A stretch of 64,000 bases of DNA from Morinoia aosen (taxonomy: Eukaryota; Arthropoda; Malacostraca; Amphipoda; Talitridae). Below are positions 1 through 64,000 of the stretch, in pieces (the first letter of the stretch is position 1; the number at the start of each line of letters is the position of its first letter). Made by a program: the position numbers and the translations under genes. Under the pieces are notes generated by a model. The model was not told the origin of the DNA. It saw nothing but the letters and a program-made list of their open reading frames with translations, and did no database searches. The DNA lies in NCBI GenBank assembly GCA_030386875.1, contig CM059567.1, positions 52,684,020 through 52,748,019 of the forward strand. The letters are read 5' to 3'.

Positions 1-63
1 AAAATATATCAGTGTATGTGATAGGGACTTCAAAGAGATTCATCATTAAACAAGTCACACCCT

Positions 64-129
64 GAGGTCAAAAGAGTTTCCTTTCTCCTTGTTGACACTG
101 GCTTTAGTCTCATACGACACTTCGCCTAA
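64..129 (+). pseudogene. Fragment of a retroelement aspartic protease
   Basis: A 21-codon reading frame contains the motif LLVDTGFSLI and then stops. This is the active-site block (hydrophobic-D-T-G-hydrophobic) of retrotransposon aspartic proteases, close in style to the DTG blocks of the Gypsy elements further right. Nothing of the flap region or the reverse transcriptase follows, so it is a short relic. It probably belongs to the same decayed element as the LTR piece at 674-870. It could be chance, since only one motif supports it. Confidence 0.35.
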
Positions 130-196
130 TAAGGGGTTTAAGGAGCCACCTCGGAAGGACGAACTATTTCGCATAGTTTGTCAATAGGAAGACGCT

Positions 197-575
197 GTCG
201 CAGTTCGGCACTAACAGAATTCACTTCTGTTGCCCTAGCGGTCTCACACGGCGCAGACAGTTGCTCGTCTTCCTAACGGCACCACCGTAGTTCGGCACTA
301 ACAGAATTTACTTCTGTTGCCCTAGCGGACTTATTACGGCGTAGGTGGTACCCACACACACACACCTCACCCTAGCGGTACCACCGTAGTTCGGCACATA
401 ACAGAATTTACTTCTGTTGCCCTAGCGGACTCAATACGGCGCAGGTGGTACCCACACTAACCTCACCCTCCACACACAACGGTACCGCCGTAGTTCGGCA
501 CTAACAGAATTTACTTCTGTTGCCCTAGCGGACTGATTACGGCGTAGGCGGTACCCACACGAACCTCAGGAAGGG
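197..575. repeat. Tandem repeat of ~100-bp palindromic units
   Basis: About four units share the core GTAGTTCGGCACTAACAGAA followed by TTTACTTCTGTTGCCCTAGCGG, at about 201, 290, 391 and 493. The better units are bounded by inverted GGTACCRCC and GGYGGTACC blocks, and the core holds the smaller inverted repeat ACAGAA-TTTAC-TTCTGT. Each unit could therefore fold into a nested hairpin. The function is unknown. The array sits just upstream of a partial LTR and may be the 3' internal region of a decayed LTR element. Confidence 0.75.
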
Positions 576-673
576 CAGCTGCGAAGGAAAGCTAGCGCCC
601 CGGAAAAGGTAGCTGCACAGAAGATAGCCCTTTTTCCACGAACCCTCACGTCGACCGCACGACGGTATCGACA

Positions 674-870
674 CTCGGCTGCTCAGCAAGCAGTAGTCTC
701 ACGGCCTCCATCGCCACCTCGATGGCGCACCGCTACGCCACGGCACGCACGACGCGACTTACCGACAACCGTCGGTCCTCCAAGTCGTCCTTGTGTATTA
801 TACTACCTGCCTGTGATCATTTACCTCATGTGCCATACTGTCGGCGATCTTCTCAATAATACGGCCTTTA
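674..870 (+). repeat. Partial LTR, 3' end of the R region
   Basis: This stretch matches the second half of the LTR at 900-1695 (the part from about 1384 to 1561). The match includes the polyadenylation-type sequence CTCAATAATACGGCCTTTAT, and then stops abruptly. The missing tail is exactly the part that would follow a polyadenylation site. Scattered substitutions and short insertions show it is an older copy than the intact pair next to it. Confidence 0.75.
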
Positions 871-899
871 TAACCTAACCTAACCTAACCTAACCTACC
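871..899 (-). repeat. Interstitial telomeric repeat (CCTAA)n
   Basis: Four full TAACC units plus a degenerate fifth lie between a truncated LTR and an intact LTR. TTAGG on the minus strand is the canonical telomere unit of most insects and other arthropods. It is too short to be a telomere itself. It may have been added during break repair or by template switching of a retroelement transcript. Confidence 0.8.
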
Positions 900-1695
900 T
901 GTGGTGGTTACATCTAGCTGTACGCGCTCACCACCACACAAGCTCTTAAGCGCCACCTCACAGCCACGAAGTGATCCGGCTAAACAACCAATCAGCGATG
1001 AGATCTGGCGCTGGGGTGGCGGACCGAGCCTCTACAAGCCGCGCGCACCGAGCAGCCAGGCAACACCTCGTATCACTCACGTACGCTTAGCTCAGTCTCA
1101 ACTGCTTCAAAAGCGCCACCCCGAGCCGGCTAACCAGAGGCTAGCTCGGTTCAGTGCGGTCGCCGCCAGGCCTATATAAAGAGCTGCGCGCTAAGCGCAG
1201 TTCAGTTCGCAGAGCTCACTCAGTCGACTCGCAGGAACCCTGCTGTTTACACAAGTCTTCCTCCTGCGAGCCTCCTCACTGCAACGGCTCACACAAGTCT
1301 TCCAACGAGCCTCTTCACAGCATCAGCGCACACAAGACTTCTCCCTGCGACTCTCCTCGCAGCGACTCTGGCATTCGCTAGTCTCGGCTGCTCATCAAGC
1401 AGTAGCCTCACGGCCTCCATCGCCACCTCGACGGCACGCACGACGCGACTTACCGACAACCGTCGGTCCTCCAAGTCGACCTTGTGTAATATACTACCGC
1501 CTGTAATCATTTACCTCATGTGCCACTCTGTCGGCGATCTTCTCAATAATACGGCCTTTATTCCAGTTGTGTATTCCTTATCCTGTCGGGTTCGTTTGCA
1601 CCTCAGGCACTCACTTCGGGCATAGATACCACAAAGTCTAAAGATATTTACATAGTCTGCCCGGAGTGTAAAGCAGCCTGAGGGAGAACACCACA
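900..1695 (+). repeat. 5' LTR of the gag-only element
   Basis: This LTR is 796 bp, TG...CA bounded, and collinear with 2825-3620 at the same length. It carries a promoter at 1173-1206 and an AATAATA polyadenylation-type signal near 1544. Short open frames in it are not conserved coding sequence. Confidence 0.9.
1173..1206 (+). promoter_or_regulatory. LTR core promoter: TATA box plus initiator
   Basis: TATATAAA starts at 1173. An arthropod-type initiator, TCAGT, follows at 1202-1206, about 31 bp downstream of the first T of the TATA box, which is the usual spacing. The 3' LTR has the same pair, with its TATA box at 3098-3105. This marks the U3/R boundary of the LTR. Confidence 0.75.
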
Positions 1696-1696
1696 C

Positions 1697-1714
1697 TGGT
1701 TGACCCCAGAGTGA
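1697..1714 (+). promoter_or_regulatory. Primer-binding site
   Basis: One base after the 5' LTR the sequence TGGTTGACCCCAGAGTGA begins. It resembles the tRNA-Trp-complementary site (TGGTGACCCC...) known for CsRn1-type Gypsy elements, with a few changes. The position is correct for a minus-strand primer site. The tRNA assignment is an inference from family knowledge. Confidence 0.55.
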
Positions 1715-1730
1715 CCCGGCAGATGGGAGC

Positions 1731-3104
1731 ATGGCTTGGAAAGATGTTCGCTTACCCGCCTTCGAAGGCGACATGAAAGGATGGCTTCTTCACTGCGAAG
1801 TTTACCTCGCGCAAATCCCAAATCTCAACGACGCTTCAAAGTTCGGTGCGCTCCTCGGAGGGCTACCTACGCACATCATCACCGGAGTACAAGAGATACT
1901 ACTGAACCCTCCGGCTAACGGTAAATTCGACGCCCTAAAAGCCACACTCAAAAAACGTTTCGTTCGCCACGACGACGAGACCAACTACGACGCCATTGTC
2001 AAACTAACGCTCGGAGACAGCACGCCATCCGAATTACTCTTGGAAATGACGCGTCTCAACAACTGCAGACAAGCTCCGCTACCACCTTCAGTCATCCGCT
2101 CCATGCATTTCGCAAAATTACCGACTGAAGCGCAGCCACTGATTGAAGCCTTAGGAAAAGAAAAAACAGACGACGACTACGGAGAGATTGCAGATCAAGT
2201 CACAGCAAGACAATCCGCGTGCCGGGCCGCAACTGCCAAGCCTGTCACCATAAACGCGATCAAGCCATCGCCAACTCCGACAGTGTCAAGAGCCGAGTTT
2301 GACGCAGCTATGAAAGAAATAGCCGAACTGAAGGATATGTTAGGAAGAATGTTACGCTCGCACAAAGACACACTCCAAGCCGACAACTGGCGGAATCAAG
2401 TTCCGGCACCGAAAAGCCTTCAAGACTCAAACAAAGGAAGCACGCTCGACCAAGTACACTGCTACTACCATCGTACATTCGGCGACCGCGCAAGAAAGTG
2501 TACAACGCCATGCAGCTATACTCAACGACGGCCGCACAGGATGGTGAACGCCACACCCTACTCGCGGGCAAACGCAGCACATTTGTTGTCCGGCACCGAC
2601 TCCAATACTCGGTACCTCGTCGATACCCGCTCGGCGGTCAGCTTAATTCCACCCGACGAAAAACACTCAACCAGACCCCCGTCCTACGACCTGCTACCGG
2701 CTAACGACAAACCAATAGCCTCAGACGAGACGCTGTCTTCACACGAACGCCCTTCTCAACGAAATCAAGAAAGTCAAATATCCACTGACGTACTCGGAAA
2801 CTTAAAAAACAACAGGGGGGCACCTGTGGTGGTTCCATCTAGCTGTACGCGCTCACCACCACACAAGTTTTTAAGCGCCACCTCACAGCCACGAAGTGAT
2901 CCGGCTAAACAACCAATCAGCGATGAGATCTGGCGCTGGGGTGGCGGACCGAGCCTCTACAAGCCGCGCGCACCGAGCAGCCAGGCAACACCTCGTATCA
3001 CTCACGTACGCTTAGCTCAGTCTCAACTGCTTCAAAAGCGCCACCCCGAGCCGGCTAACCAGAGGCTAGCTCGGTTCAGTGCGGTCGCCGCCAGGCCTAT
3101 ATAA
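1731..3104 (+). CDS. Gag with truncated protease, reading into the 3' LTR
   Basis: The frame of 457 codons encodes a Gag-type capsid protein. Residues 1 to about 165 resemble CsRn1-clade Gag (LPAFEGDMKGWLLHCEVYL near the start). A zinc-finger-like CYYHRTFGDRARKC followed by C lies near residues 245-263, a CHCC arrangement seen in this clade. It continues into RYLVDTRSAVSLIPP, a protease active site with Arg in place of the catalytic-loop Gly (DTR instead of DTG). About 40 residues later the frame enters the LTR at 2825. The last 90 or so codons are therefore LTR sequence. Protease would be inactive, and reverse transcriptase and integrase are absent. Confidence 0.75.
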   Translation: MAWKDVRLPAFEGDMKGWLLHCEVYLAQIPNLNDASKFGALLGGLPTHIITGVQEILLNPPANGKFDALKATLKKRFVRHDDETNYDAIVKLTLGDSTPSELLLEMTRLNNCRQAPLPPSVIRSMHFAKLPTEAQPLIEALGKEKTDDDYGEIADQVTARQSACRAATAKPVTINAIKPSPTPTVSRAEFDAAMKEIAELKDMLGRMLRSHKDTLQADNWRNQVPAPKSLQDSNKGSTLDQVHCYYHRTFGDRARKCTTPCSYTQRRPHRMVNATPYSRANAAHLLSGTDSNTRYLVDTRSAVSLIPPDEKHSTRPPSYDLLPANDKPIASDETLSSHERPSQRNQESQISTDVLGNLKNNRGAPVVVPSSCTRSPPHKFLSATSQPRSDPAKQPISDEIWRWGGGPSLYKPRAPSSQATPRITHVRLAQSQLLQKRHPEPANQRLARFSAVAARPI

Positions 3105-3620
3105 AGAGCTGCGCGCTAAGCGCAGTTCAGTTCGCAGAGCTCACTCAGTCGACTCGCAGGAACCCTGCTGTTTACACAAGTCTTCCTCCTGCGAGCCTCC
3201 TCACTGCAACGGCTCAGACAAGTCTTCCAACGAGCCTCTTCACAGCATCAGCGCACACAAGACTTCTCCCTGCGACTCTCCTCGCAGCGACTCTGGCATT
3301 CGCTAGTCTCGGCTGCTCATCAAGCAGTAGCCTCACGGCCTCCATCGCCACCTCGACGGCACGTACGACGCGACTTACCGACAACCGTCGGTCCTCCAAG
3401 TCGACCTTGTGTAATATACTACCGCCTGTAATCACTTACCTCATGTGCCACACTGTCGGCGATCTTCTCAATAATACGGCCTTTATTCCAGTTGTGTATT
3501 CCTTATCCTGTCGGGTTCGTTTGCACCTCAGGCACTCACTTCGGGCATAGATACCACAAAGTCAAAAGATATTTACATAGTCTGCCCGGAGTGTAAAGCA
3601 GCCTGAGGGAGAACACCACA
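2825..3620 (+). repeat. 3' LTR of the gag-only element
   Basis: This is the direct repeat of 900-1695, same length, with only scattered single-base differences, and is preceded by a polypurine tract ending at 2824. It abuts another LTR family at 3621 without a recognisable target duplication. Confidence 0.9.
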
Positions 3621-4940
3621 GTAAGCTCAAAGCCTGCGTAATTTGAGCAGGTGAATGATATCAATTTGAGCCGTGTTTGAGGCGATAATAGATCTTAATT
3701 AGTTATTAATTTAAGATCATTGCACACTGAAGAAAAGTGTCCGTGATTGGAAGGAGTTTACAATTTAGCCAGTAATAAGATAATATACAAGGCTAAAGGC
3801 AAGTCAAAGCCGAGGTAAATGCCCAGCTGAGGCAGAACTAAAGGCAAAGTAAAGGCCCAGGGATGGATGTGTTGTGGCGTTGGTGACGTCGAAGAATCTG
3901 GAATATTCGAGGACGCTGAATGACACATTTCCGGAGAGGCACCAAGAAAACCCACAACAACTGTTTCCCTAGCAGCGCAAAATTCCCATTACGGAGAAAC
4001 CCTGATTTCTTCCTACAGATTTAACCTCGCGCCTATTATTTCTCTTTTTTTTAAGCTCATGAAGAATAAGGACAGGTTTAAACATACTAGCAATAACTTT
4101 TCTCTATGCTCTTGATTTCAAATATAAGCCTGACACTAACAAGAATTTAATTTTGTAACAGTCATAATTTGTTAATCATATTATGAAAATTACATGCGAC
4201 TTCTGTACACGATCGGCGATAATAATTTAAGCACACGATCATCAATATTAATCCCGGTAATTTTATAATATGCCCGTGTGACGCTACACTAATGTTTCTG
4301 GCACCAAAATCAATTATTTACGAAACCTACAGGCAGCACTAATGTCAACGTGCTGACTATACATGTGAATATTGAGTACTACCAAGTATACTGAATAGAA
4401 ATATAATACTGAAACACTGTAAAAGTATGCTGAGTATGGAAAGGAAATACTGGGTATAAAATGTAATACTGAACATAAGATGAAAACGTTACACACACCG
4501 ATCACAGCTACGCCATTTAGAGAACAGCTCAGAAATGCTAGCAACACGTACGAAATATGTCTACGAACTATCTGCACATTTTAAATAATACAGCACTGGT
4601 AAAAATTACACTTAGAAATTAAACACGAAAAACACTTAATACTTTTAAGCAAGATTCTAACTAAATTACAACACTTTTTTTTCACTTACGGGACGCTGAA
4701 CCGCACAAGCTCACACAAGAAAGTGACGCTTCGAAAAATGGCGTGGGCTAGGATGTTGCCACACGACGACTTAAACTCGAACGACTGTCGATATTATTTT
4801 CCTTTTGTGCTTTTACACAAAAACTTTTAAGATTAATAATTATAAGTGGAAAATTATTAATAATAATTCAAAGTGAGATTTTTAATGCCAATAATTATGA
4901 GAAATTTACTGAATTTAGACATTATGTAGCGACTGCTACA
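3621..4940 (-). repeat. Truncated LTR of a second Gypsy family
   Basis: Read on the minus strand this starts TGTAGCAGTCGCTACA (ending at 4940). It is collinear, with divergence, to 31997 onward read on the plus strand. Shared blocks include the sequence around 4300 (GGCACCAAAATCAATTATTT) and around 3900 (GAATATTCGAGGACGCTGAATG). The far end is cut by the gag-only element at 3621. Part of the terminal 300 bp also resembles the LTR of the 5122-31582 element, so the two families are related. Short open frames here are not convincing genes. Confidence 0.7.
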
Positions 4941-5458
4941 TCACTCAGCTCCCAGTCAGTTGGAAAAAAAGAGTTTCGAGACGGGCCACAAAGAAAACTT
5001 CCTAAGCTCTTATTTAGAAGTACTATGAAGTGTCGTTATGCAATAAATGGGATATGAAACTTGAGTTTGAATGATATTCAACGTAATTAATTGATAGGGT
5101 TATTCTCGATCGGATGATATTTGTAAGGATTGTTGTATGGCCGTGGATATAGCCAGTTCCTTAACAACTCTCGATAAGCATTTGGAGTAAACCATGAGAA
5201 AGGATAATGATTGACGTGGAAACTCAGCTTTTTCTTTGTGGTTTATTGAAGGAGCCGGAAAGGACCACCGAGTCTTGAGCAAACTGAAGAACTTGGCTGA
5301 AGATGGTTTGCAGTCCGGGCAGGCAGAAAGCTCCTGGAGAAGTGCTGAAGTCGACAGTGTGGGTGTTGTTTGAGAGTGGTCTTAACCCAATTAATAAGTC
5401 CTTTGTGGGACCCGAGATGATTGGGAGTGTCAATTTAATTTGAGTTGATGCCAGGCAA

Positions 5459-5788
5459 GTAAGGCCAGTTTAGGTAAGGCCAGTTTAGGTAAGGCCAGTT
5501 TAGGTAAGGCCAGTTTAGGTAAGGCCAGTTTAGGTAAGGCCAGTTTAGGTAAGGCCAGTTTAGGTAAGGCCAGTTTAGGTAAGGCCAGTTTAGGTAAGGC
5601 CAGTTTAGGTAAGGCCAGTTTAGGTAAGGCCAGTTTAGGTAAGGCCAGTTTAGGTAAGGCCAGTTTAGGTAAGGCCAGTTTAGGTAAGGCCAGTTTAGGT
5701 AAGGCCAGTTTAGGTAAGGCCAGTTTAGGTAAGGCCAGTTTAGGTAAGGCCAGTTTAGGTAAGGCCAGTTTAGGTAAGGCCAGTTTAG
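5459..5788. repeat. 15-bp minisatellite, 22 units, inside the LTR
   Basis: The unit is GTAAGGCCAGTTTAG, repeated 22 times almost without variation. The matching array in the other LTR has 17 units. Because the unit length is a multiple of three it leaves long spurious open frames, such as a run of LPKLA pentapeptides, which are not genes. Confidence 0.95.
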
Positions 5789-6654
5789 GATCAATAACTA
5801 ATCCAACAAAGGCAATCCCATTAAAGTAAAGGCCCAAAACAAGGACCAAAACTAATCCAAGCAGAAGTCCCAAAAGCGACCCAGGGAGACTGTGTGTGTG
5901 GTGTGTGGCGATGACGTTGAGGTCGAGAATTTTGCTGTAACACCGCTAGAGTAAGACGCCAATGTTATGCCGGGGCCACACTACAATTTTTCGTTCGTCA
6001 AATGACTGACGGACACTCGTCATGTCAAACGGCCGTTAAGCAAGTCAGGCCACATTACGACTGTGTGTGGCTCTGACCAAGCTCTGTGATGAGCGTCCGA
6101 CGTTCATCGAATGTAAACAAACCGAAGTACGTACGCGATATGGATGAGCAGGACGTGCGAATGTGTGTGAGCTCTAGAAATTTGCTGTCGAAGGAACTTT
6201 TGTGACCGCAACTTTTTATGAAAGTACAAAAAAAGCGAAACCTAAAAGCAGATGTTGGGTAAAACCATGGCGAAATAGAGCTAACAATCCGAATCGATTG
6301 AGAGAAGATCTGCTTGCTGATGTAAACGATTGCAGTTAAAGTGAGATTGTTCCTACGGAGAAAATGATTATTTTTGAACGTTTCTTTTAAACGGATCATA
6401 AATGATTTTATTTAATTGAGTGTAAAATTTAGAATTTACCGCTGAAAATAGCTTGGTAATATGGCTGAGTTAAGCAATGCTCTTTAATACAAGAATGAAA
6501 AGGGGATCCAAGAATGTTAGCAGTTTGATGACTTTCGCAGGTGTCCTCAGCAACCCTCAGATAGAGTGAATGGGGAGGAATTGAAGTCATTAAACTGTCA
6601 AGGTTTCTCCATTTATGTTTTGCATGTTTGTCTATTGTTATCTGTTAAAATTGT

Positions 6655-6715
6655 GCAAGTTTTCCTTGTTGAAAATGAGCTTAGGGCATGAAACGTTAAA
6701 AAAATTGATTCAAGA
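6655..6715 (+). repeat. Short Penelope-like 3'-end fragment
   Basis: The block TTGAAAATGAGCTTAGGGC then ATGAAACGTT resembles the 3' region of the Penelope-like element at 15183-15220 (TTGAAAATGAGCCTTGGC then TCGAAACGTT). Upstream similarity is weak. It is either a small relic or a shared RNA motif of this element group. Confidence 0.4.
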
Positions 6716-6837
6716 TAAGTCTTCTCCATCGCCTTCGTTGAGAATAATATAATGTTTCTCCGATATATAATTTTGGTGTTCGTCATTTATACGTGTTAAT
6801 ACACAAGAATTATGCAAAAGTTTTCTCATTCTTTGCA

Positions 6838-7440
6838 GAAGTTATGACATACTGGGCAAAGTTGGCTCGGTAATCTGCAAGCAAGACACCAAGTTCCAGA
6901 AGTGCTTCCCTGCTTTTGATCGACTCGGAATTACCCTCTGATACCTCGCTACAATTGATCGAGTATCATGACGCAAGAGTGTTCAATAACTCATCCTTTA
7001 GGAAATCATTCGATTCTAACTGCTTGAACATGCCCCATACTCGTGAACTTCTTGTGACCGACTTCCATTCTCCACTTGTCATAGCGGCAGATGATGCGTT
7101 CTCATTGCCAACTCGTTTCATGAAGCATTATCCTTGTACTAACCTTTCTCACGACCAAAGAGTTTTCAGCTGGTCTTTCTAGAGCACGAAAAACAGAGAC
7201 AAACGCATTCGGCTTACTGTCAAGTACGATCAGAGTTTTCCGTACTGATACAAACATCACAGTCAAGAGAATCCAGTCTACCACTCTAGCAACTTGCGCT
7301 CTTTATTATTACCTAAATGATCATAAAGACTTCCGTTACATCAACCCGCTTGCTCTTGAAAAAAGGACATTATCACTGGATCGTGCACAACCCGCAGTTG
7401 GTGGGAAAACACTGGACATCATTCTGTTCGTTGTGTTGAG
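6838..7440 (+). pseudogene. Harbinger (HARBI1-like) transposase, degenerate
   Basis: Around 6905-6950 the translation contains RLGITL, a stop, then YLATID, matching the N-terminal RLA-TLRYLATG block of Harbinger nucleases. After a deletion, 6985-7180 encodes VIAADDAFSLPTRFMKHYPC and then LSHDQRVFSW. This is the DDE_Tnp_4 segment with the second catalytic Asp. In another frame SRARKTETNAFGLLSSTIRVF carries the final catalytic Glu block (E-N-A-F-G in the family, here ETNAFG). Stops and at least one frameshift make it non-functional. Confidence 0.7.
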
Positions 7441-8359
7441 GCGGTCGATCGGCTGTGTCAGCTACAGCCATCAGAGACCAGACGAGCTGAAGAACTACTT
7501 CACAAGCGGAGGAGCTGTAAGCTTGCTGGATAAAGTGTTGGGACTCCATGCACTAACACTACTGTGGAAATGTATCCTAAAAGTGTTAGAAATATCTGAG
7601 AAATAATAGTTCCTCATTATTTTCTGGTATTACTTATTGGAATGAATGTATTAGGTCAATCAACAAAATCAATTGTTTCAATATCATGTATTTTATTCCA
7701 GCTTTTCATCGTTATATAAAACATTGACAAATCATTATTTGACTTAAGAAGGCCAACTAAAGATCTACATCAACAGGATTTAGGAAATGTATTACTGCAA
7801 ACTAGATTACGTGTTAAGGTTAGGAACATCCATAATCTGAATTCACAATCACGCATTGTCGCACAATCCATGTGCAGAGTTTCAAGTATAAAAACCCGAT
7901 TTTTAATAACAACAACGTAAACCAATGTTACCAAATAAACAGTTTTGTCCACACTCATATCTAGTTTATAAATCTGCCACTAACTGAAATAGTTTCATCC
8001 ATTTACTCGTATGCCCTACCATCATGCAGATATGGTGCATAGCTATAGTTCGCATCCTCACAAGTTGAATTGAATAGTTTATTTGTTCACCTTAGATTAA
8101 ATTATATTACAACTCAACAGCGTATTGAAAAATTTATGCATATGTGTTCTTACAGATGATTACGTGCGCATAGTAACGGCGGATAATAGATTAGATTAGT
8201 CGTTAGTTTTAGCCTCCCTACCCAGCAACAAATGCGATCCAAAGAGAGGAAGGAGGAACGTACCATTTAGTATGGAGTTAAGGAAACGCGGAATCTACGC
8301 AGAAAGGCATAGAAACAGTAAGTTGTGAAAGAAGGTCATGAAAAAAGGTCAAAGTTGAA

Positions 8360-9260
8360 GAAGAAAGTAGTAGGTGTTGAAGAAAAGGACAGCAGTGAAC
8401 CGAAAAAAGGTGGTCATTAACATACCAAAAAAACATTTTATTTCAACAAAAAAGAAGGCCTACCTAACTCTCAGCTCGGGCCCTCACCTTGTCCCCCTGG
8501 GAGCGCTAGTTCCCATAGATACAATAATTGTATCCCCCTGAGGGGAATAATTACTAGTTACTATTTTAATTATTTAGGTTAGTTAATATAATATGTGCTC
8601 GCGATAGCCGTGTGCTATAGGTTCCGCCGCCGTGCGGCCGGGACCCGGGTTCGAAACTCGGCGCTGGCAGTGGCGATTTTCTCTGTTGGCTATAGGAGAA
8701 AAATTCCAAGCACAATACCCCACTCTACCCAGGTGTCTGAAATGGGTACCGGTCTTGACCGGGGGGAAGCGTAATGGCGTCCTCGCGTTAGTTATAAGGC
8801 ATTTGAAAATCCAATGTACAAGGTGATATGTATCAGGCTTGATTGGAAATAAAGCATCCGTAGATGCCTTCATTATTATTTATTTATTTATTTAATATCA
8901 TCTTAGTCACGACAACGACGTGATCAAGAAAGGAATAGTGAAGGGACCATCGAGTACGGACACGTACACTGGAAATCTAAGCACAATGTGTGTCTCACAC
9001 AGGCCATCCTTGTGTGGTAAAACGAGTGTCTTGCCACTCAGGATACAATGCGTATTTAAACAGGAAGTTGGGAAGAAAACAAACAAAATAAACATGCAAG
9101 AAGGTAGTAGTAGGTGCTGAAGAAAAAGATGGCAATGAGCCGAAAAAACATGATCACTAAAACAAAACCAGAAACACTATTTTAAAAAGCTCGTGCCCTA
9201 CCATTCTTCTCCTGGAAGTGTTACTTCCCTTAGATACAATAGTTTTTTCTCGTGATAGAG
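8360..9260. repeat. Direct duplication flanking a SINE
   Basis: The segment near 8357-8550 (a GTAGTAGGTGTTGAAGAAAA block, later AGCGCTAGTTCCCATAGATA) recurs with divergence near 9096-9260. The intervening ~550 bp contains the tRNA-derived SINE. It looks like an old tandem duplication within the Harbinger element. No coding sequence is recognised. Confidence 0.5.
8585..8896 (+). mobile_element. tRNA-derived SINE
   Basis: A GC-rich head contains a degenerate A-box region (TAGCCGTGTGCTA at 8607) and a good B box (GGTTCGAAACTCG at 8648). A tRNA-unrelated body of about 180 bp follows, then a simple TTATTTATTTATTT tail ending near 8896. TTAATAT occurs on both sides and may be part of a target duplication. 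The overlapping short open frames on both strands are products of this repeat. Confidence 0.62.
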
Positions 9261-11489
9261 AAACAGAAAATCGGGAGATTTATGAAGTCAGATGAAGGTT
9301 AAGGGTGAAGTATTTGGAGTGGAAAAATAAGTCAAAGAGGAGCAAAAATAATAGGATGGTCCGTAACATATTATAGAATAGCATTGTACTGACCCTAGAT
9401 ATGCTATTTTACCACATAAGGTACAACTTAATTGATCCTATCATACATTGAGATAAAAGAAAGGAACAATTTCACAGTCAGGCAGGGAAGCAATTTATAG
9501 ATAAGTTCATGATTATTATTAAAGAGGCCAGTAAATGACTTCTAACACTTGTCAATTCTTAGAACAGAGTTTAGCAAGTTTCGACATGAACTTCATTTGT
9601 TCTTCACCCGCAAGGCCATTCAGTTTATCAAGCACAAGTTCACAGCAAGTTTGGTAATGTAATTATCATTTCCAGCACTCCTTTTTCATGCTAATGAGCT
9701 CTCAACATGAAAAATTTCTTCATGAAATAACTCTACCGTACTAAATTAAAATGCACTTATCTTTCTTACTTCTTTTACACTTACAAAATCCCCCACTGCC
9801 CATGACATCAGTACATGTATCTGCTGCCGGGAAAGGCTTGGTGCAGGCGAGACAATTTTGAGGCTTGGATCCACTACTTACATGAACGATATCGTTATCA
9901 ATTTCGGCTGAAGTGCCCATTAACTGAGTTTCTACAGTATTTGTAAGTTCTTCCTGAAACCAATCTGTCGACTAACACAAAAATACTCTGTATAGGGTTC
10001 TTTGATTATTTGCCTTTCACTTGAAATGTGGGTAACAAAATCATCACTTGAATTAATATTCATGCTGCTTATGCTACAGTCTGGGGACCCATAATAAAAA
10101 AAAAGGCCATAAGCGTAGTGCGCATCCAAGCCTTGCTCTCCACAGCTCCAGACCCTGATATTTTCATCCTATCAGAAGCGAGGAGCCGCAAGAAATAGAA
10201 GCATGGGAGGGATGTCCTCTTCTTTAGGAGATCTGAAAAAAATAATATCAATTAGAATTATTCTTACACCATTGATATAATAGTCCCCTACATAGTTACT
10301 AGTAATATTAATTCTTGCAATAGCGTTTGTGACAGACTTGATTATTCAAGTGCATAGAACATATTTGTTTGCTCCAGTACATGAGCTTTATTGAAAATAA
10401 ACATGTTTTGTTAGGGAATAACACAAGAAGTAGAAATATGTGTAGTGAAATGTTTGAAAATTGTATGTTGAAAGATATATCATTAGGAATTGCTAAAATA
10501 ATGTTCAGAGTACGCAGTCGCACAATCTGGTATTGACTTTCATCCAACACTGAAAATTATTAGCTAATGAAGGAAAAGTTTTCCACGAGTTTCATTGAGA
10601 ACTCAAATGAGGAACAATAAAAACCTCCACTTTATGTTACATGAGGGTCACACATGACTACAAAGATTCATCTATGTCATAATGATAGTTTTCATAAAGC
10701 CTCAACTGTATGATCGAAATTAGAAATTGCCTTCCTAGCAAAATGTTCACATTGTTAAGAAAAAAATACTACCAAGCTATGTTTACTTCGCTTCTAAAGC
10801 TGTCAGTAACAAGTGCACGTTTTTCCACAAGCTTCTCGCCTAAATTCAGAATAATTTGCAAAGAATCTCATCCATTTTCAGAATTCTAACTTTTCTGCCA
10901 AATACTTTAAAACAAATGTATCAAACTTAACGCACAAATTCCACTGACATTCAGAACGGCAATAGCTAAGACATCTGTACTAATTTTCACATTTGCAAAA
11001 AGTACAAATTTAAGAGTACAACAACATCGAGCAGACTAATTTCATCATAGATGATCAGCAGCTTCAGATAAATAGAATATTTAAAATTCAATAGATAAAA
11101 CAACAAATTCAAAATTAAGAGCAAAATTTCAGGATCTAATGTGATACAAATAACTGGCAGTTTAAATAGGCCACCACTTACATTTATACTACTTGTTGTA
11201 CTCCACAGAACAACAATACCATTACAAACATCTAAACTCATAACCTAATGTCCATAATGTTTGTCTATCAACTCTGGTAGGTAATAATGGCCCTACTTAT
11301 CATTATTGTTGTGTTCAACATTGACATGCTCATGCTCATTGTACAGAACTTGAAAGTTAAAAATAATTATCTAACACCATTTGCTTAAACATAAGATTAT
11401 GCTGTAATCCTGAAGGGAAATATATGACTAATGGTAATCACAAAAAATAGTGGATTTTTAAACCTGATCAAGTCTTTGTTAGTTGTAAC
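9261..11489. other. AT-rich Harbinger interior, no gene recognised
   Basis: There are several short frames on both strands but none has a recognisable domain. A minus-strand segment near 9790-9860 contains CLACTKPFPAAD, a cysteine pair that could be part of a decayed zinc-binding or accessory-protein exon, but this is weak. Nothing else was identified. Confidence 0.5.
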
Positions 11490-12160
11490 GGTCAATTTTT
11501 ACTTTAATGTTGTCAACGATTTTCATAATTTTGTTGCCATAGATAGGTAATATAGTCGATTTTAAGACATATTACATGAATGATAATGTGCTCGCAAATG
11601 CGTAGTTTTCGAGTTATTTAAGTTTGAAGTTATATGAGCGGCGCTCCTGAATGGCCTTTATTGCGCAATTTCAGAGTTGAAACGGAAGCTAACCCCCTAT
11701 TACAAACGTGAAGAGGTTAAGTCATGAGGGGTAGCCACAGTTCTTCTAGTGAAAATTATAAATGAAGGTATCTAGTGACGTCCGTTTACATCCGCTCCAA
11801 GATGGCGGCCGCCATCTTGGGTACCGGGCGGCCGTCATTGGAGATGATGTGAATGGACGTCACTAGAAACCTTTATTTATAATTTTATAATTTTCACTAA
11901 TTAGAAGAATTGTGGCTACCCCTCACGACCCAACCTATTAACTTTTGTGATAGGGGGTTAGCTTCCGTTGTTAATTAAATTATGCTTGGCACGCTCGCTT
12001 CCCTGGCACGCACTAGCCAACTTCAAAGTTGAATAATTCAAAAATAATGCATCAGTGAGCAGAATGTCATTCATGTAAAACATTTTTAAATGTGTTCCAT
12101 TATTGATTATTGGTCACAAAATTATGAAAATCGTTGACAACATCAAAGCAAAAATTGACC
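11490..12160. mobile_element. Foldback element copy 1 (long inverted repeats)
   Basis: This 671-bp sequence begins GGTCAATTTTTACTTTAATG and ends with its near-complement. The arms pair over most of the length, with a palindromic centre at about 11815 (AAGATGGCGGCCGCCATCTT). It is homologous to 35251-35933. Flanks GTTGTAAC and ATTGTAAT agree at 6 of 8 positions, consistent with a decayed 8-bp target duplication. It encodes nothing and must have been moved by another element's transposase, possibly hAT-type given the 8-bp duplication. Confidence 0.82.
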
Positions 12161-13150
12161 ATTGTAATTTCCACCCAAAGAAAAAGTGTAACATGAATCA
12201 AAAATACTTTAAGATATTTTTTTGCTAGCATCCGCATTTTCAATTAGCCTACATTGTTCTTTTCATTATCAATCCCTATTTGATTTCAGCCAATGTTTGA
12301 CCCTGCATTCTTAAAATGACCTATTTCATTGTTGAATGAAATAACTGCTCATTTAGAATATTTACATAATTAACTCACTTTTAACACCTGCAAAAAAAAA
12401 GAAATGAACTCTTGAAGCATTCTTCCACACCATTCACTTACCTAGAAGTATAATGCTGATTGGTGGTTCCCAAAAACCTGAATACACTCACAAAATTTAT
12501 TAATCACGATTGTTTTTTAAAGATCTACATAATTAATGCAAGATTTAAGCTATATCTAGCTTCTGCTTGTCTAGGATCTGTAAATCAAAAGACATTAAAA
12601 TTAGATGGATCTTTTTTTATAGAACACATTAAATAAATTTAACACTTTAACATGAAATATAATTCTATTCAATTATATTGAAACTTTTATAATTTATTAA
12701 ACAATAAATAAATTTTAATAAACTGGAAGGAACTGCAATAAAAACGCCTGCAAAACAAGTTGTTTGACACATTTTTCTGTGAATAGCATTCATGAGCAAT
12801 GCTAAAAAATTACAAAACCAAAAGTTTTTCATTTACCACATTATCATCCATGTAAAACATGTCGACATTGTTGGAAATGAATGCTAAATTTGATTGGTGA
12901 CAGGCTACTTGCTTTTTCACTAAACTGCAAGACCTAGCACTAAATTTCATTGCTTTACATTATGATACCACCACGAAAACAGCTAAAAACCATATCTTAT
13001 ATATATCTCCTGCCAAAATTGGCCACAATCATCATTTAAAGTCAACATAACAGCTGCGACACTTGTCAACACTCTCCGCCATCTTTGTTCTTCGCAGTTC
13101 ATTTGGTGACTGAAAACCTCCGACGACCTTTCACGAAATGACGAGCATCC
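12161..13150. other. AT-rich Harbinger 3' interior, nothing recognised
   Basis: This is AT-rich sequence with no open frame of note. The last ~100 bp before the terminal repeat contain several copies of a TCATTTGAC-type motif, also present near the left end. They are probably transposase-binding subterminal repeats. Confidence 0.5.
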
Positions 13151-13718
13151 ATTCATCAAATGATGATCGAACGGGCCTTCCAGCGTTCATTTGACATACG
13201 GAGTTCATTTGACGAACGGACGTTAGACTAGTGTGGCCCCGGCATAAGAGTGCGCTTTTGAAAAGAGACGCGCAACTGCGCAGTATTGCCACCAGGGGGC
13301 TCCTCTCTCGAAAAATGTCGAATGTTATTTTATTGTCTAATGCTTTTACACAAAAACTTCAATGATTACGAATTAGAAGTAGAAAATAATTAATCATAAA
13401 TTAGAGTAAGATTTTTAATGCTAATAATTAATTTATTTAGGGAGCAAATGGAGAAGAAGACTCGTAAAAGCATTAAAATCTTTATCTGAACGTTTCGAGC
13501 CAAGGCTCATTTTCAACAGGAAATCTGCAAAGTTTAGAGAAAAAAATTTTTTTGAACAGAGTTATCCTACACAATTTAAAATCAAATGTCTAGGTACGGT
13601 AGAACTAAATTCTATGCGAGGCTAATGAAAACGGGTGAAAACACATGTAAGAAAAAAAAAAAAAAACTGCGTAAAACATCAAAGCTATAAAACTAAGTAA
13701 AAGGTGGGTTATAATGGG

Positions 13719-14281
13719 TTACCGATTGACTATTTTCAGCGGATAGGAACTTTGCATTTCATTGAGGGAGGGCCTGAGTTTATGAATGTACAAAGACTCC
13801 AATATGCGGAGGTCAAAACTAGCTTTACATGAATCTAAAATTTCAAATTTGTCCATATTAATAACCTGATGACATGCACCCTCCAAAGTGTGCTGTCTAA
13901 TGCTGGAATGTGAAGGGGAACATAAAATGCGACCTGTTCGATGGCTACGACCGGCATGCTCCGATACCCTCACGTAAAGAGCACGATGGGTTGACCCCAC
14001 GTACTGTGATGCGCAATGCGCACAACTAAATTTATAAATGAGGGACGAACGCATGCCAGCCGGCAGTACATCTTTAAATTTAAAAAAAGACCCAATAGTG
14101 CGCTTATTCACTAAAATAACACGAAAACTAAGAGGGAAATAATTTGAAATTAGTTTTAAGACATCGGTTCTTAGTTTCTCAGACTGATGTCCAAAGTATG
14201 GTAAAACACAGTAGATGAAATCATTATTGGCGGGACCGGCAATTGGGGCAAATTTATTGGCCAGAAACTTACTAATTGAAC
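13719..14281 (-). pseudogene. Penelope-like GIY-YIG endonuclease region, inverted copy
   Basis: On the minus strand this encodes the same residues as 14422-14985, running from the linker FLANKFAPIAGPANNDFIYC to the C-terminus LKIVNR. It includes the cysteine pair and SQYVGST block of the endonuclease. It lacks reverse transcriptase and any start of its own. An apparent in-frame start at 14333 lies in the spacer read backwards. It is a by-product of the inverted insertion. Confidence 0.75.
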
Positions 14282-14985
14282 GAAGGTTCAAATTAAATAG
14301 CGTTTCAACTCTAGTTAACCGTGCATATAACATCTGTTCAAATTATACCAACATGCATAATGAATTTAAGTTTCTTGAAACCTTTTTCACAACTAATGGC
14401 TACCCTAAAGCAGTAATATCCCGTTCAATTAGTAAGTTTCTGGCCAATAAATTTGCCCCAATTGCCGGTCCCGCCAATAATGATTTCATCTACTGTGTTT
14501 TACCATACTTTGGACATCAGTCTGAGAAACTAAGAACCGATGTCTTAAAACTAATTTCAAATTATTTCCCTCTTAGTTTTCGTGTTATTTTAGTGAATAA
14601 GCGCACTATTGGGTCTTTTTTTAAATTTAAAGATGTACTGCCGGCTGGCATGCGTTCGTCCCTCATTTATAAATTTAGTTGTGCGCATTGCGCATCACAG
14701 TACGTGGGGTCAACCCATCGTGCTCTTTACGTGAGGGTATCGGAGCATGCCGGTCGTAGCCATCGAACAGGTCGCATTTTATGTTCCCCTTCACATTCCA
14801 GCATTAGACAGCACACTTTGGAGGGTGCATGTCATCAGGTCATTAATATGGACAAATTTGAAATTTTAGATTCATGTAAAGCTAGTTTTGACCTCCGCAT
14901 ATTGGAGTCTTTGTACATTCATAAACTCAGGCCCTCCCTCAATGAAATGCAAAGTTCCTATCCGCTGAAAATAGTCAATCGGTAA
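14282..14985 (+). pseudogene. Penelope-like C-terminal RT linker plus GIY-YIG endonuclease
   Basis: The frame is open from 14215, but homologous sequence begins in the spacer at 14282 with RFKLNSVSTLVNRAYNICSN, the thumb/linker region after the reverse transcriptase. The endonuclease domain follows: a cysteine-rich start (YKFSCAHCASQYVGSTHRAL) in which YVGST corresponds to the YIG half of GIY-YIG, then RVSEHAGRSHRTG, and ILESLYIHKLRPSLN with the Glu expected in the domain. The reverse transcriptase itself is missing because the copy is 5' truncated. The domain looks intact in sequence, but without RT the copy cannot replicate alone. Confidence 0.8.
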
Positions 14986-15398
14986 CCCATTATAACCCAC
15001 CTTTTACTTAGTTTTATAGCTTTGATGTTTTACGCAGTTTTTTTTTTTTTTCTTACATGTGTTTTCACCCGTTTTCATTAGCCTCGCATAGAATTTAGTT
15101 CTACCGTACCTAGACATTTGATTTTAAATTGTGTAGGATAACTCTGTTCAAAAAAATTTTTTTCTCTAAACTTTGCAGATTTCCTGTTGAAAATGAGCCT
15201 TGGCTCGAAACGTTCAGATAAAGATTTTAATGCTTTTACGAGTCTTCTTCTCCATTTGCTTCCTTATTAATTTGCTTCGCAAAAAAGATGTGGTTTTAAT
15301 TTATTTAAGTGCGAATGGGAAAATTTATAATTCTTACGCTTTGTAGCGATTGCTACATTACCCCCCAAGGCGCAGACCGAAAGGTCCACCCGCTGCAA

Positions 15399-16446
15399 TC
15401 ATTTGTAGCGGGAAGGAGGTCGAACTACACGACCATGCCGAGTTTGGCAATTGGCAAATGTTACTGAGCGGGGAAGTTTCACCAAACGGGTCTGCAAGTT
15501 TAAATCGGCAAGAGTTCTAGGAACACGAGTTACTGCAGCGGGCTCGTCTGGTCTCTCCAGACTTGTCGCTGCTTCAGTAAGAAGGCTAGAATTAGAATCT
15601 ACGACAGGCTTAGGGATAGGGTTTGAATGTACAGGCACATAGAAAGGATTACACTCAAGTTGACTAGGCAACAAGGCAGCCAACTGAGGAAGCTGAGATG
15701 GTAGATATGATCGAGTCTCAGTGGAAAAGGAATTCTGTGGACAGAATGATGAGTTAGAAGTTACACTATGATCAGCAGTGTACGCGACTTTTAATCGATC
15801 AATGCTCACAGGGTCGTGTGAACCAGATCTTTCAAGGATGAAATATTTGGGCGTCCGTTTGATTACTTTGAATGGACCATCATAAGAGCGCGTGAGTGTA
15901 GGTTTTATAGCGTCATTGCGGACATACACATGTGTGCAGTCTTGCAAGGCAGGATCCAGTTTGTCCTGAGTCTGAGGCCTTCGTGGAGCCACATACTTGA
16001 TCTGACGCATGCAATCTTTGAGACAGATTACATAAGCGGAACGATCAGCAGATGAGAATTCAGGCAAAGGTTTTGGGTCAACAATGTCGCCGGGGAGACG
16101 AAGTGTTTGACCATAGAGCATCTCTGCTGCTGTGCACTGCTGATCTTGTCGGTACAAATTGCGGATGCTTAATAATACTACTGGAAGTCTGTCAGTCCAA
16201 TCGTGACTGCAATTAAGGCAGCGCAACGCAGCTTTCAGGTCTCTGTGGACTCTCTCAATAAGTCCATTCGACTGCGGATGGTAAGCGGTAGTTGATTTAT
16301 TTGCACACCCTAAAGCGGTGCTAAGCTCACCACAAAATTTGGAGGTAAATTGTGATCCCCGATCATGCGTGACACTTAAGGGAACACCAAATCTAGAGAT
16401 CCAATTGGACAAGAAAGCGCGCGCTACCGTCTCAGTTTGGGTATCA
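15399..16446 (-). pseudogene. Gypsy integrase, C-terminal part
   Basis: This minus-strand frame resumes the integrase core that is cut at 26709. It has the second catalytic Asp in SVTHDRGSQF and the catalytic Glu in NGLIERVHRDL. A GPF/VIKR-type C-terminal module follows (YDGPFKVIKRTPKYFILERS), then a long variable tail of about 130 residues. At 16447-16451 the target duplication GGAAG of the BEL element begins, and the codon context on its two sides joins in frame. It is non-functional because of the insertion. Confidence 0.85.
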
Positions 16447-16451
16447 GGAAG

Positions 16452-18504
16452 TGTTCCGACTAGACTGCGGATATATGATCTTCGAGAGGTCTAGTCTGAA
16501 TTACGGGTATCGAAGGCATCGAAGAAATACGCGGTCTCTTCGAATTGGTTTCTTTATTCAATGGCCGTTGACACCGTAAAAACTGCACAATAAGGGCATG
16601 TTTTAGATTCAAGAAATAAAAACTATAGTTAACAGCACGAAATGTACATTTCTGGGTTCAAAAATGAATTTTAAGGACAACACAGAATGACATCCTTAGG
16701 TTGAAAATTATAGTTGAAATTATGGCTAATCGCACACAAGGACATTTTCTAAGTTTAAGAATGAACTCACAATGAATACATCTTGGGTTCAAATGAGAGA
16801 ATCTGCAATTGACTACACAATCAAGAAATTTATAGATTCAAGAACTTCCACAAATGACCACAATGACATTTCTTGACTTCATGAACAAACAAGAGAAACA
16901 ACCGACTAATGCTCGAGGGGCAACTAGCTATCACTAGAACCAAACAAGATATTCTAATAATAATGATCTACCACGCCAGTCTCAAGAGTCTGTGGCAGAA
17001 AATAAAATTTGACTTCTCAATCATGAGATGCATTTTTGCACACGGCAATGTAGAATCGCATCTTATTCACACAAGACTAAAGGCACGACAATGAAACAAG
17101 CACTGGTATATTTGAGGTGGAAACTAGAAATTTGACCCTTCAAACTTGAAATACATTTGCACACGGCAATGTAAAATCACACGTCATAATATGCACATGG
17201 AAGTTGCTTTACTTGCCTCCCATAATTTCTGCACTGTGCACATACTGTGCACTGTGGTCAAAAGAGGACAGTCTACTCTCGCGTACTCACGTTTTTGGGG
17301 GAACGGTATTCTCACGCCATATAAGTCTTCGATTTCAACCTACATATAGATAGAAAGGCTATCCTAGTTTTGCTTTACTCTACCTGGGGGAATACACAAA
17401 ATAATTAGGTATTTGATGCTGAAGGAACGTTACAGCAGGAATGTATACTATGATTATATTTTTTTCCTAAGCTTGAGAAACAGTCCTACCATCACTCGTG
17501 TGAAAAGCCGTGTAAATCATACGTATGCTAGTATCAACCTAGGCACACAAAGTCACACGGGCATGGGCACATTAAGAATTCCTGCGGACATACTCTCAGT
17601 CTACCTCAAATTCACTTCAGCTCTAGGCTTCCACCTTGCTGACTGGCGCAACTTGCTCAGCCCAGCTCATGGGTAATGAGCCAATTTAATATAAACATAA
17701 AAAAATTTTTTTATGACAAATAAAGGAGAACTAATCTCAGTCCGAGCTACGCAATTTCTAGAAGCACGGGTTATCAGTTCTATCTAGCTGCTTATATTTG
17801 AAAGTGTCAATTTAACTAATTATGCTCACTCTCAGCAAGTATTGGCTGCTGCCATCCTCCAATAATTCCAGACAAATTCATATTGCAGCATAAATCAATT
17901 CACACTGCACATCCATAATGCAGCATAAATCAACCCACACTGCAAGTTCACAATACAGCACAGATCAACTCACACTGCACAAACAGGAAAAATTCTCAAT
18001 GGCAAATTCCTGTTGCTGGGAGCAACAGGAGTTCTGTTTCCAATAATTCCAGACAAATTCACACTGCAGCATAAATCAACTCACACTGCGAGTTCACAAT
18101 ACAGCACAGATCAACTCACACTGCACAAACAGGAAAAATTCTCAATGGCAAATTCCTGTTGCTGGGAGCAACAGGAGTTCTGTTTACAATGGTCTGACTC
18201 GATATAGGTGTTTCGCCGGTTGCCAGCAGCATCGTTGAACGCTCTAGGAACCGGCTGTTCACCATCAAACACACAAGACATGAACATATATCTAGATCAG
18301 CGCACGAAATATTTAAAGATTAAATAATTTCTAACACGTTTACACTTAGAAGTTACAATCTTGAGCTCTATCTTAGGAGAACGTCTGCACTCGGTCAAAT
18401 TAGACAATGGAAAACGCTGTGTTGGGCTTGCGGACCAGTGCGCGGATCCGCGGCCGATGTTGCCACAGAGTTTCTTAAAAATTCGCGTCTCGTAAGACGC
18501 GACA
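16452..18504 (-). repeat. 3' LTR of the BEL/Pao element
   Basis: This 2053-bp LTR contains a ~146-bp internal duplication (about 17880-18190) whose units each end in a stable short hairpin (CCTGTTGCT-GGG-AGCAACAGG, at 18009 and 18155). The LTR starts, in element orientation, with a GCGTCTTACGAGACGC hairpin. Several short plus-strand frames in it recur in the other LTR and are not genes. Confidence 0.93.
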
Positions 18505-18534
18505 CTCCCCTCTTTTAGTTGGTGCTGGCGCCAA

Positions 18535-19770
18535 CTAATTACTGCCGCCGGGGGGGCGCTGGAGGAGGACCAGTTCGGTGGCAGGACGCACCACTCGTTG
18601 GACTCTGTCGTCGTCGTTTCGTCGTGCGAGCCGCACAGTGGCCGTCCTCAACGACCCATCGTGGCTGGGGTGGGTCTCTTCGATGATGCCGGTCGGCCAG
18701 GCTGTTCTCCTGGCCATCTTCTCCCTCACCAGGACGATGTCTCCTTCCTTTAGTGGGGGGTTGACGGCCCTCCATTTGCTGCGCTGCTGCAGTTCGTAGA
18801 TGTAGCCCCTCCTCCACTTCAGCCAAAACTGATCTGCTAAGTGTTGCACCTTTTTCCATCGCAACTTCCCGTAAGCGGGTTCGTGCCGGATCAGCGCAGG
18901 CTTATCGTGCTGTGGTGAGCTGGTTTTCTGCGTCAGGAGCATGTTTGGGTTCACCGGTAGTGGTTCGTTGGGGTCAAAGGACGTCTCCCACAGGGGGGTG
19001 GAGTTCACAATAGCTGCCGCCTCCTGCAGTAGGGTGTGCAATTCGTCGAAGGACAAAGGGTGTTGGCCGGCGTGCAGGAGGGCTGCTTCTAGACACCTTC
19101 GGATTTGACCTATCTTGCGCTCCCATACTCCGCCGAAATGAGAGGCATGCGGCGGGTTCATTTCCCAACGCACGCCCAGGTCCAACAGGGCCCGACTGGC
19201 CTGCTCGATGTTCACTTCTTCGGCTAGATTCTTGGCTCCGACGAAATTGGTGCCTCTGTCAGATCGCAGGACTGAGCAGGGACCTCGTACCGCTATGAAC
19301 CTCCTGAAGCCGTTGATGAAGGTAGGAGTGTCGAGGGATGGCAGCATCTCGACGTGAACTGCACGAGAAGCGAGGCACGTGAAAAGCAGAGCCCAGCATT
19401 TTTTGAGGGGGGCGTTTCTTCTTGTGGATGCTCCGTTGTTTATCATCCAGTGACCAAAGACGTCGAAACCCACGAAGGTAAAGGGGGGCGCGGTTTCGGA
19501 GCGTTCTTTCGGTAGATCGGCCATTTGCGGAGTCAGACAAGAGGCCCTTAGTCGTTGGCAGATGACGCAGTTCCGAAGTAGCTTCTGTATCGCTCTCCGG
19601 CCGTTCTCGATGTGGTACCCGGCTTCGCGAATGGAAGCGTGGGTCACGTGCCGGCCTTGGTGCTTCGTCTTCTGGTGGTAGTACATCATGACGGCGGCAC
19701 TGATGGGGTGGTCGAAGGGAAGTAACAAGGGGTGCTTGATAATTTCCGGGAAATCTGAGATGGCGAGTCG
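18535..19770 (-). pseudogene. BEL/Pao integrase
   Basis: The open part has 397 codons. A zinc-binding HHCC module comes first (H18, H23, C54, C57), then the DDE core with Asp 89 in FTFVGFDVFG, Asp 157 in RSDRGTNFVG and Glu 203 in SHFGGVWERKIG. A C-terminal DUF5641-type domain follows (LKEGDIVLVREKMARR, later RRVVRPATEL-like). The frame joins the preceding pol segment through a one-base deletion near 19765. All catalytic residues are present. Confidence 0.88.
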
Positions 19771-20231
19771 ACCCCCACTCTGATCAGTCCGCTCTGGTCG
19801 ACAAAAGGCGCGAGGCTGGAGAGTTTGTGTCGAGGTCCTATGCTTCCCCCTTGGCGCATCTGGCGGAGAAGATCTGGGAAGGCGGACTTCTGGGCTTCCA
19901 GGACCAGAGCGGTGTGAGCCAAGGCTTGGGGATCGGCAGCCGTGAGGTGGCTGTTCGAGTTGGCTCTTTTAAGCAGGACTTTGTTGAGTAGCTTCTGTGA
20001 CAAGACTACTACCCTGGCGGCGATCCTCAGAATGGCTGACCAGGAACTGAATTTAGAGAAGAGCTTGAAAAATAGGAGTTCAGCGACGTCTCCTGTTGAT
20101 CGAAGAACTCGTACGTCGTCCCCCTTTTCAACTTCGGGGAGTTCCTCGGGGTCCGCGGGGTGGTCCGAGGTGGAAGGGGCGTGGGCGACGTCGTCGACTA
20201 GAAATGCCGGACCCTGCAGCCATTCCGTCTA
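19771..20231 (-). pseudogene. BEL/Pao pol linker between RNase H and integrase
   Basis: After an in-frame TAG near 20227 the pol frame stays open through TEWLQGPAFL, which is typical of the segment after RNase H. It then runs through LLNKVLLKRAN to DQSGLIRVG just before the frame break at about 19765. One stop and one frameshift separate it from its neighbours. Confidence 0.7.
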
Positions 20232-21611
20232 CATTAGTCTCGAAGGGTCTGTTGGTCTCGAGGCTAGGTCGGCGGGGTTCGATGCGGTGTCGATATAGCT
20301 CCATTGAGACGGATCGCTGTTCTGACGGATGATGTCCACTCTTCTCTGCACGTACCGACTGAATCTTGCCGAGTCGTTCCTGATGTAACCCAGCACGACC
20401 TTGCTGTCTGAATAGAAGTACACGCGAGCGGGTTTCCTTTTCAGTTCCTGAATTGTTTGCAGGCTCGACAACACCGCTCCCACTGCTGCACACAGCTCAA
20501 GCCTGGGGATTGAGGTGGCGGCTCTTGGAGCCACTCTGCTTTCTCCGTGCACAAACGCGACGTGACCGTGACTGTTGTTGGTGTTCGTACGTAGGTACGT
20601 TACGTTTCCGATTGCCTCTTGTGAGGCGTCCGAGAAGATGTGCAAGGTTTGAGTGTCGTCCCCTTCCGATTCCGGCGGGAGGAAGCACCTTGGAATTGAT
20701 AGTTCGTGCAGGCATTGAAGACTCTCGAGCCAGCGTATCCACGACTGAACTGTGCAGCTCGGAATGGGTTCGTCCCAATCCAACGTCTTCCCGCCGGATG
20801 CTTTGTCGGTTTCAGAGAGTAGGTTGCGGAGGATCAGTCGTCCGCCAAGGGTGACTGGGCTGGCAAAGCCGATGGGATCGTATATCGAGTTGATTGCAGA
20901 TAGCAGTCCTCGCTTGGTGTGAGGACGGTCTGGTATGTTCACTTTCAACACAAAGCAGTCGCGGGCGATATTCCATGACACGCCAAGGGTACTATGGTTG
21001 GGAGCCGCAATCAGGTCGATGTCGTCTTCAGTTGCTCTCTCGCTCGCGGGGAAGGCCTCGAGGACTTCCATGGAGTTGGACATGATCTTGTGTAATCTGA
21101 TGCGGTATCGCGACAGGAGGTATTTGGCTGTTCGCAATATCCCTATGGCCCTGATGGGGTCCGGAGCCGTTCCGAGTCCGTCGTCGCAGTAGAAGTGCGA
21201 CGTTACATAGTCTTGCGCTGCCTTTAGATGTTCTACATCTTCCAACCGCAGTTCGCTGGCGGTTCCTTTGGCAGCACGGTGAAGGCACATCGTGGCTACG
21301 GCGGGGCTGCTGGTGTTACCAAATACGTGCACGCGCGCCCGGTGTTGCACGAGGGCTTTCTGAGGGTTGTTGTCGGCCCACCAGTAGAATCTCATTAGGT
21401 CCCTGTGAGCCGGTGGTACGTGGAAGGCGTGGAACATGCTTTCAACGTCGGCTACGAAGGCGATCCTGTGCTCCCGGAATCTCGTTAACACATCTCGCAG
21501 ACGGTTGTTGTAATCCGGTCCTGACAGTAGGCACGTGTTGAGGCTTGTCCCTTGATATTTGGCGGCGCTGTCAAAAACGAGCCTCACCTTGGATTTCTTT
21601 TCTTGAACCAC
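20229..21611 (-). pseudogene. BEL/Pao reverse transcriptase and RNase H
   Basis: This segment has 460 codons. The RT has KVRLVFDSAAKYQGTSLN at the start, a catalytic Asp in FVADVESMF (residue 55) and the YCDD box at 141-144. RNase H shows Asp 328 (FSDAS), Glu 372 (LELCAA), Asp 402 (YSDSK) and the DTASNPADLASR block at about 441-452. These are the Pao-type signatures. Upstream, two single-base frame breaks (near 21615 and in the A9 run at about 21699) separate it from Gag-protease. The catalytic residues are intact. Confidence 0.9.
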
Positions 21612-21691
21612 ATGGGAAGATCGGAATGTACCAGGTGAGTTCGCCCTGTTGGTTCCTTTCGCCTGCGGGTATCTGTTCGACGTGTCTCATG

Positions 21692-24610
21692 TCAAGATTT
21701 TTTTTTCATGGCGTCAAGACACTGCTGTAACTTCTTTGGCTCCTTCTTTAGCCTCTTCAGCGTGTTTTCTTGACGACGGAACACGGCCACTCTGTTGTCG
21801 GGCAGTATCGTGTCGAGCGATCTCAGCGGCAGTGGCGCTTCAAGATGTCCCTCGCTATTTACTTTTATTTCCTCCATCGCCTTCAAGAACTTGCGGTCGT
21901 CGTGAGACAGACCGGGCATTTCGTCGTCGGGCTGTTGGACGAACATGTCCTTTTCGGGGGGTGGCCCGAAGCACATCCTGGCGCTGAAATGTTCGTGAGT
22001 GGCTTCGGCCGCGATCTTTAGAATTGTGCATCTCTGTCCGGCTGAGGGGCCGGTGATGTCATTCACTTTCCCGACCACGGCCCACCCCAAGGCAGTGTGA
22101 TGGACAAATGGAGCGCTTTGGCGATGTTGATCGGCGTGGCTGTACAGTATGTCCCCGCTGTCCGTCCCGAGAAGCACCGATACTTCTGCTCGGTCGTCGA
22201 AGGGGAGGAAATGAGGGGCGAAGTGAGCTATTTCCGGGGTCTTTTCCACACGCTCTTTAGTCGCCACTTCCTTCTTGGTGTCAGGGATGATATCGCACTC
22301 GAGCATTGGCGGGAGTTCGAAGATCTTGTCCTCAGAAACTCCCCTGATCTTCAATCCAGACACGCATCTGCCCTGTCGAACGACAGATTGATCGGACAAG
22401 GTCTCCAGTGTGTAATACGATTTGGGACCTGTCGCTCGAAGCGTGTCTAACAGCTTGGAAGAACAGAAAGAGGTGGTGCTCTGCTCATCGAGTATGACGT
22501 ATACGCGACACCACACGCCTGACCTCTCGTTGAAGACGTCGGCCAGCACGGTTTTGCTGCAAGCTCTTCCTCCGATCGTAGCCGAGCGAGAATTCAGAGC
22601 CCTGGCTTTCGGCTTCTCTCCGGCTTCGCTCTGGTTTTGTTTGTCGCTCGGGGCCTGCTTGGGGTGTGTCTTGCTGATAGCTATTCCGGAATATCCGGCC
22701 TTTGGCCGGTCGAGGTGGGCTGTCGTGCTGTGATGGTCGGCTCCGCAATCGTCGCACTTTACGACTTCCTTGCAATGCTTGGCCCAGTGAGGGCCTAGGC
22801 ATCGGAAGCACAACTTGTGCTCGCGTATGAAGTCCTTCTTCTTCTGAGATTCCATCTTCCTTACCGCTTGACACGAGCTCGTCTCGTGCTGTGCACCCTG
22901 GTGAAGAATGCAACTGCCGGGACGATTCTCGGCAGACGTATAAAGCACTCGTGGCGCCTTTGGCTTAGGGTGAGGAGGAACTGAGGCGTTATGTCGAGTG
23001 CTCATCCAGTTGAGACTCGAGGCCCCGAAACTGTCGCATTGAGTATCCGACAGTGTTCGGATAAATTCACAGAACCTCGCGAAACCAGGTAGTGATCCGG
23101 ACAATTTTTTGTACCTAGTTCTCTCACCTCTCCAGGCATCCACCACGAAGAAGGGCAGTCTCTCTACGATGGGGGCTAGCCCCATGTCGGTGTTCAGGAA
23201 GGACAGGGCCGGGGTGTACGTCATGGTATGCTGGACCGAAAGACAAACGTCGCCGAGCTTTCGCAGCTTAGGGCCGACCGTGTGGTCGCCTTTTGACCCC
23301 TTGATGTCTGACGCGCGCACAAGGCGCTCGATCAGGCTGTTAGCCACCTTGTCGCTAGCGCCGAAGCGAGTCGTCAATTGGTCGATGATGTCGGTGAGCA
23401 GGGCCGCCGTGTCCAGGTAGGTCGCGGACATTATATCATCTATGAGGCTTCTTGGCTCGCCACAAGTGTGACTCGTGAGAATCTCGATGGCGTCGATAGG
23501 CTCCACGGCGAGCCTTTCCATCCTTTTCCTGAGGGCATTGAACCACCTGTGGAACAGATGGGGCTCTCCCGCGTAGGGCTGATGGGGCGACCTTTTTAGG
23601 TCTTCGATCATCGAGAGCCTCATAGCTCCGTCGATCACTGGTGGCCTTGATTCGAAGACCACGGCGGGCGAGCTGGTGGAAACCTTGGGCTGGAATGATG
23701 GTGCAAAGGGGTTCATCGTGGGCGCGTGAGCGGTGTCGTCGGGTGGAAAGTTCGTGACCGCCGCCGCGCCCCCTGCGGGCTCCACGACGCGGTGTTGGAA
23801 CGCTTGGTTGACCCAGGCTCCGGTGCGTGCATCCTTGTCCTCGGCGTCTTCCTCGCCGATGGGCTGATCGTTCCCCGTGCGATTCCCACACCTCAATTTT
23901 GACCTCTCAATGGTGATCTGTGCCAACACCACTGATGGGTCTTCTGTGAGGTCGATGAGCATTTTCTCATTGCCTCGGCCAGGGAACCCATGGCGCTCAG
24001 ACTCCCTATCCTTGCGATGGGAGCTAGCGCTTGGAAGGCTCTGGCTGTGGTCGCTCTCGCTGTCTTGACTCTGGCTGTAGTAGCTCGAGCATTGATGACT
24101 CTGGCTGCGACGGCTGGAGCTGACCTGGCCACCGCTCTGACGTTTGGAGCCGTGTTTGCTCCGACTTTTAGCTGAATGGGAATTTGAGGACCTTTCTTCC
24201 CGGGTTGCGGTGTCCTGCTGCTGCTTCTTGGACGAGATCTTCTTGGACTGCTCGGAAGGTCTCTTCGCCACACTCCGTGACGAACTTCCCAAGAGTTCTT
24301 CGTTTCTGTGGTCCATTGAACTTGCCAACTCTCTTCTGCGAGCTCTGGCGAGTGTCAATGAGTCCCGAACAACTGTTGCTTCAGCCGTGGCCCCTGAGTT
24401 CTCAAGAACGGTGACCAACTGTTCACCGAGTTGTTTCACCTCTTTGGCTTTGGCTCGAACTCCAGCGAATACCTGCTCGACTTCGTTGGAAGTTCTGAGT
24501 TCTTGCGGTGCGGCGCCGTTCAAGAGACCGTTTAGAGCTGCTAATGCTATGTTGAATCTGTCTTCCAGCTGGGGAAGTCTGGGTGTGTGCGAGCGCCTCA
24601 GTGGGCTCAT
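21692..24610 (-). CDS. BEL/Pao Gag-protease polyprotein
   Basis: The frame of 972 codons opens with MSPLRRSHTP close behind the 5' LTR. A charged coiled N-terminus and a Ser/Arg-rich stretch (residues about 110-200) precede a DUF1759-type capsid domain (about 325-500). A CCHC knuckle, CFRCLGPHWAKHC (601-613), is followed by a second cysteine/histidine group, CDDCGADHHSTTAH. The retropepsin-like domain has its catalytic block at LDEQSTTSF (Asp 708) and ends in LLGTDSGDILYS. The stop at 21692 follows a run of nine A, so a one-base slip or sequencing error there would rejoin pol. Confidence 0.9.
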   Translation of the reverse strand: MSPLRRSHTPRLPQLEDRFNIALAALNGLLNGAAPQELRTSNEVEQVFAGVRAKAKEVKQLGEQLVTVLENSGATAEATVVRDSLTLARARRRELASSMDHRNEELLGSSSRSVAKRPSEQSKKISSKKQQQDTATREERSSNSHSAKSRSKHGSKRQSGGQVSSSRRSQSHQCSSYYSQSQDSESDHSQSLPSASSHRKDRESERHGFPGRGNEKMLIDLTEDPSVVLAQITIERSKLRCGNRTGNDQPIGEEDAEDKDARTGAWVNQAFQHRVVEPAGGAAAVTNFPPDDTAHAPTMNPFAPSFQPKVSTSSPAVVFESRPPVIDGAMRLSMIEDLKRSPHQPYAGEPHLFHRWFNALRKRMERLAVEPIDAIEILTSHTCGEPRSLIDDIMSATYLDTAALLTDIIDQLTTRFGASDKVANSLIERLVRASDIKGSKGDHTVGPKLRKLGDVCLSVQHTMTYTPALSFLNTDMGLAPIVERLPFFVVDAWRGERTRYKKLSGSLPGFARFCEFIRTLSDTQCDSFGASSLNWMSTRHNASVPPHPKPKAPRVLYTSAENRPGSCILHQGAQHETSSCQAVRKMESQKKKDFIREHKLCFRCLGPHWAKHCKEVVKCDDCGADHHSTTAHLDRPKAGYSGIAISKTHPKQAPSDKQNQSEAGEKPKARALNSRSATIGGRACSKTVLADVFNERSGVWCRVYVILDEQSTTSFCSSKLLDTLRATGPKSYYTLETLSDQSVVRQGRCVSGLKIRGVSEDKIFELPPMLECDIIPDTKKEVATKERVEKTPEIAHFAPHFLPFDDRAEVSVLLGTDSGDILYSHADQHRQSAPFVHHTALGWAVVGKVNDITGPSAGQRCTILKIAAEATHEHFSARMCFGPPPEKDMFVQQPDDEMPGLSHDDRKFLKAMEEIKVNSEGHLEAPLPLRSLDTILPDNRVAVFRRQENTLKRLKKEPKKLQQCLDAMKKKS

Positions 24611-24655
24611 CTCTATTCTTGTTGCTGGAGTACCGTCGCAAAAAAAACTTTTTAC

Positions 24656-26708
24656 TGTTCCGACTAGACTGCGGATATATGATCTTCGAGAGGTCTAGTC
24701 TGAATTACGGGTATCGAAGGCATCGAAGAAATACGCGGTCTCTTCGAATTGGTTTCTTTATTCAATGGCCGTTGACACCGTAAAAACTGCACAATAAGGG
24801 CATGTTTTAGATTCAAGGAATAAAAACTATAGTTAACAGCACGAAATGTACATTTCTGGGTTCAAAAATGAATTTTAAGGACAACGCAGAATGACATCCT
24901 TAGGTTGAAAATTATAGTTGAAATTATGGCTAATCGCACACAAGGACATTTTCTAAGTTTAAGAATGAACTCACAATGAATACATCTTGGGTTCAAATGA
25001 GAGAATCTGCAATTGACTACACAATCAAGAAATTTATAGATTCAAGAACTTCCACAAATGACCACAATGACATTTCTTGACTTCATGAACAAACAAGAGA
25101 AACAACCGACTAATGCTCGAGGGGCAACTAGCTATCACTAGAACCAAACAAGATATTCTAATAATAATGATCTACCACTCCAGTCTCAAGAGTCTGTGGC
25201 AGAAAATAAAATTTGACTTCTCAATCATGAGATGCATTTTTGCACACGGCAATGTAGAATCGCATCTTATTCACACAAGACTAAAGGCACGACAATGAAA
25301 CAAGCACTGGTATATTTGAGGTGGAAACTAGAAATTTGACCCTTCAAACTTGAAATACATTTGCACACGGCAATGTAAAATCACACGTCATAATATGCAC
25401 ATGGAAGTTGCTTTACTTGCCTCCCATAATTTCTGCACTGTGCACATACTGTGCACTGTGGTCAAAAGAGGACAGTCTACTCTCGCGTACTCACGTTTTT
25501 GGGGGAACGGTATTCTCACGCCATATAAGTCTTCGATTTCAACCTACATATAGATAGAAAGGCTATCCTAGTTTTGCTTTACTCTACCTGGGGGAATACA
25601 CAAAATAATTAGGTATTTGATGCTGAAGGAACGTTACAGCAGGAATGTATACTATGATTATATTTTTTTCCTAAGCTTGAGAAACAGTCCTACCATCACT
25701 CGTGTGAAAAGCCGTGTAAATCATACGTATGCTAGTATCAACCTAGGCACACAAAGTCACACGGGCATGGGCACATTAAGAATTCCTTCGGACATACTCT
25801 CAGTCTACCTCAAATTCACTTCAGCTCTAGGCTTCCACCTTGCTGACTGGCGCAACTTGCTCAGCCCAGCTCATGGGTAATGAGCCAATTTAATATAAAC
25901 ATAAAAAAAATTTTTTATGACAAATAAAGGAGAACTAATCTCAGTCCGAGCTACGCAATTTCTAGAAGCACGGGTTATCAGTTCTATCTAGCTGCTTATA
26001 TTTGAAAGTGTCAATTTAACTAATTATGCTCACTCTCAGCAAGTATTGGCTGCTGCCATCCTCCAATAATTCCAGACAAATTCATATTGCAGCATAAATC
26101 AATTCACACTGCACATCCATAATGCAGCATAAATCAACCCACACTGCAAGTTCACAATACAGCACAGATCAACTCACACTGCACAAACAGGAAAAATTCT
26201 CAATGGCAAATTCCTGTTGCGGGGAGCAACAGGAGTTCTGTTTCCAATAATTCCAGACAAATTCACACTGCAGCATAAATCAACTCACACTGCGAGTTCA
26301 CAATACAGCACAGATCAACTCACACTGCACAAACAGGAAAAATTCTCAATGGCAAATTCCTGTTGCTGGGAGCAACAGGAGTTCTGTTTACAATGGTCTG
26401 ACTCGATATAGGTGTTTCGCCGGTTGCCAGCAGCATCGTTGAACGCTCTAGGAACCGGCTGTTCACCATCAAACACACAAGACATGAACATATATCTAGA
26501 TCAGCGCACGAAATATTTAAAGATTAAATAATTTCTAACACGTTTACACTTAGAAGTTACAATCTTGAGCTCTATCTTAGGAGAACGTCTGCACTCGGTC
26601 AAATTAGACAATGGAAAACGCTGTGTTGGGCTTGCGGACCAGTGCGCGGATCCGCGGCCGATGTTGCCACAGAGTTTCTTAAAAATTCGCGTCTCGTAAG
26701 ACGCGACA
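24656..26708 (-). repeat. 5' LTR of the BEL/Pao element
   Basis: This is the direct repeat of 16452-18504, same length. Examples of differences are a C/T at the second base of one hairpin loop and CTGCGG/CTTCGG in the middle. It is immediately followed at 26709 by the GGAAG target duplication and the interrupted Gypsy integrase. Confidence 0.93.
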
Positions 26709-28339
26709 GGAAGAGGGACAGCCTCAACCCAACGTGTGAACCTATCTATGATGGTCAACAAATAGGAATGACCGCGCGATAAAGGCAAAGGACCCACCAG
26801 ATCTAGGTGGACAGAGTCGAACTTGTGACCTGTGAATGCACAACTCTGCAGCGCTGCACGATTATGTTTCACCACTTTACTACTCTGACATGCATGGCAA
26901 TTTTGCACAATTTGCTTGACCTCCTTACGCATCGCTGGCCAGACGAAACGATCAGAAATCAAACGCAATGTACGGTTAATACCAGGATGAGAGAGAGAAT
27001 GCAAGTGAAGAATAGCTACTCTGCGGAGAGTCGCAGGAAGATACAAACGAGAAAGTCGCTCAGCATCACGGTACACGCCGTCAACCAAGGTTAATTTTAG
27101 AGAGGAAGTGTTAGAAGGTTTGAGAAGGTCCTGAAGTTCAGGATCCTCCTTCTGCGCGTTTTCAATGTTGCCGAAAGTGATTTCACCACCGGTTTGGACA
27201 GAGTTTATACGGGAGAGGCAATCAGCGACAGTATTGTCGAGACCTTTGATGAAACGGATGTCAGTGGTAAACTGACTTATGAAGGACAGGTGTCGAGCTT
27301 CTCTTGGAGAATGTCTTTCAGAAGGCATCTTAATCGCTGAGGTCAAAGGTTTGTGATCTGTGTAGATCACGAAATCCCTTGCCTCTAGAGCATAGCGAAA
27401 GTGTCTCACAGACAAATAGATAGCAAGGAGTTCCCTACCGAACGCGCTATAAGCACGCTCAGTGGGCGACAGCTTTTTGGAAAAGAAGGCAAGAGGAGAG
27501 ATATTAGTACCTACTTGTTGTTGCAAAACAGCACCTACGGCAGTACTGGATGCATCCACAACGAGGCTAAAGTCAGCATTTGCAATAGGGTAGGATAATT
27601 CAGTCGCGGAAGCTAACTTATGCTTTATCTCATCGAAAGCTCCCCGTGCTGCGTCCGTCCATTTTACCTCAATAGATTTACCTTTTCGTTTCGGTTCGAG
27701 CAAATCTGACAAGGGGGCTAAAGTTTGAGCACAGTTGCGTATGAAGCGATGATAGAAGTTAACAGAACCTAGGAACCTTCTTAGTTCCTTCTGGGTCTGT
27801 GGAAGAGGAAAGTTTTTGATCACTTCTACTTTGGAAGGCAAAGGTTTCAGACCTAGGCTAGAGATTTCATAACCTAAGTAAATCAGTGATGGCTTTCCGA
27901 GCTCACATTTTGCAGGATTTACGAGGAGTCCATTGTCGGACAATCTTTGAAAAACGACCCTAAGGTGGTCTTTGTGCAACTCCGGGGTTGTGGATGCCAC
28001 TAGGATGTCGTCTAGATAGACATAGGCGAAAGTGAGATCAGAGAAAATTTCAGCCATGTGCCTTTGGAATGTCTGAGGAGCATTCCTCAAGCCGTATGGC
28101 ATGCGGAGAAATTCAAAGAGACCGAACGGAGTGATTACCGCGGTCTTAGCGATAGCGCTTTCATCAAGTGGAATTTGATGAAAGGCGTGCTGAAGGTCTA
28201 TTTTTGAGAAAATCTGTGCTCCCTCTAAATTTGCACTGAAATCATGCAGGTAAGGAATAGGGTAGCGATCAGGTAGAGTAACGGCATTCAACCTGCGGAA
28301 ATCCCCGCACGGTCTGAATTCACCGTTAGCCTTGGGCTT
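26709..28339 (-). pseudogene. Gypsy pol: RT, RNase H and N-terminal integrase
   Basis: The frame continues from PKANGEF through the RT: Asp in FSKIDLQHAFHQIP, then VYLDDILVAS with the YLDD catalytic box. RNase H has VVDASSTAVGAVLQ and YTDHKPLTSAI. An H2C2 integrase finger (HLHSLSHPGIN and later CHACQSSK) leads to the first integrase Asp in VHLDLVGPLPL. At 26713 the BEL element interrupts the core; any further codons in the open frame down to 26501 are BEL LTR. Upstream, about 30 bp between SSK and PK are deleted relative to the family, which breaks the frame with the protease segment. Confidence 0.9.
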
Positions 28340-29040
28340 TTGGAGCTGCGGATAATGCCATTTTCGAGCATGCGCGCAAATTCTTTCTTGGCTAAAGCCA
28401 ATCGATCAGGCGGTAATCGCCTTGCTCGGGAATAGACTGGCGATCCCGTCGTCTCTATGAAGTGCTTTGTGCTGGTTTGCACTTTTGTAGAAACTAAGTT
28501 AGAATTTGTCAATGCAGGGTAATCTTTTAGTAACTGCTCAAACATGCACTCTTCCTTTAAGGCGATAGAGAAGGAATGCAAGACATTAGCTCTAGTTATG
28601 CTACCAGCGGGAATTGAGATCTGTGTCTCCTCGTCCCTAATTCTATGGTTTTTAATATCTACAATTATGCCAAACTTGGCTAGAAAATCAGCACCTATTA
28701 TGGGCTCTTGAACCTCAGCTATCAAGAAAGTAAATGTGAATTTTCTCCTCAAACCCAGACTGCACTCTAAAATTCTTTCCCCGTAACAAGCTATTGGAGT
28801 GCCATTTGCGGCACGTAATGTCGCCAACAATTGGTTATTTCTTTTGTCTTTAGCCGTGGCTGGGATAATTGACAAACTAGACCCAGTGTCGATTAAAAAA
28901 CGATATTTGGTTGTGGGATCAAGGATGGTCAATAGGCGAGTGGTCTGGGAATGAGGCAACGCAGTACTCGCTACTATGCGTCGCTGTTCGCGTTTCCCGA
29001 AGTCATTTCGGTATAACGCGGACAAAAGCGGGACCCGCAC
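28340..29040 (-). pseudogene. Gypsy protease and start of RT
   Basis: This segment overlaps the end of gag by 67 bp in a different frame, consistent with expression by frameshifting. The protease active site FLIDTGSSLSIIP (Asp 51) and a GADFLAKFG flap-side block are intact. The RT entry sequence SRARRLPPDRLALAKKEFARM follows, until the frame is lost at the small deletion near 28340. The preceding insert-free order Gag-PR-RT fits the CsRn1 group. Confidence 0.85.
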
Positions 29041-29948
29041 TTTCGTGCTTGGTCACCATACTTTGTGTGGTACCAGCATAAATTGCTACTAGCATCACGA
29101 GAGCGCGACCTGAAGCGGCGGTCTTGATTTGACCTATCATAAGATCTACCTCTATCAAAGCGTTGAGGAGGAGGAAAAGGATGATAGTTGGAGGGATAGT
29201 CATAGGGATAGTCGTAGGCATTTTGGTGGCTTTGGAATCTCCCTGGGCCTTGCTGAATGTGAGCTACACTCTGACCTAGGTGGCAATTTTGGAGAGCTTG
29301 CTTTATTTCAGCGATATCTTGCTGCATCTTATCTATTGTGGCTGAGGATTGATTGTGAGCCGTATTTGACGGGCTAAAATTCGCAGCTGCTACGTTCAAT
29401 GACGCTACATGCGGTGCTTGTGACACGTTTAAGTTTCTCATCACCGTCTCAGTGGACTCCGCAAGCTTCTCCAACGTTTGATCAGGGCTTGCTAGCGATA
29501 GAAAAGGACGCACATTGGGAGGAATCTTATTCATGAAAACTTCCTTCAGAAATCCCTCAGCTACGGCAACACCCGCAGCGAGTTTTCGCAACTCTTTAAC
29601 TAACGAAGTGGGAGAGAAAGGGACAGAGACAGATGGAATTGCTGAGGCGTCTACAAAGCTCCTAAATTTGTCCGCATCGGACATCTGCAACTTCTGCAAT
29701 ATTTTTCTTTTCAAAGTGCCGTACGGATCAATAGCGGGAGGGTTTTCTAACAATTGATTCGAATCGTTTAGTAATTTTGTGGGAGCTGCGGACACAAGGG
29801 CATAAAATTGGTCGGTATTATCCGTTATTCTATGATACCTAAACATAGCCTCTATCTGTTGGAACCAGGTGTGAGCGTCCCCTGGAATGAAGGGGGGGAG
29901 CCTAATGGGTTTTGTGGGGGCTCGATCTTCATTATCTGATTCAGTCAT
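28974..29948 (-). CDS. Gypsy (CsRn1-type) Gag
   Basis: The protein has 324 residues. Capsid-like region 13-180 begins PTKPIRLPPFIPGDAHTWFQ, followed by a helical linker and an Arg/Ser-rich stretch (about 262-286). It ends in a CHCC finger: C291, H294, C304 and C309 within CWYHTKYGDQARKC and beyond. The CHCC instead of CCHC finger is the hallmark I rely on for the CsRn1 assignment. The start follows a leader of about 620 bp. The frame is intact, unlike pol. Confidence 0.88.
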   Translation of the reverse strand: MTESDNEDRAPTKPIRLPPFIPGDAHTWFQQIEAMFRYHRITDNTDQFYALVSAAPTKLLNDSNQLLENPPAIDPYGTLKRKILQKLQMSDADKFRSFVDASAIPSVSVPFSPTSLVKELRKLAAGVAVAEGFLKEVFMNKIPPNVRPFLSLASPDQTLEKLAESTETVMRNLNVSQAPHVASLNVAAANFSPSNTAHNQSSATIDKMQQDIAEIKQALQNCHLGQSVAHIQQGPGRFQSHQNAYDYPYDYPSNYHPFPPPQRFDRGRSYDRSNQDRRFRSRSRDASSNLCWYHTKYGDQARKCGSRFCPRYTEMTSGNANSDA

Positions 29949-30569
29949 GCTAGCAACTTTCTTTCTACGAAAGCGAAAATTAAACTATGCTTGCTCGGAA
30001 TTACGTATTCAACGCCTAATAAGTTTTTGATATTAAAGGTGTCACAGATTTGCGTTATTACTTTACCTACTCAATCATTCAAATAAAGTTGAGACGGAAA
30101 GCAGAAAATATAAAATTGGGAACGAAAATTTATGCGGTATGCGGCAATTAGCGTAGGCACAAAAATAAAACAGGTGAGAAAAAATTATTTTCTACCTACT
30201 CAATCATCAATAACGTTGAAAAAGAACGGAAAGAAAGAAATTGGAAACAAGAATTTACGGTAGTCAGAAATAAGCGTAAAGCACGAAAATAGGAGAAAAA
30301 TATTTTTTTTTCTACCTACTGAGGAACATAAAACAAACAAGGACAGGATAGCGCTGAAAAAAAATTTTGTTAGAGCTGCTCAGAGAATCTCCATTAACAC
30401 GGTAAAATCTAATAAATTCTCAAAGACTACGACATGGGAAATTTATCACTACAATGATATGCCAAAATTAACCTCTCTCACAATTTCTCAAACACTTATC
30501 GAGTTGAATAGTTTTCAAGTTTTAAAGAAGGTTTTGGGGTTTTTGTTTTAAACTCTGGGTTGTCACCAG
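29949..30569 (-). promoter_or_regulatory. Gypsy leader with tandem repeats and primer-binding site
   Basis: This is the AT-rich untranslated leader. Two to three copies of a ~120-bp unit marked by CTACCTACTCAATCAT occur at about 30060-30320. Next to the LTR the minus strand reads TGGTGACAACCC, resembling the tRNA-Trp-type primer site of CsRn1 elements, as in the gag-only element at 1697. No gene is present. Confidence 0.55.
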
Positions 30570-31582
30570 TGTAAGGATTGTTGTATGGCCGTGGGTATAG
30601 CCAGTTCCTTAACAACTCTCGATAAGCATTTGGAGTAAACCATGAGAAAGGATAATGATTGACGTGGAAACTCAGCTTTTTCTTTGTGGTTTATTGAAGG
30701 AGCCGGAAAGGACCACCGAGTCTTGAGCAAACTGAAGAACTTGGCTGAAGATGGTTTGCAGTCCGGGCAGGCAGAAAGCTCCTGGAGAAGTGCTGAAGTC
30801 GACAGTGTGGGTGTTGTTTGAGAGTGGTCTTAACCCAATTAATAAGTCCTTTGAGGGACCCGAGATGATTGGGAGTGTCAATTTAATATGAGTTGATGCC
30901 AGGCAAGTAAGGCCAGTTTAGGTAAGGCCAGTTTAGGTAAGGCCAGTTTAGGTAAGGCCAGTTTAGGTAAGGCCAGTTTAGGTAAGGCCAGTTTAGGTAA
31001 GGCCAGTTTAGGTAAGGCCAGTTTAGGTAAGGCCAGTTTAGGTAAGGCCAGTTTAGGTAAGGCCAGTTTAGGTAAGGCCAGTTTTGGTAAGGCCAGTTTA
31101 GGTAAGGCCAGTTTAGGTAAGGCCAGTTTAGGTAAGGCCAGTTTAGGTAAGGCCAGTTTAGGATCAATAACTAATCCAACAAAGGCAATCCCATTAAAGT
31201 AAAGGCCCAAAACAAGGACCAAAACTAATCCAAGTAGAAGTCCCAAAAGCGACCCAGGGAGACTGTGTGTGTGGTGTGTGGCGATGACGTTGAGGTCGAG
31301 AATTTTGCTGTAACACCGCTAGAGTAAGACGCCAATGTAAGAGTGCGCTTTTGAAAAGAGACGCGCAACTGCGCAGTATTGCCACCAGGGGGCTCCTCTC
31401 TCGAAAAATGTCGAATGTTATTTTATTGTCTAATGCTTTTACACAAAAACTTCAATGATTACGAATTAGAAGTAGAAAATAATTAATAATAAATTAGAGT
31501 AAGATTTTTAATGCTAATAATTAATTTATTTAAGTGCGAATGGGAAAATTTATAATTCTTACGCTTTGTAGCGATTGCTACA
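30570..31582 (-). repeat. 5' LTR of the Gypsy element
   Basis: This uninterrupted 1013-bp LTR starts TGTAGCAATCGCTACA in element orientation and contains 17 units of the 15-bp minisatellite. It serves as the empty-site reference that fixes the exact borders of the Harbinger and Penelope-like insertions in the other LTR. Confidence 0.92.
30907..31161. repeat. 15-bp minisatellite, 17 units, inside the LTR
   Basis: Same unit as at 5459-5788 with one T variant near 31084. The five-unit difference from the other LTR shows slippage after insertion, since the two LTRs are copied from one template at integration. Confidence 0.95.
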
Positions 31583-31996
31583 TATTTTAGACACTAAGGG
31601 GATTTAAAGAATATGTCGTTCACTATTTTCTCGAAAAAAAATACATTTATTCATAATATTTATATAATTATTTCACAATGAACCTTGGCAATTTATATAC
31701 GTAAAAAATTAATAGATTTATTTTTCCAGCTGATAAACAGTTGTTATAACATATTCTCTAATTCACAGCTGCAAAATATAAGAGGAAATGTTGAGGGCCG
31801 ACAGCGTAGGAGCTTTAATTCGTAACGGCCTACAATTCTATCGGAAATACAATATTCACGCAAGAATTCAGCACTTGTGAACCAGATTTGTTCAATAAAC
31901 TACTCAGAATCCACCAATCTTTGTCACAAACTACTATTACACGGCATTACTGGGATGACCAGTACGTCAAAACCCGCCCTCAGGAAAGGTGGGTCA
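31583..31996. other. AT-rich spacer, nothing recognised
   Basis: It contains the right TATT target duplication of the Gypsy element at its start. No reading frame or repeat was recognised. A short segment (GTTGAGGGCCGACAGCGTAGG) is GC-richer than its surroundings but unassigned. Confidence 0.5.
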
Positions 31997-33640
31997 TGTA
32001 GCAGTCGCTATATAATATCTAAATTCAGTAAATTTCTCATTAACATTTAAATAACATAATTATTGGCATTAAAAATCTTACTTTAAATTATTATTAATAA
32101 TTTCTACTTATAACTATTTCTCTTAAAAGTTTTTGTGTAAAAGCACAAAAAGAGAATAATATCGACAGTCGTTCGAGTTTAAGCTCGTCGTGTGGGCAAC
32201 ATCGAAACGCACGCCATTTTCTTAGCGTCATTTTCTTGTGTGATCTCGTGTGGGCAGTTCGTCACGTAAGAGGAAATAAAGTGTTTTAATTCAGTTAGAG
32301 ATTTTCTTAGAGTATTACATGCTTCATGTTAGCTCTTAAGAGTATTTTTACCAGTACTGCTATTAATTTCAAGGTGCTCAGTAATAGCTTTCTTAGATAT
32401 ATTTCTTACGTATTGTTTAGCATTTCTAAGCTGTTCTTTAGTTAATGGCGTAGTCGTGATAGGTGTATTTTACCGTGCTGCCAACATTTCTTAGCTTAAT
32501 AGATCGTAATTATGGCGTAGGTGTGATTGCTGTGTTTCAGTATTTCCATTTACATTCCGCACCCTTGCCAGTGTGCAGTGTTTGATAATCCATTCCTATT
32601 CAGCACACCTGTGCAGTATTCAATATTTACATATATAGTCAGCACGCTGACAGTGTAGTGCTGCCTGTAGGTTTCGTAAATAGTTGATTTTGGTGCCAGA
32701 AACATTAGTGTAACGTCACACGGGCATATTATAGAATTACCGGGATTCATATTGATGATCGTGTGTTTTAAATTATTATCGCCCGATCGCGTATAGAAAT
32801 CATGTAGTTTTCATGACATGTTTAATAAATTACGATTGTGTACACCATTAAATTCTTGTTTGTGTCAGGCTTATATTTGAAATCGAGAGCATAGAGAAAG
32901 TTATATTGCTAGCATGTTTAAATCTGTCCTTATTCTTCATGAGCTTAAAAAAGAGGAATAACAAGCGCGATGATAAATTTGTAGGAAAGAACTCAGGGTT
33001 TCTCCGCGATGGGAATTTACGCTACTAGGGAAACAGCTGTTGTGGGTTTTCTTGGTGTGTCTTTCCGGAATACTGTCATTCAGCGTCCTCGAATATTCCA
33101 GATTCTCCGACGTCACAACACACCACAAACATCCATCCCTGGGCTTGAGCTTCGCCTTTATCTTTGCCTTTAGCTGGATCTTTACCTGGACCTTTAGCTT
33201 GGTTTTTTAGCTCTGCCGTTAACTTGCCTTTAGCCGAGTACGTAAGTCTTGTACTTTAGCCTTGTACTTTGGCTTTGCATATTACCTAATTATTGGCCTA
33301 ATTGTACACTGCCCCAATTACGGGCATAAAAGTAATCAGCCGCCATTGGCTAAATCCAGCGGGCCTTGATCTTTAATCACTAACTGATTAAGATCGATTA
33401 TCGTCATTACATGAATAACGACGCACCGATTGTAATGCTTGTTTTAAATTTGCCCTCATTAAATCGAATAACCTGAACACGATTCACTTAAACCTCGTCA
33501 ACCGGCCGGAGCTACCGCCTCAGGACTGCGAAGATCTTCAGTCAAGATCTTCAGGATCAAGTCTCGGTGATCCTCCTGGCTCCTTCAATAAAGCTCTAAC
33601 AAAAAGTTGAGTCCCACCTGTGTCGTCATTGTCCTCTTTC
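31997..33640 (+). repeat. LTR of the second Gypsy family, opposite orientation
   Basis: It begins TGTAGCAGTCGCTATA and is collinear with the complement of 3621-4940 through about 33370. It continues beyond to an AATAAA near 33588 and probably ends within the next 60 bp, but I could not fix the end or a target duplication. No internal coding region is attached, so it is probably a solo LTR. Confidence 0.6.
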
Positions 33641-33719
33641 ATGTAATTTGAAAACCTATCTCGAGAATTTATGTTATGAAAATTGGTATCAACGCAAAAG
33701 TCAAACCATACCAACCAAA

Positions 33720-34090
33720 CATAAAAGTCACTTCAACTCACTTCACATGACCACCTCATTACAGTCACTGTCCCTAACTTTATGCAAGTAGAAAAAATGT
33801 TCATACTATCAATAATACTCAAATTACACTTCTGATCCAATCCAGTAAGACAGCTCGTACCACAATCATCTTCAGCCATCTGGTATACCACTCATTCTCT
33901 CCATATTGTTTAAATACCACATTCATGAAAATTACCCTCTCATGCTCATATTTACTCCAGCACAAAAGGATTACTTGTTTCCTTCATTCCCTCACCACAC
34001 TGGCGATATAATCTATTATTATTTTCATTCCACCTGTAAATGCATTTTTTCACACTCAACGCCTTACACCTCACAGCAGACAAGAATTGG
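33720..34090 (+). repeat. Left arm of a diverged long inverted repeat
   Basis: About 370 bp matches the complement of 35185-36240 once the foldback element is removed. Shared blocks include CCACATTCATGAAAATTWCC and CACACTCAACGC. It contains the single-copy TCTATTAT that is duplicated around the foldback insertion in the other arm, so it preserves the empty site. Confidence 0.7.
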
Positions 34091-35184
34091 CTTCTAAAGC
34101 TACTATCAAAGAACATCTCACACTTTGGCATATTCTTTCATATTTACCTGATTAATGTAGGTTTTTGCGTCGTGCTAAGCCTCCACTTGTTCAATCTAAA
34201 CTCTCTTGTTTGCTTCTCAATCTCTTTTTTCCGCCTCTCGCATTCCCACTCTGGTCCTTCTCCTCCAACATTCATTGAAGTCAGTCGTTCACAAGTCTCC
34301 AAATTCTTACAGGGGTAATTTTTTGTATACTTAGTTTCTCTGATTCCATCAATTATTTATCTCATTTTATCAAAATTTTTCCAATTTTGTTTCCCCCAGG
34401 AATGAAATAGTTCCGTTCTTCCAAAGAATAGTAATTGTTGTCGAGTCGTCCCGCCGCTGTTCAAATTATGTTTACCTGCTTTTAGAACGATGTCGAAGAA
34501 TATGATGACAAAAATGCATATAAATTAAATATGCTGCAGAATTTATTTTGCTCGTCAACGGTTGGTGTTAGTAAAGAATTTTAAGAGCAGCTCCAGTTGT
34601 AACTTCAAAGTAAGTTCTGTTGCAACGGGACATTTTAAATCTAAGTTAAGGTGTAAATACCAAATGTGCACTTGCAACACAGTTCACAGTGAGTTGCGAT
34701 CAATAAATGTTTCTATGCATTTTTCAAGCGTATGTTTATTGTGAATAATAAAAATGTTCGTTTTCAAGTAAACATTGATAGTTGATAGTTAGGGTATTGT
34801 TCAAAACAAATGTATCAAAACATGTTATTGTAGAAATTGCTATGTGGCTTATAAAACCTAACCATTAAATAGATCATGAGAAAAAGTTTTGATATCGAAA
34901 AAACAATTTGCAGTGTATTTGTATTAAATTTATATTTGAGAGCATTTAGAGACCTTACTTAAAAAGTTGAGACATTTATGGGAAAGTGCAGGTTCTAAGC
35001 TTCAGAAATAAGCTGCATTGCTGATTCATCTACCATGCCTATTAAAGTAGCATTGACTACTTAAAATTTTTGCTGACCTTTCTCAAATTTTGGATATTTT
35101 GGAGTAAAGGATGAGTCTTATTTTACTTATATCTCACATGACTGATTTCTGAAATTGCAGTGACCTTTGCATCACTGCTATGCT
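34091..35184. other. AT-rich DNA, no gene recognised
   Basis: No convincing coding sequence was found. A consensus-like splice donor (CAAA|GTAAGT) at 34610 could belong to a non-coding first exon of the CENP-T-like gene downstream, whose first coding exon seems to be preceded by an acceptor at 37774. This is only a possibility. Confidence 0.3.
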
Positions 35185-36240
35185 TCCTATGTGGTGTAAG
35201 CGTTGAGTGTGAATAGATGTGCATGGAGAGGCAATGAGGGTAATAATAGAGGTCAATATTGAATATAATGTTGTCAACGAATTTCATAATTTCGTAGGTA
35301 TAGATGGGTAATATAGTCGATTATAAGACGTTTTACAAGAATGACATTCTGCCCGGCGATGCGTTATTTTCGAATTATTCAACTTTGAAGCTGGCTTGTG
35401 CGCGCCATGGAAGCACGCGGGGCTAGCGTAATTTAATTAATAACGGAAGCTAACCCCCTATTACAAACGTAAAGAGGTTGGATCGTGAGGGGTAGGCACA
35501 GTTCTTTTAGTGAAAATTATAAATGAAGGTTTCGAGTGACGTTTGTTTACATCGACGCCAAGGTGGCTGCCGCCATGGCGCCCAACCGGCTGAAGATGGC
35601 GGCAGCCATTTTCGAGTCGATATAAACAAACGTCACTAGAAAGCTTTATTTATAATTTTTACTAAAAGAACTGTTGCTACCCCTCACGACCTAACCTCTT
35701 TACGTTTGTAATAGGGGTTAGCTTCCATTTTCATTGCTAAAACAATGACTGTTTTTGCGTTAAAAGGGCCATTCAGGAGCGCCGTTCATTTAACTTCAAA
35801 CTTAAATAACTCAAAAACCAAGCATTTCCGAGCACATTGTCATTCGTGTAAAACGTCTTAGAAACGACTATATTACCCATCTATACCTACAAAATTATGA
35901 AATTCGTTGACAACATTGTATTCAAAATTGACCATAATAGATTATGTCAGCAATATGAAAAAAAAGAGGAGAAAACAATAGAACAATTTTTGCTGGAATG
36001 TAGTAGGCTATATATGAGCAAGAGAGGGAAATTTTCATGAATGTGGTATTTTAGCAGTATAGAGAATGAGTTTATACCAGATATGGTGAAGATGATTGTG
36101 CTTTGAGCTGTGTTGCTGGATTGGATGAGGAATGTAATATGAGTATTATTGGTACTATAGAAATTTTTCTTGTATGTGCCTGGAGTAAGAGACAGTGACT
36201 GGAATGAGTTGGTCATGTAGAATGGGTTGTAGTGTCCCAC
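35185..36240 (-). repeat. Right arm of the inverted repeat, containing the foldback element
   Basis: This arm consists of 35185-35250 and 35942-36240, interrupted by the foldback element. Identity to the left arm is around 70 percent by eye. The origin is unknown; it may be a dead transposon with long inverted ends. Confidence 0.65.
35251..35933. mobile_element. Foldback element copy 2 with perfect 8-bp target duplication
   Basis: This 683-bp sequence has long inverted arms starting GGTCAATATTGAATATAATG, with only the central third and one arm segment unpaired. ATAATAGA occurs directly on both sides (35243-35250 and 35934-35941). It is homologous to 11490-12160 with the same GATGGCGGC-type centre. 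It has no coding capacity. Confidence 0.88.
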
Positions 36241-37773
36241 CATGTGGATGGTTTTTTGATGTACTGGTTACCCAGTAATACTGTCCAATGGTAGTTTGTG
36301 ACAAGAATTTGTGGATCCTTATTAGTTTATTTGACAAGTGTAGTGCATAGGCACTGATTTCTTGTCAAAATTGTGAGAATTGCCGAGGGAATTATAGGCC
36401 ATTACACTGTTGGCTTTCACCTTCAAGTTCAAGTTGTAGCCTTCTAGTTCAAAATTAGAGACCAACTGTTCAGGAAATTGAAGTTCATTTCTAAAGTTCA
36501 ATTAAATTACTTCTAAATGTATGACATATTGTCTGCAATTCAGCAGTTAGATTGGTACAGAAGATGTTTTTGATGTGTAGATAATATTACTTCTAAAAAT
36601 ATGCAATTTAGCAGTTAGATTGTTAGAAAAGATGTTTTTGATGTGTAGATAATACTGGTAATTATTTTCATTATATTGTTCTGTTAATAATGTTTGTTTT
36701 ATTTTATTTCTATGATGCTACTTGAGTTCATGCTTTTTTATTATCTTTTTTAGTTTTTGTCTTAACTTATAAAATAAATTTTTATTTACATAGTAAGCCC
36801 TCCTTATATGGTGATGTTCACAGTTATGTTTTTTAGTAACTACTGCCATTGATTTCAATTATGGTAAAAAAAATTCACAAGTACAATACCCGCTCCTTTT
36901 TTATTCACACTGTACCATAGCACCACTACGCAAGGCCACCGCAACAATTAATCTTTTCCTGCACTTCCCTCTGTACACAATTAAATCTTGAATTTCAATA
37001 CAGTTTTTGTTCACTCTGCATAGTCCTTTTAATTTTTTAAATGATTATTTTCATGTTTGTATGGGTGACTTTCATGATGGAACACCTCCCCAATTATTAC
37101 ATGCTACAATGGGTTTGGTATAAAGTAATTTTGATTTTTGGTAGGGTGTCCAGGAACACACGTGTACTGTATAATTAGAACTTATTGTCTTATCTTTTTG
37201 CACTATTGAATCTGTTATGTATTTTGACCATCTGATGGATATCTGAAGTTAGAGTAGATTGGGTTAGGCCAAGTTGACTTTGATTTTAACACTTTGACTG
37301 CGACTTGCTCCATCGCTGGGACACGGAGGTAATTTTAACCGATCAGTAGTCACAAATTTGATTTTCATAAATACTTAATAAAAGCTAAATGAGGGCATGA
37401 TCTAGTTCATGTTTGGTATTTTCAAAATAGTTTAACTACAATTGACTTTAAATTTGAGTTTGGTATTCAACTTAATATTTACTAGTTGCAGTCAAAGTGT
37501 TCTAACTTTTGTGTTTTGCTGAGCATGCCCCTGTAGGAGCATGCCCCCTTCATAAACCAGTATAAAATTATTAGTTTAAATTGCAGAGTATTTCAAATGT
37601 TATCTTTAAATTGTGAGAAACAAATTGTTTTGAACAAATAATTTAATCTTTATGATTTTTTATTGTCATTATATGATAAGAACTTATATGATATGTGAAG
37701 TATACCTTCTAAAAGTGTGTGCAGAGTTGTGGAAAGATTTTTTGATTCATTTGAATGAAACCTATTTGTTCCA
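36241..37773. other. AT-rich upstream region of the CENP-T-like gene
   Basis: It contains a short local duplication near 36500-36660 (two copies around GATGTTTTTGATGTGTAGATAA). No open frame of note was found. A polypyrimidine-AG (CTATTTGTTCCAG) at 37762-37774 looks like a splice acceptor 11 bp before the start codon, implying an upstream non-coding exon. Confidence 0.4.
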
Positions 37774-37785
37774 GATTGAGCAGTG

Positions 37786-37915
37786 ATGGATGATAGCATG
37801 AGCTCTACTCCTCGCAAGGTGCTCAAAGGCTTCATGGCCGAGGCCTCTCCTCACAACACTCCTGCTGCTTTCAAGAAGGACTGCCAGCCTGGAACTAGGA
37901 GATCTGTTGCTCGTG
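37786..37915 (+). CDS. CENP-T-like kinetochore protein, first coding exon
   Basis: The exon starts ATGGATGATAGC and encodes 43 codons plus one base. It includes SSTPRKVLKGFM at residues 6-17, which aligns with the STPRTLL-type motif at the very N-terminus of vertebrate CENP-T. It also has several S/T-P sites (TP at 8-9, SP at 21-22, TP at 25-26) and a basic GTRRSVAR end. The donor G|GTGTGT at 37916 is in phase with the acceptor CAG at 41791: the split codon becomes GAA and the joined frame of 5124 nt is a multiple of three. CENP-T N-termini recruit the Ndc80 complex after CDK phosphorylation. The donor is weaker than consensus, so an extra small exon cannot be excluded. Confidence 0.75.
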
Positions 37916-39639
37916 GTGTGTTGACTGCCGCTTTGTTTTGCCAGACGAAGAATGTATTTCTGCAGTAATGTTGTTGAGGGTGGTGTTGAATTGTGGGTGA
38001 ATGTAGCCATACAATTTGATCACTAATCATTTTAATGGTTTGGATAAATTTGTTGGAACAGTACAGTACTTTCTATTTTCTACTATTATTACATTCATCA
38101 GTAGAAAATATATTTTTTGCTGGTAGATGTGCTTACTATTTCAGGAAGAATGACTTTGGAGATTTTTTAGTGCTGCTATAGCGTGAGGTCTACCACATTA
38201 TAGCATAAGGTCTACCTCTAACTAGTAATATAGTGTGAGGTCAAGTTACTAATGGATATTACTTATTTCCATACATTTAATTTAGCAATAAACACTTAAT
38301 TGTACATCTCAAACTTCACCTGGGCTAGCGATATATGGAGGTAGATCTCACAGTATAGTAGCAAAAATTTTTTTTACTTTAGTAGTGACTTGGATGATGC
38401 CTGATGTTCATTCTAGATGTTTAGGTTTAATTTCAAACGGAGAGAAAGTGTTCATAAACATTCTTTTTGAAAAGATGTGAGTTTGTGTTTGCATTAGAGA
38501 AACAGTAGTTGCGCACAATATGGAAGGAGGTTTGTGTGTATGTCAGTATAAATCTGAGGCTGCAACAAATGCCTGACTGGCATGAGCTCTTACTTTTGTG
38601 TTCAAGTATTATAGTTTTCAAAAGTTTTGCTTGTGTTTTCAGGTTTACATGAATGGTCAGGTTGTATTTGAGATCTATAGTTCCTACTATTTGCTAGGTT
38701 CATTTTGCATAAAATCCTTTAAGTAAGAAAACTACATTTCTACTGAATTGTTTTAAGCGTAAATTTTTGTTTAGATAATGGTATACCTTCAAGATAAAAT
38801 ACATCAGGACGAGTGAGTGTGATGTGTAAGTTCAAGTCTTCATAGCTTTGGATTAATCAGTGAATGTGCACAATAGTGCCTAATTGTAAAATTTCACTTT
38901 TTCTGTTCAAAGGAGACCAAATGTTAATGATATGAGGTGCTTGGTTCAGTAAAACTCATTATTTGTAACCTCACAAATTGGACATGCTTTTCAGATCATG
39001 TATGGATGTTTATGTGTTAAATTATATTATATGTGAGTGAGTGATATTCATGTTACTGCTGAGTGATGCTCAAACAAGAGATCAAGTGCTAAAACCGAAT
39101 GAGGCTAAGTCCAGTAGAAGCTTCAGACCTCAATTGGAGCTGCTTTTAGTAATTAATGGCCTGCAGGTGTGCCAGTCTAAGCCAGGGTTGGCACATAAAA
39201 AACCCACCCAAAAAAACCCTCCCAAAAAAACCCACCCAAAAAAGCCCAAAAAAACCCACACTAAAAAAACCACTAAATAGTAGGTTTTCTTGGTTTTTTT
39301 TTTTTTTGGGTTTTATTATTGTTATGTAAATTTTATTTGTTTTCAAGCTTATAGAATAAAAATGCGCTAAATATTTATCTTGTCAAAATAAGTATCTAAG
39401 TCATGTGCATGACTAAGACAAGAAAACATTGAAAAACAAAACAGCAACCCTATACAAATCAAATGAGAAAAACCTTAATCACAAAAAAACTCAAGAGACT
39501 AATATATTTTCATAAATTCCATTTCCAAAGTTAAAAACAAAATTTTAGGAACAAATGCAGTTTGACTACTTAATATAGAGACTTCTGAATTTTCCCTGTC
39601 TTCTAGACTAGACTGCTACTACAATACTACTGTGTTTCT

Positions 39640-40080
39640 CTTTCTACATCCACTGCCATTTCATCGTTGTCATCCACATCATGATCATTTGTGAGGTGGC
39701 GATATACTGAGACCAATTTCTGTGCGCGTTCTGATCCTAATCTATTTCTCAATTTATTCTACACAATTTCAAATGTTGAGAAAATTCTCTCAATGGATCC
39801 TGAACTTGCAGGGCAAGAATGAAGATTGCTTATAAACTTGAAGAAACCCTCTGCCAGTGTTTTTTCATGAATCTGCATTTTCTGCTGTTTCATGTCTTGA
39901 ATATCTCACCATCAACGAGGAGTCATTGTCTTAATGATTTTCTCATTGAACATGTGTTTTGGGAAGATGTTGGAGTCCTTCAATTTATAGGAAAAAGCGC
40001 ACCGATGAACTCCGGATTGTACTCAGCCAACCACTCTTCAATATCAGTCTCCTGTGAGAGCTTTGCCTTAAATGTTGTAA
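39640..40080 (-). pseudogene. hAT transposase C-terminal fragment
   Basis: Minus-strand translation gives DIEEWLAEYNPEFIGALFP and later KTLAEGFFKFISNL. It then gives SSGSIERIFSTFEIV, a stop, and NKLRNRLGSERAQKLVSVYR. The last is the hAT C-terminal dimerisation domain with its S-IERIFST motif. Several stops make it a pseudogene. The N-terminal zinc finger and catalytic core were not found. Confidence 0.75.
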
Positions 40081-40312
40081 AATGAATCATGAATATCGAG
40101 TTCATTATCTTGTTGATCAGTCTAATGTGAAACTAGGCTAAGTGAATTAGGTTAAACATTATTGTAAACCCTAGAATTATGTAATGGTAGGATGCCCTAG
40201 AAGTCGCTGAACTTATTCGGGCCCACAAATATTTGACCATTGTATTAGACTTAAACATTCTACCTCTGTATCACCTGTGGTAAATAAATTGTTTCAATTG
40301 GAATAACCATAG

Positions 40313-40404
40313 GTCGTTTCTTTACTTTCTCACCCCTTGATGGCTGCGGTCGTGTCTTGCCCCACGACCGCAGCCATCAAGGGGTGAGAAAGTAAAGAAA
40401 CGAC
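40313..40404. repeat. Perfect 42-bp-arm hairpin
   Basis: Arms 40313-40354 and 40363-40404 are exact inverted copies separated by 8 bp (TCTTGCCC). Outside them ACCATAGG and CCTATGGT continue the pairing after a two-base bulge. It lies inside the hAT element in an otherwise unassigned stretch that has an AATAAA at 40282. Confidence 0.93.
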
Positions 40405-41791
40405 TGGCCTATGGTGAGCATTCAAGCTGCACTGGAACAAATTTGACAATGGAATCTGTTAGAGCATTTACTTCCAATCATTTTAGTGTTTTTTGCTATC
40501 CTGTACTGCAAAAAGTGATTTTTTTGGCAAATTTAGAAAAAAAATTTGGCATGTCACTACATGTTGTAACATGTATCAGTGTGGTTGACTGACGTGACAT
40601 GCGCTGCTAAGCACTCCAGCTCACACAATACATATGTTAAGTTGTTAACAGCATGACTAAGTGATGTGCAGCTGTCTTGCTTCAAGTTGCTTGTGGTGGT
40701 TACTTATGATCTGCATGGTGCTTCCCTATCACATGACTTGCGCCTGTCTGCTGCTAAAACAACTTACTATGAATTGACGAGCATACGAGCATAGCAATTC
40801 TCTTTGCACATCTTATATCTTTACAGACTGCAGAGCTATGTCTCTATGCATATGGTAATTGGTAAATGGTAATTGTAATGAACAAACTTAATTCATATAT
40901 TGTTCATATAATGTAATAATTCATATAATAATGTAATATAATGTTGGAAATAAAGTAATCAAATAACAATATTTACTCAATAAGTGTATATATACAAATC
41001 TGAAATAGGGGCAACGGGAGTTGTGTTAATAACTCTTTTAAACAAAAACGAGTATTACAAAAAACCAATAAAGCCCCCAAAAAAACAATAAAACCCAATA
41101 AAACCCATAAAACCCAATTTAACCCCAAAAAACCCAGGTGGGTTGGGTTTTTTTTAAAAAACCCAGGGTTTTTCCATCCCTGGTCTAAGCATCCGTGATC
41201 TAACACACCCACTTGTAGTAGGTCACATCTGTTGTAGGTCAATTGCTAAAATGAATGTTATCTATGGATTTCTTTCTAATTCTGCATCCAAATGATAACT
41301 CACTATTAACATGAGCCTTGGGGTTATATTACTTGGTGTCATGTAAGAAATTCCATCCAAGACTTGCATGGTATCAATGAAAATATATGATGAAATTTTG
41401 TGTAAGTAAACACAAATTTAGCTCAAGCAGAGTGTGTGTGTTTGGAAATGTTGGAAATGTCATAAATAGTTGGTGTGAATTATTTTGAATGAAGTAGTAA
41501 CGTTTGTTATGGTTACCCCGCATTCAGAGTAATTTTGGTATAAACTTTGGAGGAAGTCCTATGATATAACGCATGAGTTTGTACTACACTTTTTATGAGT
41601 GACATTTTCTATTTCCTTTGCGCGTACAATCTCAGTGGTTGATTTTAAGCTGGCAACCCAATAACAATTGGTTTCCAAACTTAGGTTCAATATTGGTGTA
41701 AAAATGATCTTGTGGGATGTTGTTTTTAGTTTCCATGATTTGTAACTTACTTGTATTGTTGTATGCTTACATGCCTGTGTTGTTTTTTCAG

Positions 41792-44700
41792 AACTTGATG
41801 CCCCTGAAGATCTGCGTAAGAAAGTGCTAAAACGGCGCTCCATAAATGCAAAAAAAGGTGAAACAGCAGATGTTTCTCTGAAAAAAGCCGACCAAAGCTT
41901 AGGACAGAACCTCACGTATGCAAATGTTTCTCAGATTTCCTCAGCATCAGATGAAAGTATTACACATGAAAAAGAAAAGTTGCGAATAAAACGCAAACGT
42001 CAGGGTATTTCCTCCAGCCAACCTCGTCCTTCAGAAAGCACACAGAAGAATATTTCTCTCGCTAACTTCACCTATGCAGAAGTTTCTGATGACGACTCAT
42101 CTTTGGGGGACACTTTATTGGCCGAGAGAGAAAAGGTAGCCAAGCGGAAGAGGGGAGGTAGAATTATATCATCTTCTCAGCCAATGGGGGGTGTCCGCAA
42201 AGCCTCCTTGCCTGCAAAAGAATCAAACGTCACGCTACCTGTGGACTACACTTATGCGGGCGTTGACACCATGGAATCCTCCGCTGAAGTCATAAACATA
42301 GACGACATCAAGAAGCGGCGAAGACAGTACACAAGATCGGGTAAACAGAACACAACGCGATTGGCTAGAGCCGAATTTGACAATGACAACCAAACAAAAA
42401 TGATCAATGAAAGCACCAAAGGGGAAATAGAAGGGACCTATGACTTTGATGACTCCAATAAAAGTTCTTCTGATGAAAGCATTGACCTAAATGCCGTTAG
42501 GCAACGGAAGAAGAAATTCAAAGCAAGTTCTGCGAAAGCAAGAACAGGTGACATGCTCGCCACTGGTTCAGGTACAGACCCACTGCGCCTGTCTTCTGGC
42601 TCATCTGCTTCGTCAGGTCCTGGTGGTTATGTGACGGCATCACCTCATGCTTCTCCAGCTGCATCACCTCGTCGTGCATCACTAGCTGCATCACCTCGTC
42701 GTGCATCACTAGCTGCATCACCTCATGCTTCTCCAGCTGCATCACTTCGTCGTGCATCACTAGCTGCATCACCTCGTCGTGCTTCTCCAGGTGAATCACC
42801 TCGTAGTGCTTCTCCAGGTGTATCACCTCGTCGTGCTTCTCCAGGTGCGTCACCTCGTCGTGCTTCTCCAGGTGCGTCACCTCGTCGTGCTTCTCCAGGT
42901 GCGTCACCTCGTCGTGCTTCTCCAGGTGCGTCACCTCGTCTTGCTTCTCCAGGTGCGTCACCTCGTCGTGCTTCTCCAGGTGCGTCACCTCGTCGTGCTT
43001 CTCCAGGTGCGTCACCTCGTCGTACTTCTCCAGGTGCGTCACCTCGTCGTGCTTCTCCAGGTGCGTCACCTCGTCGTGCTTCTCCAGGTGCGTCACCTCG
43101 TCGTGCTTCTCCAGGTGCGTCACCTCGTCGTGCTTCTCCAGGTGCGTCACCTCGTCGTGCTTCTCCAGGTGCGTCACCTCGTCGTGCTTCTCCAGGTGCG
43201 TCACTTCGTCGTGCTTCTCCAGGTGCGTCACCTCGTCGTGCTTCTCCAGGTGCATCACCTCGTCGTGCTTCAAAAGCTGCATCACCTCGTCGTGCTTCAA
43301 AAGCTGCATCACCTCGTCGTGCTTCACTAGCTGCATCACCTCGTCGTGCTTCACTAGCTGCATCACCTCGTCGTGCTGCACTAGCTGCATCACCTCGTCG
43401 TGCTGCACTAGCTGCATCACCTCGTCGTGCTTCACTAGCTGCATCACTTCGTCGTGCTTCACCAGGTGCATCACCTCGTCGTGCTTCACCAGGTGCATCA
43501 CCTCGTCGTGCTTCTCCAGCTGCATCACCTCGTCGGGCTTCTCCAGCTGCATCACCTCGTCGTGCTTCTCCAGCTGCATCACCTCGTCGTGCTTCTCCAG
43601 CTGCATCACCTCGTCGTGCTTCTCCAGCTGCATCACCTCGTCGTGCTTCTCCAGCTGCATCACCTCGTCGTGCTTCTCCAGCTGCATCACCTCGTCGTGC
43701 TTCTCCAGCTGCATCACCTCGTCGTGCTTCTCCAGCTGCATCACCTCGTCGTGCTTCTCCAGCTGCATCACCTCGTCGTGCTTCTCCAGCTGCATCACCT
43801 CGTCGTTTAGCTCAAGTGTTGGCCCCAGAGCTCATCTCAAAAAACGATAAGCCTCCATTCTCGCTTGGAAATAATTCATCTCCTTTATCTATTTCTTCTC
43901 GGAAATCTGTTCTGCAAGTACAACCGTCCACTAGCCCTGCGCGCCAAACTTCTGAACTTGAAAGTAGAAATGTTGCTTTGTTGATGAGCGCATCTGGTTC
44001 TGCTGCTGTTTCTACTCGTTCGGCTTCATATATTGATGGTGTTGCTTCACCTAGTAAATCTACTGGGAAAAAATTGTCTAATTTTGAGGATAGCTCAAAC
44101 TTGAGTGTCTCTGATAAACTTGGCAATCCCAAAGATGTCTCCGTTGTTTCGACTCTCTCAGAAAAAAAGTCAGGTTTGGGAAAGAACCTCAGTGTGTCGC
44201 TTGATTTGGATGGGAGTTTAGTGGCTGCGTCTGGTCAAGTTAAGGGTCGAAATCTGGCAAGTTTGCCTCGGAGTAAGACAAATTTAAATATGGCTGCACT
44301 CATACAGAATGCCCTGCATCTAGATACCGAAAATTCTGGTCCGACCACACAACTTGTTTCTGACAACTTACAGATCGAGGAAGGAGACACAAGTTCTGAA
44401 GTTAATTCCGACGAATCTGTTGTTCCTGAGACCCCTGACTCCAATTTAGTAGTTCGTCATGATTCACCGAAAGCGACTACCAGACGCTCATTGTTAAAAG
44501 AGTTTAATGGCAGTAAAGCCCTCGGTGAAATTTTAGGTGAAGCTCCCTCTGTTATCCCTCCCCCTGCTAACTTTGAGGATGATCCCAACGTTTCACGCAG
44601 TAATTTGGACGTTGAGCCAACTTTCGATAGCGAAAGTTCTGTGGCTAAAAGTGTTTCACCCCGTCAAGCTTCTCCCGCCGCGTCGTCGCCCCGTCGCGCT

Positions 44701-46785
44701 TCTCCCTCTGCGTCGTCGCCCCGTCGCGCTTCTCCCTCTGCGTCGTCGCCCCGTCGAGCTTCTCTCGCTGCGTCGTCGCCCCGTCGGGCTTCTCCCTCTG
44801 CGTCGTCGCCCCGTCAAGCTTCTCCCGCTGCGTCGTCGCCCCGTCGCGCTTCTCGCTCTGCGTCGTTGCCCCGTCGAGCTTCTCTCGCTGCGTCGTCGCC
44901 CCGTCGAGCTTCTCTCGCTGCGTCGTCGCCCCATCGAGCTTCTCTCGCTGCGTCGTCGCCCCGTCGAGCTTCTCTCGCTGTGTCGTCGCCCCGTCGAGCT
45001 TCTCTCGCTGCGTCGTCGCCCCGTCGAGCTTCTCTCGCTGCGTCGTCGCCCCGTCGAGCTTCTCTCGCTGCGTCGTCGCCTCGTCGAGCTCCCGCTGCGT
45101 CGTCGCCCCGTCGAGCTTCTCCCGCTGTGTCGTCGCCCCGTCGAGCTTCTCCCGCTGCATCGTCGCCCCGTCGAGCTTCTCCCGCTGCGTCGTCGCCCCG
45201 TCGGGCTTCTCCCGCTGCGTCGTCGCCCCGTCGGGCTTCTCCCGCTGCGTCGTCGCCCCGTCGGGCTTCTCCCGCTGCGTCGTCGCCCCGTCGGGCTTCT
45301 CCCGCTGCGTCGTCGCCCCGTCGGGCTTCTCCCGCTGCGTCGTCGCCCCGTCGGGCTTCTCCCGCTGCGTCGTCGCCCCGTCGGGCTTCTCCCGCTGCGT
45401 CGTCGCCCCGTCGATCTTCTCTCGCTGCGTCGTCGCCCCGTCGATCTTCTCTCGCTGCGTCGTCGCCCCGTCGATCTTCTCTCGCTGCGTCGTCGCCCCG
45501 TCGGGCTTCTCCCTCTGCGTCATCGCCCCGTCGCGCTTCTCCCGCTGCGTCGTCGCCCCGTCGGGCTTCTCCCGCTGCGTCGTCGCCCCGTCGCGCTTCT
45601 CCCGCTGCGTCGTCGCCCCGTCGCGCTTCTCCCGCTGCGTCGTCGCCCCGTCGCGCTTCTCCCGCTCCGTCATCGCCCCGTCGCGCTTCTCCCGCTGCGT
45701 CGTCGCCCCGTCGGGCTTCTCCCGCTGCGTCGTCGCCCCGTCGCGCTTCTCCCGTTGCATCATCGCCCCGTCGGGCTTCTCCCGCTGCATCGTCGCCCCG
45801 TCGCGCTTCTCCCGCTGCATCATCGCTCCGTCGGGCTTCTCCCACTGCGTCGTCGCCCCGTCGAGGGTCTTTAGCTGCAGCTAACAAATCAAGAATGTCA
45901 GTTTTATCTATTAAAAAAGTTCTTGGATCACCTGTTGCTAACAATCAGAAGAATTCATCAGCTAGTACATTGGAAAATTGGGTGAGAACGGTACCCAGTA
46001 CCTCAGGTACTGCGAATAGGTCTTCAGGTCGTCAAGATGATCCAACTCATGTTAGAATTCTTGCTGATGAGTGGCATGAAGACGAAGATGACGTATATGT
46101 AGACGTGGTAGGTCTTGATGATAGTCCAGTAATGAACAAATCGCTTTCTCTTTCCGGCACTAGTTCTCACCGCAAATCTGCGCAAGCTGGAGCGCTTCCT
46201 CAAGGTGATCAATCTGGAACTGCACTTTTGCTTGACAAGTCGTCAAAATCCCTGTCTAACACCGTAAGTCCTGCAAAAGAAAAGCCTTTGAAGCAGATGT
46301 CCATAAAAGGTTTTTTGAAATTCTTGGAGAAGAATGAATATGAGGCTCCTGGCGTAGCTGAGAAAAAACGTGAAGCTGAGGAGGAAGTTAAAAGGATGCT
46401 TAAGAAACCTGACGTGGAGAAGTCTCCTTTGTCAAAAGCCAAAACTCATTTGAGGAAAAAGGTTGTTCATGCATCCAAAAAATCAAAACTTTGGAAAACT
46501 CTTCCGTATGCGTACCACAAAGAAACTTTCAACAATTTCTCAAAACGAGAGTACAGTAAGGCGGTCATCAATGAAGTTGTTCAGGCGTCAGAAGTTTTCT
46601 TTGCTAATCTAATCTCTGATTTGAGCGAAGTTGCAACAGCTCGTGACCACAGTTCTATTCAACCGTCCGACGTTATATACCTCATGAAGAAACAGGGCCT
46701 TATTGAAGATTCAGAACATTCGCTCAATGCTCTTGCGGAGGAGTTTTTGCCTGTTAATGAGTGGCCTCACTTGGATAATAAGTAA
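41792..46785 (+). CDS. CENP-T-like kinetochore protein, large second coding exon
   Basis: This exon encodes residues 44-1707. In CENP-T the N-terminus recruits microtubule-binding Ndc80 and Mis12 complexes, and a C-terminal histone fold pairs with CENP-W at centromeric chromatin. Seen here: four degenerate TYA-acidic-basic modules (TYA/TYD at residues 85, 137, 197, 259). Array A follows at about 327-716 with units like ASPRRASPG, then a non-repetitive Ser-rich linker with TPDSN- and SPKATTRRS-type sites, array B at about 1000-1404 with units like SSPRRASPAA, an acidic segment (DEWHEDEDDVYVDVV), and a histone-fold region from about 1600 to the end. The fold ends SSIQPSDVIYLMKKQGLI, then NALAEEFLPVNEWPHL, which aligns with the vertebrate CENP-T tail (VKPEDLELLMRRQGL and following). 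The protein is three times longer than human CENP-T because of the arrays. Confidence 0.82.
42640..43807 (+). repeat. Coding minisatellite A, 27-bp unit
   Basis: About 43 in-frame units of nine codons, consensus A-S-P-R-R-A-S-P-[GA], run without a stop or frameshift. Codon choice is mainly TCA CCT CGT CGT GCT TCT CCA. Blocks of homogenised variants (PGAS, LAAS, KAAS, PAAS) show local unequal exchange. Each unit holds S-P-R-R and R-R-A-S. Long open frames on the other strand (a repeated HDEVMQLEK) are shadows of this array. Confidence 0.95.
44659..45872 (+). repeat. Coding minisatellite B, 30-bp unit
   Basis: About 40 in-frame units of ten codons, consensus S-S-P-R-R-A-S-[PL]-A-A, use GC-rich codons (TCG TCG CCC CGT CGG/CGC GCT TCT CCC). 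One unit (near 45090) lacks a Ser-Pro stretch, making it two codons shorter but still in frame. It encodes the same SPRRAS core as array A with different synonymous codons. Antisense and out-of-frame open frames over it are shadows. Confidence 0.95.
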
Positions 46786-46924
46786 AATGAAACGTAAATT
46801 TCGTTCTCATTACTCCGTGAAGTTGTGAAGGAAATATTGGCTTCTACTGTTCTTTGTGACCGTTATGACAGTGCTATTCTATGGACTCACAAATTTCATA
46901 TTAAACTTTGATAAATTTCCAGAG

Positions 46925-46930
46925 AATAAA
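46925..46930 (+). terminator. Polyadenylation signal AATAAA
   Basis: A canonical AATAAA lies 140 bp after the CENP-T-like stop codon, followed by a T/G-rich stretch (GGAGTTTTGTTCCTTGGTTTAG). It is probably the 3' end of that transcript. Confidence 0.7.
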
Positions 46931-46959
46931 GTATTTTATAGGAGTTTTGTTCCTTGGTT

Positions 46960-49900
46960 TAGTTATTCTTAGTTTGAACGTACAAGCACGGATTATTACT
47001 TTTGTTTTCTATTTTCAACTGTGGCAGTACAGGATCATTAGCTGACGTAGGCGCTTTTATTTGCTACTGTCATCGCACTCGATAAGATGCCTTATTCTTT
47101 TGTAGCATTTTGAGACCGGCCAACGCAATGGATGCGCAGGCTGCTGTGTGATCAAATTATTAGTTGTAGAAGATGCGATTTATTCGTATTTGGTATAATG
47201 GATGTGTTACTTTAGCGGCCTCGCGTACCAGCTGCTTCGTTCATTTTCATGCTTATGACATGCGATTTTGCCACAGGGTAATGATCTACCCGTAAGCCCT
47301 CATGCTTAGCATTTTTTCAGTGTGTTTTTAATGTTTATTAGTCAAATAAATAGACTCCGACCTATCAACATCGAATCTTTAAACCAATCGTTTAGCAGAC
47401 GATCGTATTTACTACCTAACTTTGGAATTGTGTTTCTTTTTTGTTTTCTACTATTCGTTTTTTATACCGATTCTGCTGCATTGAAATTTGTTCTAATATT
47501 TTATTATATCGTGTAGATATTAGTTCTTTACATTTTGTTCCCTTTTCGTTTACTATTCGGTATTTCATACCGATTTCGCTGCATTGAACTTAGTTCTGAC
47601 TGTTTATTGGACCGTGTAGATATAATTTTTTCCTAGCCTTCCTTTTTGTAGTTAATATTTTTGTCAAGTTCGAGTTGTACTTTTATTTTTTTGTAGCTCT
47701 CGTAATGTTAATCGAGCTGATACAAGAACTTTGGTTCGTGTTTCTGATGGTGTTGCTGTGTGATCAACTGTTGGTTCTCGACACGTTGCAATGGTTTTTT
47801 TTCTGAATGAGGATTGTTTTATCTCAATGTGTTTTAGCGAATACTAATGTGCTTCCTTGAATTTCATCCGTCGTTTGATTAACCTAACTTTGGATTTGGC
47901 ATATTTCCTTATTACGTGTTCTGTAAAATAAGAATCACTACAAACCAGTGGCAGTTTTAAACATTTGCTGACAGTTAAACTTCTGTATTGTAACTTTATA
48001 TAGCCTGGAAACTTTTGAAGTGACCTTCACGGTTACTTGGATGTCTAACGCGCATCAGAGAGCAGTTGAACTCCTCACCTTTGAAGAACGGAGGGATTTT
48101 GACAATGCCTTACATTCACAACCACTCACGGGTACAGTCTTTTTTCAAAAGTCTTTCTCCAGCGTGAAATCAGCGGCATTTTTTTCAACTTTATAATTTT
48201 GAAGTGAAGCTGACTTGCATCACGTACGAATTTCGGTCTCTGCGTGTGAAGAAACTGGCGTACTGCTTTTCTGACTCGGTACACAATATTGTCGCTACTG
48301 TATCATCTACGAGTTTTGAACAGCAATCCATAGAACTTTTCGAGCATCCCCGACGGAACACCGTGTGTTTTATCACTTCTACTCAAGAGAATGGTACTTG
48401 ATAAGAGCCAACCTGATGTGCTGGGTCATGATGTTTAACGCCAAATGACGCTTATTCCGTACTACGGCACTGGTCAAGCCCCCCTACAATTTTACAATTT
48501 CATCTATGAGAATAGGACTGGGTGACGCTCCGAGCTTTAAGCTTGGTGTGCTTTCCTTCCGTTAAAATATAAAAGTTTCTTGCTTTGTTACGCACCGTAT
48601 TTTTCGGTTCACTTATTTTTTCAGCACTTCACGTTCATCTTCAATTTTTATTTCGTTTCATAAGCTTCAATCTTGTTTTTATACGCAGGGTTTGGTGACA
48701 TCTTGTGCATAGATTCCTCATTCCCTTAAATTATATATTAACTCGTTGACTCCGTTGGGTTTAACTGAAGTTCAATGTTCAACTCAAATTGAAGTAGATT
48801 TGAAGGTCAATATTAAAAATAACGAACATTAAATGTATTGTGTCTTTATTCAATTTGCATTGAGTATTTCTCAAAATTGAGTTCGTGACTGCAAGTCGGT
48901 CAACAGAATTACGAAAACCCCCTCAGTGACCACCGGTGGATCGAATCGCAACCAAAGCGTTAAATGGGCATTGTTTCTTACTTTCGAACACTTTTGTCGC
49001 GGTTTGGGAGACTTAGACTAATGCGATCTAATCAAATTAGCATTGATCGGGCGCGTCTTCATAGCGATGTTTATTTTCCATCGATAAATTGTAATAACTC
49101 ACGAATGTACGTATATTATACACTCTTACATAAATGTACATGAAATACGTATACAATGAATTTTTATCCATTTTGTAGCCTCTGCCCTTGGAATAAACTA
49201 CGAACGTATTAACTACATGCTATACATTCAACTGCCACAGCCTTCGCAGCGAAAAAATTGCATGAGAGAAATTTGCTTCTATTGGACTTGAGGCTGCTCA
49301 AATGATAGCTTTTTTTGTACCTAGTATGTGGTACTTTGAAAAAATTGTATTACAAACAGCTATTATCTCATGTTTTTGAAATGCGTAATTTTCAAAATTC
49401 TTATGTTAGTCATCGTCAACGTTTCATGGAAAATGGCTTTAGCTGAAAATTATAATTTAAATTCAAATAATACTGCAATGTTGGTGAAGATTAAACTTAA
49501 TTGTTGAGGTATGGAACGCAATGTCTTGATGCGCACACGGAATTCATTCGCTTCAATTGAACTGTGCAAGAATTAGAATAAATATTCGCATCTGCGAGTG
49601 AAATAAGAATATCCCATGCAATAAAGAGCGTATATGTATTTCACCGCTCACACTCTAGTTCACCAAACACAAAACAGTCGTGTACTGCTACCGCATCAAT
49701 AAAACATGCTGGAAACTCCTTGAGTGACTTTCCACATTATTTTAGTTATTCATAAACAAAAAAATAAAGTTAAAATTTGCTTGATTTATGCAGTACTAGC
49801 TCTCTCGAAGTATTGCTTATCAATTCTTCATTGTATTCTAATAGGCTATCTGGTTAAATACCGTTCAATATAACGACTCGTCAGTACTTCGTAATGCAGA

Positions 49901-51700
49901 TACGACTTTGAGCAATAGCAATGATCTTTAACAAAATGAACGCTTCACAATACTGCAGTGAACTTCTGGTGATAGAAATGCATCTAATATTTATGCTCAA
50001 AAGCTATTTCTTTCTTAATTTTTTCCAACAGAAAGAGTATTTCTAGTTTTGTCCTCTGCAAACCAAGTGCGTAAAGCAAATGTATTTCCAAAATGAAAAG
50101 GCAGTATAACTCATCAAGTGCTATTCTTTTCTCAATTTCCTTTGGCAGATACACATCCAGTATTTCCAGTTTCGTCTTTCGAAAAACGCGTGCAAATCAA
50201 ATACATATCCGAAACAAAATAACAGTATAACGCATCAAGTGAGCGAGAATGTATTGTAAAATCTAAATAACGAACAGACCAAGAACCAAACCATACGGCA
50301 GAAGCGTGCACACTTGCATGCACTGAGAGTTGCGGTCAACGTTAGGTCCAATGGCCGCGATGACACACTTGATTGCTCTGACCTGGACGGGGCTGCGCTG
50401 CTGGCGAGTGCAGTGCAAAGTCTTTTGGAGGTGACATGGCCAGTAAAGCCTCGGACACGCGCCAACTGAGAACGGAATAGTCAAAATATTACGATGTTTT
50501 TTTTTTGCATTTTAGGTTTTAATTTGATCTAAAAGTGCTATCCGGTGAAGCCGTAGTCACGCGTTAGCTGGAAACGGAATAGTCAAAATATTGCGCTGTT
50601 TTTTTACATTCTAGGTTTTAATTTGACCTAAAAATGCGGGTGTGATGTTTGGGTGATCACGATATTTGAGGAATGAAAAGGAGATTTTTCGTTCAGTTAT
50701 GGAACGGGCTAATCATTACTGAGTGTGGTCAGTTCACACCATTCACAGAGTTTCAGGTCGACACACATGCTGCTATTCAGATCCAAAGACACAATATCGT
50801 AGGAAATGTAAAAATTTGAATTTCTTGTTGTGAAAAGATAAAGGTAGAAATAAATTCTTTTCCTACAGTAGCTGAATGTTTTATTTAGTGAAGAAGCACT
50901 TGAAGATCTCTGATTTAAAATCCTTATATCCGATCGCAAAATATGCTGCATATTGATAACCCACATTTTCTTATCGAGCACCAAGTTTACGAAAAAAATG
51001 TGTTTTAATGCTGAGGCTGGTTTATGATGTAAGGAAGTATGCAAAAAATTCATTTTATTGCTTATTTAGCGTTGCACTTATTTAAAGAACAAAAATTGAG
51101 TCTTTACTTTTTACGAAAACCCAGTTAATTAGATTAATCGTAAACGTATATCTCAACTCAAGTAATTATATCTCCTCAGGAAATTGTTCTCTGAAGTCCA
51201 TACATCCAGCAAGGTCTGCTCACACAATTTTCATTCGTGCTGCTTGCATTTCCAAACTTAAAAATTTTATGTTGTATCGAGGTGCCATTCATTATATGGG
51301 AGTAATCCTCGGTTGAGCGCAAATTTGTATAAAGTTAGGATGTGTAAAATTTATCCAAAAGGAAATAAATCTAAAATAATTATAAAATTTATCCGAAAAT
51401 TGAAAAAGTTGTCCAAAATAATTGTAAAATATTTGAAAATTTGTAATACATACTTGTCTACGCATCCTTCAATAGGGCAAACAATCTGGACTTTTTCAGC
51501 GTTCAACTTATTTGTTCCCAAGTATTAATAAAGGGTTTCAGCAATTCCATTCGAAAATGAATTCTTACAGTGCATATAATGATTGTTATGTTGAATATAA
51601 CCCAAGGTAGGAGGTCATCTACATTGTGTGCTGCAGTTTCAACAACTATTTACGTTTTTATTTATTTAGTTTACATTTTTAGGATTATTTAAAAAACAGA
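46960..51700. other. Intergenic region with local duplications
   Basis: No confident gene was found. Local duplications occur at about 47400-47630 (two copies around ACCGATTCTGCTGCATTGAA), 50030-50245 (two ~120-bp copies around CAGTATAACKCATCAAGTG) and 50465-50640 (two ~110-bp copies around ACGGAATAGTCAAAATATT). A small frame at 48041-48196 and another at 48204-48401 are listed separately. The rest is AT-rich. Confidence 0.5.
48041..48401 (+). other. Possible small or decayed coding segment
   Basis: An ATG at 48041 opens 52 codons (MSNAHQRAVELLTFEERRDF near the start). The next frame, 48204-48401, has 65 codons with balanced composition (ITYEFRSLRVKKLAYCFSDS). I recognise no family. They might be pieces of one decayed gene or chance; neither has clear splice signals except a possible GTACAG donor near 48133. 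Confidence 0.15.
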
Positions 51701-51785
51701 ATCGGGTTTTAGGATGATTTTCATCGCTATAATTCGGAGCCGAGCTCTGAATGGCGGAAAACTGGTGTGTAATTCGATGTTTGTA

Positions 51786-51791
51786 TCAGTC
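51786..51791 (+). promoter_or_regulatory. Possible initiator upstream of the signal-peptide exon
   Basis: ATCAGTCAAG at 51785-51794 contains an arthropod-style TCAGT initiator, about 350 bp upstream of the start codon at 52139. It lies in a region that becomes GC-richer than the surroundings. No TATA box was seen. This is weak evidence for a start site. Confidence 0.2.
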
Positions 51792-52138
51792 AAGAGAATG
51801 CTGGAGCAAGAGTCACAGCACGAGAACTCGCGCTTCTGTGCAACACAGAAAGCGCTGTTTTATTAGAACAACCGCATGAGCGGGAGCTCGTCAACCTGCA
51901 AAGTGACTCAGTTGCTTTCCAGACATTGTGATAGGTGGTGTGAGTTGCGGGCTCGAGTTGCGCGTAACCTGGGGAGAGAAAGTAGCCCGGAGTGAGGTGC
52001 TGGTTGCAAAAGTTCTCCGCTCTGTGTTTTGCATTGACTGGTCTCATTGAGGCTATCTCTCCTAGGCTCCAGTGATGACAAACTTACGAGTGTCATAGAT
52101 GCCCGTGTGCCGATTAAGGATATTACTGGATTTAATAC

Positions 52139-52241
52139 ATGAAGATGGGCTGCAGAGTGCGTGACCGTAACGTCTTGTGGCTTCTTCTTGCGGTTAGCCT
52201 CAGTAGTCTTCCGGCTCTCAGATGCAACGAAATTACGGAAG
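52139..52241 (+). CDS. Signal-peptide exon of a putative secreted protein
   Basis: ATG at 52139 starts 34 codons plus one base. A basic n-region (MKMGCRVRDRN) precedes a hydrophobic core, VLWLLLAVSLSSLPAL, and a polar RCNEITE end where cleavage is likely. The exon ends exactly at a consensus donor, G|GTAAGA (52242). Phase 1 matches the acceptor at 61308. Signal-peptide exons followed by long introns are common in secreted and receptor genes. The rest of the gene mostly lies outside the window, so the product is not identified. Confidence 0.5.
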
Positions 52242-52814
52242 GTAAGACTGTAAATCCGGGTTCTTTTTGATGTTTTTTTTAATAATACAGAATGAACAGA
52301 AACCGTGGAATTGAATGTACTATTTGACTGAATCAACTACTTTTGTAACAGTACATTTAAATTCTTTTAATTATGTAATTCTACTGAGCAGCAACGGAAA
52401 ATTTAACTTCCAAGTTCTATTTCCTCATATGCTGACCTCATTTGCGGAGGAGTTTATGATCTTCAAGGAGTATTTAATCTCCTTTAGTTAAGAAAGCTAC
52501 CAAAGATCTTATATGTTTATCATTAAAAGATTTTCATGTTTATGTTATCTGCACTTCAAATCTCAACTTACATCAATGCTGGAGAGTCAGATGGCTTGAG
52601 ACCTACATATAGTAGCAGAGATATATTTTACAGGTTTGTAATACCGTCCCGTTTGATATTTTTTTCGCTATGCGGTAAAATGTGATTGCTGTAAAAATTT
52701 TTCCCGGTCTCGCTCTCTGGCGATATATTTTGCTGCGCTTTTCTTTTGGTGAGGCTCAACTATTGCTTCAGCTGAGCGCCGCGGCTTTCTCTTCTGCGCA
52801 TCGCTGCAGCTGCC

Positions 52815-53880
52815 TGTTGTTGGTGTTGTGCTGGTTGTGTGGTTGTGTGTTGCTGGTGTTGTGCTGGTTGTGTGTTTGTGTGTTGCTGGTGTTGTGCTGG
52901 TTGTGTGTTTGTGTGTTGCTGGTGTTGTGCTGGTTGTGTGTTTGTGTGTTGCTGGTGTTGTGCTGGTTGTGTGTTTGTCTATTGCTGGTGTTGTGCTGGT
53001 TGTGTGTTTGTGTGTTGCTGGTGTTGTGCTGGTTGTATGTTTGTGTGTTGCTGGTGTTGTGCTGGTTGTGTGTTTGTCTATTGCTGGTGTTGTGCTGGTT
53101 GTGTGTTGCTGGTGTTGTGTGGTTGTATGTTGCTGGTGTTGTGCTGGTTGTGTGTTGCTGGTGTTGTGTTGGTTGTATGTTGTTGGTGTTGTGATGGTTG
53201 TGTGTTGCTGGTATTGTGCTGGTTGTATGTTGCTGGTGTTGTGCTGGTTGTATGTTGCTGGTGTTGTGCTGGTTGTGTGTTGCTGGTGTTGTGCTGGTTG
53301 TGTGTTTGTCTATTGCTGGTGTTGTGCTGGTTGTGTGTTGCTGGTGTTGTGTGGTTGTATGTTGCTGGTGTTGTGCTGGTTGTGTGTTGCTGGTGTTGTG
53401 TTGGTTGTATGTTGTTGGTGTTGTGATGGTTGTGTGTTGCTGGTATTGTGCTGGTTGTATGTTGCTGGTGTTGTGCTGGTTGTATGTTGCTGGTGTTGTG
53501 CTGGTTGTGTGTTGCTGGTGTTGTGCTGGTTGTGTGTTTGTCTATTGCTGGTGTTGTGCTGGTTGTGTGTTGCTGGTGTTGTGTGGTTGTATGTTGCTGG
53601 TGTTGTGCTGGTTGTGTGTTGCTGGTGTTGTGCTGGTTGTATGTTGCTGGTGTTGTGCTGGTTGTGTGTTGCTGGTGTTGTGCTGGTTGTATGTTGCTGG
53701 TGTTGTGCTGGTTGTATGTTGCTGGTGTTGTGCTGGTTGTGTGTTGCTGGTGTTGTGCTGATCGCATCTTGCTGGTGTTGTGCTGGTTGTGTGTTCATTG
53801 TGTTCGTGCGCCGCTGGTGTTGTGCTGGTTGTGTGTTCGTGTGCTGCTGGTGTTGTGCTAATTTTGTGTTTGTGCACTAG
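52815..53880. repeat. GT-rich minisatellite (~24-bp unit)
   Basis: Over 40 units of the type GTGTTGCTGGTGTTGTGCTG run for about 1.07 kb, including a ~230-bp higher-order duplication (53090-53320 resembles 53330-53560). The array decays into looser copies to about 54130. It would lie in the first intron of the signal-peptide gene. Long hydrophobic open frames through it (up to 350 codons) are produced by the repeat and have no other support. Confidence 0.93.
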
Positions 53881-54130
53881 TGTTAAGCATTTTTGATGTT
53901 TGTTTGCTGGTGGTGATGAGGATTATTGGTGTTCTTGTGCTGCTGGTGATATGCCTATTCGGAGATACGAGCTGCTGGTGACTTGATTCATTGGTGTTAG
54001 TGCTGTCTTGATTTGCTTATAATGTGATTGTGTACTGCTAGTGTTGTGCATACTTGGTGCTTGTGTGCTTCTGGTGTTGAGTTTATTTATTGCTTCTGTG
54101 CTACTCATGCTATGCTGGTGCTGTTGTGTT

Positions 54131-57100
54131 GGTATGATAGACCGGTAATAGTGCTACGTTGGGATGATGTTCATATGCCACTAGTGTTTTGCTGGAAAGG
54201 TTTTTGAACGTTGCTGTTGTGGTGTTAGAATAGCTTACTTGCTGCTAAGTTGTACTTTTGCGTATTTTTGTGCTGCTGAAATACCACATTCATGAGTCAC
54301 AACACTTACGATTGTAAACTGATACTGACCAAAAAGATCTAGGGATATGAAGCTCGTATTAGAGGTAAAATTTCGCTTTATACTTGTCCTGCTCGCGTCT
54401 TATATTTGAATTTTGCACCAATGAATTTCTCATGCTAATCGTAGGCCACTATGTTTTATTTTTTGATCGCTACCAAGTTTCAATGTTAACTCTTCTGTTT
54501 ACGCAACTAACGCGAACCGTTTGCATGCTGCCGTTGCGAAGTGATCATCTTGGTCGTGCGTGTGCTGTGGTAACTGGGTGGTGCTCTGGGCAGTGAAAAT
54601 GGTAGCTTGAATAGTGAGTGGGGCTCATGTCTCTTTGATACAACGATGGCACAAGTTAAGGACAAATGACAGCAATAATGTGAGCGAGCGTAAATCATTG
54701 ACCTTTATTTTACAAAGTAAGTTGTTTCGTCCTTATTATGCTGAAGAGAGGTGCCGATGCGGCGCTAGAGGATGACTCGTATATGAACTCTATATATGAA
54801 AATGATGCAAATTTTTATTCTCTGTAACATCACACAAACGGGTTAAATGCAGAACGCCGAGCTTTGTTTTTTCGCTATTGCATGAAGGCTAATGAGTCTC
54901 TTGAAATTCATTTTGAAGCATGTATAGAGTTTGGCATTGGTGACCTCGACGCTGCTTAGATACCGATCTTATTTTACTTTTTCAGTTCGTAAATGAATTT
55001 CAAATTGAAAAAATAAATAAATTAGAGCAGCAATGGTCTCTTAATTCAAATATGTTCAATTGTTGGACCATTTTTATTCCGATTGGTTTTTGTATAAAAT
55101 TATTTTCATCGAGGTTCAAAATGTTGGTTCAGGGTTCAAGGCTGGAGGATCGGTCTTCTACGGCAACACACACAACCTCAGACTAGATCGACATCGGGTT
55201 GTTCCTTCATCCTAAATGAGAATATTGCGTTCGTTGGTTCAGTGAGACACGAGAGCAACAAATAAATAATAATAAATTAATGACGAAGTCGTGCCGATAT
55301 TTTCATACAATTCGTGCGTACGCTTCCTTAGCGTGTGAAGTATTGTACTGTACTTACGACGCGGTAATTGACTGTTTCGGTTCATTTCGATGGTGTTTAT
55401 TTTTGCTGCGCCTTTAGTATGCCTGTGCAAAGAAAATGAGATCTCAATAAACATCCTTCCTTGCTTTCAGTGTCACCACTGCTACTCTCAAAGTCAACAT
55501 TATTAAAATTATTTATTATTGTCAGATATTGAAAGGTAAATGTTGATGTTCTTCAATGTGAAAGAGAAACATCATTCATATTCATTGACACATGATTGGC
55601 ATAATATTAGATATCTGGAAATACTCAGCTACTCTACTCATTTGCAGCACGAATGAATCGTTCGTGCAAGTGTAGCTGACTCAATTAACTTTTGTATTAG
55701 TGATGTCGGTTTCTCCGGCAGCTCACCTCAGTTACATGGGCCTGTGATGGCAGAACTTGCGTGAAACTTACATTGACATGATGTCATTTGGTGTCGTGAG
55801 CCGTCAGCGTGTCTGATCAGTCGTCCTATGTGAAGTGGAAAGTTAATGGAGGTCATGTGACGCTATGGAGAAGCGGCTTGTCCATACGGGCTGGCTCCAG
55901 TGAAAGGACCCTGGTCCATGTGACGTGATACGTTGCCCACAAAGATTTTAATAACAAAATTTACTTAATGCCGTTACCGAAAAAAATCGGGACTTGTTTT
56001 TGGGGGTATAGTCTGCTTAAATGAAATGAGATGTTATTTTGAGTTTTTTCAAAGTTTTACTGTAAATTCGATGAAGAGAAAGTTCAACCAGCAGCTCTGT
56101 TTATATGAGGTTATTTCTAAAACTTTCGATTCAAGTTACTGCGTGGTGTATCTTTAAATAACTAAATGAGTCAATCAGTAGAAAGTGTGTAGTCTAAAGC
56201 AAATTCTTCCAAATTTTATTCGATTTCTACAAACCAAGTTTTAGTGCGCTAAGCGCTGTAGTTTTCTTAGCGTCACAGAAAATTTCTCTCGAAAATTCTG
56301 TCCGTCACAACCAATTAAATTCTCCAATAAATAATTGGGGATGAAAGTTTTGAAAAAACTCTGTCATTCTATCGAATCATATATTTTTTTATGGGTGTTG
56401 AAAGTAAAATTGAACTATTAGTGTTCAAATTTCTTACTAAAAACTCCCTGTACTGTAAATGACTTTTCGATTGCTTCATTATGTTTTTGTGTAGTTTATG
56501 GCAAATTTGTTGCTAGGGTTCAAAATTTAATATCCGTTGTACGGTGATTTTAATACCAATCGTGAACTGTTAAGCAACTGAAAACTACACTGTGAAAACA
56601 GGAAAATGCATTAGTTTAAGGATTAAAAGATTACAAAATGTGAAAGTTTAAATATAATTTCTAAAATTTTTGAGCAAAACACTACTCAGCGTCAGTAGAA
56701 ACTGCTAAAGAAAAAGACTTTATTTTACCTTAATTGGAGGAGTATACGTCTAATGACATTCAACTAAAATGTAAAGGTAACAATGGGTAAAATATGGTAA
56801 CAAAAGCGAAAATTTCCTAGAAGTATAGACAGAAAACACCTGGTAACAAATAAGTGCATACAGATTTTTAACAGAATGAAGAGATTGCACAAGAAACTGA
56901 TTATCAAACTTAGAATATTCAAAGGAACAAACGTATCGCGACTATTGGGAGTTGGCATTTTAACATAAATTAAAAAGCTTTCTGTCAACTTTAACTCGCC
57001 TGGGCGACACCGTCCTGAAACTTTAAAATCGACTTAGCTCACTGGACGATTACAGCTACTGATATGATCTGTAATACCACCACGTAGCGAATTTGTAACG

Positions 57101-58440
57101 GATCTGTATACTCAGTAATGCCCAATGTTGATTCTTCTCCATACAAAAGGTGACCGAACCCTAGCTGCACTGCATGGGAGCCATACGCTGCATTGCTGAG
57201 CGTCGTAGATGGTAGGTATCTGGTCCGTCACCTTGGATAGATTCTCTATGATGATACTACTGAAATAACTTTAGTATGTTATTGGGAGCAGTGCTTGATA
57301 GTGATCCTCAATACATTTTTTTTATTTTCATCATTAAGTTTGAAACTAGCACTGGGTGGACAAATGTGAATTTTTTTTATGAATATGAGACCCTACAGGA
57401 AAGCTTTAATTTGTTATATTAGGTTTCTTTTTCAGGATATTGCTTACGGTATTATAAAGGTATCCATTACATCGAAGAAAGAACTTTCGGAAATCTAACT
57501 TTTTTTAAAAATAAAACTAGTTCGAATATATTTTCTATTTTCTTGAAAATAAAGCACTTACCGAGCTAATTTTCAGGGTTAGTAAAAATGGTACTGTGGA
57601 GTTTGGGCCCGAAACTATTCACGGTAGAGCTTTTGTTATCGTACATACTGGTAAAGGAATAATTATAAATTTTCGTGTTGTTTATGTCAAACATTGATAA
57701 ACAATGTTTTTTTCTCGACGGGGTTTATGTAGGCTATTTTTACAGCAAGATAATTGAGGTAAAGCTATGTAAGTGCTTACGTTCTATAGTAGGAAGGTGT
57801 TCAGGGAATTAGCTCAGTGGTATGAAAAAATACAAGTAAAAGTGTTGAGCGTGAGGTTGTCTCTCATCTCACGAACAGTAATGTCGCAAGTCTATTCTAC
57901 AGAAACAAAAGAGATCATGTCAGTATCTGTGATCATCCTGTGCGTCATTCCGATTTCAAAGGTTAGCTCGGTGTAGGCCGGCAAGTTGAAGTTATCTGGG
58001 AGTATCTTGATGCGTCTTAAAATGCACTGCTCAGTAGTCGTGATTCGTCAGTACCTTTGAATACTTTGAGGTAGACCATCGGATTCCTTGGCAATCTCTT
58101 CATACTAGTTGAGATGTGTATAACATTTAGTTGTCATCAGACGTATCCTTTCCATAGTCTGTATTTTTAGGAAAGTCTCGATTTTTTCCTATTTATACAC
58201 ACACTTATATTTAGATTTTACCTGAATTTTACTATACGCTAGTTCTCTCACTTGATATGCAACAACTGTTTTTACTCTTTTGGTTGCTACTGAGGATTGG
58301 CAATGTGATGCTTGAAAGCTACACAGATAGAGCTTTTTTTTAAAAAGTTGCACCTAGCATGTTTTTTTTCGCGCTCTTACTTTAAAGGTTTTAATAAAAA
58401 TACTCTTTGCAGAGCATAAACTTGTTATTCAACTTTACGG
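54131..58440. other. AT-rich non-coding DNA, nothing recognised
   Basis: Both strands have only short frames with no recognisable domain. A TTAGCTCAGTGGTA at 57809 resembles a tRNA A box but no tRNA cloverleaf or B box follows. It probably forms part of the first intron of the putative gene at 52139. Confidence 0.45.
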
Positions 58441-58442
58441 TC

Positions 58443-58640
58443 CTTGATACTCGCGAGTCATAATTTTAAGTCGTTCACACATGCGAGTGGTAACTTTAAA
58501 GTCGTTAATATTTGCGAGTCTCAATTTTCCTCTCGTCGATACTTGCGAGTCGTAACTTTACGTAAGTCGTAAGTTGATCCTTGCTAGTCTTAATTTTACG
58601 GTGAGCGATACATGTACATGTGAGTCATGCGAGCGCTATC
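58443..58640. repeat. Degenerate ~40-bp tandem repeat
   Basis: Four to five degenerate units share GATAYTTGCGAGTC followed by GTAACTTTA. Divergence between units is high, so the array is old. Confidence 0.7.
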
Positions 58641-58929
58641 TGTCAGGTCGGAATTTCACTGAACTTCTATCAAGCGTATGAAATGTAAAGTTGTTTTATT
58701 AAAATGTACTAGCTGTGAGCGGCTATCTCTGTGTTTACCTTTTCTTGACGAAAGTTGTTCCCATTTTCTGACAGGCTCTGGTATTCATTTTACACGCTTT
58801 CTTCGATATGAAAAATTGCTTATTTAGTCGTGTTTAGACAAAACTATATTTTTTTACCCACTACAGTGCACTTCGGTGTTTCCTGAATTTTTGTATCTAT
58901 TACCGTTCTTTGGAGCAAAATATTGCTCT

Positions 58930-59045
58930 CAGTCTCTGCTCAGTATCTACTCAGTATCTGCTCAGTATCTGCTCAGTATCTGCTTAGTATCTGCTAAGTA
59001 TCTGCTGAGTATCTGCTAAGTATCTGCTCTGTATCTGCTCAGTAA
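58930..59045. repeat. 11-bp tandem repeat
   Basis: About ten units of CTCAGTATCTG with variants (CTTAG, CTAAG, CTGAG, CTCTG) at one position. It is a simple minisatellite with no coding role apparent. Confidence 0.9.
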
Positions 59046-59049
59046 AAAG

Positions 59050-61300
59050 ACGTCATGGCTACTCGACCTCTGAGCTCAGGAGCGCAGATGGCGGCCTGGA
59101 GAGGCAGGTCTTCTAACTGTCATAGACCAGTACGCGTTCCCGTAATGCTTTTTTGTTTCATCCACTCTGGTCGATGACGTGGGAATTTAAACTAGGCACT
59201 CGAGTCAGATCCTACATTGTTCTGCTTCTTCAAGACTCTTGTCTGCATTTTTGTACTTCGAGTCGTAGAATTTGGTTTCTTTTAGGACCTGGAGGAAGAT
59301 GTGTGTGTGAGCTAGAGATGATAAGGAATAATTCTTGGAGAACTTTTCATGCGCAGTTGTTACCGTTAGATTGTCTCTCGATGTGGTACTGCTGAGGCTT
59401 TTCAAACTGATAATTTTTTTAACCGCGAAAAAAAATTGGAATGAACTGCCGCGTTCGTGTTGGATGATGAGTAAACGCTAATCAGAGTTTTATTTCCTAT
59501 TCAGCAGTGGCAAATTTTCCCTATTTTCTTCGAATTATGGTTTACTGATAAAATAAGATTGCGCTAAATTGATGGGATGAAATTTAAATTCATATAAAGT
59601 CGGTTTGGTAAATAAAAAATAATGACAGTATTTTGCATCAAGAAAAGACATTAACCTCGTTCTTTAGCCTCCCTCGGAACAGCCAATGCGTTGAAGATGG
59701 TATACTCAGTATTTACAAAAATCCTTAGTTTTCGATTTACGAGTATTATTTCACTCTAAAAGACAAAAGCATTCCTAAAGCTCAATACCCGAATAAAAAA
59801 TAAGAGAAAGTATTATATCACCTTCAATATCTGATAAAATCCCTTGATAAGGGTCGTTTGGTTAAATCAGCATCAGCAATGTTGTGAATTGTGATTATAA
59901 TTATTTATAGTATTTGTTTCTAGTAATAATATGTTCATTTAATACATATCATTTATTCTATATACAATATTTATTTATGTATCTTACCAAATCATGGGAT
60001 TTCACGTACCCTCAAGGCTAGTACAAAAGTTTTAGTTAATAAATGATATTAGACCTGTGGTGCGCTAACCTGTTTAAGATCAGTTTATTTTAGAGCACAG
60101 GGAAAAGTCAGCACTGTTCTTGAATGCAAGTCTTTCACCCGCAGTTTTTTCTACGTCAACAAAAATACTTCAGAAGCAACCTAAGACGGTCAGACAAGAC
60201 GATCACCTTTCCGCACTTTTTTGCCTCACACCAGCAAACCTTGATATTGAACTGTTTTTCCAGATCATCTTCTTTTCAATGGTTTGGTCGTCAAACATCG
60301 AACCTCATTTCCGAATAAACGTGGTATCGTGGGCAAAACTTTGAAGCGAAAAAGTGTACCACGTTATTATTTTACAATTTACGAGTATTTTTATTTTCGT
60401 CATACAGTTCATTTATCATAATTGACATCTCTCGTTATATATGATTCATACTAATCATAGGCTTTGTAATAAGACAATCAGTTTTCACAGTACAAATAAG
60501 AAAGAATTACAGCGCTGGGAAGGTTATAATTGGCGAGCGGAGCTGCATGTTATAAAAATGATTTTGAAAGCTCGTGTTCATGTGGGACAACGGTCCCCGA
60601 CCGCATTCTTTGCTTGTTCGCTCAACATCAAATTTTCAATTCATTTCTTTTTGACTGTTCACGTGCTCTTCAGATCCCGCGTGGTTGTTTATCCAGATCC
60701 CTTGGGTAGTCCAACCTAGTTACCAAACTTATCACAGCGCGGGGGAGCCAATTTCTCTTTTGTCACTCGGGCTTCAGCTCCTGAGATTTTTTTTATTTGT
60801 CGGTCTTAGGTTGAAGATTTTTTAATCCGGCTTGAGCTCACTCATGCCAAATACAGACTTGGAGCCGCTGCTTGTTTTTGTGTTATCGCCATTGAAACCG
60901 GACTTGAGGCGGAAGCAAAATCTTTGTCTGAAAATGACCGGCTCTTGCCTGAATTGACAAAAACATGGGGAATGTGTACAAGAGGCCCAGTCTGTACAAC
61001 AAAGCCGGCGTACGGCTTCAGCTGTAAAATTTCTCAAGTTCAAAGTCCTTCATCAAATGAGTTTATGTTTCAGTGGAACTGTTTCAGTTTATGTTTCAAT
61101 TCTGCTGAAAAAGTTCACCTGCTATGTTCTGTATAAACGTTAATTCCATAGGAGTAACATGACGGTGTTTAGGCAACTTATTCTACATTCAAGACTTAAG
61201 CTCCAAACTCAAGAAAACTAGCTGCTTATTGTGTAAAGGAATTTCAATATATAAAGTACGTATTCGAGTTGTACCTTGACTGTTAATACAAGTTAAATGT
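59050..61300. other. Non-coding DNA, nothing recognised
   Basis: There are short open frames on both strands (the longest about 90 codons) but no domain, signal peptide or paired splice sites that I can support. Confidence 0.4.
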
Positions 61301-61308
61301 GTCTATAG

Positions 61309-61425
61309 AACCGCCGGAAGATGTGGGTTGTCTACTGCTGCAGCGCCTCGGTTCTGCCGAGGAGACATTGAGGATGCGAGTCGTAAGAGCTCCTTCTAAT
61401 TGGTCGACAGGCTCCAGTTACGAGT
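61309..61425 (+). CDS. Possible second exon of the secreted-protein gene (Reeler-like?)
   Basis: A CTATAG acceptor precedes 117 nt ending at a GTACGT donor; both boundaries are phase 1. Joined to the exon at 52139 it reads ...CNEITE-E-PPEDVGCLLLQRLGS and then RMRVVRAPSNWSTGSSYE. A Cys, a small hydrophobic strand, R-x-R-V and a W-S-T-G-S-S-Y-E turn resemble the start of a Reeler domain (F-spondin type: C, then LRV, then Y-P-G-x-Y-x-V). The similarity is short and the exon is otherwise unsupported. It could be chance. No later exon was found before the end of the window. Confidence 0.3.
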
Positions 61426-61429
61426 GTAC

Positions 61430-62715
61430 GTTGCCTTTCTATATTTCGCCGTTGAAAGTAAAACAAAAATTGGAAGTAACTGACCTTACGGGTAAATTTA
61501 AGAAGAATTTGTGGGAAAGAGGAAATGATGGCTCCAGCGTAAATGTGTAAATATTCAGTACTTTTAATGAACTTGATTTTAAAATTTATGCAGTTTTTAA
61601 TTTGAAGAGATGTGGATATGAGAAACAAGTTTCAAGTGTACACTGTGCACAGAAGCGATCCATTCTTCGTTAAAGTTGCTATGAGATTTTTGGAATGGAG
61701 CGTTGACGTCAGTTGTGAGTTATCATAGCAAGTCTCTGTTGCAATGAGAGCGTGCAGCTATTCTAGATCATAGCCAGCATCCCTTACGTAAATCTGGATC
61801 AACACCGTAGTATCGTGTTTTATTTCTTTTCTTTTGTTAAAAATTTAAATGCTTTCGGCTGAAGAAGAATCGAGTTATCAATACACGATCGTGTGGTTGA
61901 ATGTATTCAACAATATAGCTGATAACTGTCTATTGCGTACGCTATGCTACGATTTAGTTTAGTTTAGACATCGTCTGTAGAATGTTAATTAGTGTGTTAT
62001 GAGGGTCGATAATGCCATCAGCACTCACCTCCTCGGTTGCTAGGCGCTGTGAACTCTTTGTTTGCTTATCATTTGTGGGTCACTAACGTTTCGTTACGTT
62101 TATATTTACCTTGCGATTCAGTACTGCATTATGTTTCTTCGTCAGGCTTGGCGGTTGTAAGTCTTCCGTAGGTATATATGGCGTCACTCTTGTAGTGTCA
62201 TTCGCAGCTGACGCTGACGTTGGTGCTGGTTCATTATGTTCTGGCGCGTCCCTATCAAGTACGGGTGCACCCAAGTGGTGACCTCGTTTCTCACATGCCC
62301 TGGGAAAACGTACTTTTTGGCTATGAAATTCCCATGGTTATAAATCGAGTTTTATGAATGGATAATTTTTTTGGATCTTTATTGAATTCGAAACTTTCCG
62401 AAAGGTGCATTAATGCTATTAATTAACAGGTTTGATTTGAGAAGAACTTTCTCGAGAGCTTTCGAGCGCTACGTTGGTGCTCATTTTGGAATTGCAAGAG
62501 AGAGAACACGAATTCATTGCGCATAGATGCGAGTTAAGTTTTTGTAGAATTTTGGCGATAATGGAAACAACACTGCATAAGAATAACGCCAATGGCAGAA
62601 AATATTAACAAACACGGAATGCGTAGCAAAAACAATCGAAGAATGTAGAAAATATGAAAATTACAACTAGAATTTGCAGATTACACCACATACCTAAAAA
62701 TCTAACTTAAAATAC
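61430..62715. other. Non-coding DNA, nothing certain
   Basis: A minus-strand frame at 62083-62274 (63 codons, proline- and asparagine-rich) has no recognised family. The rest shows no structure I can name. Confidence 0.35.
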
Positions 62716-62724
62716 TTAAGGGTG

Positions 62725-62985
62725 CAGAGTGTCACGTCGGTTCTGAGTGGGCCTTTTAAAATGAATTAAAATACTTACGGCAGTCTTTAAATCAGCAGAG
62801 CTACACCGTACTGAGATTCTAAAATTGGTCTGACGATTTGTTAGATGCTCTCTGGACTTGCTGAGTGACGCCGTATTTAAATTTTAAAATTGGTCTGACG
62901 GTTTACAAGATGCTCTCTGCAGCCTTTAAATCGGCAGAGTCACACCGTGCTCAGATTCCACGATTGGTCTGACGATCACAGCCAT
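62725..62985. repeat. ~100-bp degenerate tandem repeat
   Basis: Three units share TTTAAATCRGCAGAG, a following CACCGT, and ATTGGTCTGACGAT at about 62787-62840, 62875-62905 and 62926-62978. No coding role is apparent. Confidence 0.75.
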
Positions 62986-64000
62986 GGGCGTGATCTCTGA
63001 TGTTACTGTAGAGTGGATTTGTGACGAGCCTGTGAGGGTGGGAGGACATGTTACGATATTCAGAAACGCGCGTGTGAACACGACAAAAAGTATCTCCACA
63101 ATACGTAGTTTCACACTGTCTATCACTGGCGCCAATTACATTCTATTGCTGAGCACCATCGATCGGGTCTGGTCCTTCATTGTAAATAAGCTTCCCATGA
63201 AGAGATAATTACAATTGAAGACTCTAATATCTAAATACGGGTGATTGTTGTTCATAGCCTTGCACAATCTTCTAGGAATAATAATATTGGCTTGAAACAA
63301 ACATAAAGGCATGGTAGATAAAAATCATTTTTTGTGGAAGCACGGAATTATTCAGGTCGGCAACGATGTGAGCTGTTACTATACCTCTTCAGGAAGCTAC
63401 AAACGAGGTCACAATGGCATCCACTGTGACAGATGAAACCCTCAGAGATGTCTTATTACTTGAATGGTAAATAATCGGAACACATATTGTAGGCTATGGA
63501 AAATAAAGCTTGTGAAGATGATTATACATGCCAGCTGTAGAAAAAGATCTCTAGAAAAATATTTCCCAGACTTTGTAACATTCTCATTTAAGAATAACAA
63601 ACTGCTTTTTTCGTAACTTCATGCGTAACTTATTTCGGAACGAAATCAGCACACATTGTCATTTTCCCCTAATCGACGGCAGCCATTTATCGATGGGAGT
63701 TGGTTTTTGCAAAGAGGCAAAATTTCAGCTGCTTTCCCTCCAAGTGATAACGCTCACAACAAGATCTGGTCTTTTTTAAGTGAATCTAAGGTTTTTGGGA
63801 CGTCAATGTATGACATACGAGTATCTCCTATGCATCATGGTAAAAATGTTAGGATCGTAGGGAAAGGTTTAGTGTTCCTGAGTACCGAGATATGTGCTTA
63901 TCAGAATCAGAAACGCTAATCAATCTACATACAAAGACATGATCTGCTCGTCATCGGAGAGGTTTTAGTGTGCGCATTGAGTTTCTTATTTTTTGTGTAG
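62986..64000. other. Window end, no gene recognised
   Basis: Plus-strand frames at 62984-63208 (74 codons) and 63656-63919 (87 codons) are the only notable ones. Neither shows a known domain, and neither joins in a supported way to the exon at 61309. Confidence 0.35.

Follow-up and report, generated by a model that had tools for sequence, protein, structure and literature searches.

The 64,000-nucleotide stretch of DNA analysed here (the window) contains, on the + strand, a two-exon gene whose conceptual translation, with nucleotides 37786-37915 joined to nucleotides 41792-46785, is a protein of 1707 residues. The coding part of exon 1 (37786..37915) comprises 43 codons plus 1 base and specifies the N-terminus MDDSMSSTPRKVLKGFM. 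The predicted intron (37916..41791, phase 1, GT...AG) has the donor GTGTGT and the acceptor TTTTTTCAG, and the exon 1 ATG, the donor and the acceptor are each present in three genomic copies. Exon 2 (41792..46785), which lies in an open frame of 1679 codons (41746-46785), encodes in the joined-frame translation all the rest of the protein and includes the stop codon. That exon 1 is a chance open reading frame was ruled out by alignment with the N-terminus of a predicted Hyalella azteca protein, MDDTSLMTPRSALQAYM; the same predicted protein spans the exon junction, bearing out the joining of the two exons proposed in a first-pass annotation of this DNA. We conclude that the predicted gene structure is established by homology. 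No other gene-like frame was recognised by eye among the 44 open reading frames of at least 70 aa listed for positions 30000-37700 and 46900-64000 (less 52600-53900). A further long minisatellite lies nearby (52819-53870), in a stretch with no recognised gene.

CENP-T is an inner-kinetochore protein that has its C-terminal histone fold on centromeric DNA and binds the outer kinetochore through its N-terminus. A CENP-T-type C-terminus, claimed by the first-pass annotation, was found both by profile search and by PDB match, in a segment (46534..46755, +; Pfam PF15511; PDB entry 3vh5, E=9.3e-6) that covers the histone fold and the start of the C-terminal extension. The window protein matches Pfam CENP-T_C (PF15511) with 40.9 bits against a cut-off of 28.1, and its C-terminal piece alone matches with 46.9 bits over profile positions 17-96, the next family scoring 16.2. 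A PDB sequence search at E up to 1 returned seven matches, of which ranks 1-4 are all CENP-T (3vh5, 3b0c, 7qoo and 28op), with an aligned part, query residues 38/39-118/119 of 127, that reaches into the C-terminal extension; the remaining matches are two Ctf18 rows (E 0.022 and 0.082) and a cytochrome P450 (0.96), and none of the seven is a histone. The CENP-T_C cut-off was also passed, with about 32-33 bits, at 147 further places in the genome (150 scored, 339 candidates), two of which were read and proved by eye to be histone H4; one of these two, taken as a control, scored 33.2 bits, over profile positions 15-79 only. Passing the cut-off is thus not by itself proof of CENP-T, because histone H4 passes too. 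A search for CENP-W (PF15510) gave no match in the genome at E up to 0.001, a search in which 14 control genomes were equally blank and which would overlook a gene split by introns or gaps; in insects, the CENP-T fold is monomeric without CENP-W (PMC12678787). We conclude that the gene almost certainly encodes a true and intact CENP-T from a crustacean, probably an amphipod, a judgement made marginally less firm than it had been because the histone H4 control exceeds the Pfam cut-off.

The sole homologue found, the predicted Hyalella protein (71% identity; 1 protein among 60 candidates), comprises 1023 aa and matches PF15511 with 41.1 bits; with the arrays described below left out, 317 of 810 aligned residues are identical to the window protein. 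Used as a query, it recovered itself alone among 136 candidates, and a shorter query gave none scored among 39; the search requires shared exact words, and more distant relatives may be missed. One source labels this orthologue muscle-specific NAC alpha. The relative being an amphipod and not an insect, the insect setting assumed in the first-pass annotation is rejected, and the argument drawn from insects that lack CenH3 does not transfer. The candidate Ndc80-binding motif STPRKVLKGFMA (37804..37839, +), whose best PDB hit is a non-significant one to an unrelated design (E 1.7), contains the N-terminal STPRK, the T-P-R site of which is conserved in Hyalella and presumably resembles motifs of vertebrate CENP-T. 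Between this motif and the first array lie four degenerate TY[AG]xV...SS...KRKR-type repeats (41908..42540, +; residues 83-293), which were chosen by eye and then aligned, occur in the same order in Hyalella and match no Pfam family at E up to 1; the first-pass annotation had overlooked these four conserved repeats.

Two in-frame arrays account for 797 of the 1707 residues. Array 1 (42637..43806, +; residues 326-715) repeats the 9-residue unit ASP[AG]ASPRR and contains 37 SPRR, and array 2 (44653..45873, +; residues 998-1404) repeats the 10-residue unit ASPAASSPRR and contains 36 SPRR, as read from Tandem Repeats Finder (TRF), motif counts and unit strings. By TRF, array 1 is a 27 bp period repeated 43.0 times (42648-43806; 95% matches; score 1779) and array 2 a 30 bp period repeated 40.3 times (44659-45865; 93% matches; score 1952), in agreement with the roughly 43 and 40 units first noted. 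Both arrays are far beyond chance, as judged by TRF scores. The CDK substrate consensus [ST]-P-x-[RK] recurs as an array of predicted sites: 74 lie in the arrays (37+37), 73 of them SPRR, and outside the arrays there are 4 and 0, respectively. The basophilic pattern [RK][RK]x[ST] likewise occurs 74 times in the arrays (37+37) and 3 times outside them, with proline at +1 in 54 of the 74 array sites and absent in 20, 13 of which are RRASL. Aurora B and PKA disfavour proline at +1. An Aurora B/PKA substrate array was rejected as the main reading on this ground and because the Hyalella array has no RRxS; of the approximately 80 dual-kinase motifs claimed initially, the CDK half stands, with 74 array sites, and the Aurora B/PKA half is weak.

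In the comparison of orthologues that the first-pass annotation had suggested for the arrays, the Hyalella protein shows a short, degenerate array (5 SPRR, 8 [ST]PxR) after the fourth TY[AG]xV repeat, at the position of array 1, and no SPRR outside its residues 323-494; array 2 has no counterpart there, and so cannot be a general requirement of CENP-T. The Hyalella array contains 8 CDK-type sites and no RRxS, with 7 RRxS-type sites elsewhere in that protein. SPRR therefore looks like the older element.

Under the model of the first-pass annotation, the arrays would be a dosage-like series of sites for CDK (and basophilic kinases) which, once phosphorylated, attract proteins of the outer kinetochore or regulators. 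The 74 full CDK-type sites speak for this model, but 54 of the 74 RRxS-type sites carry the unfavourable proline, the array unit is by eye unlike the sequence after TPR in the N-terminal motif, and we know of no reader protein for pSPRR. Precedents exist, in that passages of PMC5371998 describe recruitment of Ndc80 and Mis12 by human CENP-T through three CDK sites, and the MELT repeats of KNL1 as a kinetochore array of kinase sites. On balance we regard recruitment by phosphosite dosage as quite improbable.

The genome assembly contains three open CENP-T copies, the third of which sits in a near-identical duplicated segment or is an assembly duplicate. Unit strings and array lengths vary among the copies while SPRR persists (73 in the window copy, 71 in copy 2, 73 in copy 3). 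Outside the arrays (in the window copy, after exclusion of the 797 array residues), 14 synonymous changes and 7 nonsynonymous ones separate the window copy from copy 2 (dN/dS 0.15), and selection there is purifying, not positive. Between the array 1 consensus unit and that of array 2 there are 5 synonymous changes, no nonsynonymous change and one added Ser codon (one-sided Fisher p 0.0019, approximate, as for all our Fisher tests, which used fractional site counts). Within arrays, pN/pS is 0.41-0.74, only moderately below 1, for units that fit a fixed pattern, the pieces scored, out of totals that include short end pieces, being 41/44 and 37/42 (window, arrays 1 and 2), 42/47 and 33/38 (copy 2) and 42/45 and 37/42 (copy 3). 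In the array 1 core, the codons for S, P and the first R carry no synonymous differences in the scored units of any copy, so that recent homogenisation and selection are indistinguishable within this array; at the last Arg codon of array 2, 21 changes are synonymous and 1 is nonsynonymous (window copy, 37 of 42 pieces). That the arrays are non-coding was judged unlikely, the consensus units differing only synonymously, and on the same ground we consider it very probable that the arrays are translated and constrained.

These data bear on two evolutionary accounts. According to the first, the arrays are tolerated in-frame minisatellites in an unstructured linker, expanded by slippage and unequal exchange and purged by selection only of frameshifts and stops, their length and motif having no specific role. 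Periods of 27 and 30 bp, both multiples of 3, fit this account, as do the variation in array length and unit order among copies, the absence of array 2 from Hyalella and the minisatellite at 52819-53870, where no gene was recognised. The 5-to-0 synonymous contrast between consensus units, the 21-to-1 contrast at the last Arg codon of array 2 and the same SPRR core at the corresponding place in Hyalella argue against it, and we consider passive tolerance rather unlikely. According to the second, copies and array length evolve through competition among centromere satellites in female meiosis, CENP-T variants of stronger or weaker DNA binding suppressing or aiding drive. Three open copies with unequal array lengths are consistent with such an arms race, and passages of two sources report repeated duplication of CenH3 (PMC9577544) and minor-groove motifs in kinetochore proteins of other lineages (PMC5095916). 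The dN/dS of 0.15 outside the arrays, window versus copy 2, points to purifying and not positive selection, and one of the three copies, the third, may exist only through duplication in the assembly. We consider an arms race very improbable; it is compatible with the best explanation, for which it would supply the evolutionary cause.

The best explanation as a whole, which we consider evenly balanced between right and wrong, is a CENP-T with an SPRR-filled linker that acts as a CDK-switchable DNA binder; for switchable DNA binding as the main job of the arrays, our confidence falls slightly short of even. The 73 SPRR copies follow the SPKK-type pattern of repeated SP(K/R)(K/R), which on sequence alone does not assign the protein to that DNA-binding class. 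According to passages of PMC9903204, SP(K/R)(K/R) binds minor grooves, preferentially of A/T-rich DNA, and serine phosphorylation inhibits binding. The linker, presumably disordered, would by analogy with SPKK-type histone tails bind the minor groove of A/T-rich DNA when unphosphorylated, and phosphorylation of the SPRR serine by CDK1 would release it. CENP-T would be held at the centromere during interphase by a linker that runs along the centromeric DNA; at mitosis CDK would detach the linker and let it extend, and the same kinase would activate the N-terminal STPRK motif for Ndc80. The arrays have a net charge of approximately +163, which would fall to approximately +15 if all 74 CDK-type sites carried one phosphate (-2) each, and charge alone could account for any DNA affinity. 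As for precedent, passages of PMC5095916 place AT-hooks in CENP-C/Mif2 and in CENP-U/CENP-Q homologues, SPKK in CENP-A, and both motifs in KKT2/KKT3 of some kinetoplastids, with the counterpoint that kinetochore motifs of this kind are often weakly conserved and probably dispensable. Neither the SPKK-type reading nor the three gene copies had been remarked on in the first-pass annotation.

Regulation of the CENP-T linker between its DNA-bound and outer-kinetochore ends matters for every kinetochore that uses CENP-T. With its dozens of SPRR motifs, this natural protein offers a clean test of whether linker charge set by CDK governs centromere binding and outer-kinetochore reach, and the unequal array lengths of co-existing copies provide natural variants for tests of linker charge and of centromere drive. 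A bolder proposal, which we think unlikely, is that the linker is a giant CDK-switched DNA clamp, with more than 70 SPKK-type motifs in each co-existing copy, turning over under centromere conflict, such that CENP-T itself, and not only CENP-A/CENP-C, would read centromeric satellite DNA. Our literature search found no paper joining CENP-T and amphipod.

The window protein shares with vertebrate CENP-T (PF15511) a C-terminal histone fold, the QGL segment, the extension that follows and a long linker, and its candidate N-terminal TPR motif presumably resembles the vertebrate one. It differs in its size (1707 aa, 797 of them in two SPRR arrays, versus 561 aa for CENP-T chain 7qoo_T), in its three genomic copies and in its 74 CDK-type array sites, as compared with the three that human CENP-T uses to bring in Ndc80 and Mis12, according to passages of PMC5371998. 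With the Hyalella orthologue it shares the order of parts, the four TY[AG]xV-type repeats and an SPRR array at the place of array 1, but that orthologue has 1023 aa, 5 degenerate SPRR, no array RRxS and no array 2. KNL1/Spc105, as described in passages of PMC5371998 and PMC9252888, is likewise a scaffold of the kinetochore in which a motif targeted by a kinase recurs along a disordered region, but its MELT motifs are Mps1 sites that recruit checkpoint proteins, whereas SPRR is CDK-type and strongly basic. CENP-A, CENP-C/Mif2 and KKT2/KKT3 are kinetochore proteins with minor-groove DNA motifs, as in the role predicted for the window protein, but those motifs are short and often poorly conserved, and the passages of PMC5095916 concerned do not mention large tandem arrays. 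The SPKK-type sperm histones H2B and H1 of sea urchin and hydrozoans likewise carry a repeated SP(K/R)(K/R) tail on a histone-fold protein; they package sperm DNA, whereas the window protein is a kinetochore protein whose DNA binding is predicted, and spH2B has up to seven repeats, according to passages of PMC9903204, versus 73 here.

The predicted CENP-T-like coding sequence comprises 1707 codons in two exons on the + strand: exon 1 at 37786-37915, in spliced frame, and exon 2 at 41792-46785, with 1679 codons open in the ORF list. The sole protein match (1 of 60 candidates) is a predicted 1023-aa protein of the amphipod Hyalella azteca, P0001, with 71% identity over the C-terminal query; this one relative points to a crustacean, probably an amphipod, as the source, and the insect setting proposed in the first-pass annotation is thus not supported. 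The exon 1-exon 2 splice is supported by homology, since the Hyalella protein, with MDDTSLMTPRSALQAYM at its start and then through PDLRKQLLKRRSS, matches exon 1 and the beginning of exon 2; the alignment is poor directly at the junction, and GTGTGT seems a weak donor. A public source names P0001 muscle-specific NAC alpha, presumably owing to its Ser/Pro/Ala-rich part; CENP-T_C is the only Pfam family that P0001 matches.

The results of profile searches agree with the initial assignment of the window protein to CENP-T. Pfam CENP-T_C matches the C-terminus at 40.9 bits (E 2.5e-10; cut-off 28.1) and the C-terminal piece alone at 46.9 bits, with CENP-S the runner-up at 16.2 bits, under the CENP-S cut-off. 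The seven PDB sequences with E no greater than 1 include no histone: CENP-T fills ranks 1-4 (E 9.3e-6 to 1.9e-4), followed by two Ctf18 entries and a cytochrome P450, with E from 0.022 to 0.96. The PDB alignment spans the first helix to LPVN and therefore reaches the extension behind the histone fold. The CENP-T_C cut-off is not CENP-T-specific: it is also passed by 147 further places in the genome, at ~32-33 bits (on C4, C22, C23, C26 and C27), and the two of these that were read are histone H4 by eye, one scoring 33.2 bits in Pfam. Because the window protein covers profile positions 17-96, as against only 15-79 for H4, and scores 14 bits above H4, we retain the identification as very probable CENP-T, with slightly less confidence. 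The histone fold here may be canonical or of the monomeric type described for insects (PMC12678787). A genome search for CENP-W gave no match, which says little because the control search was blank too.

The two arrays, first estimated at about 43 and 40 units, are borne out at 43.0 copies of 27 bp (array 1, + strand, 42648-43806, residues 326-715) and 40.3 copies of 30 bp (array 2, + strand, 44659-45865, residues 998-1404). Across both arrays there are 74 full CDK-type sites, of which 73 read SPRR; the remaining 910 residues hold four, none SPRR. Net charge (K/R minus D/E) is +83 for array 1 and +80 for array 2. The first-pass annotation read each unit as a CDK site overlapping an Aurora B/PKA-type site. 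The CDK sites do match their consensus; the basophilic reading fails for most sites, because 54 of the 74 [RK][RK]x[ST] sites have proline at +1, which Aurora B and PKA tolerate poorly. Proline at +1 is absent from the other 20, and the window copy has 13 RRASL units, which we take to be good PKA-type sites. A reading absent from that annotation is that SPRR is an SP(K/R)(K/R) motif. Such motifs bind minor grooves, preferably of A/T-rich DNA, and are inhibited by phosphorylation of the serine (PMC9903204).

The Hyalella protein has a short array at the place of array 1, following the fourth of four TY[AG]xV repeats, with five clear SPRR copies and eight CDK-type sites; in this one orthologue array 1 has a counterpart and array 2 has none. 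RRxS is absent from the Hyalella array, and seven RRxS-type sites lie elsewhere in the protein. In the window the four degenerate repeats (41908-42540, N-terminal of array 1), each opening with a TY[AG]xV-type motif, containing SS and closing with a basic KRKR-type stretch, occur in the same order as in Hyalella; they have no Pfam match and are possibly additional docking motifs.

A search of the genome (1.99 Gb, 29 contigs) with the CENP-T_C profile, PF15511, identified three CENP-T copies with long open frames: the window copy (C12, 52.73 Mb; 1679 codons open, 1707 spliced), copy 2 (C12, 54.28 Mb; 1665 and 1693) and copy 3 (C24, 11.94 Mb; 1689 and 1717), all three with the ATG, donor and acceptor in common. 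The alignment with copy 2 (C12 54.27-54.30 Mb) starts at ~33.9 kb and continues to the end of the window, interrupted at ~34.9-36.4 and 39.2-41.2 kb; after masking of the arrays and of the minisatellite at 52.7-53.9 kb, identity is 90-92% in the 5' part (flank and intron) and 98-99% from 41.2 kb onward, a step that could reflect gene conversion. Arrays excluded, copy 2 differs from the window copy by 14 synonymous and seven nonsynonymous changes plus one codon, and the dN/dS of 0.149 (approximate Fisher p 2.5e-5) points to purifying selection. Copy 3, arrays excluded, has no substitutions relative to the window copy and one added Glu codon, also present in copy 2. About 150 kb of C12 (~52.64-52.79 Mb) recurs at C24 11.85-12.00 Mb, the segment that contains copy 3, with 99.7-100% identity at sampled pairs, and the best matches of sampled pairs fall to 86% at 52.59 Mb (one 4.1-kb piece) and 90% at 52.84 Mb (overlapping pieces); either a recent duplication between chromosomes or duplication in the assembly could account for the segment.

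Elsewhere in the window, a Pao-type retrotransposon (16452-26708; Peptidase_A17, DUF5641), flanked by ~2-kb ends, is apparently inserted in a Gypsy-type element (RVT_1, RNase H; type by eye), which near copy 2 is uninterrupted. A 15-bp satellite, GTAAGGCCAGTTTAG, occurs at 5459-5789 (22.1 copies, 100% matches) and 30907-31162 (17.1 copies, 99% matches), and a ~25-bp minisatellite at 52819-53870 (42.4 copies), where no gene was recognised. TAACC, the arthropod telomere-type unit, is repeated 5.4 times at 871-897, although the window sits at 52.7 of 102.8 Mb in its contig.

Comparison of the three copies shows local expansions in their unit strings. Counted as DNA-level unit pieces, short end pieces included, array 1 has 44 in the window copy, 45 in copy 3 and 47 in copy 2, and array 2 has 42, 42 and 38 in that order; the SPRR totals are 73, 73 and 71. 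Array lengths, this unit turnover and the missing array 2 in Hyalella would all be accounted for if the arrays were passive minisatellites in a tolerant linker, a reading that we consider rather unlikely, as it fits less well with an SPRR core common to Hyalella and with a synonymous-only difference between the arrays. The consensus units, GCTTCTCCAGCTGCATCACCTCGTCGT for array 1 and GCTTCTCCCGCTGCGTCGTCGCCCCGTCGA for array 2, differ by five synonymous and no nonsynonymous changes plus one extra Ser codon (approximate one-sided Fisher p 0.0019), and array 2 therefore seems to be related to array 1, modified but constrained to an identical peptide. Scored only for units fitting a fixed pattern, pN/pS inside the arrays ranges from 0.41 to 0.74, a modest signal of selection. 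In the array 1 core, S, P and the first R lack synonymous changes as well, so homogenisation explains their invariance equally with selection.

We propose that the arrays form a charge-switched linker. The histone fold of the CENP-T family is an established DNA anchor, and human CENP-T requires CDK phosphorylation at T11 and T85 to bind Ndc80 and at S201 to bind Mis12 (PMC5371998). Because outer binding by human CENP-T needs CDK phosphorylation, one and the same kinase would, on this proposal, act at both ends of the protein. Unphosphorylated arrays would lie along A/T-rich centromeric DNA, a binding that we infer from the motif; mitotic CDK1 would phosphorylate SPRR, and array net charge would fall from ~+163 to ~+15 if all 74 sites gained one phosphate, at -2. 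The linker, which we infer would be released, could then let the N-terminal STPRK motif hold Ndc80. Alternatively, the arrays are possibly a docking array for phospho-readers, against which stands that we know of no phospho-reader for such an array.

Among known systems, sperm H2B tails have at most seven SP(K/R)(K/R) motifs (PMC9903204). AT-hooks occur in homologues of CENP-C/Mif2 and CENP-U/CENP-Q, SPKK in CENP-A, and both motifs in KKT2/KKT3 of some kinetoplastids, with conservation often poor and an essential role improbable (PMC5095916). In the accessible text of the literature, with subscription papers and preprints outside its scope, CENP-T is named together with SPKK only in kinetoplastid kinetochore work, and no CENP-T with arrays this large was found. 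CENP-T and SPKK motifs are each already known, and KNL1 is a known kinetochore scaffold with repeated kinase sites.
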